Shown here: positions 1 through 64,000 of the stretch, in pieces | How the letters are laid out: the number at the start of each line of letters is the position of its first letter | Numbering within the stretch: the first letter of the stretch is position 1 | DNA from: Rhodococcus triatomae BKS 15-14 | Lineage (GTDB): Bacteria > Actinomycetota > Actinomycetes > Mycobacteriales > Mycobacteriaceae | DNA: 64,000 bases | NCBI GenBank assembly: GCA_000341795.1 | Contig: AODO01000018.1 | Span: 1 to 64,000 of the forward strand | Direction: 5' to 3' | Position numbers and translations under genes: made by a program | The notes under the pieces: generated by a model | Database searches by the model: none | The model's input: only the letters and a program-made list of their open reading frames with translations | What the model was told of the DNA's origin: nothing

Positions 1-6
1 AGCCGC

Positions 7-939
7 CTACAGCTTGCGCAGCCGCAACCGGTTGATGGAGTGGTCGGCGTCCTTGCGCAACACCAGGGTCGCGCGCGGACGCGTCGGCAGGATGTTCTCC
101 ACCAGGTTCGGACGATTGATCGAGTTCCAGATGTCCTCGGCCGCGATGGTGGCGTGCTCGTCCGACAGGTTCGAGTAGTGGTGGAAATGCGCCTGCGGGT
201 CGGCGAACGACGTCTTGCGCAGCGCCAGGAAACGTTTGATGTACCAGCGCTCGATGTCCTCGACCTTCGCGTCGACGTATATCGAGAAGTCGAACAGGTC
301 GGAGACCATCAACCGTGGTCCCGTCTGCAGCACGTTCAGGCCCTCGAGGATCAGGATGTCCGGCTGCCGGATCAAGTGGTACTGCCCGGGGACGATGTCG
401 TACGAGCGATGTGAATAGACCGGGGCCGCAACCTCTTCGGAACCCGACTTCACCTCGGTCACGAAGCGGAGCAGCTTGCGTCGGTCGTAGCTCTCCGGAA
501 AACCCTTGCGATGCATGATGCCGCGGCGCGTCAGCTCCGCCGTGGGGTACAGGAAGCCGTCCGTGGTGACCAGGTCGACGCGGGGGTGGTGCTCCCAGCG
601 CGCCAGCAGGGCCTGCAGCACGCGTGCCGTGGTGGACTTTCCGACGGCGACCGAGCCGGCGACGCCGATGACGAACGGCACCTGGCGATCCGGATGCTTC
701 TCGCCGAGGAACGTCGCGGTCGCGGCGAAGAGGCGTTGCCGGGCGGCGACCTGCAGGTGGATCAGTCGGGCCAGCGGCAGGTACACCTCGGCGACCTCGT
801 CGAGGTCGATCTGCTCACCGAGGCCGCGCATGCCCTGGAGTTCCTCCTCCGTGAGCACGAGCGGCGTCGACTTCCGCAGTGTCCGCCACTGCTTCCGGTC
901 GAATTCGACGTAGGGGCTGCTTTCGCTCACCCTCGCCAT
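7..939 (-). CDS. coaA: Pantothenate kinase, type I (CoaA)
   Basis: Phosphorylates pantothenate in the first step of coenzyme A synthesis, in the cytoplasm. The 310-aa product has the P-loop [12 protein letters not shown], followed by VTTDGFLYP and the [10 protein letters not shown] and [11 protein letters not shown] segments typical of actinobacterial CoaA. It closely resembles mycobacterial CoaA from the N-terminal SPYVEFDR to the C-terminal [12 protein letters not shown]. The open frame extends 64 codons upstream, but the ATG at 939 gives the N-terminus usual for the family, so I chose it. It is transcribed away from the next gene, with about 100 bp between them. Recognition is by sequence familiarity and I am very sure of it. 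Confidence 0.97.
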
Positions 940-1045
940 ACGCGCGCTCCGGCCTCGATCTGCATCGCCTCGATCTGCATACGTGGATTGTGCTCGCACA
1001 CACACTTCGATGCTGCGTCGGGTCCGGCCACTAGGGTGCACAGGT

Positions 1046-2242
1046 ATGGACGCAACCACCTTCGTACGCGAGTATCTGCTGCTCGGGCTCGGTTTCGACC
1101 GGATCGAGGACGGGTTCGTCGACGCCTTCACAGGCGATCCCGAACTGCGCAGGCAGGTGGAGAACGCGGCCCCGCCCGAGCCCCGTCAACTGGCCCGCCG
1201 GGCAGCGGAACTGCGTGCCGAACTGCCCAACGTCGAGTTCGCCGCCGACCGCGCCGAGTTCCTGGACGTGCACCTGCGCGCCCTCGAGTGCTCGGCACGT
1301 AAGTTCGCGGGCGAGGAGATCGGCTTCGTCGACGAGGTGCACGCGTACTTCGACGTGCGCATCGAGCCCGGGTCCGTCGAGGACTACCGGGCCGCGCACC
1401 GCGCGATGGACGAGGTCCTCGCGGGCGACGGCAGCCGTCCGCTGGCGGAGCGGCTGCAGGCGCACCGCACGGCCGACGAGATCCCGCCGGAACGGCTCGC
1501 CGAGTGCGTCGACGCGTTCTCGTCGGCGCTACGTGACCTCGTCCGCGCCCGGTATCCGTTGCCCGACACCGAGCGGGTCGAGTACGAGGTGGTGGGTGAC
1601 AAGCCCTGGTCGGGGTTCAACTACTACCTGGGCGACTACCGGTCGACGGTCGCCATCAACTCGGACCTCAAGCAACACATGGCACACCTACCGCACCTCA
1701 TCGCGCACGAGTCGTACCCGGGGCACCACACCGAGCACTGCCGCAAGGAGGCGGGACTCGTCGACGCCGGTCAGGTCGAACACACGATCTTCCTGGTCAA
1801 CACGCCGCAGTGCCTGATGGCAGAGGGCCTGGCGGACCATGCGCTCGGCGCCGTCGTCGGACCGGGATGGGGGAAGTGGGCCGAGGAGATCTACGCCGAT
1901 CTCGGCCTCCGCTTCGACGGGGAACGCGCCGAGGCTCTGTCGACGGCGTCGGCGGGGTTGCTGGGGGTGCGGCAGGACGCCGCGTTGCTGCTCCACGACC
2001 GCGGACGGTCCCAGGACGAGGTCGCGGAGTTCCTGCAGACGTGGAACCTCACCTCGCCCGAACGGGCCCGGCAGTCCTTGCGGTTCCTCTCCTCGCCCCT
2101 GTGGCGGGCCTACTCGTCGACCTACGTCGAGGGCTATCGGCTGCTGGATTCGTGGCTCGATCGCGCCGGGGACGCAGCCGAACGGGCCGAGCTGTTCCGG
2201 CGGCTCCTGGACGAGCCGTTGATCCCGTCGGCGTTGCGCTGA
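1046..2242 (+). CDS. DUF885 family protein, putative zinc-peptidase-like
   Basis: A 398-aa soluble protein of the DUF885 family. Its hallmark is HESYPGHH at residues 221-228, which resembles a metallopeptidase zinc site and is followed by an [12 protein letters not shown] segment. No signal peptide is seen. The ATG at 1046 is preferred over an in-frame start about 60 bp upstream because the extra residues look non-coding. Substrate and role are unknown. Peptidase activity is an inference from the histidine-rich motif. It lies between divergent coaA and a convergent SnoaL-like gene, and nothing links it to the siderophore locus. Confidence 0.85.
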
Positions 2243-2285
2243 CGGGACGCGCCGAACGGTTCCGTCTCGGCGCCGCGGGCTGTGG

Positions 2286-2744
2286 TCAGGGACGCGGCGA
2301 CCAGCGCTGCGGTCCCGGACCCAATGCGGCGAAGGATCCGACGTGACCACGGTTGTGCTTCACACGCCGGGCCAGCCGCCACGTGTCGCCCTGCCGGACC
2401 CAGGTGTCGTGGTAGTCGCCGAGCGTCCGGAATGTCAGATCGGCGTGGTCGCCGGTGCCGAGGTGCATGTCGCTCACATAGGCGCGGCTGGTGGCGCGGT
2501 CGCCGTCCACGTCCACGACGACGTTGCCGAGCAAGTGCTGGGTGGGGCCGCACTCGTCGAGGAACGAGCGGATCGTCGCGACGAACTCGGCCCGGCCGTG
2601 CAGTTCCCCGGTGCCGAGGTCGGATGTCGCGTCCGCGAGGACCAGGTCGTCGAGTGCGGACCAGTCGCGGTCGTCCATCGCACGGGCGATCAGCGTCAGG
2701 GTCCGGGTGATCGCGTGTTCGGTGAGCAGATCGTCGAGGGTCAT
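2286..2744 (-). CDS. SnoaL-like (NTF2-fold) protein
   Basis: A 152-aa protein with the SnoaL_4/NTF2-like pattern: an N-terminal helix region (residues about 5-35) with DRDWSALDDLVLAD, then a beta-rich half with RTLGDYHDTWVRQGDTW. Members include small polyketide cyclases, dehydratases and many uncharacterised proteins, so the reaction cannot be named. The start is the ATG at 2744. It converges on the DUF885 gene with about 40 bp between stops. No partner gene suggests a substrate. Confidence 0.75.
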   Translation of the reverse strand: MTLDDLLTEHAITRTLTLIARAMDDRDWSALDDLVLADATSDLGTGELHGRAEFVATIRSFLDECGPTQHLLGNVVVDVDGDRATSRAYVSDMHLGTGDHADLTFRTLGDYHDTWVRQGDTWRLARRVKHNRGHVGSFAALGPGPQRWSPRP

Positions 2745-2921
2745 CGGTGCTCCGTGGGTTCGGCCGGGATGTGTCCGGACATCGAACCCCGATCCCGCCC
2801 GCGTTGGGCCCCGGTGTCCCGTTGGTCGGTACCACCCGCTCGGGACCCGTGACCGGGTGGCGTTGACCTGGCCCTACAATGAGACCTGCCCCTGCCCGGC
2901 CTTCCACTTGGAGACTCCTCG

Positions 2922-4235
2922 ATGACCGCTGTGCCCAGCACCGACGTCAACAATGCCTCGCTCGCCGAACTCGACCCCGAGGTCGCCGCGGCAATGAACG
3001 GCGAGCTGGCCCGTCAGCGCGACACCCTCGAGATGATCGCGTCGGAGAACTTCGTGCCCCGCGCAGTGCTGCAGGCGCAGGGCAGCGTCCTGACCAACAA
3101 GTACGCCGAGGGGTACCCGGGTCGCCGCTACTACGGCGGCTGCGAGCACGTCGACGTGGTGGAGAACCTCGCCCGTGAGCGCGCGAAGGCCGTCTTCGGT
3201 GCCGAGTTCGCGAACGTGCAGCCGCACGCAGGCGCGCAGGCCAACGCCGCGGTGCTGATGGCGCTGATGAACCCGGGCGAGAAGCTCCTCGGGATGGACC
3301 TCGCGCACGGCGGGCACCTCACCCACGGCATGAAGCTGAACTTCTCCGGCAAGCTGTACCAGGTCGCGTCCTACGGCGTCCGCGAGGACACCCACGTCGT
3401 CGACATGGACCAGGTCCGCGAGATCGCTCTCGCCGAGCGTCCGCAGGTGCTCATCGCCGGCTGGTCCGCGTACCCGCGTCACCTCGACTTCGCGGCGTTC
3501 CGGTCGATCGCCGACGAGGTCGGCGCGAAGCTGTGGGTCGACATGGCGCACTTCGCCGGCCTGGTCGCCGCCGGTCTGCACCCCTCGCCGGTGCCGCACG
3601 CCGACGTCGTCTCCACGACCGTGCACAAGACCCTCGGTGGCCCCCGCTCCGGGATGATCCTCGCCAAGCAGGAATGGGCGAAGAAGCTGAACTCGTCGGT
3701 GTTCCCCGGCCAGCAGGGTGGGCCGCTGATGCACGCGGTCGCCGCGAAGGCCGTCGCCATGAAGATCGCCGGCACCCCCGAGTTCGCGGAACGTCAGGAA
3801 CGCACTCTCGCCGGGTCGAAGATCCTCGCCGAGCGCCTCGGCGGCGCCGACGTCGCCGGCAACGGGATCTCCGTGCTCACGGGCGGCACCGACGTGCACC
3901 TGGTGCTGGTGGACCTGCGCAACTCCGAGCTGGACGGTCAGCAGGGCGAGGATCTGCTGCACGAGATCGGAATCACCGTCAACCGCAACGCCGTTCCGTT
4001 CGACCCGCGTCCGCCGATGAACCCGTCCGGCCTGCGGATCGGTACTCCGGCGCTCGCCACCCGCGGTTTCGGCGAGGCCGAGTTCACCGAGGTCGCCGAC
4101 ATCATTGCCACCGCGCTCGCCAGCGGTCAGGGCGCCGACGTCCCGGCCCTGCGCGCCCGGGTCTCGAAGCTGGCGCTGGACTTCCCGCTGTACGACGGCC
4201 TGGAGAACTGGGGACTGCTCTCCAAGAACGTCTAG
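2922..4235 (+). CDS. glyA: Serine hydroxymethyltransferase (GlyA)
   Basis: Interconverts serine and glycine using tetrahydrofolate and pyridoxal phosphate, supplying one-carbon units. The 437-aa product has the full family length. It shows [10 protein letters not shown] near residue 40, [13 protein letters not shown] with the substrate-contacting tyrosines, and [13 protein letters not shown] with the PLP-binding lysine. The start is the ATG at 2922, with GGAG about 8 bases upstream. TACAAT at 2875-2880 could be a -10 element, but no convincing -35 was found. A strong hairpin follows the stop codon. Confidence 0.98.
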
Positions 4236-4248
4236 TCGTAGCCAGGCG

Positions 4249-4284
4249 AACACGGCCCGCACCCGAACGGGTGTGGGCCGTGTT
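4249..4284 (+). terminator. Terminator-like hairpin after glyA
   Basis: A 16-bp stem (4249-4264 with 4269-4284) has one G-U pair and a 4-base loop, and begins 14 bases after the glyA stop. The stem is strong but there is no T-run, as is common in GC-rich actinobacteria. Confidence 0.75.
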
Positions 4285-4719
4285 GCATGTTGGCGGAGCC
4301 TCCACACGGCGTCGACGACGGCGAGCCCGCCGTGGCTGGTGAATCGAGCTGTCCGGGTTCGGCTTACGAGGTCCGGACGTCCGGTGGCGGCTTTCGTCGC
4401 GCCGGAATCGCAACTTCGGGGTTCGGCCGCGCGGCGTGAGGCGCCGGCGCGGAACGCGCCGCAGGCCGCGGCGATCCGACGACCTGCCGCCAGGGACCGT
4501 CCGCCGGGCGTTCACCCACAGGCTGTCCGATTCGTGACAGGCGATGCGGCTGAGGTTGCAGGGGCTGGTCCGGTGTCCGGAACCGCTGTGAAGGCAGGAT
4601 TCTCGCGACGGCGGTTTACGCAACGTTCACCGTGTTGGTCACGCAGGGACGGGTCGAGTGGACGTAGCGTTCAGGCCAACGGGTGACAGGGTAAGTCGCC
4701 CGTCCGGGAGGTTCGAGTC
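4285..4719. other. Intergenic stretch with no recognised gene
   Basis: About 435 bp between the glyA terminator and the small ORF in front of phoH2. Open frames cross it on both strands, but none has a recognisable protein, a plausible ribosome site and a sensible boundary together. It presumably carries the phoH2 promoter. I saw no riboswitch that I can name. Confidence 0.5.
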
Positions 4720-4833
4720 GTGACTGACATCGCGCAGTACGAGGGGACCGGCGCCCGGTCCCTGTGGGCTTCGCCCCACCCGGACCGACCGGCCCAGCGA
4801 ACCGCCGCTTGCGCGGGCGCCGCGTCAGTGTAG
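4720..4833 (+). CDS. Possible 37-aa ORF in front of phoH2 (leader or antitoxin-like)
   Basis: A GTG at 4720 is preceded by a good GGAGG (4707-4711) at normal spacing. It opens 37 codons ending in TAG at 4831-4833, and that stop lies inside the TAGGAG ribosome site of phoH2. The peptide starts [11 protein letters not shown] and matches nothing I recognise. Two hairpins lie inside it: 4744-4762 (8-bp perfect stem, 3-base loop) and 4764-4779 (5-bp stem). In mycobacteria a short upstream gene, phoAT, is described as partner of phoH2. This ORF sits in the same place, but equivalence is only inferred and it may not be translated. Confidence 0.35.
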
Positions 4834-4841
4834 GAGCCACC

Positions 4842-6152
4842 GTGACCGCAAACCGCTCCGTCCGCACCTACGTCCTCGACACGTCCGTTCTGCTCTCCGA
4901 TCCGTGGGCTGTCACCCGGTTCGCCGAGCACGCGGTCGTGCTGCCGCTGGTTGTCATCAGTGAGCTGGAGGGCAAGCGTCACCACCACGAGCTGGGATGG
5001 TTTGCGCGAGAGGCGCTTCGGATGCTGGACGATCTGAGACTCGAGCACGGCAGGCTCGATCAACCGGTGCCGATCGGTTCCGAGGACGGCACGCTCCAGG
5101 TCGAGTTGAACCATACCGACCCGGCGGTGCTCCCGGTGGGATTCCGCACCGATTCGAATGATTCCCGCATTCTCGCCTGCGCACTGAACCTCGCCGCCGA
5201 GGGCCAGGACGTGGTGCTCGTCAGCAAGGACATCCCGCTCCGCGTCAAGGCGGGCGCGGTCGGGCTGCCCGCCGACGAGTACCACGCGCAGGACGTGGTG
5301 ACGTCGGGATGGACCGGTATGACGGAACTCGACGTCGCATCGGAGCAGATCGACCAGCTCTTCGGCGACGGCGTGATCGATCTCGAACAGGCTCGGGAAC
5401 TGCCCTGCCACACCGGGATCCGGCTCCTCGGGGGCCGGTCGAGTGCGCTCGGACGCGTCAATCCCGACAAGCAGGTCCAGTTGGTGAGGGGCGAGAGGGA
5501 GGCGTTCGGTCTGCACGGGCGGTCCGCCGAGCAGCGTGTCGCGCTGGACCTGTTGCTGGACGAGAGCGTCGGCATCGTCTCGCTCGGCGGCAAGGCGGGC
5601 ACCGGAAAGTCGGCGCTGGCGCTCACCGCGGGCCTCGAAGCGGTGCTCGAGCGCCGCACCCACCGCAAGGTCGTCGTGTTCCGCCCGCTCTACGCGGTCG
5701 GCGGGCAGGAACTGGGCTACCTGCCGGGCAGCGAGAGCGAGAAGATGGGGCCGTGGGCGCAGGCCGTCTTCGACACCCTCGACGGCCTCGCGAGCCCCGA
5801 GGTGATGGACGAGGTCATCAATCGGGGAATGCTGGAAGTGTTGCCGCTCACCCACATCCGGGGGCGGTCACTGCACGATTCGTTCGTGATCGTCGACGAG
5901 GCGCAGTCCCTCGAACGGAACGTGCTTCTCACGGTGCTGTCGCGCCTCGGCAGCGGTTCGCGGGTGGTGCTGACCCACGACGTCGCGCAGCGCGACAACC
6001 TGAGGGTCGGCCGGCACGACGGTGTCGCCGCGGTGATCGAGAAGCTCAAGGGGCACCCGCTTTTCGCGCACATCACACTCACCCGCAGTGAGCGCTCCCC
6101 GATCGCGGCCCTGGTGACCGAGATGCTCGAGGAGTTCGGCCCCACCGCATAG
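4842..6152 (+). CDS. phoH2: PIN-PhoH fusion protein (PhoH2-type RNase/helicase)
   Basis: A 436-aa two-domain protein. The N-terminal PIN nuclease domain (about 1-145) has acidic residues in [21 protein letters not shown] and [11 protein letters not shown]. The C-terminal PhoH ATPase domain (about 230-430) has Walker [10 protein letters not shown] and Walker [12 protein letters not shown]. Mycobacterial PhoH2 proteins of this layout are described as sequence-dependent RNA helicase/RNases. The GTG at 4842, with TAGGAG upstream, fits the conserved N-terminus better than the longer open frame. Position after glyA matches M. tuberculosis gene order, though desA2 is absent here. Confidence 0.95.
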
Positions 6153-6169
6153 GTGCGGCTGCGCGGCCC

Positions 6170-6209
6170 GTGCGCGCTCGTGGTGGTTCACGCCACCACG
6201 AGCGCGTAC
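6170..6209. terminator. Bidirectional terminator between phoH2 and the LEH-like gene
   Basis: A nearly perfect inverted repeat: 14 perfect pairs (6173-6186 with 6193-6206), extendable to 17 with one G-U pair, and a 6-base loop. It sits between two convergent stop codons, so it probably serves both genes. Confidence 0.85.
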
Positions 6210-6213
6210 GCGT

Positions 6214-6663
6214 CTATGCGCCCAGGTAGCCGGTGGAGCGGCCGCCGCGACGTCCCCGGGCGAGCCGGTACAGTCCGACGATCAAGCCGCGCAGGGAATC
6301 TCGGTAGCTGAAGTAGTCGCGCCAGACCGCGATCCTGCCGTCGCGTACCTCGAACGTGCCGCACACCCAGAACTCGACGGACAGTGGGCCGACCGCGATC
6401 AGGTCGGTGCGCTCGGTCTGCACGACGTTTCCGGTCGAGGTGATGTTGTGCACGATCACGTCGAAATTCACCGAGGGGCGGGCGAGGCCACGCAACGCAG
6501 CGACTGCACGGGCGCCGCGCAGCGTGGGCAGCGAGACGTTCTGCCAGACGATGTCCTCGGTGACGAGCGCGGTGGCCGCGTCCAGGTCGGAGTGGGCGAG
6601 GGCGGTGAGGAATTCTTCGACCACCGCGGTGGACGTGGTCGCTGGGGGAGCGGGCGAGGGCAT
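6214..6663 (-). CDS. Limonene-1,2-epoxide hydrolase-like protein
   Basis: A 149-aa NTF2-fold protein of the limonene-epoxide hydrolase (LEH) type. The RTD within TERTDLI and the aspartate in VWRDYFSYRD match the Arg-Asp and Asp positions of the LEH catalytic triad. Family members open epoxides or have unknown roles, so the substrate is not predicted. The ATG at 6663 is preferred over a longer frame because residues from MPSPAPP onward give the usual length. It converges on phoH2 across a strong terminator. Confidence 0.8.
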   Translation of the reverse strand: MPSPAPPATTSTAVVEEFLTALAHSDLDAATALVTEDIVWQNVSLPTLRGARAVAALRGLARPSVNFDVIVHNITSTGNVVQTERTDLIAVGPLSVEFWVCGTFEVRDGRIAVWRDYFSYRDSLRGLIVGLYRLARGRRGGRSTGYLGA

Positions 6664-6773
6664 GTGGGTCTCCGTCGGTCGATCGGTCGGGGTTGCGCCG
6701 ATCCTGCCAGCGGGAACACGCCGAGTACATCCCCAGCGTTTGACCGGAGGCCTGCGACCGGTCACGATGTGGT

Positions 6774-7427
6774 GTGCGGAATGTGATGTCAGTCATATTT
6801 TCGACCGTTGTCGCGACGGTGCTGGCGCTGTTGTGCGCTCCGATCGCCGCAGCCCAGGGCCCGTGGTTCGCGGATCAGGTCGGATCCGCGAACCAGGTCG
6901 TCGCCGTCAACGGGACCTCCGGTTCCGGCGCGACCCTCGAGGCCTGGCAGCGATCGCCGGTCGGGTGGCACCGGGTGTCCCCCTCGGTGCCGGCGCTGGT
7001 GGGAGAAGCCGGTTTCACGGACCGCGCACGCGACGGCTTCCCCGCGACCCCGACCGGTGTGTTCAGCCTCGACGAGGCATTCGGTACGGCGCCGTCGCCG
7101 GGCGGCGGGCTGCCCTACCGGACCGTCGGCCCGGACGACTGGTGGGACGGCGACCCGGCGAGCCCCACGTTCAACACCCATCAGGTCTGCGCGCCGGGTA
7201 CCTGCGCGTTCGACGAGGATGCTGCGGAGCAACTGCAGATCCCCGAGTACCGCTACGCGGTGACGATGGGGGTCAACAAGGCTCGCGTTCCCGGCGACGG
7301 GGGAGCGTTCTTCCTCCATGTTGCGAACGGCGAACCCACCCTCGGGTGTGTCGCCATCGACGAGTCGTCTCTCGTGTGGCTCATCCGCTGGCTGCAGCCG
7401 GGTGCGGTCATCGCGATCGAGCGCTGA
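6774..7427 (+). CDS. Secreted YkuD/ErfK-type L,D-transpeptidase-like protein
   Basis: A 217-aa protein with an N-terminal signal peptide (hydrophobic FSTVVATVLALLCAPIAAAQ, cleavage probably near AAA-QG) and a C-terminal catalytic block, FFLHVANGEPTLGCVAI. The latter matches the His...GCV signature of the COG3786 branch of YkuD proteins. Such enzymes act on peptidoglycan peptides outside the membrane, but activity here is inferred. The first start is GTG 6774, with GTG 6783 and ATG 6786 as alternatives. No strong ribosome site separates them. A tandem repeat begins in its stop codon. Confidence 0.8.
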   Translation: MRNVMSVIFSTVVATVLALLCAPIAAAQGPWFADQVGSANQVVAVNGTSGSGATLEAWQRSPVGWHRVSPSVPALVGEAGFTDRARDGFPATPTGVFSLDEAFGTAPSPGGGLPYRTVGPDDWWDGDPASPTFNTHQVCAPGTCAFDEDAAEQLQIPEYRYAVTMGVNKARVPGDGGAFFLHVANGEPTLGCVAIDESSLVWLIRWLQPGAVIAIER

Positions 7428-7501
7428 CGGCGGTGCCGTCGATCGGGCTCTGACGGCGGTGCCGTCGATCGGGCTCTGACGGCGGTGCCGTCGATCGGGC
7501 G
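7424..7501. repeat. Three tandem 26-bp repeats, each with a hairpin
   Basis: Three adjacent copies (7424-7449, 7450-7475, 7476-7501), identical except for the last base of the third. Each carries GACGGC-GGT-GCCGTC, able to form a 6-bp stem with a 3-base loop. The first copy includes the stop codon of the upstream gene and the last ends 9 bases before the stop of the convergent DHB ligase gene. The array may act as a serial bidirectional terminator. Confidence 0.9.
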
Positions 7502-7509
7502 CTGACGAC

Positions 7510-9150
7510 TCAGCGGACGGTCAGCGCCTGGCGCAATTCCTTGCGGCTGGTCTTGCCGACGCCGGTTTCGGGGAAGGCGTCGAGAACCTGCACCTTGTCC
7601 GGGATCTTCCAGGCGGCGAGTCCGCGTTCACGGACGAATGCGCGGATCTGTCCCGTCTTCGGCGGATTCTCCTCGTCGGCGGCGAGGACGAATGCGCAGG
7701 TGCGCTCGCCGAGGTATTCGTCGGCCATCGCGACGACCACGGCGTCCCGGATCGAGGGGTGGGCCAGCAGGTGTTCCTCGACCTCCTCGGCGGACACCTT
7801 CTCGCCACCGCGATTGATCCGGTCGACGGCGCGACCGCAGACGGTGATGTTGCCGGCCGGGTCGACGCGGACGATGTCGCCGGTGTGGTACCAGCCGTCG
7901 GCGGTGAACGAGCGCGCGTCGGCGTCGGCGTTGTTGTAGTAGCCGCGGATCGTGTAGGGCCCGCGGGTCAGTAGCGCACCTTCGGTTCCCTCCGGGACGT
8001 CGGAGTCGTTGTCGTCGACGACGCGGATCCGGTCGAGCGGCGACATCGGCCGGCCCTGTGTGGTGTTCACGACCTCGTCGGGGTCGTCGAGTCGGGTGTA
8101 GCAGACGAGACCTTCGGCCATCCCGAACACCTGCTGCAGGCGGGCGCCGAGTGCTGGACCGATGCGGGCGGCGAGTTCGTCGGGGCAGCGGGCCCCGCCG
8201 ACCTGGACGGTGGCGAGGGTGGAGATGTCGTGGGCGGTGCCGCGCTCGGCGGCCTCCGTCCACAGCCGGGCCAGTGGGGGGACGAGCCCGGTCATGGTGA
8301 CGCGGGCCCGCTCGATCATCGCGAAGGCCGTGCTCGGCGCCGGGGAGGGGGTGAGCGCGATCGTGCCGCCCGCGGCGACGGCTCCGAGGATGCCGGGCGA
8401 GCTCATCGGAAAGTTGTGGGAGACAGGGAGAGTCGCCATGTAGACGGTGTCCTCGGTCACGCCGCACAGTTCGTTGCTGCGGATCACGCTGTAGAGGTAG
8501 TCGTCGTGGGTGCGGGGGATCAGTTTGGGGATGCCGGTGCTGCCCCCGGACAGCTGCAGGAATGCGACCTCGGACGGGTCGGCGGCGGGGAACTCGCGGG
8601 CGGCGCCGCGCACGGTGTCGAAAGCGATCGTGTCGTCCGGGGCGGCGGCGCCCGTGTCGGGGATGCAGATCACGGTGCGTAGTGTCGGCACGGCGGTGGC
8701 GACCTCGGTGGCGAGGGCGGCGTGGTCGAAGCCTTCGTGGTGATGCGCGACGACGATCGCGACGGCCCCGGATGCGGTGGCGAGGGCGGTCAGCTCGGCG
8801 GCGCGGTGCGCGGGGAGGCAGAACACCGGGAGTGCGTCGATCCGGAACAGGGCGAAGACGGTGGCGACGTACTCGGCTCGGTTGGGCAGCTGGACCATCA
8901 CCCGTTGCCGTGGTGCGACGCCGAGGTCGAGCAGTCCGGCGGCGAGTGCGTCGACGCGGGCGTCGAGTTCGGCGTAGGTCCACGAGGTGTCGGCATCGAC
9001 GACGGCGACGGCGTCCGAGCGCCTGCCCACACTGTCGCGGAGGACGCGGTCGAACGTCGTTCCCGCCCAGACGCCCTCGCGCCGGTAGCTCGCGGCGTCG
9101 GCCTCGGGCCACCGGGTGAATTCGACAGGTCCGCTCGACTGCTCGGGCAC
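7510..9150 (-). CDS. dhbE: 2,3-dihydroxybenzoate-AMP ligase (EntE/DhbE type)
   Basis: A stand-alone 546-aa adenylation enzyme that activates DHB with ATP and loads it on an aryl carrier protein. Motifs include SGGSTGIPKLIPRTHDDY (ATP loop), VSHNFPMSSPG with the asparagine typical of aryl-acid binding, DGWYHTGDI, GRAVDRINRGGEKVS and a C-terminal GVGKTSRKEL carrying the catalytic lysine. The GTG at 9150, preceded by AAGGG, starts the conserved region; the longer open frame is spurious. An iron box at 9200-9218 lies between it and divergent dhbA. The likely carrier is the aryl carrier protein at 40047-40277. Confidence 0.95.
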   Translation of the reverse strand: MPEQSSGPVEFTRWPEADAASYRREGVWAGTTFDRVLRDSVGRRSDAVAVVDADTSWTYAELDARVDALAAGLLDLGVAPRQRVMVQLPNRAEYVATVFALFRIDALPVFCLPAHRAAELTALATASGAVAIVVAHHHEGFDHAALATEVATAVPTLRTVICIPDTGAAAPDDTIAFDTVRGAAREFPAADPSEVAFLQLSGGSTGIPKLIPRTHDDYLYSVIRSNELCGVTEDTVYMATLPVSHNFPMSSPGILGAVAAGGTIALTPSPAPSTAFAMIERARVTMTGLVPPLARLWTEAAERGTAHDISTLATVQVGGARCPDELAARIGPALGARLQQVFGMAEGLVCYTRLDDPDEVVNTTQGRPMSPLDRIRVVDDNDSDVPEGTEGALLTRGPYTIRGYYNNADADARSFTADGWYHTGDIVRVDPAGNITVCGRAVDRINRGGEKVSAEEVEEHLLAHPSIRDAVVVAMADEYLGERTCAFVLAADEENPPKTGQIRAFVRERGLAAWKIPDKVQVLDAFPETGVGKTSRKELRQALTVR

Positions 9151-9199
9151 CGCATCCCTTTCGCTTCGGGTGTGCCCTGCGGCGCCACCCCCAAATCCG

Positions 9200-9218
9200 T
9201 AAGGGTAGCCTACGCTTA
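9200..9218. promoter_or_regulatory. IdeR/DtxR-type iron box, dhbE-dhbA divergent promoter
   Basis: TAAGGGTAGCCTACGCTTA matches the 19-bp consensus TTAGGTTAGSCTAACCTAA at about 14 positions. It lies 50 bp upstream of dhbE and touches the first possible dhbA start. Repression by an iron-loaded IdeR-like protein is inferred from the match and the context. Confidence 0.85.
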
Positions 9219-9991
9219 TGGTTGTGGATGGAGTGACCGGGCGTTCCGTACTCGTCACCGGTGCCGCGGGCGGCATCGGCGCGGCGTGCGCTCGCGTGCT
9301 CGACTCGGTGGGTGCCACCGTGGCCCGGTGGGACCTAACCGGCGATGCCGGCGCGGACCTCGGGTCCGGCGGCACGCTCGCGGTGGACGTCACCGACGCG
9401 GACGCCGTCGCGGCGGCCTGGGACACCACCGAACGAGCGGTGGGTCCGATCTCCGTCCTGGTCCACGCGGCCGGGGTCCTGCGGACCGGCTCCGGGACCG
9501 ACCGCGGCGACGACTGGGACGTCTGCATGGCGGTCAACGCGACCGGCACCCGCAACGTCGCGGGCGAGGCCGGCCGTCGGTTCGTGACGGCCGCCGCGGC
9601 CGGTGCGCAACCCGGTGTCATCGTGGGGGTTTCGTCGAATGCCGCATCGACACCGCGAACGGCGATGGCGGCCTACGGCGCGTCGAAGGCGGCCGCGACC
9701 GCCTACCTGCGCAGTCTCGGACTGGAACTGGCGCCACACGGCATCCGCTGCAACATCGTCTCGCCGGGATCCACGGACACGCCGATGCTGCGTGGAATGT
9801 GGGCCGAGGACGACGAGTCGGCGGCCGTGGTGGCCGGCGACGCGGCGTCGTTCCGGCTGGGGATTCCGCTGCGACGGATCGCCCGACCGGAGGACATCGC
9901 GCAGACCGTGCTGTTCCTGTGTTCGGACGCAGCGCGCCACGTCACGCTGCACGACCTCCGCGTCGACGGCGGAGCGACGCTCGACATGTGA
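9218..9991 (+). CDS. dhbA: 2,3-dihydro-2,3-dihydroxybenzoate dehydrogenase (EntA type)
   Basis: A 257-aa short-chain dehydrogenase that oxidises 2,3-dihydro-DHB to DHB with NAD. It has the glycine-rich VTGAAGGIGAA motif near residue 13, and the catalytic Ser and YxxxK in VSSNAAS...YGASKAA. The first start, ATG 9218, overlaps the iron box and has no ribosome site, so the transcript may be leaderless. GTG 9224 and GTG 9233 are alternatives that keep the Rossmann fold. The isochorismatase gene follows 56 bp downstream. Confidence 0.92.
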   Translation: MVVDGVTGRSVLVTGAAGGIGAACARVLDSVGATVARWDLTGDAGADLGSGGTLAVDVTDADAVAAAWDTTERAVGPISVLVHAAGVLRTGSGTDRGDDWDVCMAVNATGTRNVAGEAGRRFVTAAAAGAQPGVIVGVSSNAASTPRTAMAAYGASKAAATAYLRSLGLELAPHGIRCNIVSPGSTDTPMLRGMWAEDDESAAVVAGDAASFRLGIPLRRIARPEDIAQTVLFLCSDAARHVTLHDLRVDGGATLDM

Positions 9992-10047
9992 ACCACCCCA
10001 GCAGAACTCGATCGAAAACAGAAACCGACAGACCAAGGAGAGACCGG

Positions 10048-10710
10048 ATGGCAATCCCGCCCATCGCGCCGTACGAACTGCCGAGCCGCGACGAGGTGTC
10101 CGCCGACCGGGTCGACTGGACGCTGGACTCGTCGCGCTGTGCGCTGTTGATCCACGACATGCAGAAGTACTTCGTCGACGCGTACGAGCCGGGAACCGAG
10201 CCGATCTCGTCGGTCCTGGCGAACATCGCGACCATCAGGGAGGCCTGCACGCGGGCCGGGATCCCGGTGATCTACACGATGCAGCCGGGCGATCAGCATC
10301 CGTCCCGGCGGGGAATCCTGGCCGACTTCTGGGGCGTGGGCATGACCACCGGCCGCGACACCGAGGTCGTCGAGGAACTGGAGCCGCGGCGGTCGGACAT
10401 CCAGGTCACCAAATGGCGCTACTCGGCGTTCCAGCGCACCGATCTGCGTCAGCTCCTCGGCCACTTCGGGCGCGACCAGCTGATCGTGACCGGCGTCTAC
10501 GCACACATGGGCTGCATGCTCAGCGCCAGCGAGGCCTTCATGAGCGATGTCGCGCCGTTCATGGTCGTCGACGCGACCGCGGACTTCACGCGGGACGAGC
10601 ACCTGATGGCGCTGGAGTACGTGGCGAAGCGCGCCGGCATGGTGCCGACGACCGCCGATGTCGTCGCGGCGATCGACGCGACCGCCGTCGACGAGCTGCG
10701 CACCGCGTAG
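10048..10710 (+). CDS. dhbB: Isochorismatase (EntB type) lacking the aryl carrier domain
   Basis: Hydrolyses isochorismate to 2,3-dihydro-DHB and pyruvate. The 220-aa protein has [12 protein letters not shown] with the catalytic Asp, [11 protein letters not shown], and [14 protein letters not shown], which mirrors the EntB signature including the catalytic cysteine loop. EntB and DhbB usually carry a C-terminal aryl carrier domain of about 75 residues. This protein stops at the isochorismatase domain, and a separate carrier is encoded at 40047. The ATG at 10048 follows AAGGAG at good spacing. Confidence 0.95.
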
Positions 10711-10724
10711 TGGGGGTGGCCGCC

Positions 10725-10745
10725 GGGGGTCAGTCCGTGACCCCC
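10725..10745. terminator. Hairpin at the dhbB/dhbC convergent ends
   Basis: GGGGGTCA and TGACCCCC pair perfectly (8 bp) around a 5-base loop. The hairpin overlaps the dhbC stop codon and lies 15 bp past dhbB, so it could terminate both genes. Confidence 0.6.
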
Positions 10746-11866
10746 AGCGCGGCCATGATCGTGCCGAATTTCGTTGTGGTCTCGTCGAGTTCGCTGTTCG
10801 GCTCGGACGCGGCGACGATGCCGCCGCCCGCGTGCGCCACGACCCGGAGGCCGTCCGCGGCGATCTGGGCGCAGCGAATGGCCACCATCCATTCACCGTC
10901 GCCCGAGGCGTCGCTCCAGCCGACGGCACCGGCGTAGAAGCCACGCCCGCCCTCGACGTCGAGGATGGTGCGCATCGCCTCGTCCGTGGGTGTTCCGCAG
11001 ACGGCAGGCGTGGGATGGACGGCCAGCGCCAGTTCCAGCGCGGAGACGCGGGGATCGCGGAGGGTCGCCCGGAGCGGTGTGCCGAGGTGCCACAACTGCG
11101 GTGTGGTGGCGAGAACGGGACCGGACGGAACCTCGATGTCGGTGCACAGTGGCGCGAGCGACTCCTTGAGCGACTCGACGACATACGAGTGCTCGGTGAG
11201 GTCCTTCGTCGACTCGGCGAGTGCGCGACCGAGAGCGGCGTCGAGGTCGGGGTCGGGGTCGCGTGGCGCGGACCCGGCGAGGGGGTGACACGTGACGGTG
11301 CGGCCCTGCCTGCGGATCAGCACCTCCGGACTCGACCCGACGAGGCGGACGCCGCGGTGATCGCCACCGGCGGGGCTCAGGTCAACGGAATAGCCGTTTC
11401 CGCTGGGGTCGGCCGCGACGAGGCGGGCGAGGACCGCGCGATGGTCCAGCGGTTCCGCCGCGTCCAGTTCGACGGCGCGGGCGAGAACGACCTTGCGCAG
11501 CGACGTCTCGCGCAGTCGGGTGACGGCGTCGGAGACGCGGCGGGTGTGTTCGGCAGGTGTGGGCAGGTGCCGGCGGACGGTGACGGCGGGAACACCGGGT
11601 GGGGTGCCGACGGGAAAGGGAGTGGAGGTGACGTCGAGTCGACCGGGGACGGTGAGTGCAGCGGGTTCCCGCACGTCGAAGGGAAGTGCCCCGGCGATCA
11701 CGTGGCCCGCGCGCACCCGGGCGACGGCCTCTGCCGGGTCGGCGATCGTGTCGGCGACTCCGTGCGCGGTCACGGTGCCGTGCGGGCGGGACAGGACGAA
11801 ATGGGGCCCTGCACCGTCGGTCGGCGGGTGTGGTGTGGCCGCGTTCGGGGCCGTGCCGGTTGTCAT
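10730..11866 (-). CDS. dhbC: Isochorismate synthase (EntC/DhbC type)
   Basis: Converts chorismate to isochorismate with Mg2+, committing chorismate to DHB. The 378-aa protein has the chorismate-binding fold, with [11 protein letters not shown] (lysine region), [21 protein letters not shown], and a C-terminal AIRCAQI...AGGGIV block. The ATG at 11866 is preceded by CAAGGAC, whereas the upstream ATG at 11911 adds a low-complexity tail next to the iron box and has no ribosome site. It shares the 11919-11937 iron box with divergent panD. Confidence 0.94.
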
Positions 11867-11918
11867 GTGTCGTCCTTGCCGGGGTCGAGGTTCTCGATCG
11901 ACCCCTGTCACCCATTTC

Positions 11919-11937
11919 TTCGCTTAGGCTAACCTAC
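11919..11937. promoter_or_regulatory. IdeR/DtxR-type iron box between dhbC and panD
   Basis: TTCGCTTAGGCTAACCTAC matches the 19-bp consensus at about 16 positions. It ends 5 bp before the panD start and lies 52 bp upstream of dhbC, so a bound repressor would probably block both promoters. Confidence 0.9.
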
Positions 11938-11942
11938 TGATC

Positions 11943-12350
11943 GTGAATCGCATCATGCTGTCCGGGAAGATCCATCGTGCCACCGTCACGCAGGCAGATC
12001 TGCACTACGTCGGATCGGTGACCATCGACGAGGACCTGATGGACGCCGCCGATCTGCTCGAGGGCGAGCAGGTGCACATCGTCGACATCGACAACGGTGC
12101 GCGCCTGGAGACCTATGCGATCGCCGGTGCCAGGGGCACGGGTGTGATCGGTATCAATGGAGCTGCGGCACACCTGATCTCGCCCGGCGATCTGGTGATC
12201 ATCATGGCGTACCGGCATGTCGACACCCGTGAGGCCGCAGATTTCGTTCCTCGCGTGGTCCACGTCGACGCCGACAATGCGATCGTCGAGCTCGGCACCG
12301 ACCCCGCCGAGCCGGTGCCGGGCGCGGCGGATCAGCTCGCGACCCGCTGA
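11943..12350 (+). CDS. panD: Aspartate 1-decarboxylase (PanD)
   Basis: Makes beta-alanine from aspartate as a pyruvoyl enzyme. The 135-aa proenzyme shows [21 protein letters not shown], whose Gly-Ser pair is the self-cleavage site creating the pyruvoyl group, and the conserved GAAAHL stretch. The GTG at 11943 gives the normal N-terminus. No ribosome site precedes it and an iron box ends 5 bp upstream, so a leaderless iron-regulated transcript is likely. PanD normally supports pantothenate synthesis. Here it may supply beta-alanine to the siderophore, since one NRPS adenylation domain looks beta-alanine-like. Confidence 0.95.
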
Positions 12351-12382
12351 CGTCACCGGTTCCGTCGTTTCCGGGATGCAGG

Positions 12383-13255
12383 TCAGTGGTGCTCCCGGCG
12401 ACGGTGCTCCATCGATTCGACGGCCTGGTCGCGCAGCGCCCGAACACGTGCAAAGGTGCCGCTGACCGGGACGCGCCAGTACCCCGATGCATCCAGCTGG
12501 TTCTTCGGCACACCGCGCTCCTTCGCCACCGCGCGGAGTTCCCGCACGATCGCGGCCTCGCCGGCGACCCACATCCATCCGTCGCCCGTCTGCGGGACGA
12601 CGCGCCGCACGGCATCCGCGAGGACCGTTGCGTCGGACGTTCCGGTCCGCCGATGCACCCAGGTCACACCGACGAGGTCGTGCTGCTCTTCCGCGGGCCC
12701 GTCAACCAGGACCACCGCGTGCAGTGACGCCGGGTCGTCGTGTGTCTCGACGTACCGGCCGATGGCGGGCAGTGCCGTCTCGTCGCCTGCCAGCAACCAC
12801 CAGTCCGCGCCGACCGGCGGGATCGTCGAGACCTTCGGTCCGGCCAGATGCAGGACGTCACCGGGTTTCGCGTCGCGGGCCCAGTTGCCGCCGACGCCGT
12901 GGCCGTGCACCACGAAGTCCAGGTCGAGTTCGCCGGTGTCGGCGTCGAATCGGCGGACCGTGTACGCGCGTGCGACGGGTGCGGGCTTGCGCGGCCAGTG
13001 CAGGTGGCCGTCGTGCTGCTCGGGCAGCACCGGCTCGGTGTCGCCTTCCTCGGGCAGGAACACCTTGACGTAGTCGTCGGCGCCCTCGGTCCGGAAGGCG
13101 GTGACGTCGAACCCGCCGCTGCGGAACGCGCCGAGCTGGTCGCCGCCGACGGTGATCCGCCGCATCCGCGGCGTGACCTCGGTGGTTCGGACGACCGTGA
13201 GTTCACGCAGGACGATCGGGAGGTCGAGCCGCTGGGACGGCGTGGTCACCGGCAT
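12383..13255 (-). CDS. Siderophore-interacting protein (ViuB/SIP ferric reductase)
   Basis: A 290-aa flavoprotein that probably reduces ferric siderophore in the cytoplasm to release iron. It has RAYTVRRFD (FAD-binding RxYT), VHGHGVGGNWA, LAGPKV, and WLLAGDETALPAI, the NAD(P)H-domain signature of the SIP family. The ATG is at 13255. It converges on panD, with 32 bp between stops. A weak iron-box-like sequence lies about 25 bp upstream. Confidence 0.92.
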   Translation of the reverse strand: MPVTTPSQRLDLPIVLRELTVVRTTEVTPRMRRITVGGDQLGAFRSGGFDVTAFRTEGADDYVKVFLPEEGDTEPVLPEQHDGHLHWPRKPAPVARAYTVRRFDADTGELDLDFVVHGHGVGGNWARDAKPGDVLHLAGPKVSTIPPVGADWWLLAGDETALPAIGRYVETHDDPASLHAVVLVDGPAEEQHDLVGVTWVHRRTGTSDATVLADAVRRVVPQTGDGWMWVAGEAAIVRELRAVAKERGVPKNQLDASGYWRVPVSGTFARVRALRDQAVESMEHRRREHH

Positions 13256-13278
13256 ACGCGTGGTCCTTTCCAGAACTG

Positions 13279-13294
13279 AGATAGGTCATCCTAA
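13279..13294. promoter_or_regulatory. Weak iron-box-like sequence upstream of the SIP gene
   Basis: On the minus strand it reads TTAGGATGACCTATCT. TTAGG and CCTA half-sites are present, but spacing is shorter than in the 19-bp consensus and only about 11 positions match. Location upstream of a siderophore reductase is the main support. Confidence 0.35.
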
Positions 13295-13464
13295 CTTCAT
13301 CGACGTCGATCGTCCTCGGTCGGGTTGACCGCGCGAGGGCCGGTGGCCCGGCGTCGTCACCTCCCGCAACGTCGTCCGTTGATCGACGCACCCCACGGCC
13401 GCGCGCGCGGAAACTACTGTCGACGGGCGAAAGTGCAACCACCCCAACGAAAGGCTCTTCCTGC

Positions 13465-14586
13465 ATGCTTCGCGCCACTGGACTGTTCGCCGGACTCGTC
13501 GCAGCCACGCTGGCGGCCGCCTCGGCCACCTCGGCCACGGTCGTGCACGCCGTCCCCGCGGACCCGGGCGTCGTCGTGGGCGACCCGATCGACGATCCGG
13601 CGCTCGGCGTCGAGGGGGCATCGCAGGTGGTGACGTTCACCTACCGGACGGCGGGCGCCGAGGGGACTTCGAGCGGGCAACTCCTGGTTCCGAAAGGCGC
13701 GGCACCCGAGGGTGGTTGGCCGATCGTGGCGTGGGCGCACGGCACCGTTGGCATGGCGGACGGGGACGCGCCGACCCGCTCCGGAGTTGTCTACGACCTC
13801 TATCGGACGCTGTTCGCGGACTGGCTGCAGCGGGGGTTCATGATCGTGGCGACCGACTACGCGGGCCTTGGTACCGCCGGTGTGCATCCGTACCTGAATG
13901 CCGACGTCGCCGCCCACAACGTCGTCGACTCGGTGCGGGCCGCGCGCGAGCTCGTTCCGGCGGCGTCGGAGCGCTGGGCGGTGGCCGGTCAGTCCCAGGG
14001 TGGTCATGCCGCGCTCGCGACCGCGGCGAGGGCTGCGGACCTCGCTGCCGACCTGGATTTCCGAGGCACCTTCGCCAGTGGGGCCCCGACGAATCTCGAT
14101 CGCCTCGTCGGCCTCGCCGGTCCCGACTTTCCCGATCTGCGCCTGGACGGGTTGACCCTCTACATCGCCTACATCGCGGCCGGATTGAGGGCGTCGAGGC
14201 CCGATCTCGACGTGAACGGCTACCTGACCCCGCAGGGACGCGAACTCGTCGATGCGGCCGACACGACGCCGCTGGCGCAGTTCAAGCCGATCGCCAACGG
14301 GATCGCGGTTCGCGACCTGTTCGCCCGGCCACTGGCCGGGACGCCCTTTCCGCAGGCCGTCACGGACTACCTGGGAGTGCCGTCGACCGGATTCGAGCAG
14401 CCGCTGATGCTCGTTCAGGGGCTGGCGGATCGGGTGGTGCCTCCGGTGCTGACGCTGTGGTACGCCGCGGACCTGACGCTGGCGGGTGAACGATTCACGC
14501 TGCGACTGCCGAGCGGCGGGCACGTCGAGGGCCTGGGGCAGTCGGTACCGGAGGTCGGCGCGTTCCTCGATCGACTCCTGCACTGA
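13465..14586 (+). CDS. Secreted lipase/esterase (secretory LIP family)
   Basis: A 373-aa alpha/beta-hydrolase with a signal peptide (about residues 1-30, LFAGLVAATLAAASATSATVV). The nucleophile elbow is GQSQGG, an oxyanion-region AHGTVG lies upstream, and the C-terminal GLADRVVPP and GGHVEG supply the likely Asp and His. It resembles secretory lipases of mycolic-acid bacteria. The ATG is at 13465. It sits inside the siderophore locus without its own iron box. A role as siderophore esterase is possible but unsupported; an ordinary secreted lipase is as likely. Confidence 0.85.
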   Translation: MLRATGLFAGLVAATLAAASATSATVVHAVPADPGVVVGDPIDDPALGVEGASQVVTFTYRTAGAEGTSSGQLLVPKGAAPEGGWPIVAWAHGTVGMADGDAPTRSGVVYDLYRTLFADWLQRGFMIVATDYAGLGTAGVHPYLNADVAAHNVVDSVRAARELVPAASERWAVAGQSQGGHAALATAARAADLAADLDFRGTFASGAPTNLDRLVGLAGPDFPDLRLDGLTLYIAYIAAGLRASRPDLDVNGYLTPQGRELVDAADTTPLAQFKPIANGIAVRDLFARPLAGTPFPQAVTDYLGVPSTGFEQPLMLVQGLADRVVPPVLTLWYAADLTLAGERFTLRLPSGGHVEGLGQSVPEVGAFLDRLLH

Positions 14587-14624
14587 TCGAGCGGCGGGTA
14601 CCGGGTGCCCGGCCTGGCCGATAC

Positions 14625-14643
14625 ATAGAATAGGCTACCCTTA
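14625..14643 (+). promoter_or_regulatory. IdeR/DtxR-type iron box upstream of NRPS 1
   Basis: ATAGAATAGGCTACCCTTA matches the consensus at about 14 of 19 positions, with an intact TAGGCTA centre. It ends 61 bp before the GTG start of the first NRPS. Confidence 0.8.
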
Positions 14644-14704
14644 CCAACTTGCTGCCTGTTCGCCGTCGAACGGGCACGTCGAGCGCGGTGGTGAGGAGTA
14701 GTCG

Positions 14705-25279
<10,575 letters not shown>

Positions 25280-25282
25280 GAG

Positions 25283-25301
25283 TTTGGTTAGGCTAACCAG
25301 A
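25283..25301 (+). promoter_or_regulatory. IdeR/DtxR-type iron box between NRPS 1 and NRPS 2
   Basis: TTTGGTTAGGCTAACCAGA contains the perfect core GGTTAGGCTAACC and matches the consensus at about 16 of 19 positions. It starts 4 bases after the NRPS 1 stop and 53 bases before NRPS 2, so NRPS 2 probably has its own iron-controlled promoter. Confidence 0.92.
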
Positions 25302-25335
25302 ACTTGCCGGTCGTTCGCCCGGCGCGGCCGAGACG

Positions 25336-28300
25336 GTGGAGTGTAGAGAAGTGCAGTTGGCGTTCCCGGTGACCGCTGCCCAGCGCAGCATCTACTTCGG
25401 TCACCAGCTCGATCCGGTCGGTCACCTGTACAACACCGGCATGTACACCGAGACCCTCGGTGAACTCGACATGGACCGGATCGTGTCGGCCTGCACGTCG
25501 GTCCTCGACCAGGCCGAGACCTTGCACGTGAACTTCGACATCGGCGCCGACGGCGAACTCGTGCAGACGCTTCGCGTCGATCGCGACCACGAGATCCCGG
25601 TCCTCGACTTCCGCGGAGAGCCCGATCCCGAGGCGGCGTCCCTGGCGTGGATGCGGGAGCGGATGAGTGTCCGTGTCGACCTCGCCTCCGACCTGCTGTT
25701 CACGTTCGCCATCCATCGCGTCGGGGACGACAAGACGCGGATCTACCAGCAGTACCACCACATCGTGAACGACGGGTACGGCTTCGCCCTGGTGCTGAAC
25801 AAGGTGATGCGCGCCTACGCGGACGGCGCCGCACCGGACATGACCGAGGAATGGTCCCTCGCCCGGTTCGTCGACGCCGATCTGGAGTACACCGGCGGCG
25901 ATCAGATCGTCGCCGACCGGGAGCACTGGCTCGCCGAGCTCGCCGACCTCCCCGCCGTGCCGCGCCTCATCCCGGTCGACCACCCGCCCGCGCCCGGTGT
26001 CACCCACACCACCGTGACGATCGACGCCGAGCAGCGTGTACGTCTGGAGGCATACGGCAAGGACCACGGACTGCGGTTGCCGATGATCGTGATCGGTCTC
26101 CTGAGTGCCTACGTCGCCCGGGCCACCGATACCTCGGACATGGTGCTCGCCCTGCCCACTACCGCCCGCGGCACCCGCGAGCTGCGGACCACGCCCGGCA
26201 TGGTCGCGAGCGTGCTGCCGATGCGGTTCGAGGTCGGACCGGACGCCCGCATCGCCGACGTCGCCGGCGCCGCCGACAAGAAGATGTGGGCCCTGCTCAA
26301 GCACGGCCGGTTCCGCGGCGAGGCGATCGGCCAGGAACTCACGGCGCGGGATCCGAACTGGCGGCCCCCGGCCGTCGGCATCAACGTCATGCCGGCGTCG
26401 ACTTCCCGGGTTCAGATCGGCCGGGAGTCCGACGCACACATGCTCGCCTCCGGCCCGGTCGGGGAACTCGAGTTCATCGTGCTCCTGCACAAGGCGTCGC
26501 AGCCGATCGAGATCGGGCTCCGCAGCCACCCCGGCAACGCCGACCGCTGCGTCGAGATCGCCGACGACCTGGCCGATTTCGTCGAGGCCTTTCTCGCCGA
26601 CACCGACACGACGGTGTGGGCACTGCCCGCGGCAACCCCCACCACCCCGGACCCGGACCGGACCCACGACCAGGACGGTGCCGGCCCGCTCGCCGTGCCG
26701 CCCGCACTCGCCGCGCGCCGGGACGCCCAGATCCCGGTCGACGCCACCCTCCGCAGTCTGCGGATGCCCGCACCCGAGGGCCTCACCCACGACCAGCTCG
26801 TCGCCGCCGTGGACGCCCTCGTCTCCCACCATCACGCGCTGCGTACGATCCTGACCGCGCCCGCGCCGATCCTGTGGCTCCTCGCCGTCGCCGAGACCGT
26901 GGACGCGGCCTCGTCGGTCCACGTGCTCGAACCGGGCGCGGCCGTCACGGACGAGACGCATGCGGCCGGGGTCTCGCCGGACGTCGCCGCGGGCCGCCCC
27001 CTGAGTGTCGTGTGGACCCGCGAATCGAACGAACTGATCCTGCTCGCCCCTGCGGGACTCGTCGACGAGCGCTCGTGGGCCGTGGTCGAGGAGGACTTCA
27101 CCAGCGCCCTGCGCAGCGTGCGCCGTGGCCGCGCAGTGGCCCTGCCCGCCGTGCCCGTCTCCCTGAAGACGCACGCGCAGCGGTTCACGGCCGAGGCCGC
27201 ACAGCCCGCCCGGCTCGCCGAGCTGGTGACGTGGATGTCGGTGCTGGCCCCCGGTGCCGAACTCGTCACACCGGCGGACCCCGCAGGCCCGGCCACAGGT
27301 CTCGAGGTGACGCTGTCGCCGAGCGAGTACACCGACGCGGTCACCACCGTCCCCACACTCGTCAAGGGCGAACCCGGCGACGTCTGGGCGGCGGCGACCG
27401 CACTCGCCGTCTCCCGGTGGCGCGGGACCGCCGGTACGGCAACCGAAATCGTGGGCGGAATCCCCACCGAACTCGTGATCGACCTGTGGCGTGACGGCCG
27501 GGCAGACGGTAACGGCGCTCGAGGCCTCGCCCGGGACGAAGACGTGGACCGCACCGTCGGACCGCTCGACTGGTCGGCGCCCGCCCGGCTCATGCTGGGC
27601 GACGATCCGCTCTCCGTGCTGCGCTCCGCGAAGGAGCGCATCCGGTCCGCGGGCGGCATCGGGTTCCCGATGCTGCGCTACGCGAACGTGCAGGCCGGTC
27701 CCGCCCTCGCCGCACTTCCCGCTCCGCAGGTGTCCGTGCGCGCGGGCGGTGACCACATCGGACGCCGAGCGCTCGACGTCTGCATCCGCCCCGACGGGCA
27801 CGGCGGGGCCACGGTCCGGTTCGAGTCCGACCACGGACTCGGCGACGCGGGGTTGGCCGCACTCGCCGCACAGTGGCGCCGGGCGCTGACCGAGCTCGTG
27901 GAGCTCGTGGGCAGCGCTTCCGGTTCGGCACGGCTGACGCCTTCCGACCTTCGGCACATCGAGCTGACCCAGGAGGAGATCGACCGCGTCGAGGCGGTGG
28001 CGCCGGTGGTGGTCGAGGACATCTGGCCGCTGTCCCCGTTGCAGCGTGGACTCTTCTTCCAGTCCGTGTTCGACGACGCCCGCGACATCTACACCGCGCA
28101 GTTCTCCCTCGACTTCGGGCACCGCATCGACATCGCACGTCTGCGTGCCGCGGCGACCGCGTTGTCGGACGAGAACCCCACGGTGCGTGCCGGATTCACC
28201 AACGACGGGCTGACGGATCCCGTGCAGTTCATCGGCAGCGGACTCGAGGTCCCGTTCACCGAGGTCGACCTGTCCGGCCTGCCGGCCGACAGCCAGGAGG

Positions 28301-31300
28301 CGCGGGCCCAGGAGCTCATGGCGGCCGACCGCGCCAAGCCGTTCGATCTCACCTCCCCGCCGCTGTGGCGGATGCTGTTGCTGCACCTCGGCGACGGCGT
28401 GGACCGGCTCGTCGTGAACCGCGAGTTCATCCTGTGGGACGGCTGGTCCGGCGCATTGTTCGTCGACCAGCTGCTCGCCCGGTACGCCGGGGACACGGTG
28501 ACCGCGCCGGAGGCCGGCTTCACCGACTACCTGTCCTGGCTCGCCGACCGCGAGCCCGACGCCGCGGCCGCAGCCTGGCGCGACGCGTACGCCGGGTTCG
28601 ACACACCCACCCTCGTCGCCGGACCGAACAAGGGCGGCGTCCCCGTCGTGCCGACGCGGATCGAGTCGTACATCGACGCCGAGCTCACCTCCGCGCTGCG
28701 CGAGCGGGCGCGGACCGGTGGCGTCACCCTCAACGCCCTGATGAACGCGGTGATGGGGTTGCTGCTGTCCGCCGAATCAGGCCGCACCGACGTGGTGTTC
28801 GGCTCCACGGTGGCGGGACGGCCCACCGAGATCGTCGGCCTCGACCGCGTGCTCGGCATGTTCCTCAACACGGTGCCCGTCCGGGTGACCCTCGATCCCA
28901 CCGAGACCGTCGGTGCGCTGCTGCGCCGCATGCAGGACGAGTACGTCGAGCGGATGGAGCACGAGTACCTCGGCCTCGGCGAGATCCAGCGGGCGACCGG
29001 TCACACACAACTCTTCGACACCCTGTTCGTGCTGCAGAACTTCAAGAGCGCCACCGAGATGGCCGCGCAGTCCGCCAAGCACGACATCGTCGGTGAGGAC
29101 AGCCTCGACCACACGCACTACCCGCTGGCGGTGGTCGTTTCGCCGGGCGCGATGCTGCACGTCAAGATCGACTACCGCGCCGATCTGGTCGCGGCGGACC
29201 GCGCCCACGGCTTGCACGACCGGTTCGTGGATCTGCTCGGCACCATCGCGCACGACGCCGACCGGCTGGTCGGCCAGGTGCCCGCGCTCAACGTCGCCGA
29301 GCTCGCCGCCGCACGCGCGGAGTGGTCGCAGCCGTTGCCGGTGGTGGAGGACGCGACCATCGCCGAGATGCTCATCGCCAAGGCCACGCAGATCCCCGAT
29401 GAGATCGCGCTGGTCTTCGATGCCGAGCGCGTCACCTACGGTGAGCTCGCCGACCGCGTCGAGGGCCTCGCCCGGCACCTGATCGAACGTGGTGCGGGAC
29501 CGGAAACCGTGGTGGCGCTGGGTCTTCCGCGTACCGTGGACATGGTCGTCGCGTTGTTCGCGGTGCTGCGTGCCGGTGCCGCCTACCTGCCGCTCGAACT
29601 CGACCAGCCCGACGAGCGCCTCAAGGTGATCCTCGCGGACGCGGGGCCCGCACTCGCCGTCACGACGACGGCGGTGCAGGACCGGCTGGACCTCGACCCG
29701 CACCGGTCGATCCGTCTCGACGAGGCCCCCGACCTCGACGGATCCACCCTCACCGAGCTCGAACTGGGACTCTTCGCGCCCGGCACGCCGCACCGGTTGG
29801 ATCACCCCGCCTACGTCATCTACACCTCCGGATCGACCGGCAGGCCGAAGGGTGTCGTCACGCCCTACCGCGGCCTGACCAACATGCAGCGCAACCACCA
29901 GGACGAGATCTTCGATCCCGTGGTCGCCGGTCAGAGTGGTCGCCGGATGCGGGTGGCGCACACGGTGTCCTTCGCGTTCGACATGTCCTGGGAGGAACTG
30001 CTGTGGCTCGTGGAGGGCCACGAGGTGCACATCTGCGACGAGGACCTGCGACGCGACGCGCAGGCGCTGGTGCAGTACTGCGACCGGATGGGCATCGACG
30101 TCGTGAACGTCACGCCCACCTACGCGACCGCGCTGATCTCGGAGGGCCTGCTCGATCAGGGCACTCGCCCCGACGGCGGCACCTCCCACCGCCCGCCGCT
30201 GGTGCTCCTCGGCGGCGAGGCCGTGCCCGACTCGGTGTGGAACCGGCTGCGGGACACCGACGGAACCCTCGGCTACAACCTGTACGGCCCCACCGAGTAC
30301 ACGATCAACACCCTCGGCGCCGGCACCGGCGACAGCCACACGCCCACCGTCGGAACCCCGATCCGCTCGACACGGGCCCACATCCTCGACCCGTGGCTGC
30401 GCCCCGTCGTCGACGGTGTCGCGGGCGAGCTGTACATCGCGGGCGCCGGGCTGGCTCGCGGCTACCTCGGCCGCGTCGACCTCACCGCCGACCGCTTCGT
30501 CGCGAACCCGTTCGAGCCGGGTACGCGCATGTACCGCACCGGCGACTTCGTCCGCAGGCGCCCCGGCGCCGTGGGGGAGCCCGACGGGATCATCGACTAC
30601 CTCGGCCGCATCGACGACCAGGTGAAGATCCGCGGCTATCGCGTCGAGTTGCACGAGATCGAGTCCGTCGTCGAGGCGCATCCGGCGGCCGCGTCCGCCG
30701 CCGTCGTCGCGGTCGACGACCCGCTGGTGCCCGGGGTGAAACGTCTTGCCGCGTACCTCGTTCCCGCCGTCGGGGCAGGTGACGGCGCCGTCGCCGAGGT
30801 GCTCGACCATCTCCGAGCGCAGCTCCCCGACTACATGGTGCCGTCGAGCCTGCAGGTGATCGACGCGATCCCCATGACGGTGAACGGCAAGCTGGACGCG
30901 AAGGCGCTGCCCGCGCCCGAGGTCCGGACGACCGCGGGCAGCCGCGAACCGGCCACCGAGGCGGAGCGGGTGCTGTGCGAGCTGTTCGCGGACCTGCTCG
31001 GACTCGGCAGCGTCGGCGCCGACGACGACTTCTTCGAACTCGGCGGGCATTCGATGATCGCGATGCGGGTCGTCAGCCGGGTTCGGGCGGAATTCGACGT
31101 CCAGCTGACCATCCGGGATCTGTTCGACGCGCGGACGCCTGCCGAACTCGCGCGTCTGCTGCCTGCCGCGGCGAGCGCGCTGCCGCCGATCGTCGCGGGG
31201 CCGCGGCCCGACCGCGTTCCGCTGTCGGCGGCGCAGGAGCGATTGTGGCTGCTCGCCGAGATGGGCGGCGCAGCGACGGGGTCCGTACCGGGCGACAGTC

Positions 31301-34300
31301 TCGCCTACCACTACGCGCACGTCGCCCGGCTCGACGGTCCCGTCGACGCCGACGCGCTCGCCGCCGCGGTGCGTGACGTCACCACCAGGCACGAGAGCCT
31401 GCGCACGGTGATCGAATCCACCGATGGTGACGCGTACCAGGTGATCCTGCCCGCGGGGGGCGAACTCGAGGTCGTCGACACCGACCCGGAGTCCACAGAG
31501 ACCCTCGTGGTCGAGCGGCTGACCGCGAACTTCGACCTGCGGACCGACGTGCCCCTGCGGGTGAGCCTGATCCGGGAGTCCTCCGACCGCCACGTCGTCG
31601 TGGTCGTGCTGCACCACATCGCGACGGACGAGTGGTCCGACGCGCCCCTGCTCGGCGACCTGACCCGCGCCTACCTGTCGCGGCGCGCCGGCACGGAACC
31701 CGACTGGGCGCCGTTGCCGGTGCAGTACGCGGACTATGCGTTGTGGCAGCGGGACGTGCTGGGCGAGCAGGGGATCGAGAATCAGCTCGACCACTGGCGC
31801 GGTGCCCTCGCGGGTCTGCCCGAGGAGATGCCGCTGCCGGCCACCCGGCCGCGACCGGTGTCGCCGACGTATCGGGCGGGCACCGTGCAGGCCGTCATCG
31901 GCGCCGACGTCGCCCTTCGCCTGCGGGAGGTGGCCGACGCCCATGGCGGCACCATGTTCATGGCGTTGCACGCCGTCACCGCGGCCGTGCTGTCGCGGCT
32001 CGGTGCCGGCGACGACGTCGTGGTCGGCAGCCCGGTGTCGGGCCGGTCCGACAGCGCGCTCGACGACCTCGTCGGGTTCTTCGTCGGAACCGTGGTCCTG
32101 CGCACCGACCTGTCCGGTGATCCGGCCTTCTCCGATCTCGTGGACCGCGTCCGCGAGGCGGACCTCGCGGCGATGTCCAACCAGGACGTGCCGTTCCAGC
32201 GCCTGGTCGAGGAGTTCGCTCCGGTTCGCGTCGAGGGACGCAATCCGCTGTTCCAGGTGATGGTCAGCTACCTGCAGCGTCCCGCCGTGCTGCCCGACCT
32301 CCTCGGGGTCCCCACCCGATGGGAGCAGCTGACCAACATCCGCGCGAAGTTCGACCTGAACATCACCTTCGTGGAGGCCCCGGACACCGGCGAGGTCACC
32401 GTCCTCGCCGAGTACGCCGCCGACCTCTTCGACCACGACGCCGTGGACACCGTCCTCGGTGCGCTGCTCCGGGTCGCCGCAGAGGTGGCGGTCGATCCGT
32501 CGGTCCGGCTCGGTGACCTCGCCCTCCTCGACGACGACGAGCGGTCCCGCCAGTTGGCCGTCGGCGTCGGACCCGTCGCGGACTACGAGGACGTCACGGT
32601 CGCCGAGATGCTCGCCCGCCGTGCCGCTCTCGTTCCTGACGCCCTGGCCGTGGTGGCCGGTCCCGACACCCTGACCTACGACGAACTCGACGGCCGATCG
32701 AACGCACTGGCGCGGATGCTCATCGCCGACGGTGCCGGCCCCGGCGACCTCGTCGCCGTCGCCGTGCCGCGCTCGGTGGACCAGCTCGTGGCGATCCACG
32801 CCGTCGTCAAGTCCGGCGCGGCGTACCTGCCGATCGACACCGGGTTGCCCGCGCCTCGCATCGAGTACCTGTTCGGTGACGCGCAGCCGGTCCGGGTGCT
32901 GTCCACGTCCGCGACAGCCCTGCCCGCCGTCGCGCCGCGCACCGACCTCGACGCGCCCGCCGTCCGGGAACGTCTCGCCGGGCTGTCGTCGCGGCCCGTG
33001 ACCGACGCCGACCGTCGCGCGGCACTCACCCCCACCCACCCGGTCTACGTCATCCACACCTCGGGTTCCACGGGAAACCCGAAGGGCGTCGTGGTCCCGC
33101 ACCGGGCAGTCGTGAACCGGTTGAGCTGGGTCCAGAACCGGATCCCGGTGACCGCCGAGGACCGCGTCGTGCTCAAGACACCGGCGACCTTCGACGTCTC
33201 GGTGTGGGAACTGTTCTGGCCGAACGTCAACGGCGCGGCCGTCGTGGTCGCCGGCCCCGACGACCACCGCGACCCCGACGCGGTGCTCGCACTGCTCCAG
33301 GGCGCCCGGGTGACCGTCGCGCACTTCGTGCCGTCGATGCTCGAAGAGGTCCTCGCACTGCCCGGGATCGACCTCCCGGCACTGCGCCGGGTGGTGTGCT
33401 CCGGTGAGGCGCTGCAGTTCCGGACCGCGGCCCGGTTCGCCGCCGCCGTTCCGGGTGCTGCACTCGACAACCTGTACGGACCCACCGAGGCGGCCGTCGA
33501 GGTCACCCTCGCATCCGATCTGACGGTGGATGCGGCCCAGCGTGCCGGTGCCGCCCCCATCGGCGTGCCCGGAACCAATGTCGCCCTCTACGTTCTCGAT
33601 TCGCGCCTGCGCCCGGTTCCCGCCGGAGTGTCGGGTGAGCTGTACCTCGGTGGTGTCCAGGTTGCCGACGGCTACCTCGGACGGCCGGGACTGACCGCGC
33701 AGCGTTTCGTCGCCGACCCGCACGGCGTCGCCGGGGCGCGGCTGTACCGGACGGGTGATCTCGTGCGGTGGGCCTGCGACGGGGCGCGAACGGGTCGGGC
33801 CGAGCTGGAGTTCCTCGGTCGGATCGACGACCAGGTCAAGATCCGTGGACTGCGCATCGAACTCGGTGAGGTCGAGACCGCGCTGGAGGCGTTGCCCTCG
33901 GTGGCCCGTGCCGTCGCGGCGGTGGCCCGGAACCCGGAGGGCGAACCCGTCCTGGTCGGCTACGTCGTCGCCGAGGCCGGCGCCGACCCGCAACCGGCCG
34001 CGGTGCGGTCCGCGCTCTCGGGGGTCGTTCCCGACCACCTGATCCCGGCGATCCTCATTCCGATCGACGCCGTCCCCGTCAACTTCAACGGCAAGCTGGA
34101 CCGTAAGGCACTGCCGCAGCCCGTCTTCGGCTCGTCGACGCAGTCTCGGCCTCCGCGGGACGAGTTCGAGGCACGACTGTGCGCGGCCTTCGCCGACGCG
34201 CTCGGCGTGGAATCCGTCGGCGTCGACGACGACTTCTTCGCCCTCGGCGGGCATTCGCTCACCGCGATCCGTCTCGTCAACGCGATGCGGGCGGACCTCG

Positions 34301-37300
34301 GTGTCGACGTCGCCGTCCGCGCCGTCTTCGAGGCACCGACCGTCGCCCGGCTCGCGCCGGTCGCGCGACGTTCGCGAGGTACCTCGCGTCCCGAGCTCGT
34401 TCCCGGTGAGCGCCCGGATGCGTTGCCACTGTCCTTCGCGCAGCAGCGCATGTGGGTCCTGGACCGGCTCGGTGTGGGCAGTGCGGGTGGCGCCTACAAC
34501 GTGCCGATCTCGTGGAGGGCGACCGGATCCGTCGACGTGGTCGCGCTCGCCGAGTCCGTGCGGGACCTCATGATCCGGCACGAGGCGCTGCGCACCGTGT
34601 TCCCCGAGGTGGACGGGGCGCCGCAGCAGGTGATCCTGCCCGCCGACCAGGTGGACGTGAACCTCGACCGCCGCACCGTGCGACCCGAGGACGTGGCAGC
34701 GGCCGCGATCACGGCCGCCGGGTACCGGTTCGACCTGTCGGCCGAGGCGCCCGTGCGCGTCACGGTTCTCGAGGCCGGTGACGACACCGTCGTCGTGCTG
34801 GTGATCCACCACATCGCCACCGACGAATGGTCCACCCGCGCCCTGCTGACCGACCTCCTCGGCGCGTATGCCCTGCGCCAGGCCGGTCGGGCACCGCAGT
34901 GGGAGCCGCTGCCGGTCCAGTACGCGGACTTCACCCTCTGGCAGCGGGAACTGCTCGGTGACGCATCCGATCCCGGAAGCCTCGCCGCGAGGCAGGCCGA
35001 CTTCTGGCGTGGCGCACTCGACGGACTCCCGGAGGAACTGTCGCTGCCCACCGACCGCACCCGCCCCGCCCGGTTCGGATACCGCGGCGGAGCCGTGTAC
35101 CTGGCACTGGACGCCGACGTGGTCGCCGGGTTGCGCGAGGTCGCCCGCACCAGCGGAACCAGCATGTTCATGGTGGTCCAGGCCGCGGTCGCGGTTTTGC
35201 TGCACAAGTCCGGTGCCGGCGTGGACATTCCGATCGGAACTCCGGTGTCCGGGCGCGGAGAACGTTCTCTGGAGGACCTCGTCGGGTTCTTCCTCAACAC
35301 CCTGGTGTTGCGCACCGACCTCTCCGGGGACCCCACCGTCGCCGAACTGCTGCAGCGGGTCCGGGCCACGGACCTGGCCGCGTTCGAGAACCAGGACCTG
35401 CCGTTCGAGCAGGTCGTGGACGCGGTCCTGGGCGCGGGCGCCCGGTCCCGTTCGATGCATCCGCTCTTCCAGACGATGGTGGTGTACCTGACCGAACCGA
35501 GCCCGGCCGACGGATTCGGAGGAGTGCCGGGGCTGACGCCCGAGCCGATCGCGGCGACCACGGCGAAGTTCGACCTGTCGTTCGACTTCGTCGAGTTCGC
35601 CGGCACCGACACGGTGGTCGGGATGATCGAGTACAGCTCCGACCTGTTCGACCACGCGACGGTCGAACGGCTCGCGGCCGGACTGACGACGGTCCTGCGC
35701 GGTATCGCCACCGGGGCGCCGGATCTCCGGCTGTCGGCCCTCGACGCGATTCCGGCCTCGGACCGGCTGGAGCTGACCCGGCGGTGGAACGTCAACCCGA
35801 TCGACGTCCCCGACACCACGGTCGCGGCGCTGTTCGCGGACGCGGCGCTGCGGTACCGCGACGAACCGGCCCTCGTCGCCGGCCCCGTGGAGTGGACGTT
35901 CGGCGAACTCGCCGAGCGCGTCACCCGGCTGGCCCGGCTGCTGATCGAGGAGGGCGTCGGTCCGGAAGTTCCGGTGGCGCTGATGCTTCCGCGGACCGCG
36001 GACGCGATCACCGCGATCCTCGCCGTACTGACGGCAGGCGGCGCCTACATCGCCTGCGATCCGCAGGCACCCGCGGCGCGAACGGCCGCGGTGCTGGAGA
36101 CGACGGCGCCTGACGTGGTCGTGACCACCCGCGCGCTGGCGGACCTGCTCCCCTCGGGCACCGGCAGGGTCGTGGCGCTCGACGACCCGGCGATCACGAC
36201 TCGGCTCGCGGACCAGAGCACGGCCCCGGTCGGCGACCGCGACCGGACACTGCCGCTGCGTCCCGAGCATCCCGCGTACGTGGTGCACACCTCCGGATCG
36301 ACGGGTGTGCCCAAGGCCGTGGTCGCAGTCCATCGCGGCCTGGTCGCGCTCTTCCACAGCCACCGCGCGGATCTGTACCGGCCCACCCAGCAGCGCTCCG
36401 GCAAGGCCCGCCTCCGGGTGGGGCACGCCTGGTCGTTCGCCTTCGACGCGTCCTGGCAGCCGCAGTTGTGGCTGCTCGACGGCCACACCCTGTGCCTGGT
36501 CGACGAGGAGGTCCAACGCGATCCGCGAAAGATGGTGCTGCAGGCGCAGACTCAGGACTGGGACTTCGTCGAGGTCACGCCGTCGCACCTGGTGCAACTG
36601 ATCGACGCCGGCCTCCTCGACGGCGATCGGGTGCCCGCATCGCTCGGGTTCGGCGGCGAGGCGGTGGCGCCACCGCTGTGGCAGCGCCTGCGGGAGCTGC
36701 CCGGAACGGACTCGTACAACCTGTACGGGCCGAGCGAGAGCACCGTCGACGCGCTCGTGGCACGCACCTCCGACAGCGAGGTGCCCGTCGCCGGCCGTCC
36801 GGTCGGCAACACCCGCGCATTCGTCCTCGACGAGTGGATGCGCCCCACTCCGGTCGGCGTCGACGGCGAGCTGTATCTGGCCGGTGACGGACTCGCGCGC
36901 GGGTACGGTGGCGAATCCGGCCGGACCGCAGAACGTTTCGTCGCCGATCCGTTCGGTGCCCCCGGCGCCCGGATGTACCGCACCGGTGACCGGGCCCGGT
37001 GGAACCGGGACGGCCGGATCCAGTACCGCGGTCGCTCCGACGACCAGGTGAAGGTGCGCGGACACCGCATCGAACCTGCCGAGGTCGCGGCGGCACTGCT
37101 GGCCGACGCCGAGGTCGCCGACGCCACCGTGCAGGCACGAGACGACGCGGGCGCGCAGTCGGGCAGCGACACCGGGTCGGTCCACCTGGTGGCGTACGTC
37201 GTGCCGGCCGGCGACACCGTCGACGGGGACGCGCTGCGGCGACGCCTGCGGACGGTGCTGCCCGACTACATGGTGCCGACCGCGGTCGTCGCGCTGGACG

Positions 37301-37614
37301 CGCTGCCGACGCTGCCGAACGGAAAGCTCGACCGTGGCGCCCTGCCCCGACCTCGGATCCGGGCGGCCGGGTACCGGGCACCGACGACCGCGACGGAGGT
37401 CCTGCTGTGCGGCGCCGTCGCCGATCGGTTCGGCCTGAGCCGGGTGGGCGTCGACGACGACCTGTTCGAACTCGGCTGCGACAGCATCGGAGTGATGGCG
37501 CTGCTGAGCCGCCTGCGCGCGTCCGGCCTCGAGATCGACGCGGCACAGGTGTTCGCGACCGGGTCGATTGGTGAACTCGCCGCCGCGGTCGACGAGACCG
37601 GGATCCGCTCGTGA
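25336..37614 (+). CDS. Siderophore NRPS 2: C-E*-C*-A(hOrn)-T-C-A(Ser)-T-C-A(basic?)-T
   Basis: A 4092-aa NRPS. The first C (1-430, HHIVND at 141) is EntF-starter-like. Next is a degenerate epimerase-like domain (450-860) whose HHxxxD reads PAGLVD at 572-577. The next C domain (880-1330) has EFILWD at 1030-1035 and so lacks both histidines. A1 (Asp1549) reads D-M-E-N-L-G-L-I-N-K, the N5-hydroxyornithine code I remember from coelichelin synthetase. T1 Ser1906. C His2093. A2 (Asp2620) reads D-V-W-H-V-S-L-V-E-K, serine-like. T2 Ser2974. C His3158. A3 (Asp3704) reads D-A-Q-E-G-G-L-V-D-K, unresolved; Glu suggests a basic side chain. The last T has LGCDSI (Ser4050) and no thioesterase or reductase follows. 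Start GTG 25336; GTG 25351 is an alternative. Confidence 0.93.
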
Positions 37615-37660
37615 CACGCGAGAACCGCACCACGAACCACAACCGCACGAAGGGGAACAG

Positions 37661-38716
37661 ATGAACGCTCGTTGGACCAGGCGGCTCGGTGCCGCCGTCG
37701 CCGCCACCACCGTGCTGCTCGGTGTCGCCGCGTGCGGCTCGGACTCCGACAGCACCGACACCGCGTCCGGTACCTCGGCCGTCGCCGACGCAGGCCAGTT
37801 CCCGGTGACGGTGTCCGGCAAGTTCGGCGACTCGACGATCGAGGCGGCTCCGACCCGCGCCGTCCCGCTGTCACCGCAGGACGCCGACATCCTGCTCTCG
37901 CTCGGTGTCACGCCGGTGGCCTTCCCCGTGGACGCCCAGAACCGCGCGGCGACCGGTGGCACCGGCATCTGGCCCTGGCAGCGGGACGCGCTCGGTGGCA
38001 CCGGCGCCGTGGAAACCCTCGACATGGACACGGGCGCCGACTCGATCGCCGAGAAGATCGCCGTGCTCGAGCCCGACGTCATCGTCTCCACCGGGTTCTG
38101 GGGTCTCGACCAGTCCACCTTCGACCAGCTCGATTCGCAGATCCCGGTGGTGCACTTCGACACCAAGGCCAATGGTGAGCCCTGGCAGGACTCCACGCGC
38201 AAGGTCGCGACGGCGCTCGGTATCCCGGAGAAGGCCGAGACCGTGATCTCCGCGGCCGAGCAGCGTCTCCAGGACGCGAAGGCGGCGAATCCCACCGTCG
38301 CGGGCAAGACCTACAACGCGATCATCGGTGACACCGGCGGTCAGCTGTCGGTGCTCGCCTCCGACGAGCGCGGCATCGGTCAGTTCCTGACCTCGCTCGG
38401 GCTCGTCCTCAGCCCGTACGCCACTTCGCTCCCCGTCGACGCCGACGGCCGCGGCATCCTCTCCTACGAGAACATCAGCGAGATGAACGCCGACGTCGAG
38501 TTCGTCGTCTCGCCGACCGGGGACCTGGGCTACCTGACGAAGTTCGACGCGTGGACCGCCCTGCCCGCCGTGCAGAAGGGCGCCGTCGTCTCACTCGCCC
38601 GGAACACCGGTCTGCCGAACGCGATCGGGTTCCCGTCCGCGATCTCCCTCGGCTGGGCCACGGACCAGGTGATGCCGCTCATCACCGACGCCGTCTCCAA
38701 GAGCAACGCGGGCTGA
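37661..38716 (+). CDS. Iron-siderophore ABC transporter substrate-binding lipoprotein (FecB/FepB type)
   Basis: A 351-aa lipoprotein that should capture ferric siderophore outside the membrane. It has a basic N-terminus, a hydrophobic stretch and lipobox GVAAC within the first 25 residues. The two-lobed periplasmic-binding fold follows, with ILLSLGVTPVAF, LEPDVIVSTGFWG and a C-terminal FPSAISLGWATD. The ATG at 37661 follows AAGGGGA. It starts 46 bp after NRPS 2 and is followed at 2 bp by the exporter. The cognate permease and ATPase are not in the window. Confidence 0.93.
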   Translation: MNARWTRRLGAAVAATTVLLGVAACGSDSDSTDTASGTSAVADAGQFPVTVSGKFGDSTIEAAPTRAVPLSPQDADILLSLGVTPVAFPVDAQNRAATGGTGIWPWQRDALGGTGAVETLDMDTGADSIAEKIAVLEPDVIVSTGFWGLDQSTFDQLDSQIPVVHFDTKANGEPWQDSTRKVATALGIPEKAETVISAAEQRLQDAKAANPTVAGKTYNAIIGDTGGQLSVLASDERGIGQFLTSLGLVLSPYATSLPVDADGRGILSYENISEMNADVEFVVSPTGDLGYLTKFDAWTALPAVQKGAVVSLARNTGLPNAIGFPSAISLGWATDQVMPLITDAVSKSNAG

Positions 38717-38718
38717 CC

Positions 38719-39996
38719 ATGACCGACAACGGTGTCCTCCTCGACGTGCGGCCGCTGCGCGAGAGCGCGGCGTTCCGGCGGGTCTTCATCGCCCGCACCA
38801 TCTCGATCTTCGGCATCGGACTGCTGATGGTCGGCGTGCCGATCCAGATGTACGCCCTCACCGGGTCGTCCTTCCTGGTCGGCGTGGTCGCCGCCGTGGA
38901 GGGCGCCGCGTCCATGGGCGGCATGCTGATCGGCGGTACCCTCGCCGACCGCTACGACCGCAAGAAGCTGATCCTGTTCGCGCGCACCGTGTCCGGCCTC
39001 ACCTTCGTCGGGCTCGCCGTCAACGCAATGCTCGCCGACCCGTCGTGGGTGGCGATCCTGGTGCTGTCGCTGCTCAACGGGTTGATCGGATCCATCAGCA
39101 TCGCCGCGCTGTTCGCGGTGGTGCCGACTCTCGTACCGAAGGAACAGCTGGTCGGGGTCGGTGCGCTCAACGTGCTCAGCGCCCGCGCCGGGGCGGTCGT
39201 CTCCCCGGCACTCGGCGGCGTCGTGATCGCCGCGTTCTCGGTGTCCTGGAACTACTGGGTCGCCGCGATCGGTACCGCGATCACCATCGCGCTGCTCGCC
39301 GGACTGCCGCCCCTGCCTGCGCCTGCGCACGCCGGAGACGGACGGCCCGGCGACGCGGAACACGTTCCTGCCGAGCAGGATTCCGTGCCCGCCTTCATCC
39401 TCGGGCACCGGGTGATCGGCGGCGTGATGATCGCCGGTGTGGTCGCCATGCTCGGCAGTGGACTCCTCGTCCTCGTGCCCGGCTTCGTCGACGAGCGATT
39501 CGGCAACGACTCCCGCGCCGCGGGTGTGCTGTACGCCGCGACCGCCGTCGGCGCGGTCGTCGCGACCGTCACCAGCGGCTGGCTCGGCCGGCTCACCCGG
39601 CCCGGTCTCGTGCTGTTGCTGGCGCTGGCCGCGGGTTTCGCCGCCCAGGCAGTCGTCGGCTTCGCGGGTGCGCTGGTCGTCGCGGCGCTCCTGCTGGTAC
39701 TCGCGGGCGCGATCACCTCCGTCCAGGAGGTCCTGCGCTACTCGCTGATCCAGACCCACACGCCCGAGCACATGCTGGGCCGGGTGAACGGGTTGTGGGC
39801 GGCACAGGAGGTCGCGGGAGTGTCCGTCGGCGCCCTGGTCGCCGGCGCGGTCGGCGGACTCGTCGCGCCGTCGACGGCGATCGTCGCCTACAGCGCGGCG
39901 CTGTGCGGGGTGGCACTCGTCCTGCTCGCCGGTCTCGGAACGCTTCGCCGTGTGGTCACCACAACCGTCACCGAGGACTCGTCCGTGGCGGCCTGA
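38719..39996 (+). CDS. MFS siderophore exporter (EntS type)
   Basis: A 425-aa integral membrane protein with about 12 hydrophobic segments. It has the MFS loop motif GGTLADRYDRKK between TM2 and TM3, and an EntS-like second half, TPEHMLGRVNGLWAAQE. EntS exports enterobactin, and here it probably exports the NRPS product. The ATG at 38719 lies two bases after the lipoprotein stop, which suggests translational coupling. The aryl carrier gene follows within 50 bp. Confidence 0.92.
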   Translation: MTDNGVLLDVRPLRESAAFRRVFIARTISIFGIGLLMVGVPIQMYALTGSSFLVGVVAAVEGAASMGGMLIGGTLADRYDRKKLILFARTVSGLTFVGLAVNAMLADPSWVAILVLSLLNGLIGSISIAALFAVVPTLVPKEQLVGVGALNVLSARAGAVVSPALGGVVIAAFSVSWNYWVAAIGTAITIALLAGLPPLPAPAHAGDGRPGDAEHVPAEQDSVPAFILGHRVIGGVMIAGVVAMLGSGLLVLVPGFVDERFGNDSRAAGVLYAATAVGAVVATVTSGWLGRLTRPGLVLLLALAAGFAAQAVVGFAGALVVAALLLVLAGAITSVQEVLRYSLIQTHTPEHMLGRVNGLWAAQEVAGVSVGALVAGAVGGLVAPSTAIVAYSAALCGVALVLLAGLGTLRRVVTTTVTEDSSVAA

Positions 39997-40046
39997 CCAT
40001 GCCGCACCGGGCAACGCACCCCTTCTCCATCTCGAAAGGCACCGTC

Positions 40047-40277
40047 ATGAGCTCGACCCTCACCCGCGACCGGATGCGCACCGACCTGGCCGCCATGCTG
40101 GAACTTCCCACCGACGAACTCACCGACGAGTCGAGCCTCCTCGACCTCGGGCTCGACTCGGTGCGGCTGATGTCGCTCGTCGAACGCTGGCGCTCCGAGG
40201 GCGCCGTCGTCGACTTCGTCGACCTCGCGTCCGACCCTCGGCTCGGAGCCTGGTTCGAGGTCCTCGATGCGAACTGA
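40047..40277 (+). CDS. Free-standing aryl carrier protein (EntB C-terminal domain-like)
   Basis: A 76-aa acyl carrier protein. DLGLDSVRLMSLVERW carries the phosphopantetheine serine, and VVDFVDLASDPRLGAWFEVL closely parallels the end of the EntB aryl carrier domain. It should receive DHB from the DhbE-type ligase and present it to the starter C domains. This supplies the domain missing from the 220-aa isochorismatase. The ATG at 40047 follows AAAGG; an in-frame ATG at 39999 would add 16 residues. It is the last gene of the exporter cluster. Confidence 0.93.
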   Translation: MSSTLTRDRMRTDLAAMLELPTDELTDESSLLDLGLDSVRLMSLVERWRSEGAVVDFVDLASDPRLGAWFEVLDAN

Positions 40278-40342
40278 GCGCCGGGTGACACGGCCGCGAA
40301 CCGAGCTCTGCCGGTGACACGGTTGCTCGCCGAGTCCCGCCG

Positions 40343-41338
40343 ATGACATCGCGTGACAACAGGGCCCGTCGCGCGGTCCACTGGTGCGCCGTCGCCGCGG
40401 TCGCCGTCGCCGCGTTCGCCGCGGTGGCCCACATCGTCGGGCCCGAGAGCAACAAACTGATCATCCTGTCGTCGTTCGTGCCCCTGCTCCTGGTGATCGG
40501 GATCGCGGGGTTGGTCGCGCTGGCGGCGGTCCGAGCCTGGCGGACTCTCGCGGTCGGTGTCGTCGTGGTCCTGGCCGGGGTGTCGATGCAGGTACCGCTG
40601 TACGTCCGCGACGTCCCCCGGACCGCGTCGGGGGACGGGTCGATTCGGCTGTTGCAGGCCAACATCCGGTTGGGTGAGGCCGACCCGGAGGCTCTCGTCG
40701 ATCTCGTGCGGTCCCGGTCGGTCGATGTGCTGACCGTCGAGGAACTCACCGACTCCGCGGTGGAGGACCTCCGGGCTGCGGGCCTGCAGGACCTGCTGCC
40801 GGTGACGTATCTGGTCCCCAAACGATCCGGCGGCGGGGGTACCGGCATCTACAGTCGTTTCCCGCTCGGGGAGGCCGAACTCCTCGGGAACTTCTCGATG
40901 TCGAATCTCGTCACGAAACTGGATCTGGGCGACGGACGCACCGTCACGCTCGCCGCCGTCCACCCGATGCCGCCGTACCCGTCGCCGTCCTGGATGTGGG
41001 CCACCGAGATGGAGAAGCTGCGAACCCTGTTGCACGAGCGGGCTTCGGACGGCGATCCCGTCGTCGTCAGTGGCGACTTCAACTCCACCTACTCACACAG
41101 TCGATACCGCGACATCCTCACCGACGGGTTCACCGACGCGGGTGAACAGGCGGGGGCGGGACTCGTCCCGACCTATCCGGCGGACCGGTGGTACCCACCG
41201 GTGATCGCGATCGACCGGATCGTCCTCAAGGACGCCGTGGTGGGGGAGTACGAGCGGGTGGAGCTCCCCGGCTCCGATCACTACGGCATCTTTGCCACCG
41301 TCACACCGGACTTCACGTCGGCGGAGGTCGCCCGGTGA
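40343..41338 (+). CDS. Membrane-anchored endonuclease/exonuclease/phosphatase-family protein
   Basis: A 331-aa protein with two to three N-terminal transmembrane segments (about residues 12-85), then an EEP catalytic domain. Motifs are LLQANIRLGEA (Asn), VLTVEELT (Glu), VVSGDFNST (Asp-Asn), AIDRIV and GSDHYGIF (Asp-His). Members cleave phosphodiesters or phospholipids; the substrate here is unknown. It overlaps the next glycosyltransferase by four bases (GTGA), so the three genes 40343-43211 form an operon. No iron box was seen in front. Confidence 0.85.
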   Translation: MTSRDNRARRAVHWCAVAAVAVAAFAAVAHIVGPESNKLIILSSFVPLLLVIGIAGLVALAAVRAWRTLAVGVVVVLAGVSMQVPLYVRDVPRTASGDGSIRLLQANIRLGEADPEALVDLVRSRSVDVLTVEELTDSAVEDLRAAGLQDLLPVTYLVPKRSGGGGTGIYSRFPLGEAELLGNFSMSNLVTKLDLGDGRTVTLAAVHPMPPYPSPSWMWATEMEKLRTLLHERASDGDPVVVSGDFNSTYSHSRYRDILTDGFTDAGEQAGAGLVPTYPADRWYPPVIAIDRIVLKDAVVGEYERVELPGSDHYGIFATVTPDFTSAEVAR

Positions 41339-42318
41339 ACCGCGTGAGTGTGGTGGTTCCGGTGTACCGCTGCCTTCCGTACGTCGAGGGCTGTCTGCGC
41401 TCGGTACTCGCGCAGACACGTCCGGTGGACGAGATCGTCCTCGTCGACGACCGTGGCGGCGACGAGTCGATGGCCGTGGCCGAGAACTTCCTGCGCGGCC
41501 GTCACGCGGAGTTCCGCACCGTCACGCACGAGCGCAATCTCGGTTTGGGCCGTGCCCGCAATTCGGGGCTCGAGGTCGCCACCGGCGAGCTGATCTGGTT
41601 CCTCGACAGCGACGACGAGGCCGACCCACGCTTCGTCGAGCGCCTGACCGGGGCGCTCGACGCCGCAGCGGCGGACTTCGCATGCACCCGAACCCAGCGC
41701 GTCGACGACGCCGGTCGTGTCCTGCAGATCGACGAGGCGTCCTACGCGTCGTCGGTGGTGTCGGGTATCGAGTTCGCGCACCTGTTGGTCACCGGGCGGG
41801 CCAAGGCGTACGCGTGCACGAAGCTCTTCCGGCGCGAGCTGCTGGGAGACAGACCGTGGGACGAGGACCAGGGCTACGAGGACATGGCACCGTCCATGCG
41901 GATGTCCCTGGCGTCCACCCGGGTCGCGCTCGTCGACGAGCCGCTGTACCGGTACCTCTACCGCGAGGGTTCCATCAGTACGTCGCTCAACCGCCGAACC
42001 TTCGACCTGTTCACGGTCGGGCGCGACGTTCGGGCGGCCGTGACCGGGGCCGGTCTCGGCGACCGCTGGGCGGCCGAGATGCTCGGATTCCGCTACCGGG
42101 AGGTGCTCCGGTCCGTCGCGCACGTCGCCATGCGCGCCGACCACGCCGCCACGTCCCGCCCGCAGTTGTACGACGAGGCGATCGCCCGCGTCCGGGACGA
42201 GGTGTCCGTGCGCGACGTGATCCCACTGATGCGTACCGGGCACCGCCGCGAGGCAGTCTTCGCCGCGATTCTCGGCGTCTCGCCAGGCCTCTACTCGACG
42301 ATCCTGAGGTACCGATGA
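41335..42318 (+). CDS. Family 2 glycosyltransferase
   Basis: A 327-aa GT-A-fold enzyme with SVVVPVYRCLPYVEGCLRSV at the N-terminus, EIVLVDDRGGDES and WFLDSDDEADP (DxD) for nucleotide-sugar and metal binding. YEDMAPSMRM in the second half supplies the likely catalytic acids. The GTG at 41335 overlaps the previous stop, and the stop overlaps the next ATG, so translation of the three genes is coupled. Donor and acceptor cannot be told. It probably builds a cell-surface glycan with its neighbours. Confidence 0.88.
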   Translation: MNRVSVVVPVYRCLPYVEGCLRSVLAQTRPVDEIVLVDDRGGDESMAVAENFLRGRHAEFRTVTHERNLGLGRARNSGLEVATGELIWFLDSDDEADPRFVERLTGALDAAAADFACTRTQRVDDAGRVLQIDEASYASSVVSGIEFAHLLVTGRAKAYACTKLFRRELLGDRPWDEDQGYEDMAPSMRMSLASTRVALVDEPLYRYLYREGSISTSLNRRTFDLFTVGRDVRAAVTGAGLGDRWAAEMLGFRYREVLRSVAHVAMRADHAATSRPQLYDEAIARVRDEVSVRDVIPLMRTGHRREAVFAAILGVSPGLYSTILRYR

Positions 42319-43211
42319 ACACGCCCCTGGTCACCGTGCTGGTGCCGGCGTACAACGCAGCCCTGCACCTGCGTGAGTCGATCGACACGATTCTCGCGCA
42401 GGACTTCCGGGACTTCGAGTTGCTCGTCGTCGACGATGGGTCCACCGACGACACTCCGGCGGTGCTCGCCTCGGTCGACGATCCCCGACTGCGGGTGGTG
42501 CGACAGGACAACACCGGGCTCGTCGGCGCGCTCAACCGCGGACTGGACGAGGCGCGCGGTGAGTTCGTCGCGCGAATGGACGCCGACGACCCGATGCCGG
42601 CCGGTCGGCTGTCCGCGCAGATGCGCGCCATGCACGCCGACCCGGGCCTGATCGTGTGCGGCACCGACTACGAACTGTTCGGTGCGGCTACGGGGCGGGT
42701 ACGAATGCCGTTGAGCGACAAGGCGTGCCGTCAGCGGATGCTCATGGGGAGTCCGCACTGTGGCGCGTCCGTGATGATCCGCTCCTCCGTCCTCGACCGC
42801 ACGGGACTGCGGTTCCGGCCCGAGTTCGCGCACGCCGAGGACTACCGGATGTGGGCCGAGATGTCGGAGCACGGGCGGCTCGGCAACCTGCCGATGGTCG
42901 GCTACCTGTACCGCATACACGAATCCCAGGTCAGTGCAGTGCATTCGGCCGAGCAGCGTCAGGCGCACCTGCGGATCGCTCGCGAACACGCGCTGGCGGT
43001 CGGCGTCCGTCCACTCTCCGACGCGGCGCTCACGGCCCTGCTGTGGTCACCGGCGCCGAGTGGCCCGCTGCCGATCGCCCTCGCCCGGGCGATCGTCGGC
43101 ATCGCCGGTCCCGCCGCCGCAGCGGTGGTCCGCGCACCAGGGGTGGAGACGGTCCGGTTCACCGGACGCAAAGTTCTCGAGGCGGTGGCGCGCGCGCGTT
43201 CGGCGCGGTAG
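42315..43211 (+). CDS. Family 2 glycosyltransferase
   Basis: A 298-aa GT2 enzyme: TVLVPAYNAALHLRESIDTI, LLVVDDGSTDDTP, and ARMDADDPM (DxD). The acceptor-side motif is FAHAEDYRMWAEM near residue 180. The ATG at 42315 overlaps the upstream stop (ATGA). The C-terminal 50 residues contain a mildly hydrophobic stretch that may touch the membrane. The sugar is unknown. About 225 bp of non-coding DNA separate it from the flavin monooxygenase. Confidence 0.88.
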   Translation: MNTPLVTVLVPAYNAALHLRESIDTILAQDFRDFELLVVDDGSTDDTPAVLASVDDPRLRVVRQDNTGLVGALNRGLDEARGEFVARMDADDPMPAGRLSAQMRAMHADPGLIVCGTDYELFGAATGRVRMPLSDKACRQRMLMGSPHCGASVMIRSSVLDRTGLRFRPEFAHAEDYRMWAEMSEHGRLGNLPMVGYLYRIHESQVSAVHSAEQRQAHLRIAREHALAVGVRPLSDAALTALLWSPAPSGPLPIALARAIVGIAGPAAAAVVRAPGVETVRFTGRKVLEAVARARSAR

Positions 43212-43436
43212 GTCGGTATGGCCGAATCGCCCGATTTCTCCGGAATTACTTGATACGCAACCTGATTCCGAGAATCGACGCACACTTGCATGCTCCCTAC
43301 ACGTGTTAGCCTCGCGTTGCACTCGGCGGTGGAAACTGTGTCGGCGGAGGCGGATCGCTGTGGCATGGACCATGATTCGCGGCCAGACCCCTGCCGGGTG
43401 AACCCACTCTTCTGCGTAGTTCATCGGAGGTATCTC

Positions 43437-45152
43437 GTGAAGGTCTGTGTCGTCGGGGCAGGACCCTGCGGGCTGACAACCGTCAAGCAACTCCTCGACG
43501 AGGGGCACGACGTCGTCTGCTACGACAAGAACGCCGACGTCGGCGGCATCTGGCTGCGCGACGAGGACGACGCCGGGAAGATGAAGGCGTACGACAATCT
43601 TCACCTCACGATCTCCATGAAGCTGATGGCGTACTCGGATCACCCGTTCGCAGGCGATCGAGTGTTCTACACCCGGAAGCAGTACTTCGACTACCTGCGG
43701 GAGTACTCCGATCGCTTCCGTCTGCGGGAGAGCATCCGGTTCGACTCCGAGGTGACGAACATCGAGCGGCGGTCGAACTCGTGGACGGTGACGGTTCGCG
43801 GTGGCGGTGTCGAGTTCGTCGAGGAGTTCGATGCCGTCGCGGTGTGTTCGGGGCCGTTCAAGACCCCGAACCGGAACATTCGCGAGCTCGACGGATTCAC
43901 GGGGGAGGTCGTGCACTCCTCGGAGTACCGGAACAACGAGCGTTTCCGTGGCAAGCGTGTCCTGGTCGTCGGGCTGGCCGAATCCGGAGCGGACATCGTC
44001 CGTGAGATCGGTGACGTCGCCGCGGCGTGCACCCTGTCGATCCGGTCGTACAACTACATTCTGCCGCGAATCCTGAACGGCACCAGGACAACCGACCACG
44101 GGACGGTCCGTTCGCACCACCACGAGATGCTCCGTCGGGCAACGGATCAAGCGTTCCCGTTCGAGACCTTCTGGGGCCGCAGTCGCGTGGCGAAGGCATT
44201 GTTCCTGGCCGTGTCCGTGGTGCTCGGCGTGGTCACGACGGCACTCGGCGCGCTCCGCGTCCTCCGGGACAGGTTGATTCCGTCGTTGCGTCCCGCCGGG
44301 CCCGCGGTGGGCCCGATGGGCGAGCCCGTCGATCCGCCGAAGCTGGACATCGGGACGGTACACAACGACGCGAACTGGGAGTTCATCAGGAACTGGAACC
44401 GCAGGTCGCACCCAGAGGGCAGCTGGACGCAGAAGACCATCTTCTGCAAGAACGCCAGCTTCGTTCCGAGCATCGTGGAGGGTCGGGTGCTGCTGAACGA
44501 CGCAGGAATCGAGAAGGCGGAGGGTGCGCTCGTGACCTTCAAGGACGCGGTCGCCGCCGAGTTCGACACCGTCGTGCTCTGCACGGGCTTCAGCGCCGAC
44601 GAGCTGTCCATCGGGGATCTTCAGGTCAACGAGGGCAACGTCCGCAACCTGTACCGCCACTTCCTCCATCCGGAACACGACGGAACCGCGGCCTTCATCG
44701 GGTTCGTCCGCCCCTTCTCCGGCGGAATTCCGATCGTCGCCGAGATGCAGGCCCGGTACTTCGCCAGGGTGCTCAGTGGCGCCCTCACTCCGCCCCGGAA
44801 CATCGACGAGATCATCGGCCGGGAGAAGGAGTGGGAGGAGCACTTCACGGAGCTGAGCCCCCGGCACACCGAGTCGATCCCGTCTCAGGTCATCTATCTG
44901 GACGCGCTCGCACGTGAGATCGGCTGCCTCGTTCCGATGCGGAAGATGATGCTCGATCCGAAGCTGTTCATCCAACTGTGGTTCGGCAGCTTCAACCAGG
45001 CGAGCTACCGCATCGTCGGCCCGCACAACAGGGGCAGCGCCGCGCTGGACGATCTGTACTCAGAACTCGTCGACAATCGCAGGGAGATGGCGCTCCGGAT
45101 GTCACTGCTGCAGCTGATGCCGTCGTCCGTCCACCCGAAGCACATGATGTAG
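43437..45152 (+). CDS. Flavin-containing monooxygenase (class B) with an internal hydrophobic segment
   Basis: A 571-aa FAD/NADPH monooxygenase. The FAD site is VVGAGPCGLT at residue 5, the FMO signature is FTGEVVHSSEY, the NADPH site is VVGLAESGADIV, and there is a late ATG-type LCTGFSAD. FMOs add oxygen to soft N or S atoms or make esters. Usual length is about 450; the extra length includes a 23-residue hydrophobic run near 253-275, possibly a membrane anchor. GTG 43437 follows CGGAGG. It is not an IucD/SidA ornithine hydroxylase by motif. TTAGCCT at about 43306 in its promoter region is only half an iron box. Confidence 0.88.
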   Translation: MKVCVVGAGPCGLTTVKQLLDEGHDVVCYDKNADVGGIWLRDEDDAGKMKAYDNLHLTISMKLMAYSDHPFAGDRVFYTRKQYFDYLREYSDRFRLRESIRFDSEVTNIERRSNSWTVTVRGGGVEFVEEFDAVAVCSGPFKTPNRNIRELDGFTGEVVHSSEYRNNERFRGKRVLVVGLAESGADIVREIGDVAAACTLSIRSYNYILPRILNGTRTTDHGTVRSHHHEMLRRATDQAFPFETFWGRSRVAKALFLAVSVVLGVVTTALGALRVLRDRLIPSLRPAGPAVGPMGEPVDPPKLDIGTVHNDANWEFIRNWNRRSHPEGSWTQKTIFCKNASFVPSIVEGRVLLNDAGIEKAEGALVTFKDAVAAEFDTVVLCTGFSADELSIGDLQVNEGNVRNLYRHFLHPEHDGTAAFIGFVRPFSGGIPIVAEMQARYFARVLSGALTPPRNIDEIIGREKEWEEHFTELSPRHTESIPSQVIYLDALAREIGCLVPMRKMMLDPKLFIQLWFGSFNQASYRIVGPHNRGSAALDDLYSELVDNRREMALRMSLLQLMPSSVHPKHMM

Positions 45153-45157
45153 CGCCG

Positions 45158-45565
45158 TCAGGTTCCGACCGTCAGGGTGTCGCCGGCCACGGTGACGGGG
45201 CGCGGTGCGAGGGGCTCCTGAGCCGGGCCGACGAGAGCGGCGCCGTCCTCGATCGCGAACTGGCTGCCGTGGCACCGGCAGACGATCCGGCCTTGGTTGA
45301 CGGCGGACACCAGGCAGTTCTGGTGTGTGCACACCGCGGAGAAGGCGTGGAAGACACCAGGTTCCGGTTGCGTCACCACCACCCGGCCGGGCCGCAGGAC
45401 GACCCCGCCGCCGACGGGGACGTCTGCAGCGGGTAGCTCGACGGGGCCCGACGGCTCGGGCTCGGATTCGCCACCGCCTGCGCACCCGGTGACGGCCAGG
45501 CAGCCGACCGCGCACGCCCCGCCGACGAACGCGCGGCGGGACATCGTGACATCCGCTGGGTTCAT
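45158..45565 (-). CDS. Tat-exported Rieske [2Fe-2S] lipoprotein
   Basis: A 135-aa protein with a twin-arginine signal (SRRAFVGGA) followed by a lipobox (AVTGC) at about residue 28. The Rieske domain has CTHQNC and CRCHGSQF, the two Cys-His pairs that bind a [2Fe-2S] cluster. It should be an electron carrier anchored outside the membrane. It converges on the flavin monooxygenase with only 5 bp between stops. Function is unknown; such small Rieske lipoproteins are common in actinobacteria. Confidence 0.9.
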   Translation of the reverse strand: MNPADVTMSRRAFVGGACAVGCLAVTGCAGGGESEPEPSGPVELPAADVPVGGGVVLRPGRVVVTQPEPGVFHAFSAVCTHQNCLVSAVNQGRIVCRCHGSQFAIEDGAALVGPAQEPLAPRPVTVAGDTLTVGT

Positions 45566-45753
45566 GCCTGGTACCGGACGTGGTGGGCCATCATGGTTCG
45601 GCAGTCTAACGGCCGGGACCGGCTCGCCGGACAGCGGTGGCCGGTTCGACCGATTTGTCGGTTATACCCGCGCCCCTCCGGGTCCCCGCTGGGGATCGAT
45701 CTGCGTTGACATGAAGCGGGAACGCCGCCGGATCCGCTGCTGCGGGACCCGGT

Positions 45754-47046
45754 CTACTCGACGGAGACGGACTCCGGGGCCACGTCGGTTGCCGTCTCGG
45801 ATGGGCGCGCCATCTCGGAGACCGCTCGGCGAAGCGGCAGCGCGACGATGATCAGCGCGACGACCTGTGCAGTGAGAGACCCCCACGCGACACCGATCAG
45901 GCCGACCTCCGGCACCAGGGTCGTCGTCACGCCGAGGGTGGTCCCGACGATGACGATCTGGACCGCGAGCATCAGCCGCAGTCGTCGGAGGACCTGGGCG
46001 ACCAGGAAGTACACGATGACGACGGTCCCGACGACGGACTCCACCGCCATCACCAGCACCAGCCCCGCGGCTGCGTGGAAGTAGTCGGGGCTCACCACGT
46101 ACAGCACCACCGGTCCGCCGACGGCGAGACCCGTCGCGGAGACGGCGGCGACCGCACCGAGCATGCGGATCAGCCGGTGGAACAGCGCCGCGCGGTCCGC
46201 GTGCGGGGCGGATGCCTCCACGATGAAAGAGGATCCCACTCCGGACCTCAGCAGCCCGACGGCGGAGCACATCGTCCAGGCGAGGTTGAAGTAGGCGTTC
46301 TGCTCGGTGCCCAACTGGGACACCACGATCAACGGCAACACCAGGGGCGTCACCGTGACCACCAGCGTCATCGTGAAGTACACGCCCTGGAACGCCCAGA
46401 GCTCCCGCGTGGGCGGCAACTGCGGCTCGAGGTCCCGGCGCGCACGTGCGACCCGCAGCAGGTAGAACACGGCGGCTGCGCTGACACCGAGTGCGAGGAC
46501 CGCCCACGAACCGCTCAGCGCGAGAGCGGATCCGGTACCCGCCAGCGCGACGACCGGCACGATCTTGAGGACCGACAACGCGATGTTCTTGACGGCCACC
46601 GCCTTCGCCAGCCTCAGGCCCGTCAGGATCGGGTCGGTCAGCGCGTACACCGCGAAGGTGAGCACGATCAACGGGAACAGGGTCTTCTCGGCCGGCGATG
46701 CGAACAACCGGTCGTTCGACGGGTTGACCAGGAGGAAGAGCGATCCGAGGAGCAGTGCGACGGTCGAGGTCAACGCGAGGCCGCCGATGACCAGGCGGCC
46801 GGACGAACGACCGGCCACGGGCAGGAAGCGCTGGTACGCGCCACCGAGCGACAGGCACGACACCGACGCGAGCATCGTCGCGGTGCTGATCACCGCGGAC
46901 GCCCGGCCGACCTCCGCGGTGTCGAAGAAGCGTTCCGCGACGGCCCAGTAGACCAACCCCAGCGCGCCGGTCGCGACCGACGACGCCATCAGCGCCGCGG
47001 CATTCGATTCGAGCCCCGGCGCCGTGAGACGTTTCGGCAGACGCAT
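45754..47046 (-). CDS. Wzx/MATE-like lipopolysaccharide or glycolipid flippase 1
   Basis: A 430-aa polytopic protein with about 12-14 hydrophobic segments, of the polysaccharide-flippase (Wzx/RfbX) type. ASAVISTATMLASVSCLSLGG near residue 48 is shared with the second flippase at 56130, so the two are paralogues. It should move a lipid-linked glycan or glycoconjugate across the membrane. Its ATG overlaps the GT14 stop (TGATG) and it is the last gene of the iron-boxed operon starting at 53763. No regulator or anchor gene follows. Confidence 0.85.
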   Translation of the reverse strand: MRLPKRLTAPGLESNAAALMASSVATGALGLVYWAVAERFFDTAEVGRASAVISTATMLASVSCLSLGGAYQRFLPVAGRSSGRLVIGGLALTSTVALLLGSLFLLVNPSNDRLFASPAEKTLFPLIVLTFAVYALTDPILTGLRLAKAVAVKNIALSVLKIVPVVALAGTGSALALSGSWAVLALGVSAAAVFYLLRVARARRDLEPQLPPTRELWAFQGVYFTMTLVVTVTPLVLPLIVVSQLGTEQNAYFNLAWTMCSAVGLLRSGVGSSFIVEASAPHADRAALFHRLIRMLGAVAAVSATGLAVGGPVVLYVVSPDYFHAAAGLVLVMAVESVVGTVVIVYFLVAQVLRRLRLMLAVQIVIVGTTLGVTTTLVPEVGLIGVAWGSLTAQVVALIIVALPLRRAVSEMARPSETATDVAPESVSVE

Positions 47047-47936
47047 CACGGTGTCACCGCCCGACCGGCGCGGAAGGCCTCGATCAGTGGCCACGCCGAC
47101 TCGTCCACCTTCCGCGCGAACATCGCCGGTGAACGGCGCAGGTCCCCCTCGTCGTCGAGGGTGAAGGTGCGCGGGTTGATCGCCGTGCGGTCGGACCAGT
47201 CGATGTGGTGCATGCCGTGCACCGGGCGAGCGAGATAGCTCGGCAGGTCGCGCTCGCGATCGACGTGCTGGGCGATGCGGTCGGCCAGCGGCGACGCCGC
47301 CAGGATCGACGTGAAGACCACCTCGTCGGCGGCGAGGGTCTGGCGGTGGAATCTCAGCCAGCGCGGGTGCGCAGCGAGGAATCCGGTGACCTCCTCGATC
47401 GCGGTCGAGGTCAGCGACCACCACATCGAGCCCTGCACGAGAGGGATCGTGTCGTCGACGCGCCGGGGCAGCCGCCCCGACAGGCGGGCCCACCCCGGGC
47501 CGGAACGGTCCGCGAAGTGGCGGCGCGCGACGACGTGGCCGCGCAGCGCACCCGGCCCGGTGAGCCGGTGGTCCACGCGCAGGAACTCGGTGTCCGTCGA
47601 CCACGCCGCGAGCACGTCGTCGAGCGGCGCGATGAGCAGGTCGGAACCCGAGAGCAACGTGAACCGCACGTGACGGTGACCCGAATCCCGTGCTGCGGCA
47701 ATCAGATCCAGCGTCGCCTCGACGATGCTGAGACCACCCCAGGAGACCGTGCGCCGCTCGCGCAGGTACGTCAGTCCGTCCCGCTCCGGGGCGGCCGCGA
47801 GGAACGGGGCGAGGTCGGACTTCGCGTCCACGTGGACGTACACGTCGATCGACGGATGGTCCAGGGACTCGAGCAGTGCACCGAGCACTCGCGGCTGGTG
47901 ATGTGCGAGGACCAGCACCGCGAACCGGGCACTCAC
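47046..47936 (-). CDS. GT14 (core-2/I-branching type) glycosyltransferase
   Basis: A 296-aa protein resembling beta-1,6-N-acetylglucosaminyl or xylosyl transferases of family GT14: FAVLVLAHHQP, VYVHVDAKSD, TVSWGGLSIVEATLDL, LLSGSDLLIAP and the late TLAADEVVF acidic block. The GTG at 47936 overlaps the stop of the A-T-TE gene by four bases, so both are co-translated, as is the flippase behind it. This coupling is the main reason to suspect that the aryl acid ends up on, or is exported with, a sugar. Confidence 0.85.
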   Translation of the reverse strand: MSARFAVLVLAHHQPRVLGALLESLDHPSIDVYVHVDAKSDLAPFLAAAPERDGLTYLRERRTVSWGGLSIVEATLDLIAAARDSGHRHVRFTLLSGSDLLIAPLDDVLAAWSTDTEFLRVDHRLTGPGALRGHVVARRHFADRSGPGWARLSGRLPRRVDDTIPLVQGSMWWSLTSTAIEEVTGFLAAHPRWLRFHRQTLAADEVVFTSILAASPLADRIAQHVDRERDLPSYLARPVHGMHHIDWSDRTAINPRTFTLDDEGDLRRSPAMFARKVDESAWPLIEAFRAGRAVTP

Positions 47937-50554
47937 AGGCTCCGCTCCAGCGCGGCCCGCACCAGTGCCGCGGTCCGCGCCACGTGCGGTGCGCGCAGCA
48001 TGCCGACATGGTCACCCGGCACCCGGTCGACGGACACCACGTTCGGAGCGATGATCGGCCACCACGACGGCTCGTCGGGATTGTCCTCGGCCATCACCAC
48101 CGCGACCCGGCCCTCCCACGGCCGGAGCTTGTGCAGCAGCGCCACCCGTCGGCCCACCTCGTGGAACAGGTCCCACTGCTTCTCCGCGGAACGGGGCACG
48201 ATCCCCGCCGTCAGGAGCTGGAACCGGGTGCGCCACAACTCGCCACGTCCGGGTGCGGGCGCGTCGACCGCGGGCGGTGTGTGCTCGGTCCGGGGCAGTT
48301 CCGGGCCGCCGACCGACAACGGACCGCCGAGAAGCGTGTCGAGGCACACCACGATCCGGATCTGCTCGCCGTCGGATTCGAGCAGCCGGGCGGCCTCCAT
48401 CGCGATGACCCCGCCGAGCGAGTGCCCGACGAAGCTGTACGGCCCGTTCGGTTGGACGGCGCGGATCTCCTTGACGAAGCGACGCGCGGCTGCGGCGACC
48501 GTCCAGTCCGGGATGCCCCGGCCCTCCAGTGCGTGCGCCTGCAGTCCGTGGACGGGACGGGTCAGTTCTCGTGCCAGCGGCAGGAGTGCGAGTGCCGTCG
48601 ATCCCGCTCCGGCGAACGCGAACACGGGTTCACCGACACCGTCCGGTCGCAACGGGACGAGCACCGAGGTGGACGCGGCCACGCCGGACCTCGTGGTGTC
48701 GAGATGGGCGGCGAACTGCCGGAGCGTGGGGTGGCCGGCCAGGGTCGCCGACGACAGTTCGACGTTGAATCGCTTCTCGACGCGGGTCAGCATCTGCTGT
48801 GTCTGCAGCGAGTCCCCGCCGAGGGCGACGAAATCGTCGTCGCGGCCGATCTTCTCGACCCCCAGGATCTCCGCCCACAGGCCCGCGACGGTCGCCTCGG
48901 TGCCCTCCTCGGGGGCGACGACCGGCGGGCGGGGAGAGGGATCGGGCAGCGCCCGGCGGTCCACCTTGCCTCGTTCGGTGCGTGGCAGTGCCGGCATCAG
49001 AACGAGGTGGGTGGGAACCATCCAGTCGGGCACCAGGTTCCGCAGTTCACGACGGAGATCGGCGGCGGACGGCGCGCGGTCGCCCGGGGTGACGGCCACG
49101 TACCCGGTGAGCACCCCGGATCCGGCCTCGGGGCGCGCGACGACGACGGCGTCCTCGACCGCGGGAAGCCGGCGCAGCGCCGACTCCACCTCGGACGGTT
49201 CGACGAGATAGCCACGGACCTTGACGGCGTCGTCGCCGCGCCCCACCAGGTGCAGGATGCCGCTGTCGTCGAACCGGCCCAGGTCGCCCATCCGGAAGTA
49301 GCGGGCACCGCGTGGGGTCACGCCGAATCGGTCGTCGTCGGACGCCGCCGCCGGGCCGCTGACGAAGTAGCCCTCGGCGAGGTAGTCGGACTCGACGACG
49401 ATCTCGCCGACCTCGCCCGGCCCGACCAGCCGTCCGTCGGGGCCGAGCAGGCGGACCGTCTTGTTGGCGGCGACCGTCCCGACCGGGAGGACACCGTTCG
49501 GGACGGGACGTCCGGGCGGGAACATGTTGAACGCGAGGTTGCCGGTCTCCGACGACCCGGACAGGTTGCAGTAGCTGCCGTTCGGGCCGAGCTGGGCGCG
49601 CAGTCGGGTCACGTCCTCGCCGTGCACGGCCTCGCCGCACGTGGTGACCAGTCGGAGCCGCCACAGTGCCGGCGTACCCTCGCATGCCCGCAGCACCGCG
49701 CGCAGCAGCGACGGGGTGGCGTGCAGCGTGGTCAGGCCCTCGCTCGCGATCCACCGCGGCACGGCGTCGATCCCCATTTCGCGCGGGTCGAGGACGTGCA
49801 GGGTGGCGCCGTTGAGCAGGGCGGTCATCACGACGTCGAGGCCACCGCCGAAGCTGATCGGCAGCGCCATCCCCACCCGGTCGGACGCGGAGGTGCCGAT
49901 CGTGAGGTGAAAGTCCGCGGCCTGGTTCAGCCACAGGCGCTGGCCCTGCCGGACGGCCTTCGGCTTGCCCGTGGAGCCCGAGGTGAACAACAGCACGGCG
50001 GTGTCCGTCGGGGTGCCCGACCGCAGCGGGGCGTCGGGCGCGGCGGGCAGCGCGGCCAGCTCGGCCGGGCGGTAGCGGACCGCGTTGCTGCGGCTGAGGA
50101 TGTCGGCGCGGCGCTGTTCCGGCAGCTGCGAGTCGAGCAGCACCAGCGGGTATCCCGAGACCAGCACCGTCACGATCGCGACGACGCAGTCCAGAGTGCA
50201 TTCGGTGTCGATCGCGATCGGACGCCGGACACCCGCGAGGGAGGCGACGAGCGACCGCGCACCGGCGACGGCCCGTTCGTTCAGCTCCGCATATGTGATG
50301 TGCTCACCACGGCACACGACCGCGGTCTGCTCGGGCAGGTGGTCCACGACGACGTCGAACCGTTCGCGGATCGAGAGCCACGGCACGGGAAAGGGTGCGT
50401 GGCCACGAGGTTCGACGGGGGAGGTGGCAGCCGCACGTCGGCCGATCGCCGGCATCAGGACGGTGTCCTCGGACGGCGGGGGCACCGGGGTCTGCGGGAT
50501 CGCACGCGACGGCGGCGCCGCCGCGGTCCGCGGGGTAACTGGTCGATCGGGCAC
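47933..50554 (-). CDS. NRPS-like A-T-TE enzyme with a non-amino-acid adenylation pocket
   Basis: An 873-aa enzyme. After a Pro/Ala-rich N-terminus of about 50 residues comes an adenylation domain (LFTSGSTGKPKAV; FGGGLD at 235-240; SGSSETGN; YFRMGDLGRFD; RGKVDRRAL). A carrier domain follows (LGGDSL, Ser582), then a thioesterase (GHSLGG, Ser712; CLDTLL; PGDHVGML). It has no condensation domain. The pocket reads G-G-D-H-T-C-L-N-L-K: the Asp that holds an alpha-amino group is Gly, so the substrate is probably not an alpha-amino acid. Neighbouring genes point to an aminohydroxybenzoate. A-T-TE enzymes elsewhere dimerise or release aryl acids. GTG 50554 follows GTGAGG; the longer upstream frame is an overlap artefact. 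Confidence 0.9.
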   Translation of the reverse strand: MPDRPVTPRTAAAPPSRAIPQTPVPPPSEDTVLMPAIGRRAAATSPVEPRGHAPFPVPWLSIRERFDVVVDHLPEQTAVVCRGEHITYAELNERAVAGARSLVASLAGVRRPIAIDTECTLDCVVAIVTVLVSGYPLVLLDSQLPEQRRADILSRSNAVRYRPAELAALPAAPDAPLRSGTPTDTAVLLFTSGSTGKPKAVRQGQRLWLNQAADFHLTIGTSASDRVGMALPISFGGGLDVVMTALLNGATLHVLDPREMGIDAVPRWIASEGLTTLHATPSLLRAVLRACEGTPALWRLRLVTTCGEAVHGEDVTRLRAQLGPNGSYCNLSGSSETGNLAFNMFPPGRPVPNGVLPVGTVAANKTVRLLGPDGRLVGPGEVGEIVVESDYLAEGYFVSGPAAASDDDRFGVTPRGARYFRMGDLGRFDDSGILHLVGRGDDAVKVRGYLVEPSEVESALRRLPAVEDAVVVARPEAGSGVLTGYVAVTPGDRAPSAADLRRELRNLVPDWMVPTHLVLMPALPRTERGKVDRRALPDPSPRPPVVAPEEGTEATVAGLWAEILGVEKIGRDDDFVALGGDSLQTQQMLTRVEKRFNVELSSATLAGHPTLRQFAAHLDTTRSGVAASTSVLVPLRPDGVGEPVFAFAGAGSTALALLPLARELTRPVHGLQAHALEGRGIPDWTVAAAARRFVKEIRAVQPNGPYSFVGHSLGGVIAMEAARLLESDGEQIRIVVCLDTLLGGPLSVGGPELPRTEHTPPAVDAPAPGRGELWRTRFQLLTAGIVPRSAEKQWDLFHEVGRRVALLHKLRPWEGRVAVVMAEDNPDEPSWWPIIAPNVVSVDRVPGDHVGMLRAPHVARTAALVRAALERSL

Positions 50555-50568
50555 TGCAACCTCACACG

Positions 50569-51693
50569 TCAGGTATCGGCGGCGACACCGAGACGCGGGA
50601 ACAGCAGATCCGCGACGATTCTCGCCTCGTCGATCAGCGGCCACCCCGACAGGATCCAGATGTCGATACCGAGATTCTCGCTCATGCCCAGGATGCGGTC
50701 CGCAACCTGGTCCGCGCTGCCCACCAGATAGTTCCCGGTGCCCTTGCCCGCCACGTCGAACGGCGGCTCCGCGCCGGTCCACGTGGTCAGCCCCGCGGCC
50801 ATGTTCGGTGCGTACTCGAGTTCCGCGCGGGTCGGCAGCCGGCCCGCGCGCAGGGCCTCGATCCGCGCCTGCACCTGGGGGTCGTCCGACGTCAGCTCGT
50901 CGAGCGGAGGGAAGCCGAAGCTGGTGAGGTTGCGGTCCGCGGTCGCCAGCACCGACGCCGGGTCGGTCTGTGCCAGCTGCCATTCGAAGCGTTCCCAGGC
51001 CTCGTTCTCGGTCTCGCGGACGACAACGCTCGCGAGCACACCGAACCGCAGTTCGCGACCGGCATCGGCGGCGGCCTTGCGGACCCTGGTGAACACCGCG
51101 TCCATCGCCGGTTCGGGGCTCATGAACATCAGGTACGCGTCGAGCACTGCCGCGGCGTGCGCGATGCCCTCGGGGGAGGCGCCCGTACCCCAGATCGGGA
51201 CGCCGCCGGGCTGACGCGGCCCCGCGATCGCGGGTTTGTACCGGGGGCCGTACTCGAAGTGGGTGCCCTGGTACGCGTCGGTGTCGTCGAGGTACAGCTT
51301 CTTGAACAGCGACCAGTACTCCTCCGAGACCGCGTATCGCTCGGCCTTGGAGTGGAACCGCCCGTACCTCGCCAGTACCGCGTCGGCGCCGTTGACCTGG
51401 TTGTAGATCAGCCGACCGCCGGAGTACTGGTCGAAGACCTGAGCCTCCTCGGCGAGGAGAACCGGCGGCTTGACACCCGGATACTCCGGCACCACGAACT
51501 TCAGCCGCTCGGTGTCCGCGACGAGCGAGATCGCCTCGCGGGCCGTGGTGAGCGCGCCGTAGTAGCCCAGAGAGTCCAGCGTCCGGGCCTGATCGCGCAG
51601 GGCACCGAACGACGGTTCGAGGCGATGCCGCGGATCCCACGGCGCCTCGCCGTCGTTCGCCCCGATGTACCAGAGAATCTCGGGTGTCGTCAC
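50569..51693 (-). CDS. Luciferase-like (LLM) flavin-dependent monooxygenase
   Basis: A 374-aa TIM-barrel protein of the bacterial luciferase/alkanesulfonate monooxygenase (SsuD) group: LRDQARTLDSLGYYGALT, FVVPEYPGVKPP, DQYSGGRLIYNQVNG, ERYAVSEEYWSLFKKL, GVPIWGTGASPEG and NYLVGSADQVADRI. Such enzymes use reduced FMN and oxygen. GTG 51693 lies 10 bp after the DHQ synthase stop, and the A-T-TE gene begins 14 bp downstream, so it is in the operon. It may oxidise the aminohydroxybenzoate (ring or amine), but an SsuD-like sulfonate role cannot be excluded. Confidence 0.88.
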   Translation of the reverse strand: MTTPEILWYIGANDGEAPWDPRHRLEPSFGALRDQARTLDSLGYYGALTTAREAISLVADTERLKFVVPEYPGVKPPVLLAEEAQVFDQYSGGRLIYNQVNGADAVLARYGRFHSKAERYAVSEEYWSLFKKLYLDDTDAYQGTHFEYGPRYKPAIAGPRQPGGVPIWGTGASPEGIAHAAAVLDAYLMFMSPEPAMDAVFTRVRKAAADAGRELRFGVLASVVVRETENEAWERFEWQLAQTDPASVLATADRNLTSFGFPPLDELTSDDPQVQARIEALRAGRLPTRAELEYAPNMAAGLTTWTGAEPPFDVAGKGTGNYLVGSADQVADRILGMSENLGIDIWILSGWPLIDEARIVADLLFPRLGVAADT

Positions 51694-51703
51694 GATCGTC
51701 CGG

Positions 51704-52888
51704 TCAGCGCTCGTCGCAGAACTCGGTGATCGGCAGGCCGACGTGCCGCGCCTCGGTGGGGACGTACCCGAGGAGCGTGTCACCGGGCCGCAGTTCGGTG
51801 ACGTTGTTCACCGAGCCACCGGGGCCGAGCAGCCGCACGTGCCAGTCGTCCTGCGCGATGACGTTGACGTTCTTGCCGTTCGGGGCGACCGCGGTGATCG
51901 AGATCAGCGGACGCTTCTCGATCTTGACGCGGCCGATGCGGACCTCCCGGACGCTGCCGTCGGTGCGGACCGCGAGGATCGGGAAGCCCGCCTGCAGCTC
52001 GCTGACGTAGCGGGTGCGGTTGTCCGGGCCGAGCACGTAGGAGTGGACCGCGCCCGCGTTCCAGCGGAACGGCCGCGTCGGCATGTACGGGAGCGGGTGG
52101 GTCTCGCTGCAGGACAGGAACATCCCCGTGGAGAACGAGCCGATGAGGCAGCCCTCGTCGAGTTCGAGCAGCGAGCAGGTGTCGATGCAGGCGCGGTCGC
52201 CCATGCCGATGTGCTCGACCTTGGTGACGACGAGCTCCGAGAGCTCCATGCCCTCCAGCTTGTGGTCGACGATCCGGGCCAGCTTCACCACGTCGTCCGC
52301 GCTGCGCGGCGCGAGAAGCAGTCCGTCGGAGCCGTGCTCGAGAACGAGCTTGACGATCTCGGCGTCCTCGACGTCGGTGACGGTGGTGACGGTTCGGCCG
52401 CCCGAGTTCTCGGCGGCCGCGATGACGATCTCCAGCGGAATCTTGGTGGGGTCGGTGAAGGTCAGCAGCGTCCACGGGACCTCGCGGACGACCTCGCACG
52501 CCTCCTGCAGCGTCGGGGCGTCGGACACCACGACGTGCACACCGCGATCCGGGGTGTGGCCGATGTGCTTGGAGTGCACGTCGGCGCGGTCGGAGACGAT
52601 CACCAGGTCGACGGCGTCGTACGGGAAGTCCTCTGCGACCGGGGAGTCGACGGCGAGGATGCGGCGGACGGTCGGCGGCAGGCCCTCGAAGGTCGCGACG
52701 TCGTCGGACAGGATGCCGTCGATGCGGTGGTGCAGGGCCGCCTGCACGACGGCGGGCAGCAGGTCCTCGTTCACGGCGCGCACGTCGAGCCACGCGAAGT
52801 GGCCCTCACGGCTGACGGGGGTACGACGGGAGTCGGCGCCCGCGCCTGCAGTGGGGACGATCTGATCGGTGACGATGGTGCTGTCCAT
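51704..52888 (-). CDS. 3-dehydroquinate synthase II family (GriH-like, aminohydroxybenzoate synthesis)
   Basis: A 394-aa protein of the archaeal-type DHQ synthase II family, recognisable by LLTFTDPTKIPLEIVIA, DGLLLAPRSADDVVKL, ACIDTCSLLELDEGCLIGS, FRWNAGAVHSYVLGPDN and a late RVKIEKRPLISI. In Streptomyces, GriH of this family converts the GriI product to 3-amino-4-hydroxybenzoate. Actinobacteria have ordinary aroB for aromatic amino acids, so a copy beside a GriI-like aldolase points to secondary metabolism. ATG 52888. The aldolase gene lies 47 bp upstream in the same operon. Confidence 0.92.
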   Translation of the reverse strand: MDSTIVTDQIVPTAGAGADSRRTPVSREGHFAWLDVRAVNEDLLPAVVQAALHHRIDGILSDDVATFEGLPPTVRRILAVDSPVAEDFPYDAVDLVIVSDRADVHSKHIGHTPDRGVHVVVSDAPTLQEACEVVREVPWTLLTFTDPTKIPLEIVIAAAENSGGRTVTTVTDVEDAEIVKLVLEHGSDGLLLAPRSADDVVKLARIVDHKLEGMELSELVVTKVEHIGMGDRACIDTCSLLELDEGCLIGSFSTGMFLSCSETHPLPYMPTRPFRWNAGAVHSYVLGPDNRTRYVSELQAGFPILAVRTDGSVREVRIGRVKIEKRPLISITAVAPNGKNVNVIAQDDWHVRLLGPGGSVNNVTELRPGDTLLGYVPTEARHVGLPITEFCDER

Positions 52889-52935
52889 GTTCGGACGGGT
52901 TCCCTTCGGGTAGTGAAGCAGGTGGATCGGGTGCC

Positions 52936-53763
52936 TCAGGCGCTTTCGAGCTCGATGGCGGGAGCGGGGGAGTGGACGAGCCGGGCGAGGGCGGACGCCA
53001 CCGCGAACGGATCCCGTGCTTCGAAGACGTTGCGACCGAAGCTCAGTCCGGCGACGCCGGACCCGAGGATCTCGGCGCCGAGCGCGACGGCCCGGTCGTC
53101 ACCCGCGTCGGCGCTCGGCCCACCGGCCACGCAGATCGGGATCGGACAGGACTCGACGACGCGCCGCATCTCGGCCGGATCGCCGCAGTAGTCGAGCTTG
53201 ACGACATCCGCGCCGAGGTCGGTGGCGATGGCGGCGAGATGTGCGAGTTCGCGTGCGTCCGAGGGCAGGTCGGCTCGCAGCGGCCCGCGGGCGTACATCA
53301 TCGCGAGCAGCGGCATGCCGAGCTGCTCGCACTCGCGGGAGACGGCGCCGAAGTCGGCGAGCTGATCGCGCTCGGTGGGAGATCCGATGTTGACGTGGAT
53401 GCTGACGGCGTCCGCGCCGATCCGCAGGGCGTCCTCCACTCCGGTGACCAGCACCTTCGCGTTCGTGTCCATGCTTCGGGTGGTGCCGGCCGACAGGTGG
53501 ACGATCAGCCCCATGCTCGCGAACGCGGCGGGATCGACGTGCCGGGCGCGACCGCGGTGCAGGATCACGGCGTCGGCGCCGGCGTCGGCGAGGGTCCGGA
53601 CGGTGACCTCGGCGTGGTCGGCGTCGCCGAGGGGGCCGACGGTCACCGAGTGGTCCATCGGAACGATGAAGGTGCGGCCGGTGGCGTGGTCCGAGATGCG
53701 GGACAGGCGAAGGCTCTTGCCGCTCGAGACGCGTGCGCGTGTGGTGGTGGGGAAGCTCAACAT
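52936..53763 (-). CDS. Class I aldolase of the ADH synthase/GriI family
   Basis: A 275-aa TIM-barrel aldolase. FIVPMDHSV (Asp37), MMYARG (Tyr157) and VVKLDYCGD (Lys189, Schiff base) match the catalytic Asp, Tyr and Lys of the archaeal 2-amino-3,7-dideoxyheptulosonate synthase family. GriI of this family condenses aspartate semialdehyde with dihydroxyacetone phosphate for 3-amino-4-hydroxybenzoate. ATG 53763 follows GGAG. It is the first gene of the operon running to 45754, with an iron box 58 bp upstream. Reaction is inferred from family and from the adjacent GriH-like gene. Confidence 0.92.
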   Translation of the reverse strand: MLSFPTTTRARVSSGKSLRLSRISDHATGRTFIVPMDHSVTVGPLGDADHAEVTVRTLADAGADAVILHRGRARHVDPAAFASMGLIVHLSAGTTRSMDTNAKVLVTGVEDALRIGADAVSIHVNIGSPTERDQLADFGAVSRECEQLGMPLLAMMYARGPLRADLPSDARELAHLAAIATDLGADVVKLDYCGDPAEMRRVVESCPIPICVAGGPSADAGDDRAVALGAEILGSGVAGLSFGRNVFEARDPFAVASALARLVHSPAPAIELESA

Positions 53764-53820
53764 CGGCCGGACTCCAATCGGAACATCGCGCAGCGGGGAA
53801 CGCGCTGAGACCCCGCGGTA

Positions 53821-53839
53821 TTAGGGTAGGCTACACATA
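53821..53839 (-). promoter_or_regulatory. IdeR/DtxR-type iron box upstream of the aminohydroxybenzoate operon
   Basis: TTAGGGTAGGCTACACATA has a perfect left half-site and TAGGCTA core, about 14 of 19 matches. It lies 58 bp upstream of the aldolase gene and 69 bp past the end of the hydroxylase gene. Confidence 0.82.
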
Positions 53840-53908
53840 GCGATTTGCTGGAGCATAGGCGGAGGGTTGCGATCTGCGCCACACTCCCGGGCCGGTGCTC
53901 CCGGGGAA

Positions 53909-55096
53909 TCACCCCGTGAAGCGCCACGGGGTCGGGAACGGCAGGCCGAGGTAGACCTCGCCGAGGGCGGACTGCTCCGCCTCGGACTCGGCCCACCGTC
54001 CGAGGCGCGCTCGTCGCAGTTGCCAGTCCGTCGGGTCGTCGCTCAGCGCGTGCAGTGTCGTCGTGAGCGTCCACGAGAACTGCTGCGCCTTCCAGATCCG
54101 CGGCAGGCACGTCGCGGAGTAGTTGTCGAGGTGCGACCGGTCTCCCGCGGCGTAGAACGCGCCGAGTGCGAAGGAGAGCGTGCTCGCGTCGGACACCGCG
54201 AGGTTGAGTCCCTTTGCGCCCGTGGGCGGCACGATGTGCGCGGCGTCGCCGAGCAGGAACAGTCGCCCGTGCTGCATCGTCTCGCAGACGTACGAGCGCA
54301 GCGGGGCGAGCGACCGGTCGAAGATCTCGCCGCGCTCGAGTTCCGGTTGGTCGTCGCTCGCGCTCCGCACGGCCAGTTCGTCCCAGATCTGCTCGTCGGA
54401 CCAGTCGTCGAGGTCGGTGTCCACCGGGACCTGGAGGTACTGGCGGGTGATGTTCGGGCCCCGCATGCTGTGCACCGACAGACCGTTCTCGTGCGCGCAG
54501 TACATGCCCTCCGGCGTCGTGGGTGCGGTGCGGGCGAGGATGCCCAGCCACGCCACCGGGTAGGTGCGGGAGTGTTCGCGCAGCAGTTCGCCGGGGATGT
54601 GCGCGCGGCTGACGCCGTGGAAGCCGTCGCATCCCGCGACGAAGTCCGCGGTGATCTCGAGCGGCGTGCCGGCGTGGTCGACCGTCAGCCGGGCGCGATC
54701 GGAGGTGTTCTCGATCGCGGTCACGGTGGCGTCGAAGTGCAACGGCCCGCCGCTGGACAGACGATCCGCGACGAGGTCCTTGACCAGTTCCTGCTGCGCG
54801 TACACGGTGGCGTGTCCGCCGATCAGGCGGTGGAAGTCGAGGTGGTGGGTGGTTCGGTCGAAACGGAGGTAGAAGCCGTTGTGGGACATGCCCTCCCGGT
54901 CGAGGCGATCCGAGACGCCGAGATCGCGCACCAGCGCGACGGTGGGTTGTTCGAGGACTCCGGCCCGGGTGCGGGTCTCGATGTACTCGCGTTCGCGGCT
55001 CTCGAGCACGATCGACGAGATGCCCTGGAGGTGGAGCATGCGGGCGAGCGTCAGGCCCGCCGGACCGGCTCCGATGATTGCTACCTGGGTGTGCAC
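53909..55096 (-). CDS. pobA: 4-hydroxybenzoate 3-monooxygenase-type hydroxylase (PobA-like)
   Basis: A 395-aa class A flavoprotein hydroxylase. It has VAIIGAGPAGLT (FAD), the internal GCDGFHGVSR, and GDAAHIVPPTGAKGLN. Residues Tyr199, Ser210, Arg212, Arg218, Tyr220 and Tyr382 line up with Pseudomonas PobA Tyr201, Ser212, Arg214, Arg220, Tyr222 and Tyr385, which bind and ionise 4-hydroxybenzoate. GTG 55096 gives a PobA-like N-terminus and follows GGAAGCGGG; an upstream GTG at 55132 is less likely. An iron box lies about 50 bp upstream. Candidate substrates are 4-hydroxybenzoate (giving protocatechuate) or 3-amino-4-hydroxybenzoate. Confidence 0.92.
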   Translation of the reverse strand: MHTQVAIIGAGPAGLTLARMLHLQGISSIVLESREREYIETRTRAGVLEQPTVALVRDLGVSDRLDREGMSHNGFYLRFDRTTHHLDFHRLIGGHATVYAQQELVKDLVADRLSSGGPLHFDATVTAIENTSDRARLTVDHAGTPLEITADFVAGCDGFHGVSRAHIPGELLREHSRTYPVAWLGILARTAPTTPEGMYCAHENGLSVHSMRGPNITRQYLQVPVDTDLDDWSDEQIWDELAVRSASDDQPELERGEIFDRSLAPLRSYVCETMQHGRLFLLGDAAHIVPPTGAKGLNLAVSDASTLSFALGAFYAAGDRSHLDNYSATCLPRIWKAQQFSWTLTTTLHALSDDPTDWQLRRARLGRWAESEAEQSALGEVYLGLPFPTPWRFTG

Positions 55097-55148
55097 GAAC
55101 GTCCCGCTTCCTGGTGGTGTGACAGTCCTCACAGAGGCACCCTCGCGC

Positions 55149-55167
55149 TTTGCTTAGGCTTGCCTAC
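55149..55167. promoter_or_regulatory. IdeR/DtxR-type iron box between the hydroxylase and the GT/flippase pair
   Basis: TTTGCTTAGGCTTGCCTAC matches the consensus at about 14 of 19 positions. It is 52 bp upstream of the hydroxylase (minus strand) and 117 bp upstream of the glycosyltransferase (plus strand), so it may control both directions. Control of the hydroxylase is the safer call. Confidence 0.82.
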
Positions 55168-55284
55168 CTTCTACTGTATAACTCGCGGTTCGACGAACTG
55201 CGGGACCCCCGATCGACCAACGATCAACGGCGCAGCCGGTTTTCGGACGATTCGGCCCTGATGTGAACAAATGGAGCCATCGAC

Positions 55285-56133
55285 GTGAGCACCTCTACAC
55301 CGACCGACGGGCCGGGCGCCCCCTCAGCTCCGACCGTTGTTCCCCCCGTCGACGACAACGCGGGCCGCGGCGGCCGACCCACCGTGTCCGTCATCATCCC
55401 CGCCATGAACGAGGCGAAGAACCTCCCGTTCGTCGCCTCCCGAATGCCCGACGGCATCGACGAGATCGTGTTCGTCGACGGCAATTCCGTGGACGACACC
55501 GTGGCCGTGGCGCGATCGCTGTGGCCGGCGGCCACCTTCGTCACCCAGACCCGCGGCGGCAAGGGTAACGCCCTGGCCTGCGGATTCGCCGCAGCCACCT
55601 GCGACATCATCGTCATGATCGACGCCGACGGCTCGACCGACCCCGCCGAGATCCCGCTGTTCGTCGAGGCCCTGGTCGGCGGAGCCGACCTCGCCAAGGG
55701 CAGCCGATTCGTCGGCCGCGGCGGCAGTTCCGACATCACCGCCCTGCGCAACCTCGGCAACAAGGGCCTCAACGGACTGGTGAACCTGGTCTTCCGGACC
55801 GAGTTCTCCGACCTCTGCTACGGCTACAACGCCTTCTGGCGCAAGCACGTTCCGCTGATCGAACTTCCCCCGGTCGAGTACCAGCGCGCCCAGTGGGGCG
55901 ACGGCTTCGAGATCGAGACCGTCATCAACGTCCGCCTCGCCACCAGCGGCCTCAACATCGTCGAGGTCGGCAGCTTCGAGGGGCCGCGCCTGCACGGGCG
56001 CAGCAACCTCAACGCCTACAGCGACGGTATGCGCGTCCTGCGCACCATCGGGCAGGAGTGGAACCACTGGCGTGCCACCAAGGACATCCGCAAGGCGTCG
56101 GCGCGCGCCGACGTGCGTGAACTGACCCAGTGA
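55285..56133 (+). CDS. Family 2 glycosyltransferase (polyprenyl-phosphate type)
   Basis: A 282-aa GT2 enzyme. A low-complexity Pro/Thr-rich N-terminus (about 30 residues) precedes SVIIPAMNEAKNL, EIVFVDGNSVDDT, RGGKGNALACGF and VMIDADGSTDP (DxD), the pattern of dolichol/polyprenyl-phosphate sugar transferases. LCYGYNAFW and FEIETVINVR follow. The start is GTG 55285. The stop overlaps the flippase start (GTGA), so the two are translated together. Acceptor and donor are unknown. Confidence 0.88.
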   Translation: MSTSTPTDGPGAPSAPTVVPPVDDNAGRGGRPTVSVIIPAMNEAKNLPFVASRMPDGIDEIVFVDGNSVDDTVAVARSLWPAATFVTQTRGGKGNALACGFAAATCDIIVMIDADGSTDPAEIPLFVEALVGGADLAKGSRFVGRGGSSDITALRNLGNKGLNGLVNLVFRTEFSDLCYGYNAFWRKHVPLIELPPVEYQRAQWGDGFEIETVINVRLATSGLNIVEVGSFEGPRLHGRSNLNAYSDGMRVLRTIGQEWNHWRATKDIRKASARADVRELTQ

Positions 56134-57509
56134 CCACCGGAGCCGCCCCCGCACCGGCCGACGGGGCCGCAGGCGGGAGCGGCTCCGTCGTCGACGGTGC
56201 AGACGATGACGCCGGCGGCGGTGCGGGCCCGGCGCCGGATTCCGGTGTCCCGGCGAAGAGCCTCGAACGAAACAGTCTGGCGCTCACCGTCTCCGCTGCA
56301 CTGACCGGCATTCTCGGTCTCGGCTACTGGGCGCTGCTGGGTCGCCACTATCCCGCCCGCGAGGTGGGCGCCGCGTCTGCGGTGATCACGACCGCCACCA
56401 TGCTCTCCGCGTTCGGCAACATCAGCCTCGGAGCGCTGTTCGAGCGGTTCCTCCCGCTTGCCGGCGTCCGCGGATCGGTCCTGGTGCGTTCCGGCTTCCT
56501 CGTCGGCGGCTGCGGCGGCGTGCTCCTCGGCGCGCTGTTCCTGCTGTGGGGGCCGACCGACGAGATGTTCGACAGCCCCCTCGAGGCCGTCTCGTTCCCA
56601 CTGATCGTGCTCGTCTTCTCCGCGTTCGCGCTCCTCGACCACACGTCGGTCGGGTTGCGCGAAGCCGGGTGGGCGGCGACCAAGAACGTCACACACGCCG
56701 TCGTCAAACTCGTCGCCGCGGTCGCGCTCGCCTTCACCGCGTCGAGGCTCGCGATCATCTGGACCTGGACCGTCCCCGCGGCGATCGCCGCCGTCGTACT
56801 CGGTGTCGCGGTCACGCGGCGGCTGCGCCGTCCGGCGATCTCGCACGCCGCGTCCCAGCTGCCGAGCACCCGGGAGATGGGGTCGTTCCTCGCCGGCTCC
56901 TACGGCATCTACGTCGTGGGATCGCTTGCACCGCTGATGCTCCCGCTCATCGTTGTCGCCAAGATGGGCGCGGACCACAACGCGTACTTCTCCATCGCCT
57001 GGTCCCTGGTGTCCGCCGTCCTGGTGCTGATGACCGTCCTGATGGGACCGTACGTTGCCGGGGTGGCCGCGGATCCGCTCCAGGTGCGAGAGCTGACGCG
57101 CCGGTTCCTCGTCGTCCTCGCGGTGGTCACCGCGGCGGGCGTGGTGCTCTTCGCCGTCGTGGCTCCCGCCCTGCTGACGATCGTCGGCGAGGACTACGCG
57201 GAAACCGGAACCCCGCTGTTGCAGCTGGCGGCGATCGCGCTGATACCTGCCATCGTGGGATTCGCCTACAACGCTGTGGCCCGGGTCCGGCGACGGCTGC
57301 GGCTGGCGATCGCGGTGCAGATCGTCAATGCCGCCCTCGTCCTGGGTCTGAGCCTTCTTCTCGTCGACGATCACGGTCTGGCCGCGATGGGCTGGGCGTA
57401 CGTCGTCGCGGAATCGGTGTCGGCGGTGCTGCTGATCGTGCCACTGGTCAGGGCAGTTCGGGCGCTCGGCCGCGAACCTCTGGAAGCTCAGCCGTCCTCG
57501 GTCATCTGA
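56130..57509 (+). CDS. Wzx/MATE-like flippase 2
   Basis: A 459-aa polytopic protein with an acidic, Gly/Ala-rich cytoplasmic N-terminus (about 45 residues) and about 12-14 transmembrane segments. ASAVITTATMLSAFGNISLG and LPLIVVAKMGADHNAYFSIAW closely parallel flippase 1 (45754-47046), so these are paralogues in one locus. It overlaps the glycosyltransferase in front by four bases, and its 3' end overlaps the convergent GH16 gene by 22 bp. Its role is probably to flip a lipid-linked glycan. Confidence 0.85.
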   Translation: MTTGAAPAPADGAAGGSGSVVDGADDDAGGGAGPAPDSGVPAKSLERNSLALTVSAALTGILGLGYWALLGRHYPAREVGAASAVITTATMLSAFGNISLGALFERFLPLAGVRGSVLVRSGFLVGGCGGVLLGALFLLWGPTDEMFDSPLEAVSFPLIVLVFSAFALLDHTSVGLREAGWAATKNVTHAVVKLVAAVALAFTASRLAIIWTWTVPAAIAAVVLGVAVTRRLRRPAISHAASQLPSTREMGSFLAGSYGIYVVGSLAPLMLPLIVVAKMGADHNAYFSIAWSLVSAVLVLMTVLMGPYVAGVAADPLQVRELTRRFLVVLAVVTAAGVVLFAVVAPALLTIVGEDYAETGTPLLQLAAIALIPAIVGFAYNAVARVRRRLRLAIAVQIVNAALVLGLSLLLVDDHGLAAMGWAYVVAESVSAVLLIVPLVRAVRALGREPLEAQPSSVI

Positions 57510-58426
57510 ACGGCACCCGGGGTCGGGGCAGTCGCGTCCGGTTGTGACCGCTCGGGGGAGTACACCGCCACCCAGTCGATCTGGACCCCGACGCTGTCCG
57601 GCTGTAGCGGGCTCGCGTCGGAACACGGCGCCATGCCCCAGTCGGCACGACGCTCACACGCGCCGGCCTCGGCCTGCAGACCGAGCCACATCGGTTCGTC
57701 GGGAATCATGGCGTCGGAACGGACCTCGGCCCACACGGCTCCGTCCAGAAGGTAGCGGATGATCCCCGGTCCCCACTCGACGCCGACCGTGTGCCAGTCG
57801 GAGAAGTCGCCGCGGACGGTCGCCTGCGCCTTCTTGTTCTCACCGTTCGAGTCGACCCAGTGCACCCAGGCGTCCATCTGCGAGCGCTCCCCGCTCACCG
57901 ATTCGGCGAAATCGATCTCCGGCGGCCAGTTCTCGCTCTTGGGCCACAGCAGCATGTGATACGAGATGTCGTCGCTGCGGTCGGCGCGCATGCGGATCTC
58001 CCAGCGCCCGTACTGCTGGGTGACGGGGTAGTTGGACACGCCGCCGGTGACCCATTCGCCGGCCGAGCGTTCGGCTTTCAGGGTCAGCGCACCGCCGGAG
58101 ACCTCGACCATCGACCGGTCCCAGTGGCTGTTCGGGTTTCCGCCCGGCTGTCCGCTGTAGGGACCCCAATCGGACCCGAGATCGCAGCGGTCGAAATCGT
58201 CGGTGAAGATCTGCTTCCAGCCGGACAGGTCGCCGGTGGGAACCGGCACGCCACCGGGAACCTGACGTTCACCACAGAGTTCGGGATCGGCGGTGGCGCC
58301 TGCGCGGCCGGTCGGATTGTTCGTCGGAATGGTGCAGGCGGCACAGGCCGCGACAGCGAGCGCCGCCGCCGCAGCACGCAACGGCCGAGCGGTCGTCCCG
58401 GCGGCGCGGGTCGAGCGAGGGCTCAT
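57488..58426 (-). CDS. Secreted GH16-family glycoside hydrolase lipoprotein
   Basis: A 312-aa protein with a signal sequence and lipobox (AVAAC within the first 30 residues) and a GH16 jelly-roll domain. The catalytic block WPPEIDFAES fits ExDxxE, and the flanking GRWEIRMRAD and DWHTVGVEWGPG are family hallmarks. GH16 enzymes cleave or transglycosylate beta-1,3/1,4-glucans and galactans. Here it may trim or anchor the exported glycan. ATG 58426 (about 19 codons inside the open frame) overlaps the stop of the small membrane gene. It is the last gene of the right-hand operon. Confidence 0.87.
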   Translation of the reverse strand: MSPRSTRAAGTTARPLRAAAAALAVAACAACTIPTNNPTGRAGATADPELCGERQVPGGVPVPTGDLSGWKQIFTDDFDRCDLGSDWGPYSGQPGGNPNSHWDRSMVEVSGGALTLKAERSAGEWVTGGVSNYPVTQQYGRWEIRMRADRSDDISYHMLLWPKSENWPPEIDFAESVSGERSQMDAWVHWVDSNGENKKAQATVRGDFSDWHTVGVEWGPGIIRYLLDGAVWAEVRSDAMIPDEPMWLGLQAEAGACERRADWGMAPCSDASPLQPDSVGVQIDWVAVYSPERSQPDATAPTPGAVQMTEDG

Positions 58427-58623
58427 GCCGCCGCGAGAGCGATAAGGCGCACGAAGGTCATCGCAGCCGCCGTCACCACACACACGGCGAGTGCCACCGA
58501 GACGACCTGTGCATACGGCCTCCGGCCGATGCCGCCGGTGGCGGGCACGTCGCGCTCGCGCAGCGCCACGCTCACCAGCAGCAGGATCGCGGACAGGACG
58601 AAGAACAGCACGGTCAGGTTCAT
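58423..58623 (-). CDS. Small two-helix membrane protein
   Basis: A 66-aa protein with two hydrophobic helices (about 3-20 and 40-62) separated by a charged loop. ATG 58623 overlaps the stop of the polytopic protein and its stop overlaps the GH16 start, so all are coupled. I do not recognise a family. It may be an accessory subunit of the polytopic protein. Confidence 0.7.
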   Translation of the reverse strand: MNLTVLFFVLSAILLLVSVALRERDVPATGGIGRRPYAQVVSVALAVCVVTAAAMTFVRLIALAAA

Positions 58624-60860
58624 GAGGCCTCGAATTCGATGGCGGGGGAATCGACGCGACGAAGGATGGTGATGCTGTCGCCGTCGACCATCGGCACGTA
58701 GAAGCCGGATTCGACCAGTTCCGTCACCTGTGAGGCGAGGTAGTCCGCGGACTGGCCGTACTGCAGTCGCAGCATGCCGGTCCCCTGACTCGTGGTGTAG
58801 AGGTACGCCGGCCGGCGTTCGAGAGCGCACTCCGCGAGCGCCTGCATGCACTCCTCGCCGTCGATGAACGAGAACTTCGGGCCACGCGAGTCGAGGATCC
58901 GGCGCGCACTGTTGGTGTGGGGCGCGTACGACCACGCCATCACTGTCGCGTTCGGCGGCAGTCCGGCGACGAACCGGTCGGACACCTCCACCTGCTCGCG
59001 GGTGGATGCCTCGAAGGAGGTGTTCAGACCTCGGTTCGTGGTCAGCAGCGCACCGAGCACGACGAGGGCGAGTGTCCCCGCGACCACCGGCGTCCACCGC
59101 CCGGCCGGTGTGCCGGCGACGGCGCCGGAGCGAACCCGGACGGCCCGGGCCGCCGTGGCGACCGCGATCGCGGCGAACGGGGCGAGCACCGGCGACGCGA
59201 GCACGAAGCAGCGGATGATCATCTCGCCGCCGTAGCTCTGCAGCACCACGAGCGTGAACGGTGCTGCGCAGATCGCCCCCGCCACCAGCCACGTCCGACG
59301 CCCGCGCGCGAGCAGCCACCCGACGAAGGCGACACCCGCGAACAGGCCCGACGCACCGATCCGGAGGTACTGCATCTGCTGGTAGGTCGGGTCACCCGAG
59401 AGTCGCTGGCCGACACCGCGGTTGACCGACGAGCCCACCTGCCCGATCTCGGAGAAGATCGACTGCAGGTGACCGAACCAGAAGTCGGTGGCGCCGTAGC
59501 TGAACCAGGCCGCGAACACCAGACCCGCGGCGAGCCACAGCGTCCGGTACCGCGTGACGCCGAACAGTGAGAAGAAGGCGAGCGCGATGATCACCAGGAT
59601 CGGTGTGATCTGGTGGGCCACCACGTTCGCGACGATCAGCAGCAGGAGCACCGCCCCGATCGCGAGAGTGCGTCCGGTGCCGAACCCGGGCACCAGACCG
59701 GGGGTGCGGCGCGGCGCGTCGACGACGAACCGCAGCAGGCCGGGTTCGATTCGGGGGAGCGGTGCCCGTCGCAACTGCCACAGCAGGGTGGCGATGATCG
59801 TCGTGTAGAAGACCAGCGCGACGGCCTGCGGCGCGAAGTAGTCCTGCTGATACCAGTTGAACAGCTGGTACAGCACCACCGACAGCCATGCGAGTCGCGC
59901 CCGGCCGGTGATCGAGATGGCGATCGCGTACAGCGGGAACACCAGGAGCGTGCCCATGAACAGCGTCGACCACGACAGCAGGACGGTGATGTCCCGGAGG
60001 TCCGCCACCGTCACCAGATGCGCGCCCGCGGAGAAGAACCCGGCCCAGCTGAAGCGGGCGTCGATTCCGTTCGGCAGCCGCCCGGCCTCCGCCAGGGCGT
60101 CGACGAAACCGCGGTGCACGAAGGCGGTGGGGACCGAGGTCTCGCCACTGGCGGCAGGCACCAGCATCGTCGAGTAGGTGATCAGGACGAACGTCGACGC
60201 CGCCATCACGACGTGGTCGATCCGGCTGCGGGTGAGGCTGTGGACGATCGTGGCCGACAGGACCACGAAGCCGAGCCAGTACGCCACCCCGACCTGCGTG
60301 ACGATCCCGTAGTGCCCGGAGCCGAGGAAGTCCAGCCGGGCCGCGGCGAACACGAACAGCGCCACGGCGACGGCGAGTGCACCGAGTGACAGCAGTCGCG
60401 TGCGGGGCGCGGCGCGCAGGTACTGCAGCGTGCCCCGCGGAACGGTGTAGCGGCGGGGGAGCGTTCGCGCGGCGGCGACGCATCCGGCGAGCGATCCGAC
60501 CGCGATGAGCGTCTGCACCGTCAGCGGGTTCCACCACTCCGGGACCATCGTGAACTGCGCAGCGACGACGAGGGTGGCGAGCGACACCGACACGACCAGC
60601 GATGCAGCGAGAGCTCGGCCCGGTATGCGGAGTGCGACGACGACGGGCAGGCCCGGCACCAGAACGGCGCCCGCGAGGACGACGAGGAGGCGGACCGGCT
60701 CCGGCAGCACGTCCGCGACGTCGAGCGCGACGAGCAGGTTCAGCACCAGCATCGCCGCAGACACGGCGCTGCCGAGGACCAGTGCGGCTCGCGGGTTCCA
60801 GCCGAACGCGGCCGTGCGGGGGTCGGTTCGCCGCGCGGTGTCGACGTCGGCGACGGTCAC
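58620..60860 (-). CDS. Large polytopic membrane protein, GT-C-like or polymerase-like
   Basis: A 746-aa protein with about 13-15 hydrophobic segments in the first 560 residues and a soluble C-terminal part of about 180 residues, probably extracytoplasmic. An extracytoplasmic loop region carries ARFSWAGFF and FNWYQQDYFAPQAVAL. The shape resembles GT-C glycosyltransferases or O-antigen-polymerase-like proteins, but no family motif settles it. GTG 60860 overlaps the stop of the tandem glycosyltransferase gene, so it belongs to the iron-boxed operon. It may polymerise or extend a lipid-linked glycan. Confidence 0.75.
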   Translation of the reverse strand: MTVADVDTARRTDPRTAAFGWNPRAALVLGSAVSAAMLVLNLLVALDVADVLPEPVRLLVVLAGAVLVPGLPVVVALRIPGRALAASLVVSVSLATLVVAAQFTMVPEWWNPLTVQTLIAVGSLAGCVAAARTLPRRYTVPRGTLQYLRAAPRTRLLSLGALAVAVALFVFAAARLDFLGSGHYGIVTQVGVAYWLGFVVLSATIVHSLTRSRIDHVVMAASTFVLITYSTMLVPAASGETSVPTAFVHRGFVDALAEAGRLPNGIDARFSWAGFFSAGAHLVTVADLRDITVLLSWSTLFMGTLLVFPLYAIAISITGRARLAWLSVVLYQLFNWYQQDYFAPQAVALVFYTTIIATLLWQLRRAPLPRIEPGLLRFVVDAPRRTPGLVPGFGTGRTLAIGAVLLLLIVANVVAHQITPILVIIALAFFSLFGVTRYRTLWLAAGLVFAAWFSYGATDFWFGHLQSIFSEIGQVGSSVNRGVGQRLSGDPTYQQMQYLRIGASGLFAGVAFVGWLLARGRRTWLVAGAICAAPFTLVVLQSYGGEMIIRCFVLASPVLAPFAAIAVATAARAVRVRSGAVAGTPAGRWTPVVAGTLALVVLGALLTTNRGLNTSFEASTREQVEVSDRFVAGLPPNATVMAWSYAPHTNSARRILDSRGPKFSFIDGEECMQALAECALERRPAYLYTTSQGTGMLRLQYGQSADYLASQVTELVESGFYVPMVDGDSITILRRVDSPAIEFEAS

Positions 60861-62854
60861 CGCGCAGCTCCGGACCTGCGGCCGGCGAGATGGCTGCGGA
60901 CGAAGAGGAAGGGGCCCGTCACGTAACCCCACGCCTCGAGCGCTCGGAGCCGCAGGGGCCAGTCACTGGGGAGGTCCTCGTTCTTCGTCGAGTTCGGGGA
61001 CAGCAGCATGTGCAGGCCGCGCGGCAGCCGCCGGAGGATCGGCGCCGGGTTCTCGGACAGGACGAACTTGGTCAGTCCTGCCGCCATGCCGGTGCCGTAG
61101 CCGTAGCTCTGTGCTCGCAACTCGACCATGTTGTCCCGGTGGTAGTGCCGGACGACGGCGTTCGGGTTGTAGGCGATCGACCACCCGTGCAGGATCGCGG
61201 CCCGGAACGCATCGAGATCTTCGCCGCCGCGGGTCGGGGTCCCGGTGCCGAGGCGTTCGTCGAAGCCGCCGACCGACGCGAGTGCGGAGGTCCGGAACAC
61301 CATGTTGTTGCCCGAACCGCACTCGCCCGCGGTGTAGGGAAAGAAGGGGCCGCGGGGGCCGAACTCACCGAGCTCCGAACCGATCTCGTGCTTGCTCAGC
61401 GACCACACGGTCGGCATCTCACCCTTGTCGAAGACCTTGGCCTCCTCGAACCACTCCTGGACACGATTCGTCGTCTCGGTGCCGAGCACCCGTCCGGTGA
61501 CGACACCGATCGCACCGACCGGGTCGGCCCGGAAACTCCCGACGGCCGCCGAGATCCAGCCGGGGTCGGCGAGGGCGTCGTCGTCGGTGAACGCGACGAG
61601 CCGCCCGGCGGCGCTGCGGTGACCGAGATTGCGGGCCGCGGACACACCGGGCACGGGCTGGTCGAGCACAGTCAGTCGCGGATCGTCGATGCCGGCGACG
61701 ATGCGCGCCGCGTCCCCGCGGTGCGGGCGGTTGTCGACCACGAGGAGCTCGATGTTGGTGTGGTCCTGCGCGAGGATGGACCGCACGGTGTCGGCGAGGG
61801 AGTCGCGGCCCACGGTCGGGACGACCACCGTGACGAGCTCGTTCTCGGTGACGGCTGGTTCTCCCGCGGCGAGGGCGGGCGTGGCGTCCCGGGATTCCGG
61901 ACGCGTCGCGCGAGCATGAAGGGTACCGCCGGCCGTCGCTCCCGCCGTCACGACGAGACCGAGCACGAGCACCGCGATCCGCGCCGGCGCCGCGAGGCCC
62001 TCACCTGTGACGGACTGGCGCAGGTAGCGCAGTACCCCGGTCGTCAGGGTGCGCGCCACGAAGCTGCGTTCGGCGGCCAGCCCGGCGTCCGCGCCGACCA
62101 TCCCGGACAGGACGGCCTTGGACCGGCCCTCGTGCCGGCAGCGGTCCGTGAAGTAGCGCAGCGTCGCCCGACCGGCAGGCACCACGTGGTCCACTGCGAA
62201 CCCGGTGACCCGGATGATTCGCGAGCCGGGAAAGCGTTGCCGCAGTTCGATTCCCATCAGGGTCTCTTCGCAGCCGGCCGGAACGGTGCCCACGCGGCCG
62301 AGGCGGTCGGAGAAACCGCCGATCTTCTCGAGCTCGGCTCTGCGTACCGCCATGGCCGCGCCGATCGGGTTGCGGATCTCGGCGCCGTCCGCCGCGAGAC
62401 CGCGGTAGTCGCAGCCGACGACCCAGCCGAACTCCTCGGGGAACCACCGGGGTGGACGGCCGGTCTCCCACTTCGCGACGACCGCGCCGCCGATGGCCAC
62501 GACGGAACCGTCCGCGAAGGCCGAGCGCGCCGCGGCGAGGGAGCCGGGGCGCAGGGCCGCGTCGTCGTCGAGGAAGACCACGATCTCGGCGGTGGCGGCG
62601 GCGACGCCGGTGTTGCGGGCGCCGGACAGGCCACGCGCACCGGTGTTGGCGACGAGGGTGACCGTGTCGGCGTACCGGCCGTGGAGTTCGCGGCGGAGTT
62701 CGTCGTTGTGGTCGACGACGACGATCAGCTCGTCACCGCCCTGGAGCTGGCGGTGCACCGCGTCGATGCCGGCGACCAGCAGGTCCAGGCGGTCGAGCGT
62801 GTAGCAGCTGATGATGATGGCGACCCCGGGATCGGGGCGGGTCGTCGAGGCCAA
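60857..62854 (-). CDS. Tandem (two-domain) family 2 glycosyltransferase
   Basis: A 665-aa fusion of two GT2 domains. The first (about 10-290) has IIISCYTLDRLDLL, RGLSGARNTGVA and VFLDDDAAL (DxD). The second (about 340-620) has VTVVVPTVGRDSLADTVRSIL, GVSAARNLGH, VAFTDDDALAD and GGEDLDAF. A hydrophobic stretch near 290-315 joins them. Two sugars may be added in succession. The TTG start at 62854 is supported by GGAG 8 bases upstream. An iron box lies 39 bp in front. It leads the operon 62854-57488. Confidence 0.88.
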   Translation of the reverse strand: MASTTRPDPGVAIIISCYTLDRLDLLVAGIDAVHRQLQGGDELIVVVDHNDELRRELHGRYADTVTLVANTGARGLSGARNTGVAAATAEIVVFLDDDAALRPGSLAAARSAFADGSVVAIGGAVVAKWETGRPPRWFPEEFGWVVGCDYRGLAADGAEIRNPIGAAMAVRRAELEKIGGFSDRLGRVGTVPAGCEETLMGIELRQRFPGSRIIRVTGFAVDHVVPAGRATLRYFTDRCRHEGRSKAVLSGMVGADAGLAAERSFVARTLTTGVLRYLRQSVTGEGLAAPARIAVLVLGLVVTAGATAGGTLHARATRPESRDATPALAAGEPAVTENELVTVVVPTVGRDSLADTVRSILAQDHTNIELLVVDNRPHRGDAARIVAGIDDPRLTVLDQPVPGVSAARNLGHRSAAGRLVAFTDDDALADPGWISAAVGSFRADPVGAIGVVTGRVLGTETTNRVQEWFEEAKVFDKGEMPTVWSLSKHEIGSELGEFGPRGPFFPYTAGECGSGNNMVFRTSALASVGGFDERLGTGTPTRGGEDLDAFRAAILHGWSIAYNPNAVVRHYHRDNMVELRAQSYGYGTGMAAGLTKFVLSENPAPILRRLPRGLHMLLSPNSTKNEDLPSDWPLRLRALEAWGYVTGPFLFVRSHLAGRRSGAAR

Positions 62855-62892
62855 GGCGATACTCCGGGATCGTCACAGTCCAGCCACCCTGT

Positions 62893-62911
62893 ATAGGGAA
62901 GGCTTGCCTAT
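62893..62911 (-). promoter_or_regulatory. IdeR/DtxR-type iron box upstream of the right-hand glycan operon
   Basis: ATAGGGAAGGCTTGCCTAT matches the consensus at about 13 of 19 positions, with inverted AGGC/GCCT arms. It lies 39 bp upstream of the tandem glycosyltransferase and 35 bp past the acyltransferase-like gene. Confidence 0.75.
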
Positions 62912-62945
62912 CCTACGTTGGGCCGATCGCGGTCGCGGAATCGGG

Positions 62946-64000
62946 TCACCGAAGCAGGCCGACCGGATCGGTCGTGACCGCGTCGAGGCCCTGTTGCACT
63001 CGGTCGCGCGCGAACACGTTTGCGTGGAACGAGGCGACCGTGAACATGCTGCCGTCGATCATTCCCCAGGACACCGTGATCCCCTCCGGCCCGGTCGGGT
63101 CGTTGTGCACGATGTAGAACGGGTCCGCGGTGCCGCGCCACGGGATGGTGCCCTGACGCGGAACCCGCCCGAGGCTCGAGAACAGCAGTCGGGCGCGGGG
63201 AGCACACGGTCGGGAGTTCGGTGCCTGCGGCTGTCCGGTCAGCAGGCCGATCCGGGTGCGCAGCGAGTTGAGGGCCACGTTCGCCACCGGTCTCCCCGAG
63301 GCGATCGCGCCCGCCACCGTCGTGTGGATCAACTGCGGCGACGGACGACGGCCCAGGTCGAATTCCAGCCCGGAGACGAAGTTGGCGAGCGGAACGTGAC
63401 CGTCCGCCAGGTATTTACGGACATCGAGCGTCACCGTCGCCACCTCGTCCACATCCAGCCCGGCGTCCGAGAGTCCACGGTTCAGCGCCGCCGCGACCAT
63501 CGCGAACATCGAGGTGCCCGGAGATGTGGCGTCGCGCCAGGCGCGGAGCCGCGCGACGGTCTCCGGTGGCATCGGCGAGAAGACCGCGGCGCGATCCGGA
63601 GCCCACGGCTGTTCGTCCGTGGCGGGCCGGGGCGCCGGCTTCGCCTGTCGGGACAGCGAACCGCGCAACGCCCACAGTCGACGCGGATCGGACCCGAAGG
63701 TGCGCAGCGCCGCGGCGGTGATCCCGTTCCCGCGGCGCAGCGCCGGACGCCACACGTTCGGATCCGACGGATCGATCGTCCCGAGGATCACCCCGTGCAA
63801 CAGGAGGGCGAACGCCACCTCGCCGAGGCCGTGATTGTGCTCGGTGCGCAGGTAGTCGCCTGCCAGGACGACACCCGTCGGTCGCGAATCCGGCGGACCG
63901 GCGACATCGGGGAGGTCGAGCAGATCCATCGGTGACGCGGGTGCGTCCATCGTCGTGACGACCGGCCGATGGGCGACCGGATCGAACGACCACCGGTTCG
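62946..64000 (-). CDS. Condensation/acyltransferase-like protein, 5' end outside the window
   Basis: The frame stays open to the window edge, so the true start is probably beyond 64000; the first ATG inside is at 63950. At least 334 residues are seen. EHNHGLGEVAF resembles a degenerate HHxxxDG acyltransferase motif, and TLDVRKYL...ANFVSGLEFDL resembles the VDLR...GNFV region of NRPS C-domain-like O-acyltransferases (PapA, alcohol or wax-ester types). It may acylate a glycan or lipid. Its relation to the iron box behind it is unknown. Confidence 0.6.
   Translation of the reverse strand, partial: NRWSFDPVAHRPVVTTMDAPASPMDLLDLPDVAGPPDSRPTGVVLAGDYLRTEHNHGLGEVAFALLLHGVILGTIDPSDPNVWRPALRRGNGITAAALRTFGSDPRRLWALRGSLSRQAKPAPRPATDEQPWAPDRAAVFSPMPPETVARLRAWRDATSPGTSMFAMVAAALNRGLSDAGLDVDEVATVTLDVRKYLADGHVPLANFVSGLEFDLGRRPSPQLIHTTVAGAIASGRPVANVALNSLRTRIGLLTGQPQAPNSRPCAPRARLLFSSLGRVPRQGTIPWRGTADPFYIVHNDPTGPEGITVSWGMIDGSMFTVASFHANVFARDRVQQGLDAVTTDPVGLLR

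Follow-up and report, generated by a model that had tools for sequence, protein, structure and literature searches.

What is known about pathways to 3-amino-4-hydroxybenzoate (3,4-AHBA) comes mainly from antibiotics and pigments of Streptomyces. In the grixazone (GriI/GriH) and bagremycin/ferroverdin (BagB/BagC, or FevI/FevH) systems, a DhnA-type aldolase and a DHQ synthase II (DHQS) are encoded side by side, as they are in the cluster described here. In the accessible part of the ferroverdin literature, the nitroso ligand is said to need iron and the ferroverdins are called a response to iron overload, which is the opposite of siderophore-type repression. For platensimycin, what each PtmB protein does is in part general background. 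PtmB1-B3 with PtmC form, according to the text available from PMC6006322 and PMC11213898, a precedent for the combination of aldolase, DHQS, hydroxylase and arylamine N-acetyltransferase (NAT); the present cluster is alike in its aldolase, DHQS and ring hydroxylase, and some of the related loci hold a NAT. For closoxazole (ClxA-E and PfxA-C), an adenylating enzyme activates 3,4-AHBA, and the part of PMC12118335 at hand describes free-standing AMP ligases and an amidohydrolase, with no carrier, thioesterase, glycan or iron box seen in it.

The A and T domains of EntF/MxcG-type siderophore NRPSs align with the A-T-TE enzyme of our cluster, and EntF also with part of its TE; unlike them, the A-T-TE enzyme stands alone, without a condensation domain and without an amino-acid pocket. 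Mycobactin is a lipidic NRPS/PKS product and, to our knowledge, nothing about it is glycan-like. It is an iron-regulated chelator held in the envelope (in part after the accessible text of PMC5550956, otherwise from general background), as the product of the present cluster would also be if the reading set out below is right. Among the matches listed in the open-access literature, judged by title, opening of the abstract and accessible text, no description of such a cluster in Rhodococcus, Gordonia or Mycobacterium was found.

The window, i.e. the whole stretch of DNA analysed, covers 64,000 nucleotides of Rhodococcus triatomae BKS 15-14. The gene set that a sequence-only reading had picked out at 45754..55167 is real, as profile searches confirmed: seven minus-strand genes between 55132 and 45754 are open reading frames with family matches. 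No Rfam element reached the gathering score in the 40-60 kb region, and no close plasmid relative was found by megablast in the plasmid collection.

Genes for a probable aryl unit

The aldolase is of the DhnA/GriI type (52936..53763, minus strand; PF01791, 2.4e-43; PRK07226, 287 bits, above cut-off). Its alignment with MJ0400 takes in almost the entire protein, and the residues that we take to be catalytic (Asp, Tyr and Lys) are in place. The adjoining gene encodes a GriH/BagC-type DHQ synthase II, a putative 3,4-AHBA synthase (51704..52888, minus strand; PF01959, 2.3e-102), which scores 426.1 bits with the BagC/FevH model against at most 240.5 bits with DHQS II equivalog models. Both proteins miss the curated BagB/FevI and BagC/FevH cut-offs (NF041223 and NF041224; 257.4 of 500 and 426.1 of 750, respectively), and for the aldolase the archaeal-type ADH synthase model gives a marginally better score (260.7, below cut-off) than the BagB/FevI one. 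An ordinary AroB is present elsewhere in the same genome (G000:C53; PF01761, 151 bits); DHQS II is thus dispensable for aromatic amino acids, which rules it out as a shikimate enzyme. Aldolase and DHQS genes occur together in 28 of 28 loci, adjacent in 27 and separated in L047 (the 28-locus counts, here and below, omit L048-L050, L053, L055, L057-L062 and L064-L066, taken as copies of other loci on contigs of equal length; six pairs were checked by a shared 200-base stretch). The GriI/GriH-like pair of the 3-amino-4-hydroxybenzoate type that the sequence-only reading had named was hence borne out by the MJ0400 alignment, the DHQS scores and the separate AroB, and the predicted pathway very probably makes an aminohydroxybenzoate. 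Furthermore, the DHQS clade of the cluster is distinct, at 67% or more as compared to at most 56% for 61 other aminohydroxybenzoate loci, and none of the cluster's flippases, GT2, GH16 or luciferase-like monooxygenase (LLM) was found in the stretch read around those 61.

The aldolase had been placed at the head of the operon. The operon genes are present, but the first of them encodes a PHBH-type FAD monooxygenase of the 4-hydroxybenzoate 3-monooxygenase subfamily (53909..55132, minus strand; PF01494, 2.2e-79; PRK08243, 508 bits, above cut-off), which has its own iron-boxed promoter. With the PobA equivalog TIGR02360 it scores 429.5, under the cut-off of 538.7, and separate PobA-like paralogues (40-48% identity) occur in 9 of the 15 relatives' genomes searched, which rules out a catabolic PobA. 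The motifs of its carboxylate- and phenol-binding pocket, presumably Tyr201, Ser212, Arg214, Tyr222 and Tyr385 in both numbering and roles, are kept in all 23 sequences aligned. FMO relatives in the other aminohydroxybenzoate loci are 25-27% identical to it and occur in 3 of the 61; its membership of the PHBH subfamily probably also sets the cluster apart from that of platensimycin.

A flavin monooxygenase is indeed found between the DHQS and A-T-TE genes, as had been read, but it is not the sole flavin enzyme, the PHBH-type one being another and unrelated. It is an SsuD-related, luciferase-like FMN monooxygenase (50569..51693, minus strand; PF00296, 6.2e-33; alignment to SsuD). Arg226 and His228 of SsuD, which we take to be the sulfonate-binding site, are replaced by Leu and Ser in the alignment, which rules out an alkanesulfonate monooxygenase; the curated SsuD cut-off is likewise missed (171.7 of 518.2). 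A NAT gene (PF00797) is present at 8 of the 28 loci and was not found in the window.

The A-T-TE enzyme and the glycan genes

The stand-alone A-T-TE enzyme (about 47933..50554, minus strand, the start position being taken from sequence reading; PF00501, PF13193, PF00550, PF00975 and motifs) has the pocket code GGDHVTLNLK. Only A, T and TE domains were detected in it; the condensation domain and the amino-acid pocket of an NRPS siderophore synthetase were not found. In alignments, from which L047 and L180 were left out or for which they were re-extracted, its A-domain pocket lacks the Asp (Asp235) at the amino-group position, in agreement with the non-amino-acid pocket claimed beforehand. Within A-T-TE subclade II, a pocket pair 'GA' is found in 10/10 sequences from DHQS-positive genomes and in 0/8 DHQS-negative sequences; since it is one of 3 among 94 conserved dipeptides that separate the two groups (L198/L209 and L197/L216, which are the same genes, each counted once), this pair can be called suggestive at most. 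In two Gordonia genomes (G161 and G219), the subclade into which the best A-T-TE falls is one that adjoins NRPS genes.

Downstream lie a GT14-like (Core-2/I-branching) glycosyltransferase gene (47046..47936, minus strand) and a gene for a Wzx-like flippase of the MOP superfamily (45754..47049, with an ATG start at about 47047, minus strand). The GT14 assignment holds, with a weak match to PF02485 (1.9e-8; 34.6 bits over a cut-off of 23.4) and 41-81% identity to six relatives. The flippase gene is in place and matches PF01943 (Polysacc_synt), but at 25.6 bits it does not reach the family cut-off of 28.2. The overlaps reported among these three genes are seen at the A-T-TE/GT14 (GTGA) and GT14/flippase (TGATG) junctions. 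The six-gene order aldolase-DHQS-LLM-A-T-TE-GT14-flippase is displayed by 5 of the 28 loci, window included, and 5 more display it without the LLM.

Opposite the PHBH gene, a divergent unit (55285-57509, plus strand) encodes a GT2 that resembles AglJ and polyprenyl-phosphate-sugar synthases (55285..56133; PF00535, 4.7e-21; TIGR04182 AglJ, 108.5, below the cut-off of 325) and a second MOP-like flippase (56130..57509), which has no Pfam match and is named from synteny and from 18.8 bits with NF007773, far below cut-off. It is followed on the minus strand by a GH16 glycosidase/transglycosylase (57488..58483; PF00722, 4.6e-13), a large syntenic protein without Pfam or NCBIfam match that is possibly a GT-C membrane transferase (58620..60932), and a double GT2 glycosyltransferase (60857..62854; PF00535, 3.9e-37; AglG-like, 225 bits, below the cut-off of 440). 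A condensation/PapA-like acyltransferase candidate, so labelled from sequence reading, is cut by the window end (62946..64000, minus strand); neither it nor its relative in L055 has a family match, and of 8 aligned rows, the 5 that reach across the HGxGE/D motif all have it. On the other side, exo/endo-phosphatase and GT2 genes accompany the cluster (40343..43211, plus strand; PF03372, PF00535; syntenic). Across loci, a flippase (first or paralogue matched) and the GT2 are each present in 22/28, GH16 in 11/28 and GT14 in 10/28; the link between glycan and aryl genes claimed for this one locus is thereby upheld for flippase and GT2.

Iron boxes and distribution across genomes

The operon had been described as having an iron box. 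A box is present, but there are two of them: one upstream of the aldolase gene (53821..53839; 14/19 to consensus) and another, conserved, in the gap that separates the PHBH gene from the divergent GT2 (55149..55167; 14/19), which is common to the PHBH gene and the GT2-flippase unit. A third lies upstream of the double GT2 (62893..62911; 13/19), whose homologues have an iron box upstream in 9 of 10 usable loci (13 loci given, 3 without usable match). Scored against the 19-bp string that we take to be the IdeR/DtxR consensus, the sites reach 13-16 of 19.

In order to count boxes of at least 13/19, upstream regions of 28 loci (L067 dropped) were scanned. Such boxes were found upstream of 20/23 PHBH, 23/28 aldolase and 21/22 GT2 genes, 64 of 73 in total, as compared to 1/28 for DHQS, 1/17 for the LLM, 0/22 for the A-T-TE and 0/22 for each flippase query. 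The 73 regions are not independent, since PHBH and GT2 often have one common box. On the same regions, 300 permuted motifs gave a mean of 1.7 and a maximum of 36, and among 4000 windows of 315 bp drawn at random from these loci, with the real sites left in, 3.9% reached 13 (a control in which the loci earlier numbered 29). Thus iron boxes are kept in related loci, and together with the conserved gene order they rule out a chance neighbourhood. Going by the box motifs, the cluster is very probably iron-regulated. Outside this pattern, the GT2 homologues of two DHQS-positive Gordonia genomes (G219 and G161) have no iron box in the stretch scanned, nor do the 3 relocated PHBH genes have one of their own, and GT2 genes of DHQS-negative genomes show a box in 1/8. 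G329, G343 and G281 have a second, iron-boxed locus that groups acyltransferase-like, PHBH, NAT, LLM and phosphatase genes.

The DHQS clade is present in 23 of 401 family genomes, among them Rhodococcus, Gordonia and Mycobacterium; the gene set thus turns up again in several soil bacteria of this kinship. All 23 encode an LLM (16 at the locus, 7 elsewhere) and an A-T-TE-type protein (18 at the locus, 4 elsewhere, 1 beside the locus); 22 encode a PHBH orthologue (19 at the locus, 3 elsewhere; the remaining contig is cut) and 22 a GT2 at 62% identity or more, G263 being the one without it. Clusters are thus split in some genomes, with LLM, PHBH or A-T-TE located elsewhere, and in Mycobacterium L052 and L054 only PHBH, aldolase and DHQS, among the proteins searched, lie within 10 kb. 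In four DHQS-negative congeners searched, no PHBH, LLM, A-T-TE or GT2 orthologue was found: the PHBH match was none or 47% (G005), the LLM 35-36% and the best GT2 49%, and the best A-T-TE matches lay inside open frames of at least 8,800 aa. On a wider scale, the GT2 at 62% or more occurs in 27 of 378 DHQS-negative genomes, and an A-T-TE in 11 of the 19 of these that were tested, all picked for having the GT2. Hence the glycan/A-T-TE module can do without this particular aryl acid, and its occurrence without aminohydroxybenzoate genes is evidence against a single tight system.

A proposed product and its alternatives

The reactions, regiochemistry, acceptor, surface location and iron binding that we infer would be as follows. 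Aldolase, then DHQ synthase II, would convert aspartate semialdehyde and dihydroxyacetone phosphate into 3-amino-4-hydroxybenzoate, which the PHBH-type enzyme would hydroxylate, most likely at C5 beside the phenol, giving 3-amino-4,5-dihydroxybenzoate, an aminocatechol; hydroxylation at C2, as in platensimycin, is the alternative regiochemistry. The LLM may carry out a second oxidation, and in some species the NAT may cap the amine. The A-T-TE would activate the aryl acid and carry it on its own carrier domain, from which the thioesterase would pass it to an acceptor, putatively a glycan or glycolipid built by GT2, GT14 and the possible GT-C and exported by the MOP flippases. Taken as a whole, we give this reading a probability of about 45%: an aminohydroxybenzoate or aminocatechol unit would be made under iron control, taken up by the A-T-TE and joined to a glycan or glycolipid that is then exported. 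The odds that the aryl unit is joined to a glycan or glycolipid at all seem about even, and it is tentatively suggested that the product is an iron ligand at the surface. Such a surface aryl-glycan would bind iron and work beside the neighbouring catecholate siderophore. A bolder version appears doubtful: in it, an envelope-bound saccharide bears aminocatechol units, which are made via 3-amino-4-hydroxybenzoate and loaded by the stand-alone A-T-TE, and acts as a trap or relay for iron taken from the diffusible catecholate siderophore.

The iron boxes would also suit a secreted chelator: with no polymer involved, GT14/GT2 would glycosylate the aryl unit and the flippase would release it as a diffusible siderophore or co-siderophore. 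Moreover, catecholate siderophore NRPS genes directly adjoin the cluster in 5/5 Rhodococcus-type genomes with the flank read, and in three Gordonia stretches (L176, L177 and L181) a third A-T-TE subclade lies next to NRPS genes that have iron boxes. However, no catecholate cluster lies within about 20 kb in any of the 5 Gordonia and Mycobacterium genomes with flanks read, and the double GT2, AglJ-like GT2, GH16 and two flippases suit a lipid-linked saccharide better than one sugar, so that we hold this product to be rather unlikely. The adjacency in Rhodococcus-type genomes could also mean that the aryl unit is a second ligand within the neighbouring NRPS siderophore, the glycan genes being a separate neighbour. 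This seems very improbable, given that DHB-AMP-ligase-like and isochorismate-synthase genes are already part of the NRPS cluster, that the aryl-glycan linkage persists in Gordonia and Mycobacterium loci where this NRPS is not close by, and that the A-T-TE lacks a condensation domain and comes with a thioesterase of its own.

Finally, the aryl decoration may be structural, antigenic or redox-active (e.g. an aminophenol or phenoxazinone) and bind no iron, the boxes reflecting a low-iron lifestyle switch. The glycan/A-T-TE module found without aminohydroxybenzoate genes fits this explanation, as do the box-free related GT2 loci that large Rhodococcus genomes have next to mfd-mazG. Against it, most DHQS-positive loci have boxes on the aryl and the glycan units both, and iron is typically bound by aminophenol and catechol units; a decoration of this kind is therefore considered improbable.

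In Rhodococcus, Gordonia and Mycobacterium, a distinct 3,4-AHBA clade is tied to glycan assembly and export genes through iron boxes and co-occurrence, and the cluster set offers a ready panel of enzymes and strains. If the iron-trapping saccharide were true, it would represent a class of iron-regulated cell-surface aryl-glycans. A surface chelator, should the product be one, would add to diffusible peptides and lipids a further kind of siderophore strategy, of relevance to the way in which mycolic-acid bacteria keep iron at their envelope.

Gene content of the window and the siderophore neighbour

The window covers 64 kb at the start of a 210-kb contig from a genome of 5.8 Mb. An aryl-glycan run on the minus strand (55132 to 45754) encodes, in this order, a PHBH-type FAD monooxygenase (PHBH), a DhnA-type aldolase, a DHQ synthase II (DHQS), a luciferase-like flavin monooxygenase (LLM), a stand-alone adenylation-thiolation-thioesterase enzyme (A-T-TE), a GT14-like transferase and a MOP-type flippase, the genes of the last three overlapping. 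Upstream and divergent lies a unit with an AglJ-like transferase (GT2) and a second flippase (55285-57509), followed in order by a GH16 enzyme, a large protein without assigned family, a double GT2 and an acyltransferase-like protein (62946-64000) cut by the window end. The genes and the iron box named by the sequence-only reading are confirmed. The acyltransferase-like family, with an HGxGE/D motif, often adjoins these glycan genes; the window copy has no Pfam or NCBIfam match and the one in another locus stretch (L055:4934-6184) has no Pfam match.

To the left of the aryl-glycan genes, at 7510-39996, is a separate 2,3-dihydroxybenzoate-type NRPS siderophore cluster. Its isochorismate synthase scores above the TIGR00543 cut-off and its DHB-AMP ligase match reaches 673 bits, below the cut-off of 723.55. 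The cluster also has its own iron boxes (11919, 14625, 25283 and others), genes for a binding protein and for an EntS-like exporter above cut-off, and two large genes for multi-module synthetases, classed as NRPS by sequence. Between both gene sets, at 43290-45565, lie genes for a small Rieske-type protein and an FMO-like monooxygenase, and a 73% relative of this FMO-like gene, with an iron box, lies near the aryl cluster of genome G329 (stretch L139).

A catecholate NRPS cluster directly adjoins the aryl-glycan genes in 5/5 Rhodococcus-type genomes read (the window, G003, G258, G174 and G070; a label of this analysis, with genus names inferred from contigs in common with named records, G184 and G052 being outside this flank count), while none was found within ~ 20 kb in five Gordonia or Mycobacterium genomes (G304, G329, G290, G219 and G099). 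Hence, the siderophore linkage is real in Rhodococcus-type genomes and unneeded for the aryl-glycan set.

The aryl pathway and its flavin enzymes

The aldolase aligns with MJ0400 over nearly its full length, with the catalytic Asp, Tyr and Lys in place. It scores about equally on the ADH synthase (260.7 bits) and BagB/FevI (257.4 bits) models, both below cut-off. The DHQS reaches 426 bits on BagC/FevH, at most 240.5 bits on the DHQS II equivalog models and 489.5 bits on the general DHQS II subfamily model; neither enzyme attains the curated Bag/Fev cut-offs. An ordinary AroB is encoded elsewhere in the genome, so that the aldolase/DHQS pair is unneeded for aromatic amino acids. Taken from these sequence features, 3-amino-4-hydroxybenzoate is very likely the product of the pathway.

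The carboxylate- and phenol-holding motifs of 4-hydroxybenzoate hydroxylase are kept in 23/23 PHBH sequences. The PHBH score does not reach the cut-off of the PobA equivalog, and 9 of the 15 genomes searched encode PobA-like paralogues (40-48%) as separate proteins; in the own genome the next best match is at 26%, setting aside a 43-residue piece at 49%. On a presumed substrate with an amine at C3, hydroxylation ortho to the phenol would take place at C5 and give an aminocatechol. The LLM is nearest to alkanesulfonate monooxygenase, and since the sulfonate-site Arg and His are replaced its substrate would be a different one.

The ADHBA unit of platensimycin follows the same recipe of aldolase, DHQS, hydroxylase and arylamine N-acetyltransferase (NAT) (PMC6006322, PMC11213898). 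For closoxazole, adenylating enzymes are known to activate 3,4-AHBA (PMC12118335). Among the matches listed from the open-access literature, as excerpted, no system was recognised in which iron boxes, genes for a lipid-linked glycan and a carrier-TE enzyme are coupled to 3,4-AHBA.

Distribution, gene order and iron boxes

The DHQS clade is present in 2/6 genomes of the genus, the own one counted, and in 23/401 drawn from the family. In a scan of named records, from which the best 80 of 329 relatives were kept, the closest was Rhodococcus sp. RD6.2 (97% identity), and all 19 relatives at 67% or more belong to Rhodococcus, Gordonia or Mycobacterium/Mycolicibacterium. The remaining 61, at 56% or less, are mostly from Streptomyces and Pseudonocardiales; the stretches read around them gave no match to the LLM, flippases, GT2, GT14 or GH16, a distant FMO (25-27%) in three and a NAT in six. 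One record titled Rhodococcus rhodnii NRRL B-16535 (L123) carries a DHQS of the Streptomyces-like group (54%) and its label may be wrong. Elsewhere, L043 of G290 holds two DHQ synthase II copies ~ 7 kb apart.

Twenty-eight clade loci were compared (the window, 22 from family genomes and 5 further named ones), some being cut by contig ends. Aldolase and DHQS occur in all 28 and are adjacent in 27, together with PHBH in 23, LLM in 17, the A-T-TE in 21 (plus one weak match of 32% in L047), flippase and GT2 in 22 each, GT14 in 10, GH16 in 11 and NAT, absent from the window, in 8. The exact six-gene order named by the sequence-only reading occurs in 5/28 loci. Wherever genes were absent from a locus, the whole genome was searched. 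A-T-TE proteins were found away from the locus in G091, G161, G219 and G304 and beside it in G263, PHBH orthologues (66-68%) away from it in G329, G343 and G281, and LLM orthologues (66-71%) in these three and in G099, G290, G242 and G391. In G329, G343 and G281 the moved genes share a second locus of acyltransferase-like gene, PHBH, NAT, iron box, LLM and phosphatase. Altogether, the 23 genomes with the clade (DHQS+) hold an LLM in 23, a PHBH in 22 (the contig is cut in the remaining one, G347) and an A-T-TE-type protein in 23, while none of the three has an orthologue in the four DHQS-negative congeners searched (G001, G002, G004 and G005).

Iron boxes were searched within 300 bp upstream of genes with the 19-bp IdeR/DtxR consensus, at a minimum of 13 matches. 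A box was found upstream of 20/23 PHBH, 23/28 aldolase and 21/22 GT2 genes, in total 64/73, counts that are not independent, as most loci have PHBH and GT2 in divergent orientation with one common box. By comparison, 300 permuted palindromes averaged 1.7 and reached 36 at most, the latter from a motif having its outer bases in common with the real one. The same test gave 1/28 for DHQS, 1/17 for LLM, 0/22 for the A-T-TE and 0/22 for each flippase query. Furthermore, a box precedes the double GT2 in 9 of 10 usable loci (13 given), relocated LLM genes in 5/7, relocated PHBH genes in 0/3 and the GT2 genes of DHQS-negative genomes in 1/8. Iron control of the aryl and glycan units in DHQS+ loci is, as a prediction from these sites, well supported.

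The A-T-TE enzyme and the separability of the modules

The A-T-TE has its core motifs and a pocket code of GGDHVTLNLK, with Gly at the position where amino-acid-activating domains carry Asp. Its tree displays three subclades. Subclade I is located within glycan loci, and 13/13 sequences are from DHQS+ genomes. Subclade II covers DHQS+ and DHQS-negative Gordonia and Mycobacterium, and those members whose position is known lie within or close to glycan loci, the one of G231 being 70 kb away. Subclade III comes from Gordonia; in three stretches read (L176, L177 and L181) its genes lie next to iron-boxed NRPS genes, and the A-T-TEs of G084 and G244 are its divergent sister branch. Within subclade II, the pocket begins with GA in 10/10 DHQS+ sequences and with GG, AA or AG in 8/8 DHQS-negative ones. 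This only suggests that the pocket follows the aryl acid, because 3/94 equally conserved dipeptides separate the two groups as well.

An A-T-TE is present in 11 of 19 DHQS-negative genomes, all picked for having a GT2, and a GT2 at 62% or more in 27/378 DHQS-negative genomes. In large Rhodococcus genomes (L192 and L196) a related GT2, a flippase, an acyltransferase-like gene and more glycan genes lie beside mfd-mazG, without an A-T-TE or iron boxes of at least 14/19, and the stretch of the GT2 homologue has no iron box in G219 and G161. Two Mycobacterium loci contain only PHBH, aldolase and DHQS among the proteins searched. Given these A-T-TE and GT2 genes in DHQS-negative genomes, box-free GT2 loci and loci with the aryl genes only, the aryl module and the glycan/A-T-TE module are separable. 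In five Gordonia stretches (L185, L186, L187, L188 and L197; labels read from translations) several modules are flanked by phosphate-transport genes on one side and a mycothiol-synthase-like gene on the other, an interval that looks like an insertion hot spot.

Comparative genomics strengthens the proposal of the sequence-only reading that an iron-controlled aryl compound would be joined to a sugar structure, the product, its location and iron binding being what we infer. The glycan/A-T-TE module may be able to use several acids, with this aryl acid as one of them.
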